Of a stretch of 64,000 bases of DNA, positions 1 to 64,000 are shown piece by piece. Source of the DNA: Opeltia flavorubescens (lineage: Eukaryota; Ascomycota; Lecanoromycetes; Teloschistales; Teloschistaceae); assembly GCA_000442125.1 (NCBI GenBank), contig KE546978.1, forward strand, positions 1,054,001 to 1,118,000, given 5' to 3'. Every line of letters starts with the position of its first letter. Position 1 is the stretch's first letter. Position numbers and translations under genes: made by a program. The notes beneath the pieces were generated by a model that did no database searches, was not told where the DNA came from, and saw nothing but the letters and a program-made list of their open reading frames with translations.

Positions 1-1
1 T

Positions 2-235
2 GAGGGTAAGGAGAATGAAGATTTCATTACGTTGAGAGACGTCAGGGATCGAGTTGCAGGCGAATTGGAATTGAAGGAGACGGACTTGGAACTGAGTATG
101 GGGATGAGTGATGACTTTGAGAGTGCGGTGCGGTGTGGAAGCAATGAGGTGAGGGTAGGGAGTACTATATTTGGGGAGCGGCCTGCGAAGAAGGATGCAC
201 AGATCAAAAACGATATTGACCAAGGAAAGGGATAA
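2..235 (+). CDS. PLP homeostasis protein (YggS/PROSC family), C-terminal end only
   Basis: This is the 3' end of a gene that runs in from outside the window. The frame is open from base 2 to the TAA at 233-235 and no start codon is visible. The translated tail contains LSMGMSDDFESAVRCGSNEVRVGSTIFG, with key pieces SMGMSDDF and VRVGSTIFG, which is the typical C-terminal strand of the YggS/PROSC (yeast YBL036C) family. Those proteins bind pyridoxal phosphate on a lone alanine-racemase-type TIM barrel and keep cellular vitamin B6 in balance; no enzyme activity is established. After the family motif there is a short charged tail of about 18 residues. The family call is safe; how complete the gene is cannot be seen here. 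Confidence 0.85.
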   Translation, partial: EGKENEDFITLRDVRDRVAGELELKETDLELSMGMSDDFESAVRCGSNEVRVGSTIFGERPAKKDAQIKNDIDQGKG

Positions 236-639
236 GTCGAATGTCTCATCACTTCCTTCAGCTCCGGTGATAAGTACCGTTCAATTCTTTTAATATTGAT
301 CCTCACCAAATGTCCTATCAAGGCAGATTCAATTCCGTTTTCCTCTCCCTGTCCTACCCGGGCCCCTCATCTTGTATCTGAAGCCGATGACCGTTAAGCC
401 GATATATCGACTTTAGGGATAAGTGAGCACGATGTTTATTTTGCTTAGTGTCGTAAGGTTTGCGCTAGACGAAGTGGAAGCGAGAGTCAACACAGGGAAG
501 TGAACCGTAACATTTCCACCAGCTTGTCACACCTCGATTCACAGCCTCTGAGCTCGCCCCATACCCCATTTACCGATACTTGCTATTCAGCGACTTTCAT
601 CTACAGCTAAAGCCTGCTTCGCGAGCATTGTCATTCGAT
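236..639. other. Intergenic region 236-639
   Basis: Tandem-orientation spacer between the PLP protein and the F-box-like gene. It should hold the terminator of the first and the promoter of the second. I see no open frame or repeat of note. Confidence 0.5.
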
Positions 640-1833
640 ATGTCTGCAAAGTCCCCCACATTATATCTGGACTGTATCGAGGAGCCTGGACTATTGACTC
701 TTCTCCACAATTCGCTCATCCTTTCCAGAGTCGCCCCCAACCTCCCAACAGCATCGATCATCGCTTTGGCGTCCACGTCGCGTAGTCTTCGCACGCTGGT
801 GTACAGATACTATCCTGGGGTCACCTTCCGCTACGTCGACTTCGGCATCAATTGCAACTACATAGAATTATCCAAACCTCCAACTCCCTGGCATTGTGTC
901 TGCCTCAGAGAGAACGAGAAGGACTGGAGGAAGATTGGGTATCACCATGAGCATCAGTTCAGCGAAATTAACTCCATCAACCACTGCTGGGTTGAACTGA
1001 TTACGAGGGCGTTCTACCGCTTCGGTTTGAAAAACGTGTTTAGTTTCGTGACAACGCTTATCTTAGATGGATTGGTTGATGTTGATGAAGTATTAAACAA
1101 AATCTTGTTTGAAGATTCGTACAACATTCGCATTCTCTCGATCCGAGGTATTCATACTGATTCGTGGACTATCGCATGGATCATTCGGGATCTTATCAAT
1201 CCCTCATTGATGTCTTCTCACCAAAGTCGCCGAAAGTTGAAAGCGCTGTACTACTTCACGCCATTAGAAGGGCAGCTATGCAAGGTTTTTACTGGAGGCT
1301 CTGCCGAACGACAACCAGATCCTAATTCGAAAAATTTCGCTGCCACAGCCAGCGCTCCTCTCGGTATTCTAGCATGGACATTTCACCAAGACTGCCTAGA
1401 TGAGAGGGCGCAAGACAAATTCAACGAAGAATGGGCGCTACTTCTAATCAAATGCCGAAGACTCATAGCATTCGATGCTATAGTATGCTACCACGGACCG
1501 AGATCCACGCTTCCGCCGAGGCTTGCCAATATCGCTCTTGGACCCGAAGGTTGTCAGAACTGTCACTCTGCCCCCGAAGAACCATTTATCTTCGATTACA
1601 CGCCCCAACATGAATTGCCGCTGTTGCTCCCTGTCCCTCTATACGCCTCAACCGTGAAAGCGGCGCAAAGTCTTGGCCCGTACGAGAACAAGAAATTCTA
1701 CGCTCGCTGCACGGCCTGCATGAAGGATCGACGATGCGAAATGTGCAACGCATGGTGGTGTGAGAATTGCTACAAGGCTCCGGGGGTCAAGGTACACAAC
1801 GGCCTTTGTGTGCAGCGTTGTCCAGTCAGATAG
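640..1833 (+). CDS. F-box-like protein with C-terminal cysteine-rich (zinc-ribbon-like) end
   Basis: A single-exon gene of 397 codons. I chose the ATG at 640; the open frame continues 60 bases upstream without another ATG. Residues about 15-60 (LLTLLHNSLILSRVAPNLP ... LASTSRSLRTLVYRYYPGV) look like a degenerate F-box helix pair. The middle is leucine-rich without clear repeats. Near residue 305 there is a CQNC pair, and the last 45 residues carry CTACMKDRRCEMC and CENCY, so a two-zinc structure is likely. Proteins of this plan are common and fast-evolving in Pezizomycotina and are usually annotated as F-box or hypothetical. An adaptor role in an SCF ubiquitin ligase is an inference from the N-terminus only. 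Confidence 0.7.
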   Translation: MSAKSPTLYLDCIEEPGLLTLLHNSLILSRVAPNLPTASIIALASTSRSLRTLVYRYYPGVTFRYVDFGINCNYIELSKPPTPWHCVCLRENEKDWRKIGYHHEHQFSEINSINHCWVELITRAFYRFGLKNVFSFVTTLILDGLVDVDEVLNKILFEDSYNIRILSIRGIHTDSWTIAWIIRDLINPSLMSSHQSRRKLKALYYFTPLEGQLCKVFTGGSAERQPDPNSKNFAATASAPLGILAWTFHQDCLDERAQDKFNEEWALLLIKCRRLIAFDAIVCYHGPRSTLPPRLANIALGPEGCQNCHSAPEEPFIFDYTPQHELPLLLPVPLYASTVKAAQSLGPYENKKFYARCTACMKDRRCEMCNAWWCENCYKAPGVKVHNGLCVQRCPVR

Positions 1834-3097
1834 TCGGACGCCAGGGAAGCAGGACTACTGGAATCAATAGCCAGGAGTTCGAGGAAAATGCGGAAGGTCG
1901 ATCAGAGCACCCAGGGATAAATCATTGGCTCCGACACTGACAAAGGGTAGATTTAATCCACTACCACCATACGAACATAACTCCATTCCGTCATGCACCC
2001 TCCACCGAGATCCGGAGACCGACCGCCAGCATCGAGTCAGCACCGTTCAATCTACCGCATAGAGGATATCTTCGCTTTTCTTCAGTCCGCCCGATCGAGG
2101 GCCAGAAAATGCAGCTGTGTTTCAGACAGCTTTATTTTGCTCTTGCAGCTGCCATAAATGGACTTTGCAAGCGGAAGGAGCAACCAAGATGGAGAGTAAA
2201 GATGTTGCCGAGGAGAATTCGCAACAGCTTCCTGTACGGACGAAAGGACTTGGGGTTCAGGCTTGGTCAATATGGTACATGCAAGGTTGTCTGAACACCG
2301 TCCAATCAGCCGCGTCCTGATACGGGCTACCTTGCTAGACTCTTTCTTTCATCGGAGAGCATGGCTGTGACGGACTTCAATTTCAATACTTGTGGTTCAA
2401 TGGCAGAGAGATTGAACTAGTTAAGACTAAGTCGTGAATTTAGATTTCAAATTCTATCGCTGTGTTCACCTTGATCCCATGTCCAACCCAGAAGCTTTAC
2501 ACTTGAAATGCCCATCCTTTAATATGCGACCGCCACCTTAGCTAGCTCCCCATCGATCAAGACTGCGGATGTTCACTGCGAAGAGCGCGAGATGAGAGGA
2601 TTCGAGATAAGGCGCAAAATCATATCGATGAAAGCTGACGGCATATGGTCAGTATTGCTGTGATAGAACGAAGTAGCATACTTGGGTAGGAGCGTCTTGA
2701 AATGGAAAAGATTAAGGGTGTGGAACGGTCGGTAATCTTAAGTGGCTTGGAGCGAGTAATCGTTTCGTAGAATCCCGACGTGACAGGTGTATGGGCTAGG
2801 AACGCTCGTTCAATGATCAGTCTGCCGGTGCTATACAATCAGAGCATCGAATAGTTAACCGCTGCTCACTTGGGTAGAAGGTGGTGCAGGTGGGGAGTCT
2901 GTTACAATAAGATCGTTATGTCGATATATCTTGGTCAACTTCAAGATCTTTTCTCGCACCGGATACACTAATGTTGAGGTTGGTACAGGGAAATCGATAT
3001 ATTAATACCAGAACACATATCTTGATTAGCTAACACGCAGGAGGAACGGATCACCCTACAGTGACATTCATGATATTTGGACACTATATCAACTAGG
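1834..3097. other. Intergenic region 1834-3097
   Basis: 1.26 kb between convergent genes. Only short overlapping frames (longest about 100 codons, antisense to the end of the next gene) are present, with no recognisable motif, repeat or RNA gene. Confidence 0.5.
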
Positions 3098-4907
3098 CTA
3101 AGAAGGAGCGAACGCTTTTTGATACGCTGCATTCCACTGCTCTTGCTGGCCAATCTTGAAATCATGGTACGCAGACCAGAGCCCGTAAAGATAACGATTA
3201 ATAAGAACCCGAAGCTGGTCGGCCGTACCGTGGAATAGACCCATCTCCACTTGCCGCAGGAGATTATCCAGGACACGCTCAACCTCTGCAGCTGCCTCGG
3301 TCAAGTGCTTGATCAGAACCTCAAGCATCCCTTGCATGACCAAGAGCGAAGAACGAGATCCCGCGGTATCGAAGATATGGACGAATTGTGCCTGGATGCG
3401 GGCATTGATGTTATCGAGCTCTCGCTGATACACAGCTTGGTCTCCCCTTAGACTCTGGACTGTATCTTTGCGTAAGGTAAGAACAACGTTGGCCAAGTCT
3501 GCTATGGTAGGGAGCCTAAGGATCAGCTCGTTCCCTATCACAGTCCGTTGCTTCACCCTTCTCGCTTCTTTCTTTCTCTGCACCGCGCTCGGTTGCTGCT
3601 CGACCATTTCCTCCTTGCGCCGTTTCATTTCCCACTCCGTTTTCTGGAGCCTGAGAGCATTTTCGAGGTCCTGTGCGTGCCTCACTGCGTTCTTCTCCTT
3701 CTCCTTCTCCTTCTTTAACTCCTCCTCCTCTTGTTTCAAAGCTGCAGTCATCGTCTCCATCTTCTGTAGCTGTAGTGCCATCTCATGATCACTATCCCTC
3801 TTCCCCATCGACTCCTGCAGTGATGTCAATGCCTTCTCAATCTCGCGCATCCTTTTCACATTATCCGCTCGCTGCTGGGCCTGCAGGTCCTTTCTTGGCA
3901 TGAATGCCTGGTTTCGTTCGAGGGAGAAGTTTGAATCGTAGTGGCGGTCAGCCCGAATCCTTGTAGCATCGGCCCCAGCAAACTCTTGTCTACCAACATG
4001 TTGAGGGCGGGAAGGAGAGTGAGACACATGATCCCTATGCCTGGGTGATTGCGAACGTGAGCGGGAATGGCGATGGCGATGCCGCCTGGAAGGACTTCGC
4101 GATCGGTGACGATGTCGAGAAGAGGATGTACGAGCATAGCGATGATGATGTTGTCGGGATGGCGAATGCGATCGATGGCGGTGTTGCACAGAAACGGAGA
4201 GCGATGAAGATCGTCGACGATGGCGTCGCGGAGATCGTGTTCTCGAACGATGACGATGACGAGAGGACGCTGAACGAGAAGAGGATCGTGAATGATTACG
4301 CCGATGTCGTGAACGGGTTCTCTGTGAGGCTGTCGATTGTTCACGTGAAGCCAAAGTCTGATATGATCTGTGACCACGATAGTCACTTGCCTGCCGACTC
4401 TGGTCTACTAGCCTCTGCTGTTCTGGATGACGAGTATCCCAACCAGCACAATCCGCCATGCCCTTATAGTAGCTCTGGACAAGTGCTATATCACTGCTAT
4501 GCTCCCAATGCGTTGGTGGGGACCGAGGTCGAGGAGATACTGATATAGTCAGCCATGAATCGGAAAGCTTCAAAGCACTGTGAATGCTTTGAAGTGTAGA
4601 AAGCTTTGAACCGCAGAGAAAGCTTCGAAGCAAAGTGATCCTTGAGCTAGCGAAGGATTTGAATTACAGTGAAAGCTTTGGAACACGGAATACGGCGAAT
4701 AACAGTGATTTTAAGGCTAGATGATGTTGTGAAGAGTAAAAGCTCCGAAGCAGAAAAGCCTGGAAATACAGAGACAACCTTGAAGTGGAGAGAAAGCATC
4801 AAAGTGCACGACTTACTATCTCTTCTACCACCACCACCACCACCACTACTAGGACACGGACCAGAACCACCACGACCAAAACTACTCTGACCACGACCTC
4901 GTGCCAT
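3098..4907 (-). CDS. RS/RG-rich coiled-coil protein (two exons)
   Basis: Model: exon 1 4907..4817, exon 2 4539..3098, 510 residues. The start is the ATG at 4907-4905. The donor GTAAGT lies at 4816-4811 and the acceptor at 4542-4540, preceded by a perfect GCTGAC branch site; the splice keeps frame. Exon 1 gives a Gly/Arg-rich N-terminus (MARGRGQSSFGRGG and a run of seven Gly). Residues about 75-190 are a dense Arg-Ser-His domain (SRHRHRSRSPSRR and similar), then a charged coiled coil (about 220-330) and a helical C-terminal region without RS. RS domains are typical of splicing factors and other nuclear RNA proteins, but there is no RRM, so function is unknown. A shorter reading from the ATG at 4459 is possible if the intron is wrong. 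Confidence 0.7.
4563..4805. repeat. Degenerate ~19-bp tandem repeat inside the intron of the RS-rich gene
   Basis: Copies of a core like GAAAGCTTTGAA recur about every 18-20 bases: near 4563, 4582, 4600, 4619, 4652, 4671, then more decayed near 4738, 4753, 4775 and 4792. The core is itself nearly palindromic around AAGCTT. Almost the whole array falls within the predicted intron 4816..4540. Confidence 0.75.
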
Positions 4908-5529
4908 TTAAATTAAATTTTACAAAAGAGCTTTTTGCTGTGAATTAATCTATACAGAATAATAATCGTCCTTGGGATGATGTACACAAGTTGAACAAAG
5001 AAGGAATCAGGACGAAGATTCATTTACTGGAAAGACATTGTAGGCTACGCTAGCAATTAATCACTCAACATTACACCCAGATACGGACCAATCAACGAAC
5101 GGTAATTCGTATTCATGTCTCACTGAAGGCCCCAACACACATATATTCATATCGTCCACTTTTTATCAATGGCTCCAATCAAACATGAGCAACGACAACA
5201 TATCTAGTCCGATCAAGATTGCTTTCATTCATGAATAGATCAACCCATATGATGAAGAAGAGCACACTACTAGGACGAGATAAGACTCGCAAAGATGAGT
5301 ACGAAATGGGCAAGTTCCAATCCGAGAACACATACGGCGAATTCATGTAGACCCGTTTTGCTCATGGAGATATCAACTTTGAAGCTCCTAACATGATGTT
5401 TCGATGAGCAACTGATTCTTATCCTGGCAAACAAAGTAGTATATTCGATGTCAATGAGAGTACGAAACATTCAATTGCGAGATCTCATAGCGCAGAGGGT
5501 AGTCGGCAACCCTTTGCACTCCTACCTCC
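4908..5529. other. Intergenic region 4908-5529
   Basis: Upstream of the RS-rich gene and downstream of the DUF3445 gene, both on the minus strand. AT-rich. A 66-codon minus-strand frame at 5270-5470 has no support. Confidence 0.5.
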
Positions 5530-6933
5530 TCACCTGATCTCCGACTCCTCGTTTTGCCTATCCATTTCAGACTCCCTCAGCCACCTACAAAGCTGATCTC
5601 CCCACACCGGTCTTCGTTTGTATATTCCAAACTTCTCGGGCATAGAATCACACGCGTCGGCCAGCGCAGGTCCATTACCTTCCTCCTTGATTTCTTTAAT
5701 CGGCGTCAGATAGCTGCGCACGCAGAACATGACTGCTTTTGTCTTTGGCAAACAGGTCAAAGTGTGGTGTTCGCAGCGCAAATAGGCTCTTTCCAAGTCG
5801 ATGACCTCCTTCTCAACCACCAGACTCGGAGGAAGATTCGGATCGCCTGTATTCTTGGCAAGGGGCCGGAACAACTCGTCACCGTCGGTTTGAATGCTCC
5901 ACTATGTCGATCAAGGAGATCAGCGAAATCGCAAGCCATTGATCTTGGAGTAGCGCTTGCTCACGTTCAAGCGGCCAATGAACGTTCCTGGTTCCATACA
6001 TCTGAAATACCGATCTACTCCATTGCCCAATCTGCTTTGATATCCCGGCACCGGCTTGTGGATCTCTCGCACTGAAGAACCCAATGTGGAAGAACTGAGT
6101 AGGCCCTGTGGAAAGCAGGAACTGAAAGCTTGAAGTCGATATTCACCATCTCCATCAGGACACATGAAGTAGAAATCTTCCTCCATGTTCTCCGCAAGCA
6201 CATTGAGCATGTACTTCTCGTCCAAACGTTGGGCGTCAATCAAGTATCTACTACTGGTGACGTGGTTGGTGAAGATGTTGCCCTTGATGGAGAACATATT
6301 GGGGAACCGCTTTGGTAAGTGATGAATCATCGTTTCTTCATACAGCTCTAATATGGCAGGTCGAGATCCTGGATTACTGCCAATGCAGTATTGCTGCTCA
6401 TTCTTGAGTAAGAATCTACGGTAGTTGATACATTCCAGATAATTCCGGTCAATCTTGATCCACTCATTGCGTGATACTTGTGACAGTCCCATCTTGACAT
6501 GACCTTTGCTGCGGAATGGCCGATACTTCTCGGGTTTCACATTGCGATAATCGAAATCTTTGAGTGGTTCAATGATATTGGAATCCTTCGGTGGTCGTGG
6601 AAGGCAACGGGGTTCCGAAAACTCGGATTTCGACTCCTGATATCTTCGAAGAGCGCACGACCCGATTGAGAATCTGCGCTGATCCAATACCTGGATACAG
6701 TATCGAGAAACATACCAGATGATAAATACTAGGCTCCATACGAGAACAGCCGGGAGGGAAAGATCGGTAATCCTTGTGTGAAGGGGCACATGCCGGATAT
6801 AAATCGAAGGAAATGGAATCGCCGGGGAGATAGAATACATCACTGACTCTTTGTCGAACATGAAGATATGAAATACGGAACGTATGCTGATGTATGAAGA
6901 ATCACAATATCCTTTATAAGATTTGGGTTTCAT
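5530..6933 (-). CDS. DUF3445 heme-dependent oxidative N-demethylase-like protein, membrane-anchored
   Basis: Model: exon 1 6933..5965, exon 2 5901..5530, 446 residues. The intron (63 nt) has donor GTGAGC and acceptor ATAG, and joining gives RLNWSIQTDGDEL, the conserved family junction. Residues about 55-80 form one hydrophobic segment (LPAVLVWSLVFIIWYVSRY), so the protein is probably anchored in a membrane. The DUF3445 domain follows: PFRSKGHVKMGLSQV, EWIKIDRNYLECI, YLPKRFP-like HHLPKRFPNMF, and near the end YLRCEHHTLTCLPKTKAVMF and VRSYLTPI. The family (PF11927) includes a subunit of a bacterial heme-dependent oxidative N-demethylase; fungal members have no settled substrate. The extreme N-terminus is uncertain: a second ATG, starting MFDKES, lies 24 codons downstream. 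Confidence 0.8.
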
Positions 6934-8886
6934 CTAAAGGATTGCCATAGTAGTACCATTGCAGATCGTGGCGCCACTGAAAGCCGAAGGTGCCTATCCA
7001 CGCGAGAGACGGAGTCATGCTCCCTATTCATGCCTTTATGGAATAAACTACCTCCGCATCTCAACATACCTAATTGAGTTATGAAAGATTCTGAATGGTT
7101 CGATAGGATTCAACAAATCGACTTTGTCTACCGAAGTTTGCAGTGCTTATAAAATCACCGCCAAATCTCGTTTCCGCCCATTGGTGCTGGAAAAACATGC
7201 GCAGCCGGATAATAGTCAGCTTGAGGAGCTGCCAGCTTCAGCAATTCGTGCTGGATAGCCGCTGTACTAGGTCGAGGCAAAGACCATGAAGTCATCCAGT
7301 GAAGGGAACGTGGTATTGAAGCGAGTTTCCATGGCAGCAAAAGAGCTGGTCGGGAAAGCTCTGCGAATGATCCAGACCGGTCTTCGACGTGACATTACAC
7401 ATGTATTGTTCACAGTTGTTGACCTCCCAGATAAGCTTAGATCCTACCGGTATAGCGTCCAGCCTATGCTTCTATCAGTATCTTTCCCGATGTTGTGTCG
7501 CAGCAGCCATGATGACGACCGTGGTGTCACACATATGATTCTCAAGCTTGCATCCACTGGTATCCACGCGATCTCGTAACATCTTTTGAACAGATTAGCC
7601 CGGTGGCTTCATACACGATAAATCTGGAGTATTTGAATCCATTGGAACCCATACATGTACCAGATTGAAATGTGGAAGTTGACTCGACGGATGCTAGCGG
7701 AACGAGCTGCACAGCATCGAGTCGGTTGGTCCCGCCGATGACAGATTGATCGCAACAGCTGGCGAGGTTGACTCGAAAAAATGTTGGAGATACCTCGTCA
7801 TGGAGATAGGCGCGAGTTTTAGTAATCGATGATGGTCCCTCGCGGCATCGTACCATCGATTCGAGAAGCTCAAAAGTTTAGTCTTGTCATGTGTAAGATT
7901 CACGCGGAGCTCAACATCGAATATTTGCTATGATGTAAATCGTACTGCGTACGTACATAGGAAATTTCGTCGGCTACAGTGCTGACAGAAATATATGTGG
8001 GCCGGACAAGTAGGCCGATGTGGTCACCGTAAGGTCAGGTCCGTGCGGTTACATCCGTAATCCAAGCCAGAAGTAGTCAACCGACGTCAAGTTTCGAATG
8101 GTAAAAGAATGTCGGCACGTCAGAATCCTCGCATGCCCTGAGCGTGTTAGACCAGTCAATATCTATATGGCGCTTTGCATCTGCTGCAAGCCGTATCCAA
8201 CGGGAATATGCAGGAACGATATCCCATCCAGAATTGGAGTCCAGAACTCGCCTCGTATTTAAATCGATACACTGCTCGTGTGAGATTCGGAGGTGATTAT
8301 GGTCTTCCCGAATGCCGAGCTTAACAACCTGAGCGATTGCACAGATTCAATATTGCCATTGAATGGGCTGTCGATCCGTAGCATTGCGTTCCAACCTGTA
8401 CCAGCGCTGTAGCATTCGGTTTGGGGAAGTAATTTAAGGTAAAGATCTTCCAATCCCTAACAGCGACGCCATGCATAGTGTTAGGCTTTTCATTTCCATG
8501 ACTTTTTCAGAATAGGCATGTAGCGATGTAAATGACTTGTCAGACTAAGGACACGCTGGTTGCACTCGGACTTCCCGAAAACGCCAGAATGCTCTCCATC
8601 TCAGGTACCAGCTTCTTCTCCAGTGTTGCATGGAATCGCATTCGGCGGTACTGTGCCACCTCTGACCTAAACAGTGAACCCGATCAAAACTTGTCCAGAG
8701 TCAAAAATTTAATTATGGTGCCGGCTTTGAGAAGTCTCATGATGGATCATTGATCGCTGATTCTATCCGTCGACTTTCGTCAGCTTTCGAGTAGCATTGC
8801 AATAACGTGATGAGCGTCTTCTTGTTCTCAACGCCCATTTCACCGTAGAATAGGTCGTAATTAGCAGCTCAATTCCGGCAAGATCA
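6934..8886. other. Long intergenic region 6934-8886
   Basis: Nearly 2 kb between two minus-strand genes. Only short frames in every direction (under about 105 codons), none with a recognisable domain or convincing splice partners. It may hold a decayed gene or a non-coding RNA, but I can support neither. Confidence 0.45.
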
Positions 8887-10430
8887 TCAACGCGTCGTCG
8901 TTCCATTGAAGATCCGAGAGACCCATCCGCTTCCATGCTCCAGATACTCCTGTCTCGTCACTTGCAGAGCTCTGAGAGCGTTCTGATCAGCAGCGAGATG
9001 TGCCCCGCCCAACCAGGTGGATTTGATGGGGCTATCAAAACCTGTCAGTTGCCATCATTGTGTGGGAAGACATTTTCATACTCTGGTGTTCGGGCAACTC
9101 TCACGACACATTCCGCCGGCGCGAGTTGGCGGATTTCGGTTTCCCTGCCTTGATCAGCAGCGTTCCTCTCTACCCACCAATGAACGTACAATCTCTCCAT
9201 GAACCCATCCATAAGACAATTCCCTCCCACGACGACGATATTGGCCAGCATAGCCGGCCATAAGCCTGGTGGCAGACCAGACATGCTCTGCAATACGGTT
9301 TCAGGAAGTCCGGCTTCTTTTAATCCCACGTCCATGGGATTGAAAAGCAACTCCGGGACCGCAAATCGTTCATTGCCAAGCGTCATGAAATCCTCTACAA
9401 CCCCGGGATTAGCTACAGCACCCATCTTTCTCACTCGGGCTGCCGGAGAAGGGTCGTGGGGCCGCATGTAGCCTTCTGTGCCTGTATTGTAGTCTGGAAG
9501 GACATAGTCGATGACGATTTTATCATTTTTGCCTTCATCATCGTGTGCTGCCTTCCCTTGCCAGGTCTTCTCAAGATCGCTCCTGAGATGATTACTTACG
9601 AAACAAATCTTCTCCTTGGCTTCATTAACGAGATGGTCTTCGTTCATGAGGTTATAGTGACGAATAGAGAGGATCTCTTTGAGGTAATTTGTCAACAACT
9701 TCCCTCCGATGTCGAGGCGGCGAATTGCTTGTTGGATGGGACGGCCTTGGTAAAGAGGTGTCACGGTTGAATGGGAAAATCCTGAATCAATAACAAGTAG
9801 ACATTCTGCGGGGCTGGCTGAGACGTTAGAATCTCGTGGAGGGGTACCGAAAAGAGCTTGGATGTCATTGTATACATTGAGAGAGGGACCTGTCCCAACG
9901 ATCAGTTGACAAGCAAGAAGAATGTAGTGGTCAATGACCTATGTGCCGGCTATAAGTAGCAAATCCGTATTCTTCGAAGACCACCTGATCGCAATTTGTT
10001 TGCAAAGCGATTGGCGTATTCGGAGCTTCCGCAAGGATGAGATTCGTATCGTTTGGATCACACTTCAATGCATCAATATCGCAAGTCCCATCTTCTATGA
10101 TCAAGACATACACTTACTCACATTCAACTTTGACTTCGAATCAGAAATGATAGAGTCCCAAATGGCTTTCTCAGCCTCCCAATTCACTAGATATCCCTTT
10201 TCCACGGGTCTTCGGAATGACATTTCTCCAAAGTCACGGCATCCTTCGATCTCAGCACCAACCCACACCTTCTTATTACGTTCCCTAGCTAGACAATTTG
10301 GTATGACATGACAGTCATCTATGGTAGGAGATGAAGTAGCAAATCCAGCTTTGACAGTGTAAGCTCCATTGTCAATCACGAGAGTCTTGTCAGGTAGGAT
10401 CTGTTGGTGGACGGTACTACGTCGTGGCAT
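8887..10430 (-). CDS. arp6: Actin-related protein 6 (SWR1 chromatin-remodelling complex)
   Basis: Model: exons 10430..10122, 10062..9939, 9889..9082, 9031..8887; 461 residues. The start is the second of two in-frame ATGs (MPRRST); the first, six codons upstream, is possible. The actin fold is clear: KTLVIDNGAYTVKAGF (phosphate loop 1), FEEYGFATYS, CLLVIDSGFSHSTVTPLY (loop 2), IGGKLLTNYLKEI, the Arp6-type NERFAVPELLFNPMDVG and ANIVVVGGNCLMDGFMERL, ending in VTRQEYLEHGSGWVSRIF. Arp6 is the SWR1-complex subunit that helps put H2A.Z into nucleosomes. The last intron (50 nt, GTATGA..TAG) restores the conserved DPIKSTW. The first intron needs an AAG acceptor. The gene is divergent from RPL13, 304 bp away. 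Confidence 0.92.
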
Positions 10431-10734
10431 TTTCGAAATGCTGAACAAATCTTATGCTTTATAGCTGCCGTGATCAAACATGATTAGTATCAAGAGTTCC
10501 AACCAATTGCTCTTGCTGTTCAGCAGATTACATTTGTATCTTACGTTGCGAGAAGGCGATTCTGATATACACATTAGGGCATCAACCTATCTGATCGGCC
10601 GACATCCTTCATGCCGGAACGAAGCAAGGCTGAATTAAGCGAGCTTCACACATTGCAGGGGTACCATTAGTGGTCTGAACACCACGACATTTGAATAAAT
10701 CAAGACTGCAACAACCACATCGTCAACCGCCGAA
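10431..10734. promoter_or_regulatory. Divergent promoter between ARP6 and RPL13
   Basis: A 304-bp spacer between two head-to-head housekeeping genes, so it must carry both promoters. I see no strong TATA box. Confidence 0.5.
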
Positions 10735-11650
10735 ATGGTAAGCCTTCAGCATTCATCAATTCAGACCTCTGAATCTACTGGAAGCAGATTATTGACTTAA
10801 CCAGGCGATCAAACACAACCAACAGATCCCGAACAACCGTGAGCCCACCCGCGCAAACCCTGATTTACCAATTACTGACGATTTCCAGACTTCCGCAAGG
10901 ATTGGCAGCGACGAGTCCGATGCCATTTTGATCAGGTATACCAACTCTTTTGCACATCGGATCTCGTCAACGCATCACACTAACTCAGATGAAAAGCCTG
11001 GCCGCAAATCCCGCCGCCGAAATGCTCGTCTCCAGAAAGCCGCCGCTGTAGCACCCCGTCCAGTTGACAAGCTCCGTCCAATCGTTCGTTGCCCTTCAGC
11101 GAAATACAACCGACGCGTACGAGCTGGCCGTGGGTTCTCTCTCGCCGAGCTTAAGGTCCGTATACCCTTCATTCTCAACGAACCAAAATCTACCACATCT
11201 CGAAATTCATCACTAACAACCCCATCACAGGAAGCGGCCATCCCCCGCAAACTCGCCCCCACAATCGGCATCTCCGTCGACCCCCGCCGCGCAAACCTCT
11301 CCACCGAATCCCTTGCCCTAAACGTAGAGCGCCTAAAAGCCTACCGCGCCCGCCTAATCCTCTTCCCCCGCCGCACAGGCCAGCACAAGAAGCTCGACTC
11401 CTCCAAGGAGGAAATCGCCGCGCACACCGAGGGTGAAGGGAAAACAGTGCGGAAGACGGGTTTGGCAATGCCGATTGCGAATATCACTCGCGAGGAGGCG
11501 ATTGGGGAGGTTAGCAAGGGGGATATGCCCGAGGGGACGGAGAATGCGTATCGGACTTTGAGGGAGGCGAGGAGTGAGGCTAGGTTGGTGGGGGTGAGGG
11601 AGAAGAGGGCGAAGGCTAAGGCGGAGGAATCGACGGCTACGAAGAAGTAG
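10735..11650 (+). CDS. rpl13: 60S ribosomal protein eL13
   Basis: Model: exons 10735..10737, 10805..10838, 10889..10935, 10997..11155, 11231..11650; 220 residues, normal for eL13. The first exon holds only the ATG, followed at once by GTAAGC. Joined exons read MAIKHNQQIPNNHFRKDWQ, then [49 protein letters not shown] (key pieces RGFSLAEL and [10 protein letters not shown]) and VERLKAYRARLILFPRR, all diagnostic for the large-subunit protein. Intron 3 ends in AAG because the nearer CAG is only a few bases after the CTAAC branch site. Intron 4 has the weak donor GTCCGT. Many small introns at the 5' end are typical of fungal ribosomal-protein genes. Confidence 0.96.
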
Positions 11651-12273
11651 AGATGGGAATTGTGGGGTGGTGGATTTGTAGGGGAGCTTTGTCTAGTGAT
11701 AGAGAATGAACAAGACGTGATCTTCCAGAACAGAGTCTTGAAACTACAATATTCCATTAAGCCTAAATCCATTCTAAGACTTCCCATGCCTGAGGCTGCA
11801 GGAAATGAGTAGAGAAATTGCTGCCACTGATGATTCTCTTAATTTATAATTTACAATCCATTCACATGCTCAAAGGTCAACTATCACAGCCTACTAATGA
11901 AACCAACATTAGTCTACTAGATGAGCTTGCAGGTTCAAGAACGCCAACAAACATGTACAAGAACATAGTCAATCGTGTGTGAAGTTCATGAAATTACCAG
12001 CAAACCATGGAACAGAGCTATTTATCTACGAAACATAAACACAAAACTATCTTTGAAAGAAACGTATGAATCATCCAGTCAGCTCCTCCTATCCCCGGCA
12101 GTCCGGAAAAAGTAAAAAGAAAGGAAAAAATCACCGGTCAATCGTAAAGCAAGCAAAGCCAAGCAAGAATGAAAAAATAAGGGGAGGGGGGATGAAAACA
12201 ATGCAAAGCACTCCTGCCCAACGACTCCCTGGCGCTAAACCTCCAAACCCGATCAATCCGGTACACCGATAAA
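11651..12273. other. Intergenic region 11651-12273
   Basis: Convergent 3' ends. A purine-rich A/G stretch lies at about 12110-12200. No gene seen. Confidence 0.5.
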
Positions 12274-13002
12274 TCACCCCTGAACATCTGGATCCCTCAC
12301 AACCACCAGATCGCTCCTCCCCCTCTTCTTCAAATTCTCCAGCACCGCCCTCACATTCTTCTCCGTGATCGCCGTCACCTCAGGAAATGGCTTCGGATTC
12401 TTAATAACCAACGCTAGATCCATCTCCCAACGAACTTCCAGGTCTATTGGTTCACCATTATCGGAATTGCCAAGGTGTCCGAGCTGTGATTGAAGATCAA
12501 GTAGGATCTTGAGACGCAGCCAGTCTAAATCCCATTTAGTACTCGCCATCGTGACAATGTGCGTTTGTTGGAAATCAACAACGATGGGAAAGCATGCAGG
12601 ATCGTCCCAAGCGTCGTCGATGTTCCCTGGTTCGTCGTCTTCGGGAGGTAAGTCTGGACTACCAGAGGCGGATACTTCGACTGAATCCTGAGTAGCTCCA
12701 GGAGGTTCATTACTTGCTGCGGAAGATGCTTGAGGATCGTCATTATTCCCCAGGTCCATGGAGGTCAGGTTAAGCGTTGGGGATTCTGATGGCGACTCCT
12801 GAAGTCCCGATTCACTGCTTGATACAGAAGGCTGTTGCGAGCCCTCACCAGCAACCTCCTGTTGGGATTGAAGAAACGGGCTGGGTGAAAGGGCGTTTGT
12901 TGGAGTGGCTGGCGCTACCCTTTCTCGAGCTTGACGTTTGGGTTCGCTATCTGGAACTTCTTCGACACTTTCGTCTCTTTGGCGTTTGAAATGATCTGCC
13001 AT
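12274..13002 (-). CDS. Hypothetical protein, disordered N-terminal half
   Basis: A single-exon frame of 242 codons from the ATG at 13002. The start MADHFKRQRDESVEEVPDSE and the KR patch at about 25 could be a nuclear localisation signal. Residues 30-130 are Ser/Pro/Glu-rich and disordered. Residues 130-242 look folded (CFPIVVDFQQTHIVTMAS, WDLDWLRLKILLDLQSQL, then an alternating strand-helix end). I do not recognise the fold. Ordered codon use and the absence of stops over 729 bases support a real gene. Confidence 0.6.
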   Translation of the reverse strand: MADHFKRQRDESVEEVPDSEPKRQARERVAPATPTNALSPSPFLQSQQEVAGEGSQQPSVSSSESGLQESPSESPTLNLTSMDLGNNDDPQASSAASNEPPGATQDSVEVSASGSPDLPPEDDEPGNIDDAWDDPACFPIVVDFQQTHIVTMASTKWDLDWLRLKILLDLQSQLGHLGNSDNGEPIDLEVRWEMDLALVIKNPKPFPEVTAITEKNVRAVLENLKKRGRSDLVVVRDPDVQG

Positions 13003-14174
13003 CTTGTTCTGCAGTAAGGATTGATCTCGATATCGATTTATCTAGCTTGAAAAGAGGGATAGAAAGCTTCTAATATACAGAGCTCTGTTCGCTGGCTTTG
13101 TATGCGGTAAACAGCTTTCCAAGGAAGATCTTTGAGCTCAAGAAACAACGCTCTGTACATGTCTAACAAAGGCAGGACATGCAAGTTACAAGCTGTTGAA
13201 AGCAGATCTTAGACATCTTTCAACCATGTACGGTGCAACGCATGAAGAACAAACAAATAGAATGTACAAGAAAGGAGTATGATCAGCTGTAGAAAGAGAG
13301 ACAGAAGTAATTACCCGATAAAAAGACCGACAGAAAGAAAGAACTAGCGGAGGGTCAAATGAGAAAAGAGTTGGCTGTAGTTGCCCGATGAAGAATTTGA
13401 TGGAAAAATGAGAATATGCCGAATCTTCAAGAATAAAAGAGCGGTGATACAATCCAAGCGCATGGTCTACATCAATTAATCAAAGGTACTGCTCCTGCAA
13501 AGCATACATGGTCTCTTCAATCGAACACATGCATTCCGGTACTTGTTCACCTTGACTAGATGACCGAACAAGAACCTCTGCAGTATCTTCGATCGGCATA
13601 TTCAGCTCAAAAGATTCTTCCNCATGGCTACAACATAGCATGAAGTTGATCCGAGCTCCGATATTCTGATGAACATAAGAAGCGTGAAGGGCATGTTCAG
13701 CAGCATTAGGTAGCAATCTTCTTTACCGACGGAGGCAGAGAACAAACGTTGGAAAATTCAGTCAAAAAAGTTCGTAGCGAGCGTATACAGAAGGCATACA
13801 TTACTGTCGTGGCTACTCACGCTAGCCGCAATAGGGACTCCATTTGGCTCCAGTGATACATGGCGCACGAAACGGGCCAGGTTAATGCCTGAAGGGTAAT
13901 CAAGATTCTCCGAAGCTCGTTCTCTCAAGATTATGCCTCAAATGTGAGGCTAGAAAACAAGTCAAAGATTGAAACGATAATATATAGACATGCATGCGCG
14001 TTTCGCTATAAACAGAGAGAAAGCAGACTATGAATACATGATACACAACCATACATACACCCATATCCGCGCTCCCTTCTCAGCGAGAACTAATCATATA
14101 TTTCGTGCCCATCATCTCATCGCTCATCCCGCGGAACTCCAAAAATGCACCCGCTCGAAAATGCATGCACCAAA
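13003..14174. other. Intergenic region 13003-14174
   Basis: Between two minus-strand genes. Two short minus-strand frames (13186-13452 and 13480-13716) show no domain. One ambiguous base (N) lies at 13622. Confidence 0.45.
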
Positions 14175-15864
14175 TCATCGCTGTTCTGACCGCGGTGTAG
14201 CATCGGTACTGGGACCTGGCTCCCCGACCCTCACGTCCTCGTTGTTTGACTCTTGCACCACCGGCGTAGGCGTCCCGGGCGGCGCCCAGCTCGTGGGTCT
14301 CGATCTATCTCCACCAAATGCTCGACTGAATCTCGCGCTCAACCTGTTCCTCGTGCCGCCGGTTGCAGGTACTTCCAGGCCATCCTGATGCCTTACAGGC
14401 TCGGTATCCGAGATATTGATGAGTCGTAAATTCCTCAATGCTTCTAACCGCTCCTGGGGCGTGGCTTCCTCCATTCGTCCACGGTTGAGGTAATGATGTA
14501 AGTAGTGCAGCGGTCGAGAACGAGATGAACGGCGACTTTGGTTCGCTTGAGGAGTAGCGGCGAAGGAGGTTAAAGCATCGCTATGGCGGCGAGGTGGTGC
14601 CGTTTCTCCACTTTCATCGTGTGCACCTTCTTCTTCTGCTGTGGTTGGGCGAAGATCAACGCGGCATAAGGGACAGGTACCAGAAACGTTGAGAAGCCAA
14701 GGATCTATGCAATCGGGATGGAACTTATGATTGCATGGGAGTACTCGGACGTCCTGGCCTTTGGCGAAGTCGTCCGTGCAGACAGAACATGCCAGGCCAT
14801 TTTCCGCGTCTGCGATAGGGTTTTCAATCGGTTGGGGGCGAGTTTCTTGGCCTGTGACTTGTTCCATTGTGACGCCATCGGTACCTTCTTGCGTGGCTCT
14901 CCTTTCACCAGCTGGTGCGGCCTCCTGAGCTTGTCCCTGCGTAGACGCCTCAGGTGTTGTATGCGGTACCATTTCAATATCTCTTGATTGATCCCCAGGC
15001 TTGACATTGTCATGATCTCCAAATTTCACAATGGGGATGGTCTCTAGCATAGCTCGAGCAATGCCCTTGGCTCTGCTCTGCCTTGGTCTTCCAATCACAT
15101 TCCTCGGTCCGTACCGTTCCGGATGTCGATGCGCTCTTATGGCACCAACGATGATTATGATCAAGAAGAGAGCGGTGATGAGCCCAGTGATGCTGTACAA
15201 GATAATCATTGCCACAGCCGTGGTGGGCGATTTTCCAAGAATGCCCCCTCCTCCATTGCCATCCGAGTTATCCGGGCTTATCGTAGCGTTCAGCATCATG
15301 GTCGTATTGACCTGCAGTTGGTCGAATATTTGCTTAGACAGAGTAGAGTCCTGCATGGTATATATAGAGGGAACCGGAAGGTTGTTCGGAACGAGGGTGC
15401 AGCTTTTGTTCTGCTTGCTGTAGAGAAGAACACTGATGGGTGGAGGTGAATGATGAATGGCTCGATTGAAGGTTTCCACGGCACCGATATTCCCTGGGTA
15501 TGCGTCTTCGTCGCAGCTGATGTATGCGATGGTATTATCAGGCAAAGACATCACATTGTCGGGATTTGTTGCGCGCAGATTGCCGGTTAGATCGATTTTC
15601 TGCATACAACTTAGTCGCTGAATGAGATTGGAATGAGGAAGTACTGACCGTTACGCTTGAGTGGTCCGTCAAAGGAGCTACTTTGTATGTTTTTTCAGCT
15701 ACGGGGACGTTGAAATTGAGCTCGAAATCATCGCCGGTGTCAGGGGCATTGTTGGTGGCCCGGAGGTCATGTGCATCTAGCACGTCTTGCGCCATAATTG
15801 CAGAAAAAAGAGAGAAACAGCAAATGAGAGCAAGAAGAGGTCGCAAGATTAACAGAGAAGCCAT
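14175..15864 (-). CDS. PA-TM-RING (RING-H2) E3 ubiquitin ligase
   Basis: Model: exon 1 15864..15649, exon 2 15599..14175; 546 residues. The intron (GTCAGT..GCAG, branch GCGACTAAG) is in phase 0. The ATG at 15864 opens a clear signal peptide (LLILRPLLALICCFSLFSAIMA). The lumenal part (to about 195) resembles a protease-associated domain, including IAYISCDEDAYPGN. A strong membrane helix follows (AMIILYSITGLITALFLIIII, about 205-225). The cytosolic RING-H2 at about 343-384 reads CSVCTDDF ... CNHKFHPDCIDPWL ... CPLC, with all eight ligands present. The tail is Ser/Arg-rich and disordered. By homology with RNF13/GRAIL-type proteins it would ubiquitinate targets at endosomal or vacuolar membranes; the substrate is unknown. 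Confidence 0.88.
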
Positions 15865-16982
15865 GGTGTCCGGTTGCAATGCGGGTAGATGGGCTCGGGG
15901 AGAGCGGGTCAGCAGAGAGTGGGAACTGCGAAGCAATGAGATGGTCTTTGCGACCGGTCTGAATGAGTTGAAACAAACATAACAACGAACAATACTTGAA
16001 GATAGAACAATCGCCACCAGGGAAGTGCTGATATCTTGAATGACGACGAGGTCGCTGATTTTGGGGCTGTGACGCTGTGACTGAAGCGGGAGAGTCGGAT
16101 GTTCAAATTCCCGACATTTGTCGATCAATCGTATCGATCTTCCGATTGCCGTATTCGCTCTCCAGCTGATTCCGTATGACCACAGACGCGATGATATGGA
16201 TTTGGACGAGAACGACAACAATAGTTGAATAAGCCCTTCAAGGAAAGATTACAGCATTTGCATTGACCACCATGTCGCTGGCGCTTGGCTAAACAATGCT
16301 GAGACATGTCGAAAGCCCCTGGCTTAGGTAAGACGAGCTCAATATAGTCTGTTGAGATGATGCCATAATCGATGCATTCCTCTCTAAAGAGAAATTGTGT
16401 GTACACGGGAAAATTATCTGTAGCATCACAGAGATATGTGTCACAGCATCCGCTCTCGACCGTGATGCTAGCAGCCGATGAAATGCCTACTGCATGCACC
16501 CGATACGTCGAGTTCATCCAACCCAATATCAACGTCTTAGGAGGCATGGAGAATTCGAAAGTTGCTTGAAGCTCAATACCCGGGCCAGACGGAAGCCTGC
16601 AAGTACCCAGCTATCCTTCCTTGCCTAGGTCTAATTGTGAAATTATTGTTGGATATTCAAATTTGTTTTCCAACTCCAGAGGCCAAATGCTTCTCAAGGG
16701 GTCTCTTGCGAGCATTGCCTGAGCCCTGCCATGAAAATTTACCAGAATGATCATACTTCAGACATTTACTCGTGACCTCAGTGATTCACTGCCGAATCAA
16801 AATCAACAATGTGCCTCATCTACAATAGGATCAGAAGTATCCAACAATTCTGCACAAATGATCAATATATCACTACATCTTCTTTCATTTCTACTCGCAC
16901 TATTTCCATCCTCATCTTTAATTCGCTGTACTATACACGGCCGTACATGGACCACGATATTTATTGATAACATCATCAAATC
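15865..16982. other. Divergent intergenic region 15865-16982
   Basis: Promoter space for the RING gene (left) and the secreted Cys-rich gene (right). A minus-strand frame at 16125-16547 (140 codons, several Cys) has no signal peptide or known motif and I do not call it a gene. Confidence 0.45.
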
Positions 16983-18482
16983 ATGGAACTCCATCTGGTT
17001 ATCACCGTTCTGTGTCATCTCGCTTTCGCTCTCATAGCGAGCGCAAAGAACTTCACCCGTCATTTTCACGGCGGCCGTGTATTCAATTCGTCGGTTTCAA
17101 TGAATGTATCTTTCAGTGGGGCTCTTTTGCCTGCATATCACCGCAATACCACAGCTGGAGCAGCATGGGTTATCCCCGCCAGCCCTTTTGATCTTGGAGC
17201 TCGCTCTATGACCTGTGAATGTTTTGACCCTGATGGTAAGTAAACAAAATGAATGAGAGTTTCAATCATATCTTCATGTCTAACCAACTCCGAAATACGG
17301 CCATGACTAACCACAAATCCCTGTAGAAACTTGCTGCATGCCCTCATCAACTGACATTGCCCCGTTCTGTCTACCAAAGGACGCAACATGCTGTGGCGAC
17401 ACTCTGTGCGAAGCAGGGGAAATATGTTGTGGAAACTATTGCTGCTATTCGGTAAGTCCTTATTCTGTTCTTGTGTGTCCACAGCTCTAATTGAAATGTG
17501 CCAGGATACGACCTGCTCCTCCGATTTGAGTATCTTCGGCTGTTGTCCCCAGGGGCAGACTTGCGACACTCAAAACCCCGCAACCTGCCTCGATAATACA
17601 TCACCAAAGCGCAATGGTCATTCCTCGCCACCTAGCAATTGCTGCCCATCGAGCCTTCCCCACTGCCGTTCCTTCGGAGCCCAAGGCTATGGCTGTTTCG
17701 ATACACCAGAGACTTCAAGCTCCAGCAGCGCCCCTACAAGCACCAGCATTGATAGTGTCATCAACGCTCCCGAACCTCTTCCAAACACAGCAGATAGATA
17801 CGAATACAGCGGCACAACCACCCTCGTTGAAACCATCAGTGTGAAATACCTCTCTTCCGGCGCGCTGTCTTTACTATTCCCAGAGCCGATGACTTCAAAT
17901 CCTGCAGAATGGTCAATTTCAACAACCTACGTATTCAGCTTTCCCTCGACAATCTTCGATGTAGCCTCTGCCTCAACAACCACCATATGCACCTCCACGA
18001 CTACGAGCAGCAAGAAATCTCATACCACCACTACTACTACCAGCAAATCATCATCTTCCTCCACCAAACACCCCACATCATCCACAACAATAGCAACAAA
18101 AAGCACCAGCCACTCAACCCCCCTATGCTGGGACCCAATGGTGCAAACCCCTCTCCCCTGCTCCCCCGCTTCTTCCTCATCAACCACCCCTCCCTACCCG
18201 ATAGCAACAACGCTCCATTCCTCCGCCTCCTCCACACACTCAAAGAGCCTAATAACCTATACCATCATTATTGGCGTAATATGCCTAGCACTACTCTTCC
18301 ACCTCGACTTCCCCGAAAAGTGGATCGTGATGGCGTTTTGGTGTGTCAGTCAAATAGCAATATACGCTATTGTTTTGACCAAGGCGTGGCAAGCGTTGGA
18401 TGAGTATAGTGAGAAGAGGAATAATGATCCGGATGATGGAGATGAGGAAAAGGCGTTGCGGGAGGAATTGAGTTTCTGGTAA
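16983..18482 (+). CDS. Secreted cysteine-rich, Ser/Thr-rich membrane-anchored protein
   Basis: Model: exons 16983..17235, 17327..17451, 17505..18482; 451 residues. The N-terminus MELHLVITVLCHLAFALIAS is a signal peptide. Residues about 75-185 are packed with cysteine (CECF, ETCCMP, CCGDTLCEAGEICCGNYCC, CSSDLSIFGCCPQGQTC, SNCCPS), spaced like small disulfide-knot or chitin-binding-like folds, though I cannot match a named family. A long Ser/Thr stalk follows (KSHTTTTTTSK and similar), fit for O-mannosylation. It ends in two hydrophobic stretches (ITYTIIIGVICLALLF and WIVMAFWCVSQIAIYAIVL) and an acidic tail. The likely place is the cell surface or wall. Intron 2 uses the CCAG at 17501-17504; the nearer CACAG would cause an immediate stop. 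Confidence 0.75.
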
Positions 18483-18854
18483 CGGTCGGTAGGGAGCCAG
18501 CTCAAGCGGAATACATACCAGGCGGGGGGNTTTCTTCAAGTGTAATTTTTCCACTCAATTCAGACGCAAGCACAATTCAAATTCAATGTACTGTAATACG
18601 ATTCATCGATTCATTAAAGACGAAAGAACGATCCTCGTTTTTGATTCCGAATGCTTAATTATCGAAATATCGATGCAATGGAAGCCAATATCGATGCCAA
18701 CTTTTAACCATATCAGATAACCTACAGATCCAGTCTGTTCCGCAAAGCCATTCAAATTCACAGCTCTAAATGCCTGATTGCTATGCTACTAATCCATTAT
18801 GTCGTTTTTCACATATCAGAAATCACTTTTCTGCTTCATTGGTTCCCCAGTAAC
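18483..18854. other. Intergenic region 18483-18854
   Basis: Convergent 3' ends, AT-rich. A G-run followed by an ambiguous base sits at 18523-18530. Nothing else seen. Confidence 0.5.
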
Positions 18855-21800
18855 TCAAGACTCCCTCCTCCCAAGTTCATCCCTCTCCCTCGCCTCCCTC
18901 GCAAACGCATTCCCACTCCCCTGCACCGGTCTCCTCGCCTGCATCGGCACCTGGCCCTGCATATTCTGCAAACTCTGCTGACTCCTCAACGCCTGGACGG
19001 AGTAAGGATTCGTGATACCCGACGGGCTATGAGAGCGAACTTCCGTCATTGGAGATGTGGGACTTTGTAACGAAGGTTGCTGCGGCCGATACTGCAATTG
19101 TGGAGCGTCGAACTGGAGAGGTGGGAGTTGAGAGCTCGTTGTTCGGGGTGGGAATGGCTGGTATTGAGGTCCTGTTCCGGATGGAGGGGCTGGGAAAGTA
19201 GGAGGAACGGAAGAGGGCGTCGAATTGGTGGAAATCATTGATGGCGGAGCGGCTGAGGAAGAGGGTACGTTTTCACTGATAGATGGTGGGACTTTTGCAG
19301 GGCTGATGTTCGACGCTGCTTTCCGTTTCCCTCGTGTTGATTGGCGTCGGAGCATACCGCGGACTTCTTCAATGTCACTGCTGCGGCGGGAGTCACTTGA
19401 TATCCGGGTGTCGGCGGGATGGTCGATTTCCAGATCCGGGACATCGCGTGCTGTATCCGCTGCTGGATGTCGACTGTTGAGGTCGTTCAGCGCACCCGTC
19501 TCACTGAGTGGAGGAAGGCGGTAGCGCAGTGGCGGTGGAGTGGCCGGATCTGCGGGATTGGGAATGTCCGTAGCAGAGGAGACGGCAGTGTCTGGAGCTG
19601 GTTCAGGTTTTTTGCTAGGTACAAGTCGTTTCTCTTCTTTTGTCTTAGCATAGGCATCTCTGGCCGCAGCAGCCTGCTCGTCAGAGACAGTGACCGAGTA
19701 TGTTGGCTTGTCACTGCTACCAAGTGCAGCATCACCGCCACCTGGAGCATAAATTGGGATCTTGCGAAGAGCAAGAACCAGCGCACACATGAATTTCGAA
19801 CGACGAGCCGCTCGAACAGTTTCGTTGGCCCAGTTGGATTTGTGTCTAATTTCAACCTTCAGTTCGAGTTTGTTCATCTCAGCAATGCCAGTAACCTCAA
19901 CTTCAACGTCTGGCTGGAAGTCTCTTGAATTATCCTTGTCGCGTACAAAGTTTTGGATTTCAGTTTTGAGAAGCTGAATGTCTTCGAGTGTCGTATCAAA
20001 ATGAACGTAAAGGAGTAGTTGTTCCTTCATCGCGTTTGATCTGGAAACATTTTGAATCCATTGGGTGTTGAGCACCACGTTCGGAGTTTGTGTCATTTTT
20101 CCGGTATTGACCTTTTTGAATACAGTAAATAGCAGAGAGATGTGCTCTACAACGAGCTGTTCTTCTCCAATGTCGACCCGATCGAGTACATCATACGGAT
20201 GTTTGACGAATATGAATATGCATGAGCCCAAGACCTCCTGGGCTGTTGTTGCGAAAACAAAGGATAACGAGAGTAAGGCGGTACCAGCCGTCGCTAAGGT
20301 GGTCGTAAAGGAGCTGTTCAAAAATGCAACTTCAGATCACATTAGCATCGTCCTGCTGTGGTGGGAAGCAAGACATACCAAATACGAAGATGCACATGAT
20401 AAAGACGATGGTACAGAGCAAACCATCCAATACGTTGATAGCTTGATCAACATCATGCAAGCTGTTGGCGATTGAATGACGCTCTCGACCAAACCCGCAA
20501 ACGGTCAGTATCATTTCGTCAAGACTGACGTCTCCATTTCCATCTCTATCGAGGGCGGCAAAGCATTCCTCAGCCTCCACTCGGTGCTCATCTCCAAGAA
20601 CCTCGACAATATCTTCTTCGTATAATGCCTCCTTGCCTTCAACCACGAAACTCATCCACAACCGTTTCGCTAGCGCTTCTGAAGATCTATTCTTCTCAAG
20701 AGCTTCGACGACGACGGAATGAGCGGCGCCAGGGTTGAAGACTTGTTTCCCGGTAACCTCATGAGCAATATTACCAAAAACAGAAGTGACCTTGTCACCG
20801 AAACGTCCAACATTGTGCAGCAATCTCATTGGCGTGGCAGATCCTGAGCGATTGTGACCACTTCCTTTCTTGCTGTCACTCAGGTCAAGGGAGTCATTGA
20901 TAATGTAGTCTTCCTCCGCAAACTCATTGCAGTATGCGGGGAATAATGCTCTTGAGGCATCATAGAGAAGGCTGAGAAGATATACGTTGTGCTTTGACGT
21001 TTTAATCTTTGAGTTGAATTGTTTCCGATGGTATCCGATTGATATCAACTGAACAATCAGCTTCTCGATCAGAAGTAATAAGGAAGCCACCAAGAGGGCG
21101 GCAAGGATTTTATTGACGATCGACTCCCAATGCTGGATTTGTGTACCATTGTTCGTCTTCGGGTCAAAAGCTGATGCCAGACTGTTGAGAGCGCCCGATG
21201 TAATAGATGCAGCCGGTGCTGAAGCCGTCGTAGTAGCTGCAGCTGCTTTCGCGATGGCCGCTTGCTGGCTACGTTGGGTAGGATTGTGGGTCATGATAGG
21301 GATGAAAGTAGCGAGCGATGCCAGGGCCCATCCGACAAGTGACAACGGGATCTCCAATGCTTTCAAGACCAGCATGTACTTTCTGGTGCCGGAGCTGACA
21401 ATACCGCACAGGAACTGGAAGACATAGGGAAGAGTCTTTGCAAAAAGCTTGGAGACCCACAGACTCAGCCATACAATTTCCAGCCAGGAGAAGAACCAGA
21501 CGATACGAACTCCGCCCAGGGATGCGTTTTGCTTTGCAGTTGCTCCGATGATGATTGGGATCGCAATGGCCAGAGCTAAAGGGAGGACGTAGACGAAGTA
21601 CCGCGTAATGATTGAGAATTTCAATATCCTGTCGTAAATCTTTCCCATTTGAGTCAGCGTATCCTCTTCACCATCATCGCTTGTCCGACTTCTTCCATTG
21701 TCTTTGAGTTTCCGTCGTCGACCAGCCGGGTACCGTCTTCCAAGTTGGCCTTTCTCATTGTTTTGAGGGTCAGGAAATGACTGTTGACGGCCATAACCAT

Positions 21801-21954
21801 TTGGAGAGTTGCTATTAATCTTTCGCGCGCCAGTTTTAGTAGTCACAGTTGTCAAAGGTATGTCAATGGTAGCATCCCTAGGATTGGCCATGGCGGAGGA
21901 GCTGTAATTGGGAAGTTGCTGGAATCCTTCTCTTGAAAACCGTTTCTGTGACAT
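18855..21954 (-). CDS. MscS-type mechanosensitive channel with EF-hand
   Basis: Model: exon 1 21954..20379, exon 2 20329..18855; 1016 residues. The 49-nt intron (GTATGT, branch GCTAAT, acceptor GAAG) restores FVFVAFLNSSFTTTLATAG, the conserved pore-lining entry of the family. Several membrane helices lie at about 110-300. An EF-hand loop DRDGNGDVSLDE is at 469-480. The MscS pore helix and beta domain follow (TAGTALLSLSFVFATTAQEV, FIFVKHPYDVLDRV, VEHISLLFTVF). The last 350 residues are Pro/Ser-rich and disordered. It resembles fission yeast Msy1/Msy2, endoplasmic-reticulum channels that tune Ca2+ on hypo-osmotic shock. The EF-hand suggests Ca2+ feedback on gating; that part is inferred. Confidence 0.9.
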
Positions 21955-22856
21955 TGAGGAAGTGATGTACCGGAAAGTTGTTGTAGATCGATTGGTGATA
22001 GGCGTCGATAAATCAACTGGCTATCAATGAAAAAAGGTGGTAAGGAATGCAGTTGGCACAGCCAGCCGAGAAAATGGAAGGTAACGACAGTACAAATGGC
22101 CGTAGATTCCTCAGCTGAAGTTCAGGATCCGAGGGCCATGTGGAGTCACTATGGACAAAGATGCAAAAGACAGATGGCAAAAAGGAAAAAAGGAGAGTGG
22201 CGGGATGTGTGGGGTTGAGGCACGTCTGGACTGTTGGAAATATTGGTGAAAATAGCAAATACCAGCATGCCAAGCCAAAGCCCGTTCAGGGGCAAAGGCT
22301 CTGGTGGGGCAGACACTCCTTGGCAGGGGAAGCTCGCCTGAAACACGTTGGTCGCGTGTGTCAGCTCGGGAAAGGCGTTCTCTATAGACAAGCCACCACA
22401 TGGTCACATCTTATCAAATTCTACATCCCTCTGGTCACACAAAGTCTTCCGTGCAGCTGAGATTCCTATTGACATCGTAAGTGAATTCATCAGATAATAT
22501 GTTGAGTGTACAACTCATTTGTTGGCTCTTCACTACATGATGATGTCTTCTCTTAGGATTAATGCTCCCTCACGGAAAAGACTTCCTAGATGTTCACGCT
22601 CTGCTTCCAAAGGTAACGAAAATAACCCTCAGTCATATCTATGTCATAAGCCCTTGAGTTTGTACTTCATCTAGAGATCGGGACCTGGATCAAGCTTTGA
22701 CCGCCATTTCCTTTTAACCGCTCCTACGTACTCCTACTCGGCGTTTGCAGAGACCGACATGTGCGATTTCATCATAGATATCGCCCGGAATACCACGCCT
22801 GCATCTTGATCTAAATTTTACGTCAACTTTCTAAAGTTGTCCATCTTATCTCGATA
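21955..22856. other. Divergent promoter region 21955-22856
   Basis: 0.9 kb between the head-to-head MscS and steroid-reductase-like genes. No gene, repeat or RNA seen. Confidence 0.5.
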
Positions 22857-23722
22857 ATGAACGAGAAACCGGAACCCAAGGAATGGAGCCTGGCCTCGCG
22901 GGAGAAGCGGCCATCTCCCTTCGGCAGTACAATCTTCGTTGGGCTTCGTGCAGCTGATGTTTTTCTTCAATATAGCCTCCTCCATCGAGGATGGGCGAAT
23001 AATGCTATCAATACCCTTGGTGGAAATACTGTACCGACTATTGGAAATGGGCCTCTAGGCCTGACTCCATATGGACTGATCCTGACCTCACTTGCAGTCG
23101 GCTCAAGCATCAAGCACATCATCTGGCAATTGTTTATTTCCGAGCAGGAAATGCAACCGGGAGCTGCAATTACCATCTGTGCCGACAACACCGGGTTCAA
23201 CACGTTGAATACTCTCCTGTCCGCTTGGGCATTTTGCTCCACGGCCCCAGAGAGCCCCCCGCCTTCTGCTTCTATTAGTGATGTTTTGCTCTCGTCACCA
23301 TCACTATCGGCCGGTGTGGCTCTATTCAGCTTGGGTATTGTGACAGAAACGTTTGCCGAGTTCCAGCGCAAGCGGTTCAAATCAAAGCCCGAAAACAAGG
23401 GTAAGCCGTACGGTGGAGGCTTGTGGTCCCTTGCAACGCACATCAATTATGGAGGATATACCATTTGGAGGGCTGGGTACGCATTGGCCGCAGCTGGGCC
23501 AGTATACGGGTTGATTGCCGGGGCTATCTTCTTCTACGATTTCACCCATAGAGCTATACCAGTACTTGATCGATATTGCATTGAAAGGGTACGTCATCTC
23601 TTTAATTTCACCATGTCGAGATATGTAGCTCTAACTTTGACTATTTCGTTACATAGTACGGAGATGCTTGGTTGAAGATCAGTCAAGAAACACCATATCA
23701 GCTCCTACCCTTTATTTACTGA
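22857..23722 (+). CDS. DUF1295 / steroid-5-alpha-reductase-like membrane protein
   Basis: Model: exon 1 22857..23588, exon 2 23657..23722; 265 residues. The donor GTACGT and acceptor CATAG join to IERYGDAWLKISQETPYQLLPFIY, the usual end of DUF1295 proteins. There are about five hydrophobic helices, from GLILTSLAVG to VYGLIAGAIFFYDF. The motif GLWSLATHINYGGYTIWRAGYAL matches the family's conserved 'G-L-W..S-RHPNYFGE' helix, but with HINYGG in place of RHPNYFG. The superfamily includes NADPH-dependent sterol and fatty-acyl double-bond reductases; the substrate here is unknown. Size is normal for fungal members. Confidence 0.8.
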
Positions 23723-24019
23723 AGAAGTTTGAGTTCTTCCTTAAGAAGAAGGCAGACAGTGATGATAGCATTAGACTCTGATATTTCCAAGAAGAATAGA
23801 ATTGATAACTCAAATTGCTATATATCTGCATTCAAGTCGATGTGCATTGATTAATGTGCTATAGCAGCCAGGATCGTTTCGTCGAACTAGAAGTACAAGT
23901 TCCCCGTAATCCACAATTTGATAGAACAACCTTCAATGACGTCACCGAACGCCAAGCCTTCTATCAAATATCCAAACTCACCCAAATCAACCCAGTAAAT
24001 TCCACAGCTCAAACCAACA

Positions 24020-24670
24020 ATGCGACCACGCCCTCGCATCCCCATCTCCATCCACGCTTCTCCTCACACACGGACCATTCACACAACCTCCAGGAGCCTT
24101 TATCCCCGCTCAAAGCCAACACCACCACCTCCCCCAACCCGCGAAGCAGACGACTACTACTCCCTCCTCCTCTCCCAACCCCTCGCCTCCACATCCCCAA
24201 CCACATTCTCCCCCCGCTCAATACCCAAGCCCCCTCCCTCACCCTCCAAAGAGCCATCCCGAGACCCCACAATCCTCTTCGGCACCCCCCTCGCCGGTCC
24301 CTCCGCAGCCCGCCGCCGCGCCGGCTACGGCGAAGACCCCCTTTCCAACAGCGGACTAGAAAGACCTCGAGAACCGGACAACTGCTGCATGAGTGGGTGC
24401 GTGAATTGCGTATGGGATGCTTATAGGGAGGAAGTTGAGGCGTGGGCGATGAGGAGGAGGGAAGCTGCAAGACTTATTGGTGGAGAGGAGGAAGAGCGTG
24501 AGAAGAGGAAGGCAAGGAAGATGAGGGGAAGGGGGAAGAGGAAAGTGGACGTCGATGTGGATGATGAAGGATCTCTGTTTGAAGGGGTACCGGTTGGGAT
24601 TCGGGAGTTTATGGCTACAGAGAAGAGGTTGAGGGAGAAGAGGGAGAGAGAAGAGAGGGAGACGGGATGA
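24020..24670 (+). CDS. Oxidoreductase-like domain (PF09791) mitochondrial protein
   Basis: A single-exon gene, 216 residues. The N-terminus is Arg/Ser-rich without acidic residues for about 40 residues, a likely mitochondrial presequence. A Pro-rich linker follows. The family core is at 117-141: REPDNCCMSGCVNCVWDAY then REEVEAW, the CCxSGCxxCVWD signature of human OXLD1 and yeast YPL107W. The last third is highly charged (Lys/Arg/Glu) and probably helical. The molecular role of the family is not established. The ATG at 24020 is the first after an in-frame break and fits the presequence. Confidence 0.85.
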   Translation: MRPRPRIPISIHASPHTRTIHTTSRSLYPRSKPTPPPPPTREADDYYSLLLSQPLASTSPTTFSPRSIPKPPPSPSKEPSRDPTILFGTPLAGPSAARRRAGYGEDPLSNSGLERPREPDNCCMSGCVNCVWDAYREEVEAWAMRRREAARLIGGEEEEREKRKARKMRGRGKRKVDVDVDDEGSLFEGVPVGIREFMATEKRLREKREREERETG

Positions 24671-25501
24671 ATGATTGGACATGGGGGATCAGGGTTCTTT
24701 GGGCTAGGGATGCTGGCTCCACAGTCTAAGATGAAGGTCAGGTCAGGAACGCGTCGTCGATCTCTTGGGCCCAAGGTCACGGAGACGATCAGGGACTTAG
24801 CGAGACTGCAAAATAGAGTGCCCACAGTCGGAGGTGGCTCCGGATGACAGATCTCCTACCTTTGACGAATGAAGGAGGTACGACCGATTGGATGTCGAAC
24901 ATAGCGAGTCAGACAGCAGATCCTCCTCACTCCAGGATGCGAATATCATTGCAGGGAGATGAGCAGATTCAGCTGCCTTGGCAAAGTCACAGACTGAAGT
25001 TTCGAAATCGAATNATTGGACGAACGTGTGTTTGAGCAGGATGGAGTAGGGTTTATGTACAGATTCGGAAGCGGGAAAGGGGTCAGGTGTCGCCTTGTCT
25101 AGACTGGTAGTCATGGCCAATGCACGCCAGCCGTACGTACCACGAAATGGTGCAGCACGATCCGATCCGTGAACTGGGACAAAAAGTATCAATCCAGGGT
25201 TTAAATGCAGGAACAGGTGGCTTGTGGGGAGCCACGCCGCGTTCTAGCAGACCAAGATTTTCCTTGACCCGAGATAGTGGACCCATTCACAATTTCAATA
25301 CGCTGGGAGCCACCATTACCCAAGCGCCACACTTTCTGATCCAATGAGCTCCTCGAACATACCAAATGTGGCCTGTCGAAATTGGTGGGTAGGGTGACTA
25401 GTGCAGGTCGGTCAACGGATACATCTGGGTCCGTGATCCGCAAAGCGAGGCTGATAGACGATCGAGAATAGCGAGCTGAAACTTCGAATCTCGCATCCTT
25501 A
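24671..25501. other. Intergenic region 24671-25501
   Basis: Between the convergent OXLD1-like gene and DPM3. A minus-strand frame of 103 codons (25512-25201) starts within the last codons of DPM3 in another frame and has a GTATGT donor near 25361, but no domain or convincing partner exon. An ambiguous base (N) is at 25014. Confidence 0.4.
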
Positions 25502-25922
25502 TCATTCGACATCTATTCCCTTTGATTTGAGATCTTTCCTTGCAACCTCGACCTCCGCCATCAACTCTTGATACGCTTTTGGAACGTCATTAAAGGTGAC
25601 GACGCCCCAGCCTAACTTGAAGAGGAGGTATGAACCGAACGAGACCAACGCCCAGAGTGGTATCTGTTCAAAACTATAAGCCTTCCCTTAGGATTGACGT
25701 GAGTCACGTCCGGGGATAACGGTTCCTTACGACAGGGATGATATCCTCCTGGATCTTGGGACTGACGGGCACCAGTTGAAGGAAGAAGGCAAGGTAGACC
25801 TATGGGGTCGAGATTAGCATAGGTATTGCTGTGGCTGCGCATGCCTACGGAGGAAGAGAGTGGGAAGGTCATACCGATGTGACTAGGAAGGCCAGTGAGA
25901 TGGTTTGCTGAGCTCTTGTCAT
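25502..25922 (-). CDS. dpm3: Dolichol-phosphate mannosyltransferase subunit 3
   Basis: Model: exons 25922..25875, 25799..25731, 25663..25502; 92 residues, the same length as typical DPM3. Each exon is too short to stand out alone. Joined they read MTRAQQTISLAFLVTS, VYLAFFLQLVPVSPKIQEDI, then IPLWALVSFGSYLLFKLGWG with the end FNDVPKAYQELMAEVEVARKD. Two membrane helices are followed by a cytosolic helical tail, as in the family. DPM3 tethers the catalytic Dpm1 to the endoplasmic-reticulum membrane, which supplies dolichol-P-mannose for N-glycans, O-mannosylation and GPI anchors. Donors GTATGA and GTAAGG, acceptors ATAG and ACAG; all introns are phase 0. Confidence 0.93.
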
Positions 25923-27043
25923 AGCTCTGTAGTCTCTCTACACTCAGCGAAGGTTCTAGTAGTTTCGAATTGCTGGCTTGAGACTTTGAATGTGACTACT
26001 GTAAGGACTGATGGTCAAAACGGACGAAATTATAAATCAAATGTCTCTATGGTAGACGAGGTCGAGTCCCTTGGGAACTGGAAGTCCATCCAAAGTTTGC
26101 TTCTAATCTGTTTTAGACTTAGCTTAAACGCGCTAGCGCTCAAACACTCGCATGACGACGACTCGGACAAATAAAGACCGAGTCGTACGAATAACGAATA
26201 CGTTGTCTACGGGCTATGCTCCTGGAATTACGAAGTACCGGCCGATTAGATTAGTATAGAGGAGACGGTGTACTTGACAACCAAGGCCGAAGCAGACGAA
26301 CACAGGTCTTGTTCGCGCGACCGGTTCGCATCCGTTATTTCAGACGGTCGGGGGCTTTGTTGATGAAGTCAAATAACGCATGCTCATCGCTATGGCTTAT
26401 TCAAGCATGTAGATCGCAACCATATAGGGTAGAGTGTCATTTTACACGCTCCTTCCGCTGATTATGCAACATGCCATGCCACACCACAACCTCCCTCGTG
26501 GCCTTGAGTCACCCCATGCAACCATCATCCGGAAATTGTAGGATGATTCGAGTAATTCGTGCCTTGAATCGATGTAGTGCTTATGAATGCTTACCATCCC
26601 ATTAAAGTTTCTAGAGACCCTCGAGGTAATACTCTCCACTGGTCCGTGTATTCTGCCCTAGCATCCGGATTGACCACCAGCCCTCCCGCTCCGTCCTCTT
26701 CCATCCGTAGCCTGTTCTCACGACCCGGCCACTGCACAAAATAGCCATGTCTTTACACGCGGTGTAGGCAGCCATGTATGCGGACGGCACTCGGACTTTG
26801 GCAGCCGTATTGGTTGTCAACCCCAGGTCGCCGGCCTAGGCTACGATGGCTCTGCCTCTTCAGCTCTACCTCTTGCAGATAGTCCATCAGAAAATCGTGG
26901 TGGCAAAGGGACGAGTCATTATTCTAGAGGCACACGATAGCTTCTAGTGAGTCCAGGCTAGCAGGAAATTGTACGAATCCACGCTATTACTGGCTAAGTA
27001 ACCTTCTCGACGTGTCGATCGGAGCAGCGGTTTTCCCTCAGAC
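25923..27043. other. Divergent intergenic region 25923-27043
   Basis: 1.1 kb upstream of both DPM3 and the armadillo gene. It holds a perfect 9-bp inverted repeat at 26158-26186. No gene is supported. Confidence 0.5.
26158..26186. repeat. Small inverted repeat (9-bp arms, 11-nt loop)
   Basis: acgactcgg at 26158-26166 pairs with ccgagtcgt at 26178-26186. It could be a hairpin or a dyad binding site; chance is also plausible. Confidence 0.4.
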
Positions 27044-29665
27044 ATGGACCCTCGTGGTATATCTACGATGTCTTCTTCTGGGAAGAAGGAACATTGTGCT
27101 TCAGATTCTCTCATTCCTTCCCCCGTCCAGTCACCAGAAACATCCCTTGACGGGACCACTGACGACGCTGAAGACCCTGAACCAGACCAAGAACATCTAG
27201 TATACGCCTTTGGTCAATTATCTGTCCGCAAAGATTTGCCTATGGCTGAGCGGATGTTCATACAGCTCGAAAACGTCTTCCAATCTGCCGTTGAAACACA
27301 CGGAGTCGATCTCGGCCTTCGAGATTGGCACGGTGAATTAAGACGAGCAGATGAGAATAGCAGGCGAGGGGTTCGGGACGTTGAGTTCTTGAAATGGATC
27401 AGAGACGTCCTGGATCATCTACATCAATCTGATCTCGAAGAATTTGCTCAAGCGGCGAATATTCTCGCAGATGCTAGTCGGGACGGTATGATAATGCTTT
27501 CTAGCGAGTAACAACGCAGATCTAACCCGTGGTAGCGTCGTGGAGGCTACCTTTTGGACAATCTGGCCTTCTTGAGCTATTCCTGCGTATATCAACAGAT
27601 CCAGATTTAGAGGATGATGTAGTAGCCCCTGTCCTTAGGCTAGTCGGAAATTGCTGTATTGATTCAGGTTAGTAGTCCTTCCTCGACGCAAGAGATCATT
27701 GTTGAACGAATATCTCTAGATTTAAACCGGGAGGTAGCAATCTCACCCGACTTCATACCATCGATCATCGGCCATTTGCGAAATAGTGAAGTAGTGACTA
27801 TCGCTATATCTGTCATCTACAACATATGCAGTGACAATGGTAAATTTCGATGCAGAACCCCAAGGGAAATTACCAAATCTGACACTGATCTAGATAGAGC
27901 GCAGCATGCTTTCCGCGCGAGTGGATTATGTTCTGCACTGGTTAGTGTTTTGGCAGACTCAGAGTTCGACGCTGGTCCACTCCTCCCGTATGTCTGTAGC
28001 TTGTTGGGTTTTTCGACACAGCAAAGTATGTCCACCAAAAACCCTCTCTAAATATATTTCTAACAATTTTTTAGCTGACTTGGGTGACTGTCCTAATGGA
28101 TCGGCAAAAACGGTCACGATTTTACTGCGACAACCAGGAGTAATGCCTGGTGATATGCTGCTAATCGTCAATGCTCTTAGTGCATTCCTCCACCAAGAAC
28201 GATTTCGAAATGAATTTGTGGAGCAGGATCTAGTTACGGTACTGGTAGACGTACTATCTGGCTCATATTCCTACGAAGCTCCCGATATCGACACAGAAGA
28301 GGAGATTACGACACTCCGGAACGCTGTCAGTCAGATTCTCTCCGACATATCGGCCACCAACGTGTTCGGGAGAAGATATCTCATCAATTCACCACTTGTT
28401 CGGACTATGATCCAATGGCTCTCTTCATTATATGATCAGCTACGCATTGCTTCGTGTCTAGTACTCGGGAACCTTGCTCGATCCGATGCGGTGTGCCTCG
28501 ACATGGTCAGACGCCTTTCCATACACCAAAAACTCGCGGAGTTCTTGCAAGATCAGTCGAACATTCAAGTGGTCCACGCAGCGTTGGGTTTCCTGAGGAA
28601 CCTAGCTTTACCAGCGGAAAACAAGACTGTCATCGGTAATCAGCATTTCGTGGAGACGATCTCGAGCTTCTGGTCCCTGGACTACAACCCGCAGGTGCAA
28701 TATGCATCAGTATGCTTATTACGGCAGCTGCTGAACAACTGTATCGGGAACGTTCGGTGGTTGCTAGAATCGCTTTCACCGGATCAAGACAGCCCAGCGC
28801 ATGAAAAGACTTACCTGTCATTGCTTCTGCTACTGTATGGGAGAACAGATGACATATCCACCAAAGTAGAGATAGGCAGAACGATCGCTACGATATGTCG
28901 ATGTATCGCTTCCTCGTCCCAGGGGTTACCCGTGGAATCTACCAACGCCATCCTTCACCGGCTCTACGGCATGCACGCAGACATCGCAAGACCCTTGGCA
29001 ATGATGGTATCACAGTCTCGATTCCCAATTATTCGATCTGAAGGATGGTTTGCTCTAGCTCTGATGGCGCGATCCAGGGAAGGCACGGCCCCCGTCAGTG
29101 AAGCCTTGCAGCAAATGGAAGTCTTCGGAGCACTAGTAACCACAGTCACCGGACAACCCACCAATGGCCAAGGTACCGGCGCTCAAGACGGCCGAAGCAG
29201 ACTCAGCGACAGTAGCACCGGCAGCAGCGAAGCTAGATCTGAACAAGAGCGAGAGATGCAAGCCAAGGACCGTGAGAACGCACTCGTTCTCGTCAACGAG
29301 CTCTTGAAAAATACAGTGAGAATCAATTTCCTTTTTCTGAATATCCTTCAACGTTTCCTTCAACGAGGTCTATAATTTTTCCTCCATGAAAAGAAAGAAG
29401 AAAAAAGCTTTATGAAACGACGTTTACGACACGACGAATGCAATGATTTCAATAAGACATAATTCGAGAATAAAAGTACTTTTTCTTATGTATCTAGATG
29501 CTTCTCTTCTATATTTCGCTGCTGACGTGGAGTGTGCATTGCCAGGGGGATGAGTTGTCTGTTTTCCGCCGCGGTATCCTGGAGGATCTGATGCGCGGGC
29601 CGCAGTCTCCAGAAGGTGCTCAGGAGCTCATGACAAGAGCGCAGTCGGAGGATCAGGCCGAGTGA
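27044..29665 (+). CDS. Armadillo-repeat protein, smgGDS (RAP1GDS1)-like
   Basis: Model: exons 27044..27485, 27536..27667, 27720..27839, 27894..28025, 28075..29315, 29546..29665; 728 residues. All five junctions keep frame and restore family-like sequence, for example SWRLPFGQSGLLELF, RLVGNCCIDSDLNREV and ELLKNTGDELSVFRRGIL. The body is a chain of armadillo-like helices (SCLVLGNLARSDAVC, HAALGFLRNLALPAENK). The layout resembles fungal relatives of SmgGDS, which binds and helps exchange or escort small GTPases of the Rho/Ras type; that function is inferred. Introns 1-4 are 49-54 nt; the last is 230 nt. Two in-frame ATGs (27044 and 27068) are possible starts. Confidence 0.75.
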
Positions 29666-30746
29666 ATCTGGATGAAAGGTTAAACAACACGGAAAGAGAT
29701 ATCCATGGGAGGAGTTTAGGCAACGGAATAAGAATCTCGCAGCTCATGGGAATTCGTTGGGGGGAAAGATACACCTTGTTTGGAGCGGTACTGTATTCCT
29801 TTTTTGAAAAGTATGGAGGGCCCCGGAGGCGGAAGTCTATGTCGCTCCTGATTTAATTGCGGCGCATAATCTCATAGATTTCTTCATGGTAGATAGATCT
29901 TCATTTCTTGATTGCTTGTCTACTTCTGCTGCTAGATTATTTCTTCCGCTAGAATTACCTCCCCACTCCAATTACATATGATTGGTTCATTGATCTCGAG
30001 AATCCCATTTTCTAGTGGTGGATTAAGAATATTGAATTGCGGGAACTCTACCTAGTACTTATGGCGGGAACCGTTAGACACAATAAACATGATCAATGTC
30101 GATACAAAAAGATCTTTATGAGAGGCAATCATATCCGATGGTTGTAGCTGCGCTAGCGCATCCTTGGAGAAGAAATATCGATGACGAGGCGATTGCATGG
30201 GGGAGGTTTACTAGAGTGGTTCGATAAAGGTTCACTGATATTTTATCAGGCAAGGTGAAGAAATAGGTATAGTAGATGGTAGAAGGCGTAGATAGTCTAC
30301 CTTCGCGTTCTGATGATAGTGGGTAGTGTAAAGATGAATGGAGAAAGGTATTCCATGATACGCTTATAGATGATGAAAGTAAACATGGGGCACAAGAATT
30401 CATTAATCCTTAGAAGAGGAATACTTCGCTATATACCAGAAAATTTTTTCTTGTTAGGAGCAGTGAGCAAGAAGGAATGTATGAGCGAAGTGAAATGCTA
30501 AATCACTCGATACTTTCTGTGAGGTCAGCGAACAGATTTACTCGTTTCCGAGATTGGTAGTTGCGACGTCGAATGAATTCTTTCACCCTTAGTATATCAT
30601 TTCATCTGCAAAACATGAATAGGACTTTACGCGTAATAAGGAGGTCTTGTATTTTCGACGACCTAGTCAATGAAAAGCTCTCCTGATGGATTTGATGGCT
30701 TCTGGTAGCTAGGTGCTATTGGTAAAGCTCCGGATATAGGGCTCCT
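29666..30746. other. Intergenic region 29666-30746
   Basis: 1.08 kb between convergent genes, AT-rich with homopurine and homopyrimidine patches. No supported gene. Confidence 0.5.
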
Positions 30747-31592
30747 TCACGTCAGCTCCCTGCTGTCCCTATACACTTCCTCTATCAACCAAGCCTTCCC
30801 TCGCTCCTGCTGACTTCCAGCTTTCATTTCTCTTATCACTATTCGCTTGAGCATTGGGAGCAAGTCCTGGTTGGATGGCAATGGAAATTCGACTTCGATG
30901 CTCGCGTCTTCGACGTACGGTATCATCATAAAAGGGACGAGTACCTGGAAGATATCCCCCAGATAAATCTTCCGGGATGGGTGGTTGGGCATGTACGAAG
31001 AGCAGTATATTACAATATCCACCTTTTGAAACCGAGACTCCGAGTCATGTGACTTTCCTTCTGGACCTGTCTGAAACCGTCTTGTGAAGTCTTGCAGGTC
31101 TCGAACGAAATCCCGAAGAGATCGACGCAGATAGTCTTCGTTGGGCAGCCGGATATTGAACCGCACAGAGCTAAACTTGTAAAATTCTGTTACGTGGAAC
31201 TTTCTCAACCTGCAAATACCGCCAATCGTAGCGTGGACCATTGCTGGGAAAGAGGAATCCAACGCATGGGATTCACCATTGAAACAGATTGTAAGAACGC
31301 GGTTTCGGTGCAACTCCCTCACGACTTCAGCGTAGAGAGTTTTGCTTGCGCGAAGCACTGAAAGGTTATTCGATGCCTTGACCGGATCAGGTGATGTCTC
31401 CGCCACTGTGCAAAAGGGTTGAAGGTCTTGGGGGCCGCGAGTTCCGTCGCCACCAGATCCAGCTTCAGGCATGCAAAGTTCCCAAATCATCATTCGAACC
31501 TCCACTGGTAGCTTGCTGAGGGTACCAAGACCATTTTTGGGTGATTCATCATGATCCGTGATGGAGGGAGTAGCCAGGCCTGTGGATGCCAT
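30747..31592 (-). CDS. 2EXR/F-box-like hypothetical protein
   Basis: A single-exon gene, 281 residues from the ATG at 31592; the frame runs on upstream but without an ATG that looks better. Residues about 20-45 read LGTLSKLPVEVRMMIWELCMPE, the F-box/2EXR-like helix (LP.E.R..IW..) seen in large, expanded families of Pezizomycotina. Further on come SVLRASKTLYAEVVREL and RVLTICFNGE, also typical of that family. Function is unknown, possibly protein-protein contact in ubiquitin pathways. Confidence 0.7.
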   Translation of the reverse strand: MASTGLATPSITDHDESPKNGLGTLSKLPVEVRMMIWELCMPEAGSGGDGTRGPQDLQPFCTVAETSPDPVKASNNLSVLRASKTLYAEVVRELHRNRVLTICFNGESHALDSSFPAMVHATIGGICRLRKFHVTEFYKFSSVRFNIRLPNEDYLRRSLRDFVRDLQDFTRRFQTGPEGKSHDSESRFQKVDIVIYCSSYMPNHPSRKIYLGDIFQVLVPFMMIPYVEDASIEVEFPLPSNQDLLPMLKRIVIREMKAGSQQERGKAWLIEEVYRDSRELT

Positions 31593-32640
31593 ATGGCACG
31601 CTAGATAACTGCAGACTGAAACTCTGGGTAAAGGATTGTGTCGTGACTGAGCTAAATCAAGAAGGTGTTGGGGATATCGATCTGGCGTACATAGATAGGA
31701 TGAAACCGGGGATCCTAGGTTCAACATATTTTTTAACACGTGGCTTTGTCGGATACCATACACAAATACTTACTGAAATGACGACAGACCCAGTGATGAA
31801 TGCAGATGAACTAGAAAGAAGTAGATCTTGAAACTCAATCTCATTGATTACTAAACTAAGGACCCAGTTCTACACCTGTTATGAGCTTACATTTGCTTGT
31901 TATGACTCCAGAAGATATGGCAGCCATGCATTATTTCATGAGTGAATTTGGTTCCTATATTCACATTACTAGACTTACCTTGTTGTCGTTTTCAGGATCC
32001 ATCGCAGAACCCCTGAAGAAGTCTAGCTTCTGGAATTGCAAGATAAATATTATGACACAGCTTCATCACCCAATAGGGTCTACCGAGAAGGATATCTTAC
32101 GCAAGCAGGGCGTATTCAGATTCAAGGAGAGCAGTATGTCGACTTTATTTATACTCCGGCTAACTCGTAGTCGACTGGAACGGTCAGTCTACGAATCTTG
32201 AGGAATCTCTCAAAGGTCCAGCGGCAATTTCTCTCCAAGTGGATTGATTGAAGACACCCATCTAGATCTAAAAGATCTGAGTAAAAACCCAAGAGCAGGG
32301 AATATTTCGTGTTATAATGATTGGCCAAATTTATGGCGAGCAAAATTGTCCGTTAAATTATAGGATCGAACCTCATCGATATGACAGACCAGAAGATTTC
32401 AGGCGGCAGATTCTGGAGTCGTACGGCATGTGTACTTGCCGAAGCACCGACTCTCCAAACGGCTTAGTGAATTGCCCCGCTATCGAAAAAAACGTGCCGT
32501 GACGAAACTTTTTCACCAGTAAGGTCTCTGTTATTACTTCATGATGGAGTGAGCCTTCGTGACTCAACGGCCACAGAGGGTATCTCCCACCATCAAATTC
32601 CTTTAATTTCCTCAAATTCCCCCCCACCACCTGAGAAGCA
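31593..32640. other. Divergent promoter region 31593-32640
   Basis: About 1 kb between the 2EXR-like gene and the BTB-like gene. Frames here are short and unsupported. Promoters for both genes are expected. Confidence 0.5.
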
Positions 32641-34779
32641 ATGGCCGCTTCTTTACATAATCCTCCTGTAGTATCCCACGCCGGCATGGGCAATCCTACA
32701 CACCGCCCCTCCTGTGCGAGGATGCCCATCATCCCCGCAATCCCTCGAAAGCTCGAAAGAAAACTGCAAAAAGACTCGAGCATGCTCGCTGGCTCCAAGT
32801 CTTCTTCCAATACCCATCCAGAACCTCCTACTACTTGCCCAATCCTTAGCAGCAACGGGGATTCCCAACATGATTCTTCTGCTTCAACGCCTCAGGACAG
32901 CAGCACACTTACTGGCGGGCAAGTCCTGGAGGGTAAACAAAACACAACTAGTATCGAATCTACCGTGGACGACGTAGCAATGGACTCCGCCCAGGACTTG
33001 CCTGTCGTTTCAAATACCGAGGAATCCAAATCTACTACGAGCCCCGTTCTATCTTCCGTTCTGGATCCCCAGACACCACCTTTCGTTCCAGAGGCATCAA
33101 GAACACCCCCGGAAGCACTCGATGCCGCACCTGACTTGGACGGTGAAGAATACCAAGCTCCTGAACAAGACGACCAGCCAAGGCCTTACCTTCTTCATAC
33201 CACGGCTTCGTGGATGCCATACAACACCACACCCCCAGATGATTCAGCACAGTCTCCTGTACAAGTATCTTACCGCAGCTACAACCTGGCCAATCCACTT
33301 TTCTACGATCCAACTGTCTCCTTCAATCATTCAAATGCAAATCCCACTGTTTACTATGGGCATGGACAATATCACACTCTTTCTTTTCCTCCACAATCTA
33401 CACAATCATACCCAGGTCATTCTCCCACTCAATCGGCTTACGAGGGCTACGCAATAGCCACGAGCCCACATGTCATTCATTCTCGAAATAATGGTCCCTC
33501 CCACCAACATGCTCCCAGTACCGCCTCTCGACTCTCAAATCCTCCTCTATACCCAACTCACCAGGCCCAAACACAATATTCTCAAGGCCTGCCTCAATTT
33601 GGTAGCCAGTTGCCAATCACGCCGTCTGCCACACCATCAAATAGTGGATCACAGAGGCCAGATCCCTCTCAGAATGACGTTAAACATCATGAACCGTCAG
33701 GACACCAAATCAAAACCACACAAGAAAATGGAAACGATTATTCCACCCCAGATATCAGTAAAGACTACAAGGAATGGTGTGACCGTACCAATGAAACACT
33801 TACGGAGGAGATCGAGACATCTGGCCATTCAGTGGTCCTATTGAAACACCTTATCGACAATTTCAACTGCCCTGCTTTAGCTGACTGCGAGCTGTATATC
33901 AGTCACGTCAATCACAAGTTCGAGCCCGTCGTAGTTTCACTGCACTCCCTACTGATTGCTCAGAACACAAGACTACGAGACTTGCTACAAGATGCTGAGA
34001 TGAGAGAAGATGGCAAGAAGCAGATACTGCTGGCGGTTGCAGACCAGCATACGACTCCATCTGCTTTGAAAACTGCGATCAAGGTCTGCTATGGTGAACG
34101 ACCCTCTCAATATATCGGCTTCCCTGGCGACCTCGCTTCCGAATCCAAGATTTCCACGGCTTGGATGGACAACGCGTTGGCATTCGCCGCGGCTGGCCAT
34201 CTTCTGGGTATGACTGGGGTTGCTCACCGCGGAGAGCAGATTGCATCTATGGTCCTTGACTGGCATAATCTCGAACAAGCTTTGTCGTTTGCCATGGACT
34301 CCAACATAAGAAGAGCCTGGGGCTCATCAATGAGCACGTCCAACTTTCCCTGCAACGCCAGCGAATTGCTTCTGTCCTGTTTATACTTTGTCATCAGCAA
34401 TCCTTCCGAAGCCATGAAGCTAGATCTCACGGCCAAGTCTATGTCGTCTATCGATCGCTTGCCAGCTGTACCTGAGCCCGAGGCACAGTCGAAAAAATCT
34501 CGCCTCAGTCAAATTCGATTTGGAGAGTTGCCGGTCAAATCCGAAGAAGCTGTCGATAAGCATGACCAGCTGATTTCAAGTATCCTCTTATCCCTTCCAT
34601 TCACCCACCTCAAATTTGTACTTGACCGCATGCCTGTGCCTGTCAATCGTAAGATTGCCGAGCCATTGGTTGCGGAACGAGAGCAGCGCAGACTGCGTGC
34701 ATCATCTGTCCCTTCAAGCATGGAAGAGCGTGTTATGGAAAACGACGGTCGGTTTAGCGTGGAATTAGTGAGTGCTTGA
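32641..34779 (+). CDS. BTB/POZ-like protein with long disordered N-terminus
   Basis: A single-exon gene, 712 residues, with an ATG at 32641. Residues 1-370 are Ser/Pro/Thr/Gln-rich and disordered, with many SxP and PxY tracts. A folded region starts near 385 (TLTEEIETSGHSVVLLKHLIDNF) and at about 417-500 looks like a BTB fold: LADCELYISHVNHKFEPVVV, SLHSLLIAQNTRLRDLL, then TPSALKTAIKVCYGERP. A helical C-terminal part follows (DNALAFAAAGHLLGM, SSILLSLPFTHLKFVLDRM). The arrangement is found in many ascomycetes, usually without a known role. BTB domains mediate dimerisation or Cul3 binding; neither is shown here. Confidence 0.75.
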   Translation: MAASLHNPPVVSHAGMGNPTHRPSCARMPIIPAIPRKLERKLQKDSSMLAGSKSSSNTHPEPPTTCPILSSNGDSQHDSSASTPQDSSTLTGGQVLEGKQNTTSIESTVDDVAMDSAQDLPVVSNTEESKSTTSPVLSSVLDPQTPPFVPEASRTPPEALDAAPDLDGEEYQAPEQDDQPRPYLLHTTASWMPYNTTPPDDSAQSPVQVSYRSYNLANPLFYDPTVSFNHSNANPTVYYGHGQYHTLSFPPQSTQSYPGHSPTQSAYEGYAIATSPHVIHSRNNGPSHQHAPSTASRLSNPPLYPTHQAQTQYSQGLPQFGSQLPITPSATPSNSGSQRPDPSQNDVKHHEPSGHQIKTTQENGNDYSTPDISKDYKEWCDRTNETLTEEIETSGHSVVLLKHLIDNFNCPALADCELYISHVNHKFEPVVVSLHSLLIAQNTRLRDLLQDAEMREDGKKQILLAVADQHTTPSALKTAIKVCYGERPSQYIGFPGDLASESKISTAWMDNALAFAAAGHLLGMTGVAHRGEQIASMVLDWHNLEQALSFAMDSNIRRAWGSSMSTSNFPCNASELLLSCLYFVISNPSEAMKLDLTAKSMSSIDRLPAVPEPEAQSKKSRLSQIRFGELPVKSEEAVDKHDQLISSILLSLPFTHLKFVLDRMPVPVNRKIAEPLVAEREQRRLRASSVPSSMEERVMENDGRFSVELVSA

Positions 34780-35134
34780 GATGCTGGCTGTACCCCAAGA
34801 GGTACCTTTCTTTTCTCCCTATTAATATTGTCCGCGCGCTAGCGTTTGTTTTTGCTCGTATGCTCGGCGAAGGAGAAAAAAGTGTTTCCGCACGAGCTTT
34901 GCTATGACGGAGTTTTCGGTGGAGTGGAAAAAAGGACGAGCAGGGTGATAATACAGGACGGGAGCATTCGTTTTTATGATTCGAGCGATGGCGCTTCGGT
35001 TTGCGAAACGTTGCTGTATGAGGCAGCAGCAACTACGATTAGAGGAAAGAACAGAATAAAAGCTTGGGTTTTCACACTGGCACATTATGAAAGTGTCTTT
35101 CGTTGATACATTGAAGCGTCTCAGGCACCCTGTT
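34780..35134. other. Intergenic region 34780-35134
   Basis: Convergent 3' ends of the BTB-like and epoxide hydrolase genes. Nothing seen. Confidence 0.5.
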
Positions 35135-36447
35135 CTAAAGCTTTGGCCTCCCAGTCTCAACCCCGTATCCATTCTTCCCCTCCACAACGCCTTCCGCTCC
35201 TCCTCCCTTCCCAAACATGGTCCTCAGATCTCCGACTAATTCCTCCGGACATTCCCACGCTGAGAAGTGCCCCCCTCGCTCCTTCTCACTCTCAAACGCC
35301 ACCGGCCCCATCGTCCTACCCCATGCCTTGGGCATGACCATAAGCTCCCCTGGGAAAAAACTCATGCCCAATTTGACTTTTGGAATATACTCGAATGTCT
35401 TCTCTATACCGAATTCTTTATCCTTTGCAGCTTCATAGTAGATTCGGAGACTAGTCGCTGGACCGGCGGTACTGTGCCAATATATAGATACCCAGGTCAA
35501 GATCTCATCGTCTGTCCAGGGGTAATTGTCTGTCCAATCGTGGAGTTTCTCATAGATCCATGCTAGGAGGCCGACGGGAGAGTCGTTGAGAGCGTATCCC
35601 AGTGTTTGCGGCTTTGTGCTTTGTTCGGTGGCGTAACCGCGGCCTTCGTTCATGAACCATTCCGTGCGCGCTGGACCGGTCTTTTCGCGGGCGCTCGATG
35701 GGGAGAGTTTATGTTGGAGGTAGAGAATGGGATTTACAATTGGGGAAGGCGCGTGCCCGCGGATAAGGGTGATGTGTATTGCGCGGACGGCGGAGGGGTA
35801 TAGGAGAGCCATGATGCGAGTTATCCAGGTTCCCCAGTCGCCGCCTTGGGTGACGTAGTGCGGATAGCCGAGTTTGAGCATCAGTTTGTGGCATGTTTCT
35901 GCGTATTGGGGGAGGGCGAAACCGCGTTTCCGGGCTGGGGATGAGAAACCGAAGTTTGGGTGGGAGGGGGCGACGACGTGGAATGAGGGAGTTGTGGAGG
36001 AGGTGAGGAGGGGGAGGATTTTGGCGACTTCGAGGAAGGAACCGGGCCCTGACGTGAAGGTGGAGGTTAGAGGGTCCGTTTCGTGGGGAGAGGTGAGGGA
36101 CTGGGTGTTTGGGATGGAGGTCACTTACAGCCATGGGCGAAGAGGAGAGGGATGGCACCCTTGATGGGGGACTTTTGGTGGACGAAGTGAATGTCCAAGG
36201 TACCGAAACCGTCGACATCGATGGGGGTTTTGAAATTGGGAAGCTCGTTGATCTGAGCTTCTGCCTTTCTCCAGTCATACTTTTCTTGCCAGTACTTGGT
36301 CAATCGTTTGATGTCCACCAGCGGGGCACCATAGTTCCAGCCAGCCTCATCGAGCTCATCAGGGAAATTGGTCGTCAAGAGCTTTTGTGAGAGTCGTTCG
36401 AGCTGAGCATCGGGTACTGAGAGGTTGAATGGTTCAATTGAAGCCAT
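35135..36447 (-). CDS. Epoxide hydrolase (EHN domain, alpha/beta-hydrolase fold)
   Basis: Model: exon 1 36447..36129, exon 2 36048..35135; 410 residues. The 80-nt intron splits the tryptophan of the HGWP oxyanion motif; joined it reads LLFAHGWPGSFLEV (105-108). Residues 1-100 are the N-terminal EHN lid ([35 protein letters not shown]). The nucleophile Asp177 sits in QGGDWGTW and the catalytic His367 in RGGHFSAWE. Cap tyrosines are present in the [12 protein letters not shown]-like segment ([13 protein letters not shown]). The protein belongs to the microsomal/juvenile-hormone-type epoxide hydrolases, which open epoxides to diols. No secretion signal. Substrate unknown. Confidence 0.9.
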
Positions 36448-37278
36448 GTTCGGTCGAAGAATGCAGCACGTTCCGAATGGCGAGGTGCTTCGCTGAGGTT
36501 GCCGACGGTGGCCGTGGCATCTTCAAGTACCTGTCCAGTACCATGCCCTTGCCATTTGTAATGGAGAGGGAGCAATACGTCATTTCCACCCAATGGACTG
36601 TTTCCACTCCGTACGCCGTGAGTCACTCAGAGACATGTCGTCCTTGCATTAGCGACTCACAACTTACTTCCAGAAGCCGCAAGATTTCTTCAGCAATCAA
36701 CCGTGACAGTTCTTTACGGGGCACTGTATAGACAAGCACCCTAGCTTCTCTCATGAATTATAGTTTTAGAACATAATCTTGGCGGTTTTATTCCACCCAA
36801 AGATTTGCGCTTTCAAGACTTTTCATCGCCCGCAGGGTTTGCAGTGGCTTGAACTTTGAAGCACCAAGAACAACGATACAACGATGTCTACTATAGTGCC
36901 CTCTAAGTTCATTGCTTTGCCTCGTCACGGCCCTGTTTCAGCAGTGTCGACAAACCATCGTGAAACCACATTGCGGTTGGTTTACTCTAGCCACCTGTGA
37001 TGAGCGAATCGCCTTGCATCCCAACATCAATAAGGTACAACCAACGCCAATAGCATCATAGCCATCTGAAAAATCATTGCATTCTCTCGTCAAAGGCCAC
37101 AATCCCGTTCTCTTCCCTTCCACCATATGTATCTTGTTTAGCCTCGCTGTCATAAAGCATGAATTAATTTTTCTGCTTTTCTATGCCCAAGCTGTTCGTC
37201 CATCATATCATTGAACCATTAATTCTTTTACAACACAACAGAAAAGAAGCCAATCACAAAACAATTTCAGTCTTCGTA
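36448..37278. other. Divergent promoter region 36448-37278
   Basis: 0.83 kb between the epoxide hydrolase gene and the small secreted gene. No gene or repeat seen. Confidence 0.5.
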
Positions 37279-38072
37279 ATGTTTGGCCGGAGGATCCTGT
37301 CGTCTTTTGTACTTGCCTCATCAATAGTCCTTTCAGTTCGATCTAGAGCAATCCCGGAAAACGCATCGTCTCCTACAACTTGTAAATACGATGTCTCCGC
37401 ACCAGTCACTGCATGGCTTGGGGAGTCGTGGTATGAAATTTTCTAACAGAGAATTGACTCGACTAACATGAATTTCTAGTCATCTTGATCCTATGAACTC
37501 CAGGCAGCACCTACCAGATTCCGAACAAGGCGTCAGCTGTCACGCGCTCCAGCAAAATCGGAAGTGCTTTCCCATATGGCAAGATGGCGATGAATCGTCA
37601 GAGCTAAACCACGAATCACGAGACGCGACCTCATACAAGGCCAGGCCGATAAGACAAATACCTGAACAGCAAACACTGGCTGTAGGAGCTCGATCAATAT
37701 CTCTTCAGTGGCCAGAGAAGATGCAACATGCTGTATTCTTCACCGACAAAGAATGCCATGGTGCCGGGGTGGGACGACCAGAATTTACCTGTAAGAAACC
37801 TTCCTCGGCGACATGTCTGAGAAGTTTTTTTCCTTCCATCCCAATTTACGACCTCATGTGTCAGGTGACCGCGTAGATGCCGGCTAATTCCGTGATCTAT
37901 TATAGGGCATGTTGAAAAGTCCGTAGGACAAATTGCTCAATGTGAGAGTCCACCGGCTGGGTTTTTTAAATCAGTTGAATTTATGAAGCAAGACGAGTAC
38001 GATGCGTTCTCCAGAAGGATGAGGGGACAGGATAGGCAGGTCTTCAAGTTATCTTGGAAAGGGTTCTTATAA
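37279..38072 (+). CDS. Small secreted protein, candidate effector (three exons)
   Basis: Model: exons 37279..37430, 37480..37790, 37906..38072; 209 residues. The start MFGRRILSSFVLASSIVLSV is a signal peptide with likely cleavage near residue 25. Introns have donors GTATGA and GTAAGA, branches CTAAC and GCTAAT, and TAG acceptors; both junctions keep frame. The second intron (115 nt) joins to an exon otherwise invisible as a frame, ending DRQVFKLSWKGFL. The mature part has about seven cysteines and no known domain. Small size, secretion and cysteines fit a secreted effector or cell-surface protein. This is a prediction from form alone. Confidence 0.7.
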
Positions 38073-38403
38073 TCACGCGTCAATCGTGATGAATAGCAGC
38101 GTAGATATACGAGATGATAGCATATATTTAATTCAGGTCTGTGATTTTAATGAGAATTGTCTGACCTGTCCAATCCAGGCTTTCAATAGCTGCCAGACGT
38201 AAGAAAGCCAAGCCTGAGAAGGTCATTAGGGCGGAAAGCCCCACTTTGCGTAGAAATAGCTAGCTATGATCAGGCGGCTATGCTGGCATCCTTCAGGCGT
38301 ACATCAATTAAATGGCCCCTGAACGGCTGAACGGCCTAGGGGCCAGGCCTTGTCAACTTCACTTATATTTGACAGATCAACAAAGCTGTCCAACAACGAA
38401 GCA
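38073..38403. other. Intergenic region 38073-38403
   Basis: Tandem spacer. The frame of the next gene opens before 38404 but the first ATG is there. Nothing else seen. Confidence 0.5.
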
Positions 38404-39724
38404 ATGGGACGTCCAAATGCACCGCAGGTCTCTGTACCTTACCGTGACGACGATACGGCATCAACTTCCTCAGCAGTACCACTCCAAGAGCATATCTTCA
38501 CAGATGAAGATGCCCCCCCGGCGTACACGGACAATCCTCGATCTGTCGGGAGCGTCCGAAGGCCCCGAAGGATCGACAGTGATGAGGCACCTCCATCAGC
38601 ACAAGCTCAGGGCAATCTCTCACTAGTATCTAAAGTTCATGAAGATTCTAAAGGCTCTATCATAACCTACGTATCGAACATCGTTTGCTCAGATCCCGAA
38701 AGGTGTCAATGGCTTGCCGAGTATGAAGTTGAAAAGGCTCCCAAGCCTATGATTCGTCTGATCGGGAGCCACATGGAAACAAGGCAACGAGACAAGAAAG
38801 AGGAAAAGGAGCGCGTTACAGACTTCGATATAAATGTGCCGCTCCATGCTCTCCTGGAACGATCATGGAAGAGGAGCAAGACCGTTGAAAGTACGCAGAA
38901 AACATACCGCGGAGGGATTGCCAAACGAGTGGATCCGAGGATGAATGCGCACCCAGAGGCCGCAGAGATGGCACCTTCGCTCAAGGAGTGGTGTCACCGC
39001 TTTTGTGCCTCGAGTGCAAGCACCAAAACGTGTGTATTGACCCTCTCCCGACCCAAGTGTACATTCTCTAAATTCCCACAGCTTCACAATCTCTCGAAAC
39101 GTGACTGGCATAGATCAAAGTCTCCTTACTCAACAAATGACCGAGGTTATCCGCAGAACCAATTATAGAGGCAACATCAATATCACCTATCCTGTAAGAT
39201 ACCGGAGGACAGTCTTCATGTCCGACCACTGGATCAATCGCTACCGTCATAACAACTTCATCTGGTGGACTTGTGTCATCCTCCAACTGTGGATCTTCAC
39301 ATGGCCACTTCTCTGGTTCATGACCAAGCGATGGGAGGTGTACTCAGTGGAGTGGCCTTGCGAAATATACAAATCAGCGGATCAACTGTGGTATATTTCT
39401 TACAAGACAGCCCCTCATCGAGCTATTGACGGACAGACGCCGAATATGGATAACGTCCGCCCAGCTCGCATGAGTGAACTAGGCTTGGTTCAGCAATGGG
39501 AATTGGCCGTCCAGATCGCAGCGGAGGGTAAAAAACGGGGAGATCTGACGGATGCTGACCGAGAGACAGCTCGTGCTATTGAAGAACGATCAAGGCAGAG
39601 GCGAGCAGACAACACCATCATCCAAGACAGCGGATTCCTAGCCGCGGCTTCAGGGGTACTGGGTGGTGTCCAAGATATCATGAGGCAATCGCAAACATTG
39701 AGGGGATGGGGAGGCGACTGTTGA
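38404..39724 (+). CDS. Uncharacterised ascomycete protein with one membrane segment
   Basis: Model: exon 1 38404..39029, exon 2 39082..39724; 422 residues. Donor GTGTGT, branch CTCTAAAT and acceptor CACAG; joined sequence TKTFTISRNVTGID is smooth. The N-terminal 80 residues are disordered with a PPAY motif near 40. The middle (ITYVSNIVCSDPERCQWLAEYEVE, then HMETRQ and FDINVPLHALL) and the second exon (VIRRTNYRGNINITYPV) match a conserved, unnamed Pezizomycotina family. A Trp-rich hydrophobic stretch at about 270-292 (FIWWTCVILQLWIFTWPLLWF) is a membrane or hairpin anchor. The charged C-terminus is helical. Function unknown. The PPAY could recruit a Nedd4/Rsp5-type ligase, which is speculative. 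Confidence 0.72.
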
Positions 39725-40427
39725 ATCACGTGCAAATCTATAAAACGCGTGGAATAAAAGCCGGTCCCTTCATCCGAACTCCTCTATCGTTTGGTACTTC
39801 CATGGTACGGGATCTTGGAAAGTCCGATCACCTTAGTCTAGACGGTCTCAAGCCTCGTGCACGGTGTCCCATGTGCGCTGAATAACGCCACGATCAACGC
39901 CGAGAACCAGTAGATGGTATCTCAAATCTCGCCGCATCTAACCCAGCAATGAAAGTAATGTTGAAGGGAGCTGCTCGATCGTACCCAGTGTGATCTTATC
40001 TGCACCGTCTCCACACTCAGGGGACTAGTCATCTTACCTGATCTCGAATGCTCTACTGTTTCGCATTCAAAGACCCGTGGTGTTGCAGCACTGGCTAGGC
40101 CATACTTGATTTCATCATCACGTCCACCGATCTTAGTTACCAGGATCATGTTGTTCTAGTTACTGGGAATCTGTACCCTTGAATGGATGAAGTGTAGAAG
40201 GAACATGTGATCGATGGTATTCCTTTGCCAGGCATCCTTCACCTCCTGAGCCTTGTTTTCGTCCGAGTCATGATCGGAAGATCAATAAGATCGTACCTGC
40301 CGCTTCTCACAAGTGATATATGCTCCTTCCTTGCCATCCAGTGCTGACTCGCAGGTGCGATCAATAGAGACGATCCTTTCCTTTATTTTTTGTCTTCAAA
40401 CTTACTTTCAATCTGATTACCGTGAAG
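39725..40427. other. Intergenic region 39725-40427
   Basis: Promoter region of the P450 gene. No other gene supported. Confidence 0.5.
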
Positions 40428-42173
40428 ATGTTCCCTTCCAGTCCTGCGACTGATCTGTCAAAATCTAATCAAATGCTCTTGGTTGCCCTAGTCTGCTATG
40501 CCGTCTACTATGCTTACTGGCAGTTTATGTTTGGAGTCCAACGACGTCGTTTGATCAAGAAATACGGCTGTAAGCCAGTTAACGAAAACTCGGAACTCAA
40601 TTCGTGGAAAGACGCCTTCATCGGATGGACACAAATTGTGGCCAACGAGAAAGCACGGAAACAGCGGAGACTACTTGAATACTTCAGGGGAAGGTTCCTT
40701 CGACATGGAAATACTATACATTTCAAGGTTGCCTTTGACGACATTTACTTCACCGCCGAGCCCAGCAATGTAAAGGCTATGCTCGCAACCAATTTCAAGG
40801 ATTGGCAAATGTCTTCTCGCAGAACAACCGCCCTTGCTCCCCTCCTCGGACACGGAATCTTCACAGTAGACGGAGCGGACTGGCAGCATTCTAGAGACTT
40901 GCTGAGACCCAATTTTACCCGCAACCTCGTCGCTGACTTTGTCACCTTCGAAAGACATATCGGACATCTTATTCAATCCATACCTCGAGACGGATCGACG
41001 ATTGATCTGCAAGAGCTATTCTTTATGCTCACTATGGATTCCGCGACGGAGTTTCTATTTGGCGAAAGCACAAACTGTCTTGCTCCTGGCGCTTCGACAG
41101 ACGACGCAAAGAATTTTGCCAACGCCTTCAGTCGCTCGCAAGATGCAGCAGCTAGGGCCGGACGGAATTTTCCTCTCTTGGTGAAGCTATTCCCGAGTTC
41201 GGCTTCCAGAAAGGACATCGAATACGTGCACAGCTTCGTGGACCGCTACGTGCAACATGGACTTGAATGGCAGAAGAAGCAGGACATTGAGAAATCCGCA
41301 TCCAAAGGCGCTGAACGCTATGTTTTCCTATACGAATTTGTCAAGAACACCCAAGACCCCGTCCGCATTCGGTCAGAGCTCCTCAACGTTCTACTAGCAG
41401 GCCGTGACACGACTGCCAGCCTGCTCGGGAACGTGTTCTTCGAGTTGGCCAGAAGACCAGACATCTGGATGAAACTTCGGAAAGAGGTGGATAGATTGGA
41501 TGGCAAGCATCCCAGCTTTGAAGAGATCAAAAACATGAAATACTTACGATATGTTTTGAATGAGGGTAACACACCACCTCCCAGCCTGCTGCTTGGTTCA
41601 TTTCCATACCAGGCTCTGACACGTAATATAGCACTTCGCCTTTACCCTATCGTCCCGTATAATTCACGCATGGCCATCACCGACACCGTCCTGCCCTTAG
41701 GCGGTGGGCCCGATGGTAAATCCCCCATTTTGGTGCCCGCAGGTCGAACAGTCGGTTGGCTTCTCCATACTATTCATCGTCGCCAAGACATTTACGGTGA
41801 AGATGCAGAACTCTTCAGACCAGAGCGATGGGAGACTTTGAGGCCAGGATGGGAGTTCCTACCATTCAATGGTGGGCCTCGGATATGCATTGGCCGTAAG
41901 TAATCTTTCCATCTACCACCTCTTCATACACGTGATCCTGTCTACTACTTTCATTTCATATACATACTTGCTTTACTCAGACAACATTAGCTGATTAATT
42001 TTGTCTTGGTGGGTTTTGTAGAGCAATTCGCTCTCACCGAGGCATCTTACACGACTATACGCTTGATGCAGGCATTCAAAGATATTGAGAGCCGTGATAC
42101 GGAACCATGGACGGAGATGCTTGCCCTTACTTGTGCAACTCAGGCGACGAAGGTCGTTTTGACGCCTGCTTGA
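40428..42173 (+). CDS. CYP52-type cytochrome P450 (alkane/fatty-acid hydroxylase-like)
   Basis: Model: exons 40428..41565, 41632..41895, 42022..42173; 517 residues. The start is the ATG at 40428. An N-terminal membrane anchor is at about 15-35 (LLVALVCYAVYYAYWQFMFG). The I-helix reads LLAGRDTTASLL, the ExxR motif is rebuilt across intron 1 (E379 to R382), and the heme loop FNGGPRICIGQQFAL with Cys465 is split by intron 2 right after the glycine. These features are typical of CYP52-like fungal P450s, which sit in the endoplasmic reticulum and hydroxylate the ends of alkanes and fatty acids with help from CPR. The exact subfamily needs a tree. All parts look intact. Confidence 0.9.
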
Positions 42174-42456
42174 TAGTACCGGAGGAATAATTCGCGAAGA
42201 GATGAATCAAAGTGATGCTTGCTACATCTTGCTTCTAGAAACATATCTTCATAGATAGTACAGACAATCGAAAAAGAGCTTGAGTCTGCTACAAATCGCC
42301 TGAGTTCACCCTGATATCTCGATTGTGAACTGGTGCTCTTCCTATAGGCGTAGGATGACGTCACATCTCTTCGCTTGTTACCTCTGTTTTGCCGATACTC
42401 GTAAAGTAAACATCTCCAGCTCAGCGACCAGTGTATCATATGAATACTTCGATACA

Positions 42457-43758
42457 ATGGAGCCAGGTGTAGCAGTCGCGGCATACGGGGCCGAGACAGT
42501 TGCAGAAGGTACAATTGGAGCTGCAGTGGCCATTGCGAAACCTACAATGCCTTTGAAAGCTACATGGAGGCGGCTCGTCACAACTAAACCCTTGTTAAGA
42601 TCATCCCATTCCCTTTCAGTGATTAAGGGAAAGGCATATATATTTGATGGAGTAGAGCAATCTGGTCAGGCTGTTGGCAATGATGTGCATGTACTAACAC
42701 TACCTTCGTCTACGGTCAATGATGTCGATTATCAGGTATTCCCCGCCAAGGGAAATACGGAGGGCAACGAGGTGCCGGATCCAAGAATTGGGCATACGGC
42801 TGCTGTTGTGAATGATAGAATTTATGTCTATGGTGGTCGAGGTGGGGATTCGACGGAAGCTCTAGATGAGAAAGGAGCGGTTTGGGAATATGATGATAAG
42901 ATGGCTTATTGGACTCGATTGGATCCTGTCAAGGGGTCTCAATACCCGGAAGCTCGTTATAACCATTCTTCGACGTCTACGGTTCATCCTTTACCGAGTC
43001 GTGAAGATCATACTGAAGCTGGTTTTGGGGACGTGGATCCTGAAGCTCATGGAACGATCTTCGTTCACGGTGGCTGCGCCGCTTCTGGCCGATTGAACGA
43101 CCTCTGGGGGTTCGATGTTGCCGCCCGAACGTGGTCGCCGTTTCCTGATCCTCCTGGGGAAGCCCGAGAAGGTTCAAGCCTGACGTTCACTAAGGATAGA
43201 TTGTATCTTTTCGGAGGGTTTGATGGTAATGTACAGTTCGGAGGGCAGATCGATTACCTGGATCTTGTCACCACGACTTTCAACGACCAGAGCGGAAAAG
43301 GTGAATTAGCCGTTACTTCCGCAACGGGCAAATGGCAGACAGTCACGGCAGAATCAGGTTCCCCTATGCCAGGTAATCGAAGCGTTGCTGGCTTGCACCC
43401 GGTGACAACAGGCCAAGGCCGCAACTATCTCATCCTGCTCCTTGGAGCCAAAGGTGCCGAAGGAGAATACTGGGATGATGTATGGTCGTTCCAGCTTCGT
43501 CCTGAAGGCATGACCGCAGCCAGCTTCAAGGATGCCGCAAGAGAGCTCGTTGGTGCAAAGACAGCCGAGCATACCTGGGCTCCTGTTGATATTCCTGAGT
43601 CCACCATGACAGGAGGGAAACAAGAGGCGCCAGGCAAGCTTGGATACTTTGCGAGCGCGCCAGGCCATGATCTCGATCCCAGATCGATCGTCTTATGGGG
43701 TGGAATCGGAGACGACAAGTCAAGATCGGGAGGGGGGTGGATGTTGGTTGTCGAATGA
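42457..43758 (+). CDS. Kelch-repeat beta-propeller protein
   Basis: A single-exon gene, 433 residues from the ATG at 42457; the frame continues upstream without a better start. At least five kelch-like blades are visible: SHSLSVIKGKAYIFDG, GHTAAVVNDRIYVYGGRGG, GTIFVHGGCAASGRLNDLWGF, SSLTFTKDRLYLFGGFDG and YLILLLGAKGAEGEYWDDVW. Gly-Gly doublets followed by aromatic residues mark each. No signal peptide or other domain. Kelch propellers are binding platforms; fungal stand-alone ones are often annotated as galactose-oxidase-like without catalytic residues. Role unknown. Starting close after the P450, it is in tandem, but there is no sign of linked function. Confidence 0.85.
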   Translation: MEPGVAVAAYGAETVAEGTIGAAVAIAKPTMPLKATWRRLVTTKPLLRSSHSLSVIKGKAYIFDGVEQSGQAVGNDVHVLTLPSSTVNDVDYQVFPAKGNTEGNEVPDPRIGHTAAVVNDRIYVYGGRGGDSTEALDEKGAVWEYDDKMAYWTRLDPVKGSQYPEARYNHSSTSTVHPLPSREDHTEAGFGDVDPEAHGTIFVHGGCAASGRLNDLWGFDVAARTWSPFPDPPGEAREGSSLTFTKDRLYLFGGFDGNVQFGGQIDYLDLVTTTFNDQSGKGELAVTSATGKWQTVTAESGSPMPGNRSVAGLHPVTTGQGRNYLILLLGAKGAEGEYWDDVWSFQLRPEGMTAASFKDAARELVGAKTAEHTWAPVDIPESTMTGGKQEAPGKLGYFASAPGHDLDPRSIVLWGGIGDDKSRSGGGWMLVVE

Positions 43759-43980
43759 TGAGTTCCACGATGAATGTGTAGGTCGCAACTGACCGATCGC
43801 ACTTTCCAAAGGTTTTGGCTCATCTCCTTCCTTAATTTTCCGTGTTGCTTCGGGTCCTTCGATTGAAAGTCAATCACCGTTACCTTGCTCCCACGCAGCC
43901 GTATTTTTTGCCCCTAAGTAGACCTATTCTTTATTTCACACTTGTTAGATCACTCATTTTATGTCCTATACTTCTTCGTC

Positions 43981-45975
43981 ATGGCATCCATAGGCTCAGC
44001 CACTGGTGAACGCCCATCACCGATTGCTGACGCTAGCCCGGCATCTGAAGTGAGCTTCTCATCTAGTGTCCTTGATCGACGTTCGTATGTCTGGGTATAT
44101 CTCTGACCGTAGTAGCCTTCCATTTTACCATCGAGGAAGCATCCGGGACCTAGACTCCAATTGTCTCTCGGTAGTCAGGGCTTTCACCCAAATACAAAGA
44201 GCAACGTCAGCAGCCCCGGTTCACTGTATCTCAGCCCTCCAATCATGACCCCTGAATTCATGAGTCCACCTCCACGACTTGAAGCCGAGGATTACTGGAA
44301 TTCGAGGTCTTCTCATAGTCATAAGAAAAAGCACCATTCTCGTGGAGCAAGTAGTCTGAGGACGTCTCATTCTGGAAAGAACATGGAGAAAATGCAAGTT
44401 TCAACGGTAGATCAGTATGACAAAGACTTTCGTCCAGTGGCTCCGAAGAGCCGAGAGGAAAAGGGGGATGAAGGCGGCCATCCAGCTCTTCACGAAGTGA
44501 AACGGTTGACTGCAGTACACACAAGCGATGAACAGCGCGGGTCGCCATCGAATGTTCTTATAACTGCATTGGAGAGCCAAGATCAGCCTACGTCCCACAA
44601 GTTGCCGGCAACAGTCCCGCGCAAGGAAAGTATTGCCTCCCCTGCGGTCACCTCCCTGAAACGTTTGAGTGTGGCAGAAGCAGATAGTTCTAGACGCAAC
44701 TCTCAAGATAAAGGAGAAGGCAAACGTTCGTTTGGAAGTGCAATCAAGTCCCTGCTTGCGACAAGTGATGCTCCTCCACGACCCTCGAAGCAGGCAGGTG
44801 AGGTTGTTGCCCCACCTATCATTCATGCCAGACGAAGGAGCTCTGCGTCCGAGTATGGAGACAACCACCGACCAAGAAAGGAAGACTCCAAAGCACCCTT
44901 ACTTGGGTTATCTGTTCCAGCAACTATCATGCTAAGAAAAGCGACTGGACTGCTTGGCTTAGGTGTAAACACGAAGCCGTCAAATGATGTTGTACCAGGG
45001 GAATCCCCAAGCGCGGAAGAGAGCCCGTTGAACTCGCCAACTGCATTTACACTGGTGGGTTTCGATTCCCGACATGCCAGTGATAAAGCGCAGAGCACGA
45101 AAACTCCGGCAGATTTTCAAATACGCAGACAGTCGACCATCTCCATATTAGGTCTTGACGAAGATCCAACTACATCCTTTACGAACGCCCGTGAGGTTGT
45201 AGATAGCCGACGGAGTAGTTTGGCAGCGCCAGCAATGACCTTCACTAATACCTTCCCGTCTACCGCCATCATGACATCTCCAGTCACGAACTTCCCACCT
45301 GCAAGCAGCCCTGACCATCGATTCAGTGTCGTGCAGATCAAGTCTCGAAATAGTCTCCATCAGATCATCTGGCGTGAAGATGATACTCCGAGCGACAGTG
45401 GTGCCTCGTCCGAGCATCCAAGTCCGACAGGTTCTTTCATACCACCGAACGCGTCAGAGAATAGTCCGACGAATAAATCAAGTCTAGCCAGCGAGGACGA
45501 CACAAGGCAGAGCTCCGAAGTCAGCCTATGCAAGGATGACGATATAGTCCCAGACCCGTTAATTAAGATCAAGGCCGATTCACCTCCTAAGCTGTCGAAA
45601 TCCCGACCTGAAAATCATATGCACCAGTGGTCGTGGGGTGCAGATCACAATCAAGGAGATTCTGAGGGTATGATTGGTGACGCAAATCCCCCCCAGACCA
45701 CGTCTTTCGCCTTCGGACCACCATTTGTCCCTCAATTGTTGTTCCCGGGTGGTGAAGAGGAGACTTCTCTGGCCCATCATGAATTAGGAATAAACCGAAG
45801 AGGGTCATTCATGGTCAGCACTCCCTCAGCAACGAATCTGGCAGCAGGCCGAGAGCTTGGAAGCAGACGGTCAATTAGTGTTCAACCATTCATGCTAAGC
45901 AGTCTTCCAGGACTTGGAGTAGCTGAGGATCGAGGTAAGGAGAGCATAAGTCGCAGACTCAGCCGGGTTGGATGA
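43981..45975 (+). CDS. Large disordered Ser-rich protein, unknown function
   Basis: Model: exon 1 43981..44084, exon 2 44154..45975; 641 residues. Donor GTATGT, branch CTCTGACC and acceptor CTAG at 44151-44153. Two other AG acceptors upstream break the frame; one (GAG at 44135) also fits. The protein is Ser/Pro/Thr-rich throughout with many RRxS and SP sites (for example RRSSASEYG, RRQSTISILG, RRGSFMV, RRSISVQPF), typical targets of PKA-like and proline-directed kinases. No folded domain seen. It may be a signalling or cell-wall-regulation substrate, but that is a guess. Confidence 0.6.
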
Positions 45976-46378
45976 GCATGCTTGGACTGCATCTAGTCCA
46001 TCATTGGCGAAATTGCTATGACTTCGATACTTCGATGAGTTGCAAAGGACCATTAGCTATGAGCCATCACCAGGATAGATTAAGATCACCATCAATGCAG
46101 ATTGTTAAATTCTTGAAAGTTTTCATTTTCGACGAAGAATCAGGGCACTTCGGGATTTGTTAGTCGTCATCCGAATCGGGTGCCCTGCACGTGCCACAGC
46201 CGCGTCGCCTACTTGAACGTGTTCAATGATACCTAACGGTTCATCAGTCATATAAAAATCACGATTGACTCGCACCTTTCCAATGGCGCACTCATTCGCT
46301 CCCTCATCATCTTGAGCTTCTACTCTATTGTGGTGACTTCCTACAAATACTACAAGCCACTACCTCGAGCGGAGTATC
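45976..46378. other. Intergenic region 45976-46378
   Basis: Tandem spacer with the promoter of the next gene. Nothing else seen. Confidence 0.5.
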
Positions 46379-47615
46379 ATGGCACCATATCTCAGTACAG
46401 ACCCCCCTTCTCCGCGACATGATCAAATTGCGCCGACGTTACGCCCCAGCATTCGCAGCTCCGAGCCTATGGGTCCTCCATCAAACCCCATCATCACATC
46501 AGCTGCCACCTCTTCATCCAGAGAGCCATTAGCTACCGGCGCCCATGGCAATAACCCAACAACAACGGACAACTCGGGTGTTGGTACAGGACCAGGTACA
46601 GCATACCGAGATCGATGATCCAGAACGCTTGCTCATCAGTTTTAGGCCCCCTCCGACATCCGCGTCCCTTAACAGCTGCTGATCTACACATGCAATTGGA
46701 GAAGGAGCAAGAAGCTGTGGTGAGTTCGGTACTCGGGTTCCAGATAATACAATGGTCCTGACTGCTATCAAGGTCAACCGGCTCACGCGCGAACTATCTT
46801 TGCTTCGCCAACAGACCGCTTCCGTAGCCTCTACTACGTCCTCCACATCGACAGGATTTGCCGATTCTGCAGACCACGGCGCCAACCATCTCATCTCCGG
46901 ACCGAGTCATCCTACACCGTCACGAAGGCACCGGTCTTCTTCCAGTCTGAGCACACGAAGCTTCAACACTGCAGCGACTACAACAAGTGGGTTTACAGGC
47001 CTCAGCGGGAGTACGGTTGGCACTACAGGTGGTGTAGCTGGAAGCACCGTCTCCGGCATCGCCCCAGCTAGAGATAGCTACGCCATATATCCTACACATG
47101 CACAGTCTTTAAGTCGACAGAACTCGACTACCTCATCTAGACGATCACAGGCCTCTTCACCATCTTTATCCTCATCTTACTTACAGGGCGATCACTTCCC
47201 CAACCTGGTGCCCATCCGTCATCCAAGCTCCTCCCGTTCCCAGCCGAATCCGCCTCCTGACCAACTCCATCACCAGACGCTTAGTCCAGCAGCCAGCGCC
47301 AGGTCATCATATGTGCCATCTAGTGCTGCGACAGCGCGATACGAGGAGACTGCACCTCACCGGTCGGAAATGGAGATGGTCAAGCGGGAGAATGAGGCGC
47401 TACGTCGACGAATCCGAGACCTTGAGAGAAGCTTAGCAAACCATCGAGCGTCGTCACGTGGCCATGTCCGAAGTGATTCTGAAAGTACTGGTACTGGCGT
47501 TAATCGTCGCCCAGCCGTCAACAATCATGGCAATGACGGATCTTTGGACTTCGACGACGATGCTGTGCATGTAGGAGAAAGCGCAGGCAGTGTGGGGGTC
47601 GGTGGAGGCCACTAG
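46379..47615 (+). CDS. Disordered protein with C-terminal coiled coil
   Basis: Model: exons 46379..46595, 46640..46719, 46773..47615; 379 residues. Intron 1 is short (44 nt). Intron 2 has donor GTGAGT, branch CCTGAC and an AAG acceptor; the only other near AG in phase gives a stop, so AAG is favoured. Joined sequence around exon 2 reads ADLHMQLEKEQEAVVNRLTR, a continuous helix. The rest is Ser/Thr-rich and low complexity (SSTSTGF, TTSGFTGLSGSTVG). A coiled coil at about 300-330 (MEMVKRENEALRRRIRDLERSL) is followed by a Gly-rich tail. No known family. Self-association through the coiled coil is likely. Confidence 0.6.
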
Positions 47616-48250
47616 GATGGATGTTTTGGCTTTAGCTATGCGCTGATGATTTACGGCTAGAAAACAAGGAGTTTGAAAGGAGAGGCGGGTGCTCGGGATT
47701 CCCAACAAGCTCGACGGATATGGATTTGGTTTTGTAACGGCTCACGGGCGAAGGCGTCTTGGCTTTTGCGTTGTTGGCAGACGGATGCATGATCTTACCG
47801 ATAGAGCCAGGGCCAGATTGGTCTTGAAAAAAACAGTTCCTGAAATTTATCCAATCATCCAATTGCGCAAATTTCTGTGACAGCTTCGCAGTGTGCGTTC
47901 AGACGGGAAGCTTGGCAGAGCAGCCACAAAGACCGATAGGATAAGCGAAATGCAGCTGCAGCTGAAGTGTTGTCGGAGCTGCAGAAGCGACATCGAGATT
48001 CGGATCAAACTGTAAAAAGATTAGCGTAGCTGATGCTTACCAAGGATCTCGACCGTTCCAGGACAGGCTCGACAGGGTCCAGGTTTCGAAGGGAAATCGA
48101 TATCTTTCGGACCAGCCATTGGTCCGTGAGGTTTCACAACAGGACGACAAATTTTTGCTTCGTGTATCGCGATGATAGAGGTTCATTCACTTGTACCATC
48201 AACTTACAAGTGGTGCCGGCGAAATGACCAATTCGTTAACGCCCGTCAGC
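47616..48250. other. Intergenic region 47616-48250
   Basis: Promoter region of the GH3-GNAT gene. Short frames only. Confidence 0.5.
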
Positions 48251-51187
48251 ATGGAGTCGCCCTCCGTATGGGAGGATATGGACCGGTATGATTTCGGCAG
48301 AGCAGCCACGTGTGAGCTGGAGAACTAACAGATAACCAGAGCGATGGGTCAGATGTTTGTTATGGGATTTGATGGCACCGAAGTCACGCCGCAGATTCAA
48401 AGTCTGATTGAAAAGCATCACCTAGGCACTATCCTGCTGACTGCTAAGAATCTCATATGTATCTCTTCCTTTCCTATATCTGCCACTGCTCAATTTTCTT
48501 CTTACTCTTGATGCAGCTGCGGAACAAACAACCAAGTTGATCTTGGACCTTCAAACTATTGCTCATGATGCTGGTCATCCAGTGCCTCTGGGCATCTGTC
48601 TTGATCAGGAAAATGGCGGTGTCAACAGCCTATTCGATGAGAATTACATCCGACAGTTTCCCAGTTCTATGGGTGTCGCTGCCACAGGATCAACCGAAAT
48701 GGCATACGAAATTGCCAAAGCTACCGGCGAAGAACTCAGTGCTGTTGGCATCAATTGGATTATGGGACCTTGTCTCGACGTCCTCACTAACGTCAAGAAT
48801 CAGCCGCTTGGAGTCCGGAGTATGGGCGATGATCCCGAGGAAGTATCCAGGTTTGGCGTCGCCTTCATGAAAGGCTACAAGGACGCCGGACTGGCTACTT
48901 GTGGTAAGCATTTTCCCTCCTACGGCAATCTCGAATTTCTTGGATCCTTTCTCGATGTACCCATCATTACCGACTCGCTGGAGCAGCTCAGTGTGAGTGC
49001 TTTGGTACCCTTTCGAGATGCTGTCTCGCAAGGTGTAGACGGCATGTTCGTAGGAGGCTGTGCCATGTCATCTGCTGGTGTCAATGCCATGCACGCTTGT
49101 CTGTCAGAGCAGGTTGTCGACATGCTCCTGAGGGATCATCTAGGTTTTGACGGTGTAGCTATGTCGGAATGTCTCGAGATGGAGGCCCTTACTCGGAACA
49201 TAGGAGTAGGCGGAGGCACGGTCATGGCGGTCAACGCAGGATGTGATATGGTACTACTCTGTCGCTTATTCTCCGTACAGCAAGAAGCCATCAAGTACCT
49301 CAAACTGGGCTACGAGGATGGTGCGATATCAACAGAAAGGATACGCAAATCACTCAAACGGGTGCTAGATCTCAAAGCCAATTGCACCAGTTGGGAGAAG
49401 GCCTTGAATCCAGCCGGCATACCGAGTCTATCTACACTTCAGCCCTCACACAAAACGCTTTCAGCTGAAGCCTACAACGCATCGATCACCGTTGTAAGGG
49501 ACAAGGATCGATTACTGCCTTTATCCAATCTGATAAGTGCAGAAGAAGAGGTTTTGCTACTGACACCACTCGTCAAACCACTTCCAGCATCGGCGTTATC
49601 CAAAGGGCTAGCGACAGAATCTGTAATGTCTCCTGGGGCGAATACACCATGGGGTAAGAACATGTCACTGATGAGCGGTGAAAATGTGTTCCGTGAATTG
49701 GGGAGAAGTATTGCACGGAAAAGGCAGGGAAGGCTCCTTCACACGTCGTATACTGCCCATGGCGTTCGCCCATTCCACGAGAACTTGGCCAATCGAGCGA
49801 GTGCTATCATCGTGGTGACGGCGGACGCCAACCAAAATCTCTATCAGAACGGGTTCACGAAGCATGTTGCTATGATATGCAAATCTCAACTAACGCGAGG
49901 AGAACAGCGAGAGAAACCCCTAGTAGTGGTTTCCATGAGCTCGCCTTACGATTTTGCATTGGATACTTCTATTGGTACCTACATTTGTACGTACGACTTC
50001 ACCGAAACAGCGCAGAAGGCACTTGTCCACGTCTTATTTGGCGACCTGTCTCCTACAGGAAATATCCCCGGCAGTGTCAGCCAAAGTCAAAAATACCACC
50101 ATCCTAAGCAGCATTGGGTTGTGGAAAACTTTGATGAAGGACGTGATACAAAAGTGCTCGACGATCTCCTGCAAACGATTGAGCGAGAAGGGCCGGTCAA
50201 TAAACGGTCGGAGCTCTTCGGCTGTTCCTCCAAGACCTTCCTGTTGCACAATCCCGGTGTGGAGGAGGAGCATTATGTGGTGCGAAACAGCAGCACCCAG
50301 TCTTTGCTCGGATTTTGTTCTACCTACTTCTTTAAGTCAACCGCGACAGGCGTGATTGGCGCTATTCTGGTAGATCCCGACAGGAGGAAGCTCTCCATTG
50401 GGCGTTCCCTCCACACCCGGGCCATTCGCAATCTTCTTCAACGGAGTGGCATAAGGAGATTCCAGCTCGGGTCTACATTGCCGGGAGTATACTTAGGGGT
50501 ACCCACAGACGACCAACTTGAGCGGAAGCGGCTCAGGAGGTGGTTTTCCAGCATCGGTTGGAGTACCGCTTTATCCCGGCCTGTGTGTAGCATNATTCTG
50601 AAAGATCTCTCAACGTGGACTGCACCGGAGAACATCAGCCAAAGTTTTCAACACGTGGATGTTGAGTTTGATCTTGTCCACGGCATGGAGTATGCTGGGC
50701 CCATCATAGAGCACATCAAGACGAGCACAAGGCAAGGGGTTGCGGAGGTCTACCAGCTCGCGCTCGCCGATGATGTTTCCTGTGGGGTGATACGAGCCAA
50801 AAGACCATCGGATGGGACGATACTTGGTACGGTGGTGCTATGCAGCCCTGATGCTAATTGGGCGGAGGCTCTGCCAGCCTTGAAAGACACCAATGACATT
50901 ACTTGGGCCATCTCGAGTCCTATTGTTTCTCCAAGCGTTGGTGAGTATTCAACCCTACTGCAAGGTCTGATCCTGCTCGGCATTCGGCAAGTCAAAAAAC
51001 AGCAGGCGGATGCAGTACTTCTGAACCGCGTAAGTAAGAATGATATTGAGTCAAGGAAGAAGGCTGACAATCTGGGCAGGTTGATGGAGACGGCATCTCC
51101 GACAGTTTCACAGCCATGGGCTTCAGTGTACTTCATAGTTTCGAGGAAATTTCGTGTGATGCGGACAGCATGTCGATATCTAATTGA
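48251..51187 (+). CDS. nag3: GH3 beta-N-acetylglucosaminidase-like enzyme fused to tandem GNAT domains
   Basis: Model: exons 48251..48285, 48340..48458, 48517..51029, 51080..51187; 924 residues. No signal peptide, so probably intracellular. The GH3 NagZ-like barrel covers about 10-330 (AMGQMFVMGFDGTE, LGICLDQENGGVNSL, GKHFPSYGNLEFLG at 181-194, GVAMSECLEMEAL at 264-276). A second GH3-like domain follows to about 570. GNAT acetyltransferase-like segments are at about 637-720 (VDPDRRKLSIGRSLHTRAI) and 780-920. Fungal Nag3-type enzymes with this fusion occur in the GlcNAc catabolic cluster. Where bacterial NagZ has SDDL with the nucleophile Asp, this has SECL (Glu269), and the GHG..DSH acid/base loop is absent. 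The open frame beyond 51029 is read-through of the last intron. An N at 50594 affects one codon. Confidence 0.85.
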
Positions 51188-52643
51188 TAGACGACTTTGC
51201 CACTCATCAGCTTGTACGGGTATGGAGTCTCGAGTCAGGTTGGTTCGGTGGCAACGTCCAACCGGAAGGATTCGAAACACATTGCTGGCCTCGCATTGTA
51301 GGTCTATGTTTGATATTGATATGATCGGCCTTCGGCACTTGAGCAAGGAGTCCGGAGGATAAGGAAAATGGGCAATTTGGATGGTTTGGACTTCGTAATG
51401 AAAACATTAATGGACTTGCCCGGCAAATTGAGGTTTTGGGACAAGGTTATTGCGGCGTAAATCAGTTCCTAAATTTTATTGATGAACAAGAACCAGTCAT
51501 GGTCGGTCAACGTGCCAACTGAAACCCGGAAGCAAGCAGCGATCGGCAACGATTCAGTTGATGGTGTAGGAAGAACGTGTTCCTGCGACCCATCATTGCT
51601 TGTTCGTATGACCCTGACGATCTTCCCATATGCATATCTTACCTCGTACCTGCACCATCAGCATGTCTTTCCGCCGATCGTGACTCCTTGTAGCTCAATG
51701 AGGAACTTATTCCGCTCCGTCATCCAATCACCCAAGGAATTGCTGAAACACGAAGCCACAACGGCCAGAACCTTGGACTTACACTGATCGGCCCCGTATG
51801 CTTATTGATGCCGCCTATCTTCACCGATCTCGAAAAGTCAGTCTGTCCTTCCGCCGGCGAGGAACAATATCTCCCTTGCTTGAGCGGTCTGCTTTGAGCT
51901 TTGGCCTGAAGGATGGTGCCCGCCGGCCAGCGGGTCGATCTTGCTGTCATCATTTGCCGACGACGGACTCGAGGCTAAGAGCGTTGGGGAGCACTTAAAA
52001 GAGTGGTTAATGGCCGGCACCAATGGTTATAATTTGTGGCTTGAAGGACCCATCCGCTCGTTTTTTCGTCAACGGCACTTTCCAGACCCACGAACTGCAT
52101 CTTGTCCCTCCATTTGTCCCACCTTCTTCCAGACCCCAATCACTCTCGACGTCGCCCCTCTGCTGCAGCCCATACACCCCCAGTCCTCCACTAGCCCCCG
52201 ATCATTCACCTTTTTTTCCCATACAGGCCATAGAAGCGACCCCGTGCGGCTACTACTGCCAGTCAATCACGGGAATCCCCCTCCCTGCCCTATCCGTATC
52301 CGCCAGATCATCTTCCCAACATTCAATAATTCTCCAGATTCATCGCCGTCTGCCTGGCCTTGCCAAGGACTCTAAAGATGCGCCTGCCGCTCTTATAGGG
52401 CCCTCGCATCCAGATGTACCGTCAGCCATGAATCACTCGTCGTACAAAGCCTCCACCAGCTGAGGAAACATCCGGACCTTCGACTCTTCGTGCTGACCTA
52501 AGTCCACCACTGTTGATGACCGTCTCAGACGCCTCTTCTTTCTCCGGTCCGGTCAGCCTTGACCGTAATACATAATCAGCACCCTCTCGTTCCGACCCCG
52601 CATTTGTCCACCGTGACACCTCTTCAGACGACTACGACTCATA
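51188..52643. other. Long intergenic/leader region upstream of the Ndt80-like gene
   Basis: 1.46 kb. The last 600 bases are pyrimidine-rich and probably include a long 5' leader. Four short upstream reading frames lie close to the start codon (see separate entry). No other gene is supported; frames up to 146 codons here lack motifs. Confidence 0.5.
52378..52575 (+). promoter_or_regulatory. Cluster of four upstream ORFs before the Ndt80-like start
   Basis: ATG-to-stop frames at 52378-52398 (6 codons), 52414-52431 (5 codons), 52428-52463 (11 codons) and 52516-52575 (19 codons) precede the ATG at 52644. If transcription starts upstream of 52378, they should lower translation of the main frame. 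Confidence 0.5.
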
Positions 52644-54348
52644 ATGGACTATTCTGGAGGTATAAACATGCCTTCGTATTTCAGCAGCTCCATACCTGTG
52701 GGAAACGTCGATGCCGAAACCTACAGCGGCGTTTTGCCCTCACTTGGGTTGCCAGAAAACATTACTCCATCCTACGATACCAGCGATTTCACCATGTAGG
52801 TCGAGCCTCAACCACGAGGGGATATAACACTGACCTGCTGGATACTACAGACCCGACGAGATGAACTACATGCAAGGAGGACTTCCCCAAGACTCCTCGC
52901 ACTCTCAATACAATACCTATGAAGATGCATTCGGAAACGCCCTTGGCTTCATGGAAGCTATGCCGCCTGACCAGCCTGTGCCCGAGGACTCATCAATCGA
53001 CCGTGACAATAAGCTTCTCAGTTTCCAGTCTCCGACCTATAATTTCACCCTCCTCGACATTTCTCTACGACGCACCGGCGTCTCCATTACCGCTCGACTA
53101 CACGGCATGTTTTTTATGGCGGAACCACAAGAGCAAGGCCCACACAACTCTGCTACGGCACCGACAGAGTTGACATGCTACCGACGAAATCTATTCCAGA
53201 TCACAGGATCTATCACACTACCTCGCTCTCTACGGTACATCATGACGGATAATGGAGAACGAATCCCAATCATAAGTCAGGAATTATACATATCAGCGAC
53301 AGAGTCGGTCGAAGGCCACCCGGTGAAGCTGATCTCCGTTCCATGGAAAACACCTGTATCAAACAACCAAACTACACCTGAGGATAAATTAGAGAAGGAA
53401 CCAGCCCCAATTCCCCTCGATACAATGTCAAATCAAGATATGGACGCCGACTTTGCAACAGTCCCCATTGCCTGGAAACGTCTTCAATTCCGAATTGCAA
53501 CCGCCAACAACGGCCGCCGTAAAGAATTACAGCAGCATTTTGTCGTCAGACTTCAGGTTGTCGCTACCCTTGCCACAGGAGCCAGGGTCTCCATCTGTGA
53601 ATCTTGCTCCGGAGCTATCATCGTCCGAGGCCGCAGTCCCCGAAACTTCCAAGCAAGAAAAGACCTTCCAGTCGGCGCTGTTGGTGGTAGCTGCCGCCGT
53701 GCACCTGTCGCCCCACCACCTCATGTCTCCCGCAACTCCGCTGACTCCACTCACCAACTCAAGCCCGAAAAGAGCCCCGATGGCGGCCACCACGCAACCC
53801 TCGATAACCAAGAAATCTCCACACCCTCTACATTCAGCGGTTGGGGACGAAAACCCAATTCCGGATTCATGTCCAAAATGTCGACACTTCAAACACCTGC
53901 GTTTTCCCACTCATCCGCGAGATCCGCATCCGCAAGCTCATCTACACCACCACGACCCAAAGCTCTCTCACTCAGCGACTCACCGGAACGAGATCACGCC
54001 CAGCTTCCATCGTCACAACGCTCAGCAAAAGCGGCACGCATAAATTCCATGCCTAATACTTCTACTCCGACGCCTTCTCCATCTGCCCTGAATAGTATGG
54101 CGGCGCCCAACCCCCCAGCCCCGGCCTTCCTCTCTACCTCCCATGTCGACGCCGCGAACCTCCTATACGAGTACTTCCCCCTCGGGCTGGATGATTGGCA
54201 GCCTCCCGTCGATGCGGTGTACAGACCGCATGTTGTACATCACATGTCAGATGCAACGGCAGCTCAGGGAGGGGGGAAGATGGGGAGACCGAGTTTGGGG
54301 GGAAGGAATAAGAGGTATTTCAGTGAGGATGGGAGTAAAGTCGCTTGA
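52644..54348 (+). CDS. ron1: Ndt80-like (p53-fold) transcription factor, RON1/XprG/VIB-1 type
   Basis: Model: exon 1 52644..52795, exon 2 52851..54348; 549 residues. Donor GTAGGT, branch CTGACC, acceptor ACAG; the junction reads DFTIPDEMNYMQ. The Ndt80/PhoG DNA-binding domain covers about 95-330: TYNFTLLDISLRRTGVSITARLHG-like entry, ELTCYRRNLFQITGSIT, SATESVEGHPVKLISVPWKT, WKRLQFRIATANNGRRKELQ, and IIVRGRSPRNFQARKDLP. The C-terminus is Pro/Ser-rich. Family members include T. reesei RON1 (GlcNAc catabolism), A. nidulans XprG (proteases on starvation) and N. crassa VIB-1. Its place between the GH3-GNAT and hexokinase genes favours RON1, but paralogues in this family need a tree to tell apart. 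Confidence 0.88.
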
Positions 54349-55404
54349 GAATTTTGATTAAGGTCTTGATCCTTGCTTTATTCAGGAACCTCTCCAATTG
54401 GTGCTTCGGATCCTTCCGGAAGGATTTCACAACCTGGCGATGTTGGTTGGTGTTTTTTGGTGCAGGGGTTCTTTCGGATCCCTGCAGATGCAACGAGAGC
54501 TCGGTGCGTTGGATGGTGTTGTTGGCACGAACACTTTCTTATATCCTGTTGAAAGGGCCGCGAGCGTCAATGGTATTGTCGTTGCAAATCTTTCTAGCGA
54601 AATTTTTCATTGGCGCATGAGAAACAAAAGCAGAAAGTGGAGAGGCTGTATAATGATGTATGATTATGCTTGGGCATCTGTTTCGTACTTTTTTCATATC
54701 ATTCGTGGGGGGTTCTTCCGGGTCTGTTGAGGTAGTCCAGTCTTGTCTTGCAGTATCGGAGATACCTATGTTTGTTGCGGGTTGATTAGAAAATCTTATG
54801 ACGATCAATGAAAGTTTCCTTCTGCGATTAATGTCGTTCAAAGGGGCTCTAGGTGGAAGTAATAGGGGGGCAGTGATAACGAGCTAATAAAATTCAAGAG
54901 AGGAAAAGAAAGCAAAGAACTCAAGAAAAAATTATTATTTAGCAGACCAGTAAGAAAATCGGGAACTTTCCTATGGAGGAAAATATATGCATTTCACTTT
55001 TTCATCATCTAAAACATATAATGCCGAAAGATTGTGCAAGAAGAAGAAGAAGAATATGCAATAATACCGCCCGCGTTTTTCATGACATTCGTAAGCGTCT
55101 CCTTCAATATTGATATTGGAGGACGCATGCAGTTTTCGATGCCCGGAACTTTCTATCCAAGTCCATAGGTTTTGTTTGCCGATGCAATTGGTAGAAGTAA
55201 GGTTGGCCCATTAAGCAGGTAGGCCTCTGTCCCCATTACCCAGTCCAACGTATTGATTTCATCCCATTCAATCCATCCCAGGATTTTTGTCCATTGGCGT
55301 CTAGCCCTCCGACGTATCGATTCACCCACTCCATCGGGGGGGGGTTTCATTTGCGTCCAGCCCTCTGACGTATCGACTCATCACGCATACCGCTTTCTCT
55401 TTTC
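54349..55404. other. Intergenic region 54349-55404
   Basis: Convergent 3' ends of the Ndt80-like and hexokinase genes. AT-rich; a short (GAA)n run lies near 55040. The sequence gtccagccctctgacgtatcga at about 55355 nearly repeats one at about 55300. No gene seen. Confidence 0.5.
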
Positions 55405-57017
55405 CTATTTCTCCGCGTTCGCCATAGCAGCCGCAACCCCAGCCCCCAGGACTGCGCTCTCCCCCGCACTCTCTAGCACAACTCTCTTCCTGCCTGGATC
55501 CCCCATCCTCCTCATTTGGTCCAAGAGCACCTGACACTGCTGCATGTAGCATGGGTACTTATTGATGACGCTCCCATCGCATCCTATGCTAATATGGTCC
55601 AACCCATTCGCTGCCGAACCGGCTGAATCTACTTCGTGATACAAGGATGAAAGCGCATAGATGGCTGCGGTGAAGTAGCCTTCGGAACGGCGGAGGACGG
55701 CAAGTGTGACTTCTCGGATGAAGTGCATTTCTGCGGGCGTAGGAGGTGAGTCCAAGGCGTAGGTTTCCTGGAAGAGTTTGCACGAGGGGGATAGGGAGGG
55801 GTAAGTGTCCGCTTCGATGCTGGCCAGGGTACGGGTATCAAGGGAGTAAGGTTTCGACAATGCGGGTGGTAATTGACCGTCGAAAAGACCTGCGGAATCT
55901 GTGGCTTCGGCGAGGATGAGCCGGACTATTTCGCCGAGGTAACCGCCCGCTAGGAGATACTCCATGGGTTGATAGTCTGGGAGAATGTGGTGGGCGTTGA
56001 GATGCTCGTCCCAACGGGTGGTTGAATAAGCTTTCTTGCCAAACATGCTGAGTTCTGTATTGACTAGGACATGCGTGGTATTTTCTGTGGTAGGGAATTC
56101 CCGAACTCCGAACTTGGAGTGGTGTAGGGATGAGATGGGAAGGTGGATTGCGGCATTTATACCCGTGCCCAGGATGACGGCAAGGCGAGTAGAGGAATCA
56201 AGGTAGGCTCGGGAGAGGACAGCAGCAGACGAATCGTTGACGATTGCGTCAAGGCGGATGTTGAGATTCTAGGCAGACTTCGTGAGTAGTCATCAGGCGG
56301 CACTGGTTCGCCTTACATACTAGTCGTTGACATGCTTGCGTGATGAGGTCGCCAAGATCTTCGCCTTTGCAGATACTACAATGGAAACCTTTTCCCATAC
56401 CTATGATATTCCCACTGCGTATTGATGTTTGACTAGACGGGTCAATAGTCTAATATGTGTTGACGGAACAGGAATACTGACTCGATTGGAAAAGACCAGG
56501 CAATTCCCATTGGCAGCGGCTCCTTCCATTCGATGTGATCGCTTGCCGCCTTGTCCGCCAACAGCATCTCCCCAATCTTCTCGGCAATCCAGTCAAAGAA
56601 TGCAAGCCCTCTAAGATCACGGACGCGGTTGTCAATCGTAGAAGTCACAATCCGACGAATCCGTAAGCTCTGTCTGGGCTTGTCTCTTCCATAGAGGTCG
56701 ACCAAGGCGACCCGCAAAGTTGACCCACCGACTTCCAAGGCCAAATATGTACCATGTTCTTTGCCGTCGGGTAGAGTGTAGTTGTGTGAGGGCAGCATGC
56801 AGCTGGTGCTTGACTGCAGACGGTCTTTGAGTTCTGCCTGCAATTTCTTCGAAAGTGCCAGTAGATGCTCAACTCTCAACTGCTGTTCGAATAGCTCTCG
56901 CACCTCTTTCAGTAGGGTATCCATCGTTGTTTCGTAGATGGGTGTTACATGCTCGGTAGCGAGTGCCTTCGGAGTCTGGAAGTGGGGCAGTGTTGATGGG
57001 GGATGAAGGGTAATCAT
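55405..57017 (-). CDS. hxk3: Hexokinase-family kinase, N-acetylglucosamine-kinase-like (HXK3 type)
   Basis: Model: exons 57017..56482, 56432..56321, 56268..55405; 503 residues. Start is the ATG at 57017. Motifs: [17 protein letters not shown] (phosphate 1, from 92; Glu in place of the usual Asp of DLGGTN), [20 protein letters not shown] (sugar loop, rebuilt across intron 1), [13 protein letters not shown] with the catalytic Asp228, [15 protein letters not shown], and the adenosine end [13 protein letters not shown] and [17 protein letters not shown]. The sugar-contact Asp and ATP loops are kept, so it is probably an active kinase. It is divergent from glycolytic hexokinases and fits the GlcNAc kinase HXK3 or the atypical HxkC/XprF group. 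The neighbours support GlcNAc-6-phosphate formation. Confidence 0.83.
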
Positions 57018-57921
57018 CGTGAAAGTGATTCGCCAATCCGGCAATAGAGGTGAAGGCTGTAGGAGGCTAGAGAGGAGATGCGCGAAGGATGAAATATTGA
57101 AGGGTCCATTGATGTGGAAGGATGACAGGCTTTAGATAGGGAGAGTCAGAAAAGAAGGGCCGTATAGTCGGGATTGCCAGACGTGGTCCGGGTTGAGGCA
57201 ATAGGAGCTGCTACATGTCGGACATGTGGGGGGGCGATAGCTCCGTAGCGGGGCAGCTGCCGGTAATTGTCGATCAGAACCAAGGTAGAGGAGGAAAAGA
57301 CTTGTTGTTTGGTGGGCGTTGGTTGAAAAGTGAGGTAACATTGGGATCTTGAGGTAGCAGTGGGACGGGAAAGCGGCACTGGCACGCCATGGCGCGACGG
57401 GAGGCTTCCAACGGCGTGGCGATTGAGAGGTTGAAATGTCATAAAGCATGGCTAATCCCCAGTATCATGCAGCATGCTTGACTCTGATCCTTTGCTCTGG
57501 GAACACTGAATGCACCAAGGAAGAGTATGAGGGGAAGTAGTCGTGACGCGGTGTTGCCGTTACATTGACCCACTCAGCAAAAATAAGTAATATGCGAGCA
57601 GATCCCGATCATCTACCTTTTGCGCTATATTGCTATCCACGTTTCGAACAAATGATACAATGCAATAGGAAGGAGCGATAACGAGCTATGATATTGCTAT
57701 TGCTACTCCGGTATCTCATTGTAGCAGATTGCCATGAGGCACACATATCCTATTACATGCCGTTGCCCTATCAAAGCCAATATCCAGCGACGCCATCGCT
57801 TATCATACTATAGGGGGAATCTGTAAAAGCACATTTTATCGACTTCAGCAGAACGTTGAGCTCCAAGGAGGAAATTCCATGGAGGAGAGTTAAAGATCTT
57901 TCGGATTAGACCAAAACTTCT
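57018..57921. other. Intergenic region 57018-57921
   Basis: Promoter of the hexokinase gene plus the 3' end of the transporter gene (both minus strand). Minus-strand frames near 57130-57450 are short and unsupported. Confidence 0.5.
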
Positions 57922-59576
57922 TTAATGGACCTTCTCATCATGATTTTCACGGCCAAGATTCTCCTGGCCTAGGGTAGGCATGACTTCCTCGATTGTTTCA
58001 TCCGAGAATTTGATGTCTTCCTCCAAGGACACCGTATCTTTCACCTTCATTAGAATTAATGGCAAGGCGATAACCAAAGACCCTGCCAGAAGACCCCAAT
58101 TTGACGCAAATTCGTTCATATAAGGGGCCTTTAGAGCATCGACACGGAAGATGATTGATGATCCGACTGATTGGATTCCCTTGTAGAAGCCGGCAAAGTT
58201 GGCCAGCTTGCGACCATTGTTAGTCAAAGCCCCCATGAACCTGTTGAGCCGGTCAGCCAGGGATCTAAGACAGATGACCTGTCACTGCAGCTGCGGACTC
58301 ACCAATATACGCATGTCTGCCACGCTGCATCGTAAAATCCGTAGAACATGTACAGGAACATTGGCCCGACGTATCCACTCGTGGTCCAATCCATCTTCAC
58401 ATAGTCATCTGCAGACACTTCTGACCGCGTATACTGCTTCTGCCATGCATAACCACCGCCCCAGATGGCCATGGTGATGACAAACAGCACCACCCATGCA
58501 GCTTTGGCCCGGACCGAGCGTCTGAATTGAGGTAGGTCGAGTGCATATCCAAAAATATACGCCCCAATGATTTGACTGGTCCAGTACAAGACGCCATTGA
58601 GGGCCCGCGTGCGAACGTTGAATTTGGCCAAATTGACACCGTTGAACTGATAAGGGTAGAACCAATTACTGGCAAGGAACATGGGGAAGAGGAAAACGAC
58701 CCAAGTGTCAGTTTTCAGCGTCTCATACAGACCAAAAATCTCGCTCTGCCATGTGGGGTGCTTCATGAGAACAATATGGGATCCATCGGCTCGCTGTACA
58801 TGTCGGGCGTCAACCAAACACCAAGCCAAGGCGGCCCCCAAGGAGGTGAGGACAATAAATCCGATGTAGGTGCCATCATTGACGTTGCCGGCAGTGCTGT
58901 GGAGGTTCTGACCGAGTGGGATGCTGCCATCGCTTGAGCTCTGCATGGTAGTAGCGTGGAGGAATACTTACAGGCTTCCCAAAACAGCGCCTAGATTGAA
59001 GATCATCCAAAACCAGGAAATGTAACGGCCTTTGGAGGCTTCGGGGGGATACGACATCATGATGGCACCCTGGGCGGTCCAAAGCAAGCCCGCGCATGCT
59101 CCAAGCAGCGTTCCTGCAAAAATCGGAAAACCGGCATTTTGATTGTGATTGTAACTCAAGAAGCTCGCAATGTAAACCACGTAGCCCATCCCTCCGAGAG
59201 ACAAGGTTAGCTTAATACCCATGCGATTGGCGAAGGTGCCGGCGAAGAATCCTACGACGGCGAAGGTAGCGTAGAGAGCAGTGTTTGCATTGTTGGCCGT
59301 CGTAGCGTCGAGTTGACCACCTCCTCCCAGTCCGCCAAGGGCATTGAACATGCCTGGGCAGAGGAAGCATACAAAGGCCACTAGACCAAGCTGAAATGGA
59401 GGCGAGGCATAGGCTGGGATCTTAATCGGGCCAATTCGTCGAGTACGGTACATCCAAGGCTTCCCCGTAAGAGGCTCTCCTGCTTCGCCTATATTGTGTG
59501 CAGCGACGACTGGCGAATGTGGGTCAGCAGTAGTTGTCGTGGCTGACGGTTCGACTTTCTCAGTGGTTGTCGCCAT
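57922..59576 (-). CDS. UNC93-like MFS transporter, candidate GlcNAc transporter
   Basis: Model: exons 59576..58972, 58923..58303, 58240..57922; 514 residues. The acceptor GGCAG at 58926-58924 gives GAVLGSLIPLGQN, the expected family sequence; nearer AGs would insert extra residues. About eleven to twelve membrane helices, from FQLGLVAFVCFLCPGMFNAL through AGTLLGACAGLLWTAQGAI and GYVGPMFLYMFYGFYDAAWQ to NWGLLAGSLVIALPLILM, with acidic cytosolic ends. The DUF895/UNC93-like family is part of the major facilitator superfamily. Its position at the end of the GlcNAc block suggests a sugar permease (Ngt1 role). I could not compare it with Ngt1, so the substrate is inferred from context only. Confidence 0.82.
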
Positions 59577-60268
59577 TATTGCCGGGCTTGGTGAGAGTGC
59601 AACCTCTCGGTGCGAGAACGTTGACGATGGAACGTGGGGTGACTTCTAGTGGTAATACGCTTGGATGGATGATTGAAGAAGATGTTACTTTGTCGACAAA
59701 AGCGAGGGGAAGGTGTGTTAAAGACGAAGAGGTCGTTACGTCGAGTCAGCCGGTGGCTTCTGCTCGTATTTCTTCACCTGGGAGATATGAGCTGACCACC
59801 CTCGTATTCAGCTCCACTGAGACGCGATTTTTGTTGCGGTATCAGATCTTTGACCGTTAAGGTAAGTCGGCACTTGTGGTCTGGTGGAGTCTATCAGATA
59901 AACAGGCCCAATGAAGGGGTGTGCGAGCGGTTGTTGAAGAAAGATCAGCACAGAATTTGACAGATGAAGATGGTCTCCGCTGCAAGAAATAGACGATGGA
60001 TCCAAGCTGGGAGGGACTAGGGTCTCCATGCCGGTTGATATCTATCCCTGTCGAGCCTGTCTCGAAATCCATCTTCGGGTGAGGGGCTTTCCCACTAGTG
60101 AGTCACATTGCAGCTTGCCATTCAACCCGCATGAGGACACAACGGGGAGGCGTTAGGATTGTGGTTGAAGGAGTCTGCAACCCGAGGTTACCGATTTCTT
60201 GGCATGTAAGGCCAACAAATTGGTCACACAGATCCAGACCACTATAGAAAAGGCCCAAGGTCCTCCGT
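59577..60268. other. Intergenic region 59577-60268
   Basis: Promoter of the transporter gene and 3' end of the aldehyde dehydrogenase gene. No gene seen. Confidence 0.5.
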
Positions 60269-61818
60269 TCATATCTTTGCGAAAACTGTAGGGACAGTAC
60301 CGCTCATATCGACTAATGTGCTCTTGTTGCGCACCCATGCCTCCAAACCCCGCCTCCCATTCTCGACCCCGACGCCGCTCTGTTTCCACCCGCCCACGCT
60401 CATCTCTGCTGGGGATTCCCCCCATGTGTTGACCCACGTTATTCCCGCTTCGAGTCTTGCGATCACCTTGTGGGCCAGATTCAGATCTTTGGTAAAGACA
60501 CCTGCTGCCAGACCAAGCGGAGTTGCATTAGCTCTAGATATGGCTTCGTCAACTCTATCGTAGGTGAGAATTGTGAGGACTGGCCCAAAGATTTCCTCTT
60601 GGACAATTTTCATCGAATCTTTGCAATCGGTGAAAATGGTCGGTTTGATCCAATAGCCGTCTTCCATCCCTTTAATACTCTCGGGCTTCTCTAAGCCGCC
60701 GTAGAGCAGTTTGGCACCGTCATTTACAATTCCATGCTTGATATACCCGAGTACTTTACGGAAGTGCATTTCGGAAACGAGAGGGCCAAAGTTGGTGCTG
60801 GAGTCCATCAAATCTCCAGGTCTTATCTGTTCCATCTTTTCCAGTAAGACTTTTTCAAATTGGTGCTTCATTTGACTTGGGACAAAAACACGGGTACCGT
60901 TTGTACAAACTTGGCCTGTGCTGAAGAAATTCGCCATCATGGCCCCATCAACAGCGTTTTCTACGTCCGCATCAGGAAGCACAAGCACCGGACTCTTGCC
61001 CCCAAGCTCCATTGTGACATATTTCATACCTCCGGCTGCGCTGCTGGCTACTTTCTGGCCAGTAGAAACTTGGCCCGTGAAGGAGACCTTGGCAATACTT
61101 GGATGGGAAGTCAGATATCCTCCAATGTCACCACCTCCGTTAATGATGTTGAAGACTCCTGGTGGGACACCGGCTTCTGTGTAGATTTGAGCAAGGATCA
61201 GGCCGTGCAATGGTGTCACTTCGCTAGGCTTGTACACCATCGTATTACCTGCGGCAAGGCAGGGTGCGGATTTCCACAGTGCTCTGTGAAATCTCTCTCA
61301 GCAGTACGATTGATTGTAGATATTGATATAGCGTACATTTGGATAGGATAATTCCATGCTCCAATCCCTGCGCATACGCCCAGCGCTTCTTTCTTCGTAT
61401 ACACCCAAGCGTCTTCTCGTAGCTGTACGGTCTCACCGTTCAAGCCTCCACCAGCTACAGTATTGGCGAAGAATTCAAGAACATCAGCTCCTGTCACGAC
61501 ATCTACCGTACTAGTTTCGGAGAATGGTTTCCCTGTATCTTGGGTCTCTGTTCGCGCAATCTCATCATTTCGCTCTCGGAGGAGCTGTACCGCTCTGAGA
61601 AGGATCCGAGATCGAACTACTAGCGGTGTTTTTGACCACGAAGGGAAAGCTTTTCGAGCCGACTCAATGGCAGAATCAACATCAGGTTGCGAGGCTGCAT
61701 GAATATCTGCTAATGGTTGAGCTGTCGATGGATCAATCGATCTGAAGACAGATCCGGACGCCATTTGGATCCTGCCATCGTAGTAGAGATGACGTGGAGG
61801 GTAGAAAGCTTCGGTCAT
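60269..61818 (-). CDS. Betaine-aldehyde-dehydrogenase-like aldehyde dehydrogenase
   Basis: Model: exon 1 61818..61337, exon 2 61283..60269; 498 residues. The 53-nt intron (GTACGC..ACAG) restores [19 protein letters not shown]. The NAD-fold and active site are intact: [24 protein letters not shown], catalytic Glu in [11 protein letters not shown], catalytic Cys in [25 protein letters not shown] and [24 protein letters not shown]. The IFGPVL and the CTNGTRVF form is typical of betaine-aldehyde and aminoaldehyde dehydrogenases. It oxidises betaine aldehyde to glycine betaine with NAD(P)+. It faces a choline-oxidising GMC enzyme across a shared promoter, which supports the choline pathway. Confidence 0.9.
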
Positions 61819-62366
61819 TGTCACGAGTAAAGCTCGAAAAACGAATGTTCGAAAAAAAAAGATCCTACGTGGTGGGCGAGCTTATAACGCTAGGTGATTT
61901 GTTCCAAGATCTGGCATAAATACTTATCTAACCGCATTGAATCGGATCCAGGAACCTCACACCACGATGCGATTCACTGCCTGGAGCGAGTCTACCAAGA
62001 ATTCTGACTGCCGCCGAAATCGGATTCGGAGAAGCTGTCCGGGTTTTGATGGGAATCTGCTTATTTGTCGACTTCAACTAAGCCAGAAGGATGTTTCCCC
62101 ACATAAGCTACACTCAGCCTAAAACAAGCGGTAAAACGGTATATTTTGACCTCAAAGTTGCTCACCAAGACTCTTAATCCTATACATATGTAGGGCAGAC
62201 TAAGTTCTCTCGTAACTGTTACGTTCTCACGCGTCGATTCATCTGTCTTCGATCTTTAGATCAAATCTTCCACACACAATTTCTTATCAAGCTGTCCTAA
62301 CAAGGCTCTCTCACCGATACTGTTTCTGTTTGCAAGGTCTTACCATCTTCCAAAAAAAATCTGACC
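61819..62366. promoter_or_regulatory. Shared divergent promoter of the choline-oxidation gene pair
   Basis: 548 bp between the head-to-head aldehyde dehydrogenase and GMC genes. On the minus strand a TTATAAG box lies about 60 bases before the dehydrogenase ATG (around 61880). No other gene seen. Confidence 0.55.
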
Positions 62367-64000
62367 ATGACTACTACACAGCTCTCCGCTACTGATGCTG
62401 ATACTTTCGATTACCTCATTGTTGGAGGTGGAACAGCAGGTTGTGTCATTGCAAGTAGGCTGGCTGAATACCTACCGCATAAGAGGACGTTGCTGGTTGA
62501 AGCGGGTCCGAGTGACTTCATGAACGACAAGGTATTGAACTTGAAGGAATGGCTTACTCTACTGGGGGGTGAATTGGACTATGATTACGGAACGACAGAG
62601 CAGCCAAACGGCAAGTAACATAGCCGGGGCCCATTGAGGGCGTCCCATCGATCACGAAGACTGCCAGGTTAATGTCAGAATCTAGGCAACTCTCACATTC
62701 GGCACTCAAGGGCTAAAGTCCTTGGGGGGTGCTCCTCTCATAATACACTGATATCCTTCAGACCTTTCGAGTACGATTGCCGACGATGGGAGTCTTTAGG
62801 ATGCACGGGTTGGTCGTTTCCAATGTTCACACGGATATTGGACAGTCTGCGGAACACAGTACAGCCGGTCCATTCTCGACACCGGAACCAGCTCTGTAAA
62901 GACTGGGTTCAGTCTTGCTCCTCAGCTCTTGGCATCCCTGTTATCCATGATTTCAATCAGGAGATAAGAAAAACAGGATCATTGCAGGAAGGTGTCGGAT
63001 TCTTCTCGGTTTCATATAATCCGGATGATGGCCGCCGGAGCAGCGCAAGCGTGGCCTATATTCATCCCATATTGCGTGGGGACGAGAAGCGACCGAACCT
63101 GACAATCTTGACCGATGCCTGGGTGAACAAAGTGAACGTATCTGAGAATTCTGTCACGGGCGTCAATATGAGGTTGCAATCCGGGCAAAATCTGACAATA
63201 AAGCCAAAGATCGAGACCGTCCTCTGTGCGGGCGCAGTTGATACGCCTCGACTGCTCCTCTATTCAGGCATAGGCCCACGTAATCAGCTAGAGGGCCTTG
63301 ATATCCCTGTCGTTCGAGATATACCTGGTATCGGTTACAACTTACTGGATCACCCTGAGTCAATCATTATGTGGGAGCTCAATCAGCCCGTTCCCCCGAA
63401 TCAGACTACCATGGATAGCGATGCCGGGATATTCTTGCGTCGGGAGCCACGCAGTGACAGCGACAATTCAGCCGATATCATGATGCATTGTTACCAAATC
63501 CCATTTTGCCTAAACACCGCCAGGTTGGGTTATGATACGCCAATAGATGCTTTCTGCATGACTCCCAACATTCCCCGGCCTCGTTCAAAAGGGCAATTAT
63601 ATCTCACCAGCAAGGACCAAAATGTCAAGCCTGCTCTAGATTTCAAGTACTTTACGGATCCTGATGGCTATGATGCGGCTACCATCGTCGCTGGCTTTAA
63701 AGCTGCTCGGGTTGTCGCACAACAGGAGCCATTCAAATCCTGGATTAAACGTGAAGTGGCCCCTGGCCCGGAAGTGACTTCAGATGAAGCTTTGAGCGAG
63801 TATGGTCGGAAGGTCGCACACACTGTATACCATCCGGCGGGAACAACCAAGATGGGAAACCTTGAGAAGGATAAGATGGCGGTAGTAGATCCCGAACTCC
63901 GGCTGAGGGGGCTGAAAAGGGTCAGAATTGCGGATGCAGGTGTCTTCCCAGAGATGCCAACAATCAACCCTATGTTGACAGTTCTGAGTATTGGAGAGAG
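62367..64000 (+). CDS. GMC oxidoreductase, choline oxidase/dehydrogenase-like (cut at window end)
   Basis: Model: exon 1 62367..62610, exon 2 62686 to beyond 64000. The frame is open to the last base, so only the final few dozen residues are missing. The intron is of the GC-AG type (donor GCAAGT). FAD fold: YLIVGGGTAGCVIASRLAE and LLVEAGPSD at the start; HIRHSRAKVLGGCSSHNTLI gives the GMC signature 1; VLCAGAVDTPRLLLYSGIGP is signature 2. The catalytic His is in VYHPAGTTKMG and the partner Asn in TINPMLTV. Choline oxidases and dehydrogenases of this family turn choline into betaine aldehyde, the substrate of the divergent neighbour. Other alcohol substrates remain possible. Confidence 0.88.

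Follow-up and report, generated by a model that had tools for sequence, protein, structure and literature searches.

The window, a stretch of 64,000 nucleotides from Opeltia flavorubescens, carries what the evidence supports as an incomplete and rearranged form of the fungal N-acetylglucosamine (GlcNAc) cluster, in which genes of the ngs1/nag3, ron1 and hxk3 types are physically linked as three neighbours (positions 48251–57017). The best explanation is that a lichen fungus resembling Teloschistaceae, with Gyalolechia fulgens as best named match at 80%, carries here the half of the ancestral Pezizomycotina GlcNAc locus that holds the regulators and the kinase. An exon-by-exon search of the assembly recovered no deaminase, the third enzyme of the three-step route to fructose-6-phosphate, and we suggest, with a probability of roughly 0.55, that the GlcNAc circuit has shifted from catabolism towards sensing and, we infer, salvage of UDP-GlcNAc. 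The GlcNAc catabolic cluster of T. reesei comprises hxk3, dac1, dam1, nag3/ngs1 and ron1, with ngt1 unlinked.

The four genes proposed at 48251–59576 by the first-pass annotation (GH3-GNAT, Ndt80-like factor, hexokinase and an UNC-93-type membrane protein) are all open and intron-bearing, with domains above the Pfam cut-offs; their spliced models, with splice sites picked by eye, read through without internal stops. The GH3-GNAT gene of the NGS1/NAG3 type (48251–51187, plus strand; exons 48251–48285, 48340–48458, 48517–51029 and 51080–51187) encodes 924 amino acids, with a single ambiguous base read as X, and contains a GH3 N-terminal domain (169.4 bits) and a GNAT domain (25.3 bits). At the other end of the group, the UNC-93-type MFS protein (57922–59576, minus strand; 514 amino acids; exons 59576–58972, 58923–58303 and 58240–57922) is a candidate transporter that, once spliced, exceeds the cut-offs of both MFS_1 (39.8 bits) and UNC-93 (36.1 bits), and its gene is the sole PF05978 gene found in the genome. 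Literature searches for a link between NGT1 and UNC-93, and for UNC93 as an N-acetylglucosamine transporter, returned none.

The GH3-GNAT protein matches the Rhizomucor miehei GH3-GNAT structure 4zm6 at 2.6e-95, and the alignment to 4zm6 shows that the GlcNAc-binding residues are kept (D81, R152 and K182-H183). These correspond to D74, R145 and K175-H176 of C. albicans Ngs1 (PMC5063960), as equated by motif and through 4zm6 rather than by direct alignment. The hydrolase residues, by comparison, are lost, with G-S-F and E269 at the positions where 4zm6 has D-S-H and the nucleophile D, an arrangement that resembles the G-S-N and E282 at the corresponding places in TrNGS1 (PMC12176254). Within the GNAT motif, a V, and a G ten residues further on, align with the V and G of 4zm6, with the same ten-residue spacing as V685/G695 of TrNGS1 (PMC12176254). 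Thus, the GH3-GNAT identity stands, but the proposed Nag3-type reading needs correction, as the protein carries residues of the NGS1 sensor type and is predicted to be a sensor. A role as an active N-acetylglucosaminidase is rejected on the basis of the replaced catalytic residues. Two GH20 genes were found in the genome.

The Ndt80-like factor (52644–54348, plus strand; 549 amino acids; exons 52644–52795 and 52851–54348; NDT80_PhoG, PF05224, 132.6 bits) is one of three Ndt80 genes in the genome. In a tree of 17 rows, comprising the three genomic genes and 14 of the 120 listed matches of the window protein itself, it is a relative of PacG/XprG-type proteins and lies apart from the Ndt80/FSD-1 type, which rejects the idea that it shares a type with the other two genomic genes. 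Since the rows are the window protein's own matches, and the tree was built without the sequences of T. reesei RON1, A. nidulans XprG and VIB-1, it does no more than pick out, among the three genes, the member of the PacG/XprG group. VIB-1 identity is excluded because, according to PMC4950302, the VIB-1 clade is confined to Sordariomycetes and Leotiomycetes. The same source describes RON1 and XprG as orthologues, so that grouping with XprG and not RON1 cannot discriminate: the earlier assignment holds as RON1/XprG type, whereas its contrast of RON1 with XprG was ill-posed. A comparison of promoters gave a negative result, which counts against the favoured reading: the Ndt80-type site CRCAAAW is missing from five of six promoters, the GH3-GNAT promoter having two copies where 0.29 are expected. 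No 7-mer is common to at least four of five promoters (200 random sets averaged 2.9).

The hexokinase-like gene (55405–57017, minus strand; 503 amino acids; exons 57017–56482, 56432–56321 and 56268–55405) matches Hexokinase_1 (PF00349, 90.8 bits) and Hexokinase_2 (PF03727, 182.7 bits) over two exons. Three Hexokinase_2 genes were found in the genome, among which that of the window departs furthest from the family model (the others reach 285.8 and 268.6 bits) and is a paralogue distinct from the glycolytic ones. Named on position and paralogy, it is probably HXK3/HxkC. At the eight sugar-site positions that we take to be the ones that matter, seven residues are kept relative to mammalian hexokinase (S175, K193, N227, D228, N254, E288 and E319), while the T of the T-K pair is changed to G192. 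This conservation, together with the retained GlcNAc-binding residues of the GH3-GNAT protein, argues against an alternative that we regard as very unlikely, namely an XprG-type starvation regulon at this locus, in which the hexokinase acts as a non-catalytic regulator, as HxkC and HxkD are reported to do in A. nidulans, and GlcNAc is not the main signal. Such a regulon would fit the orthology of XprG and RON1 (PMC4950302), as well as the genetic evidence from A. nidulans that HxkC and HxkD act on XprG as negative regulators (PMC3821154).

Beyond the membrane protein gene lie a betaine-aldehyde-dehydrogenase-like (badA-like) ALDH gene (about 60269–61819, minus strand; at least two exons) and a choline dehydrogenase/oxidase-like GMC oxidoreductase gene (about 62367–64000, plus strand) that exits the end of the window, both unspliced and with approximate starts. 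The former matches PF00171 on two frames, and its best NCBIfam match is to betaine-aldehyde dehydrogenase, where the 3' exon by itself reaches 501 bits, under the cut-off of 593. The latter contains PF00732 and PF05199, and its best-scoring models are choline dehydrogenases, at 238 and 211 bits, far below the cut-offs of 605 and 732. The first-pass annotation took such choline-oxidation genes to stand here instead of cluster genes. That wording is not supported: in A. fumigatus, the same locus runs from AFUB_083460 (dacA) through 083470 (GMC oxidoreductase), 083480 (badA), 083490 (deaminase) and 083500 (beta-N-acetylglucosaminidase) to 083510 (ronA), as given in PMC12584764. Because both genes already lie within the A. 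fumigatus locus, their linkage looks old.

As had been stated, the search of the window turned up neither dac1 nor dam1. A profile search of the genome placed dac1 on another contig (C2:1365353–1366878), unlinked to the window genes and head-to-head with an adjoining acetyl-CoA synthetase gene. A bacterial profile picked it up as three pieces, the best of which scores 73.5 bits; its spliced model of 426 amino acids reaches 205.6 bits with nagA TIGR00221 and so falls slightly short of the 225.65-bit cut-off. The cluster is rearranged, and "split" is apt for dac1 but not for dam1, which was found nowhere else in the genome by profiles, proteins or patterns. Specifically, the TIGR00502 profile gave no deaminase candidates, E. 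coli NagB gave a single chance-level match (E 0.85), the Xylona heveae deaminase gave no matches at E≤10, and DNA patterns for FNMDEY and HIAFNEPG, both conserved without exception in the 14 fungal deaminases aligned, which were drawn from 120 listed matches, each returned zero hits in the genome.

Other candidates for the deaminase were also rejected. The sole PF01182 gene found is a 6-phosphogluconolactonase (184.6 bits, cut-off 124.45), and a decayed dam1 within the window is not indicated by the five matches at E≤1 (E 0.24 to 1.0) that 160 PF01182 proteins gave there. We consider it unlikely that the pathway is complete and ordinary, with dam1 missed through an assembly gap, a masked stretch or exons of a length that the six-frame search would miss. 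The search runs exon by exon and scores only its best candidates, an empty result from it proves nothing unless accompanied by a positive control, a motif interrupted by an intron would escape a DNA pattern, and for 10 of the 46 contig ends a telomere is not demonstrated; against this, five search routes agree, and the same search found dac1, the 6-phosphogluconolactonase and a SIS gene, which serve as indirect controls only. Telomere repeats mark 36 of the 46 contig ends, including both ends in 14 of 23 contigs (C14 among them); seven ends are without repeats, one (C12) has a short stretch and two are masked. Stretches of the genome given as N include at least the starts of C2 and C7. Replacement by an unrelated deaminating enzyme, with GlcNAc catabolism still working, is highly unlikely in our estimation: continued catabolism would predict the open kinase, deacetylase, sensor and factor genes that are observed, but the SIS-type alternatives considered are NagB-II and GlmD, and only one SIS gene was found, which is glmS/Gfa1-like by its scores. 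Its best match is glutamine-fructose-6-phosphate transaminase (a partial frame gives 349 and 334.5 bits, where the cut-offs are 381 and 418), as opposed to 48.4 bits for NagB-II (cut-off 430).

Deaminase searches that each listed 120 matches, of 8000 and 7998 scored, include among the matches listed owners in Chaenotheca (Coniocybomycetes), Bathelium (Dothideomycetes) and Pyrenula (Eurotiomycetes), genera that include lichen formers. No recognised Lecanoromycete name was seen among these matches, which is a mere hint of loss because many rows are without an organism and only 120 matches are listed each. A literature search on GlcN-6-P deaminase in lichens returned, by title, no paper on lichen fungi lacking the enzyme, and a term search of the main text of lichen genome papers found no mention of glucosamine, deaminase, amino sugar or GlcNAc. 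A tentative and somewhat doubtful extension is that the deaminase was lost in Teloschistaceae, perhaps across Lecanoromycetes as a whole, such that a GlcNAc food pathway was rewired to sensing and chitin salvage as a mark of life on algal carbon.

Fungi use GlcNAc as a source of carbon, as building material for the wall and as a signal. In the sensing and salvage circuit that we favour, intracellular GlcNAc would act through NGS1, which the RON1/Rep1 factor would bring to promoters, as drawn from work on T. reesei and C. albicans, and the kinase would make GlcNAc-6-P. With the deaminase absent, the known route could not carry the carbon into glycolysis; GlcNAc-6-P and GlcN-6-P would instead flow to UDP-GlcNAc and from there to chitin and glycans, while acetate freed by Dac1 may be taken up again by the acetyl-CoA synthetase encoded next to it. 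The circuit would thereby sense and salvage cell-wall sugar instead of feeding on it, and the failure to find a deaminase in the assembly is a hint that the pathway may recycle this sugar, not burn it. We note, counting against salvage, that keeping the kinase and deacetylase without the deaminase could be harmful, since deletion of dam1 in T. reesei basically abolishes growth on GlcNAc, and in C. albicans without the deaminase GlcNAc inhibits growth on other sugars (PMC4950302). If the reading is true, a natural lineage with sensor, factor, kinase and deacetylase but without the deaminase separates sensing and salvage from feeding, and poses a concrete question for lichen nutrition: is chitin sugar food for the mycobiont, or only recycled?

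The arrangement resembles that of T. reesei in that the GH3-GNAT, Ndt80-like factor and hexokinase genes are clustered and dac1 is present in the genome, but differs in that dac1 is unlinked, dam1 was not found, and an UNC-93-type membrane protein and choline-oxidation-type genes are adjacent. In A. fumigatus (AFUB_083460–AFUB_083510), dacA and the deaminase lie inside the stretch, whereas here no deaminase was found, and a hexokinase and an UNC-93 gene intervene between the factor and badA. Both loci have a beta-N-acetylglucosaminidase-type gene adjoining ronA, and in both a GMC oxidoreductase gene and badA belong to the same short region. Compared with Rep1-Ngs1 of C. albicans, a species that has the three catabolic enzymes and in which this pair acts in GlcNAc sensing, sensing here is predicted; the two systems nevertheless have in common a GH3-GNAT protein that retains the binding residues, lacks those for hydrolysis and is linked to an Ndt80-family gene.

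Four adjacent genes occupy positions 48251-59576 of the window, as the first-pass annotation had proposed for a partial GlcNAc catabolic cluster, with the GH3-GNAT and Ndt80-family genes on the forward strand and the hexokinase-like and UNC-93-type membrane protein genes on the reverse strand. All four spliced models, in which GT-AG introns were picked by eye, are open. After the UNC-93-type gene, the cluster is adjoined by a betaine-aldehyde-dehydrogenase-like gene on the reverse strand, beyond which a GMC oxidoreductase gene lies on the forward strand, the two, both read as frames prior to splicing, being transcribed divergently from each other. Upstream of the cluster, 40368-41903 holds a cytochrome P450 gene and 42304-43758 a gene with Kelch repeats. 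Some 6 to 7.4 kb past the window on the same contig, two small neighbouring CxC-rich frames on the reverse strand (6034-6594 and 7056-7391 of the fetched stretch L012) appear metallothionein-like by eye.

Relative to 4zm6, the solved Rhizomucor miehei GH3-GNAT enzyme, the window protein retains the GlcNAc-binding residues D81, R152 and K182-H183, and carries G-S-F for D-S-H and E269 for the nucleophile D. TrNGS1 of T. reesei has G-S-N and E282, and its authors argue for a sensor rather than a hydrolase (PMC12176254); GlcNAc signalling in C. albicans requires D74, R145 and K175-H176 (PMC5063960). Because the GlcNAc-binding residues are kept and the hydrolase residues are replaced much as in TrNGS1, the gene first named Nag3-type is best called NGS1-like.

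A search with the window Ndt80 protein scored 7995 candidates, 1747 of them with E ≤ 0.001, and among the best 120, which were listed, the best named match is Gyalolechia fulgens (80%), followed by further MAGs named Loekoesia, Blastenia, Caloplaca and others. Taxonomy look-up places Gyalolechia in the Teloschistaceae, Lecanoromycetes, where we presume the other genera also belong, such that the upper part of the list would be largely Teloschistaceae. In a tree of 17 rows (the three PF05224 genes found in the genome and 14 of the listed matches), the window protein falls with lichen-fungus rows in a group that includes Onygenales proteins labelled PacG/VIB-1 or acid phosphatase, and the other two genomic genes lie outside it (split support 100/99). 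Since these two form long branches and the rows come from the window protein's own matches, the tree serves only to single out the one genomic gene, among the three, that belongs to the PacG-group type. A grouping with XprG or VIB-1 had been expected to refute a RON1-type factor; however, RON1 and XprG are given as orthologues and the VIB-1 clade as limited to Sordariomycetes and Leotiomycetes in PMC4950302, and therefore this comparison cannot tell RON1 from XprG.

The hexokinase-like gene diverges most from the model among the three Hexokinase_2 genes found in the genome. Seven of eight compared positions, which we take to be the sugar site of mammalian hexokinase, are kept, the T of the T-K pair being replaced by G. 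We take the gene as HXK3/HxkC, by position and paralogy, with HxkD as the alternative. Both HxkC and HxkD are described as non-catalytic in A. nidulans (PMC3821154), but Kappel and co-workers argue that HXK3/HxkC phosphorylates GlcNAc (PMC4950302). The UNC-93-type protein (514 aa spliced; MFS_1 39.8 bits, UNC-93 36.1 bits) is encoded by the sole PF05978 gene found in the genome.

The genome search that had been suggested for the deacetylase gene dac1 located it on another contig, C2, and thus split from the window cluster. In the profile search dac1 was matched in three pieces, no single one above the family cut-off; spliced, its 426-aa product carries HCEGPF, GHSAA, THVFNAM and ITDS motifs and scores highest with nagA (205.6 bits, the prokaryotic cut-off being 225.65). 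Head-to-head with dac1, less than 1 kb away (C2, about 1365300-1370000), lies a divergently transcribed acetyl-CoA synthetase gene, the first exon of which scores 604.7 bits with TIGR02188, below the 724.95 cut-off. A functional pairing of the two is plausible because Dac1 releases acetate. The acetyl-CoA synthetase gene is also adjoined by an ADAM-type metalloprotease gene with reprolysin and disintegrin domains (4885-7299 of the fetched C2 stretch L011).

The deaminase gene dam1 was not found by the parallel search, which scores its best candidates only; dac1, a 6-phosphogluconolactonase gene and a SIS gene, recovered by the same search, serve as indirect controls, and an empty result without a direct control is not proof of absence. 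The single PF01182 match in the genome was rejected as dam1, as it scores as the 6-phosphogluconolactonase, and the sole SIS gene found was rejected as NagB-II (48.4 bits), scoring instead as glutamine-fructose-6-phosphate transaminase. The TIGR00502 profile returned zero candidates, E. coli NagB one match (E 0.85) and the Xylona heveae deaminase no match at E ≤ 10; FNMDEY and HIAFNEPG, two motifs that do not vary among 14 aligned fungal deaminases, were sought as DNA patterns and had no match in the assembly. The assembly comprises 34.4 Mb in 23 contigs, the window being C14:1054001-1118000. Samples of 400 bases show at least three CCCTAA units at 19 of the 23 contig starts (two have N, two none) and at least four TTAGGG units at 17 of 23 ends (a short stretch in one, C12; none in five). 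Telomere repeats are thus present at 36 of 46 contig ends, and at both ends of 14 contigs, including C14. Two database searches for deaminases, the first with a made-up query, listed the best 120 matches each, many without an organism name; those named include, in the second, lichen-associated genera of three other classes and, in either, no recognised Lecanoromycete names, while the upper part of the Ndt80 list is largely Teloschistaceae. Within the scope of these shortened lists, this is a hint that the whole lineage has lost the enzyme.

Work on C. albicans, paralleled in T. reesei, shows that GlcNAc binds Ngs1, that Rep1 recruits Ngs1 to promoters and that gene induction follows (PMC5063960, PMC12176254). 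Two GH20 hexosaminidase genes were found in the genome, one at C2:159696-160721 and another at C12:1426484-1427539 with one TAG in the matched frame that may be an intron. These enzymes would free GlcNAc, which could be taken up via the UNC-93-type or another transporter and would be phosphorylated after entry. For want of a deaminase, phosphorylated GlcNAc may then pass to UDP-GlcNAc, an option discussed by Kappel and co-workers (PMC4950302), and Dac1 would release acetate beside the acetyl-CoA synthetase. This predicted salvage route would continue through later enzymes of GNA1, AGM1 and UAP1 type. The reading is weakened because GlcNAc is described as inhibitory on other sugars in C. albicans lacking the deaminase (PMC4950302), and because a search for a promoter motif linking the cluster genes found none.

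The choline-oxidation-type genes had been read as standing "instead" of dac1 and dam1, a view not borne out by A. fumigatus, where the locus-tag order given in PMC12584764 is dacA, GMC oxidoreductase, badA, deaminase, beta-N-acetylglucosaminidase and ronA. Because the GMC oxidoreductase and badA lie within this order, the neighbours probably reflect not a replacement but an old linkage common to Eurotiomycetes and Lecanoromycetes, as judged from the two loci compared. The text of PMC12584764 at this point terms dacA, nagA and ronA non-clustered, yet the tags are consecutive, spanning six numbers. The A. fumigatus stretch includes dacA and the deaminase, whereas the lichen fungus has dac1 on C2 and dam1 was not found; in both, GMC oxidoreductase and badA-type genes lie near a ronA-type factor and a GH3-type gene.
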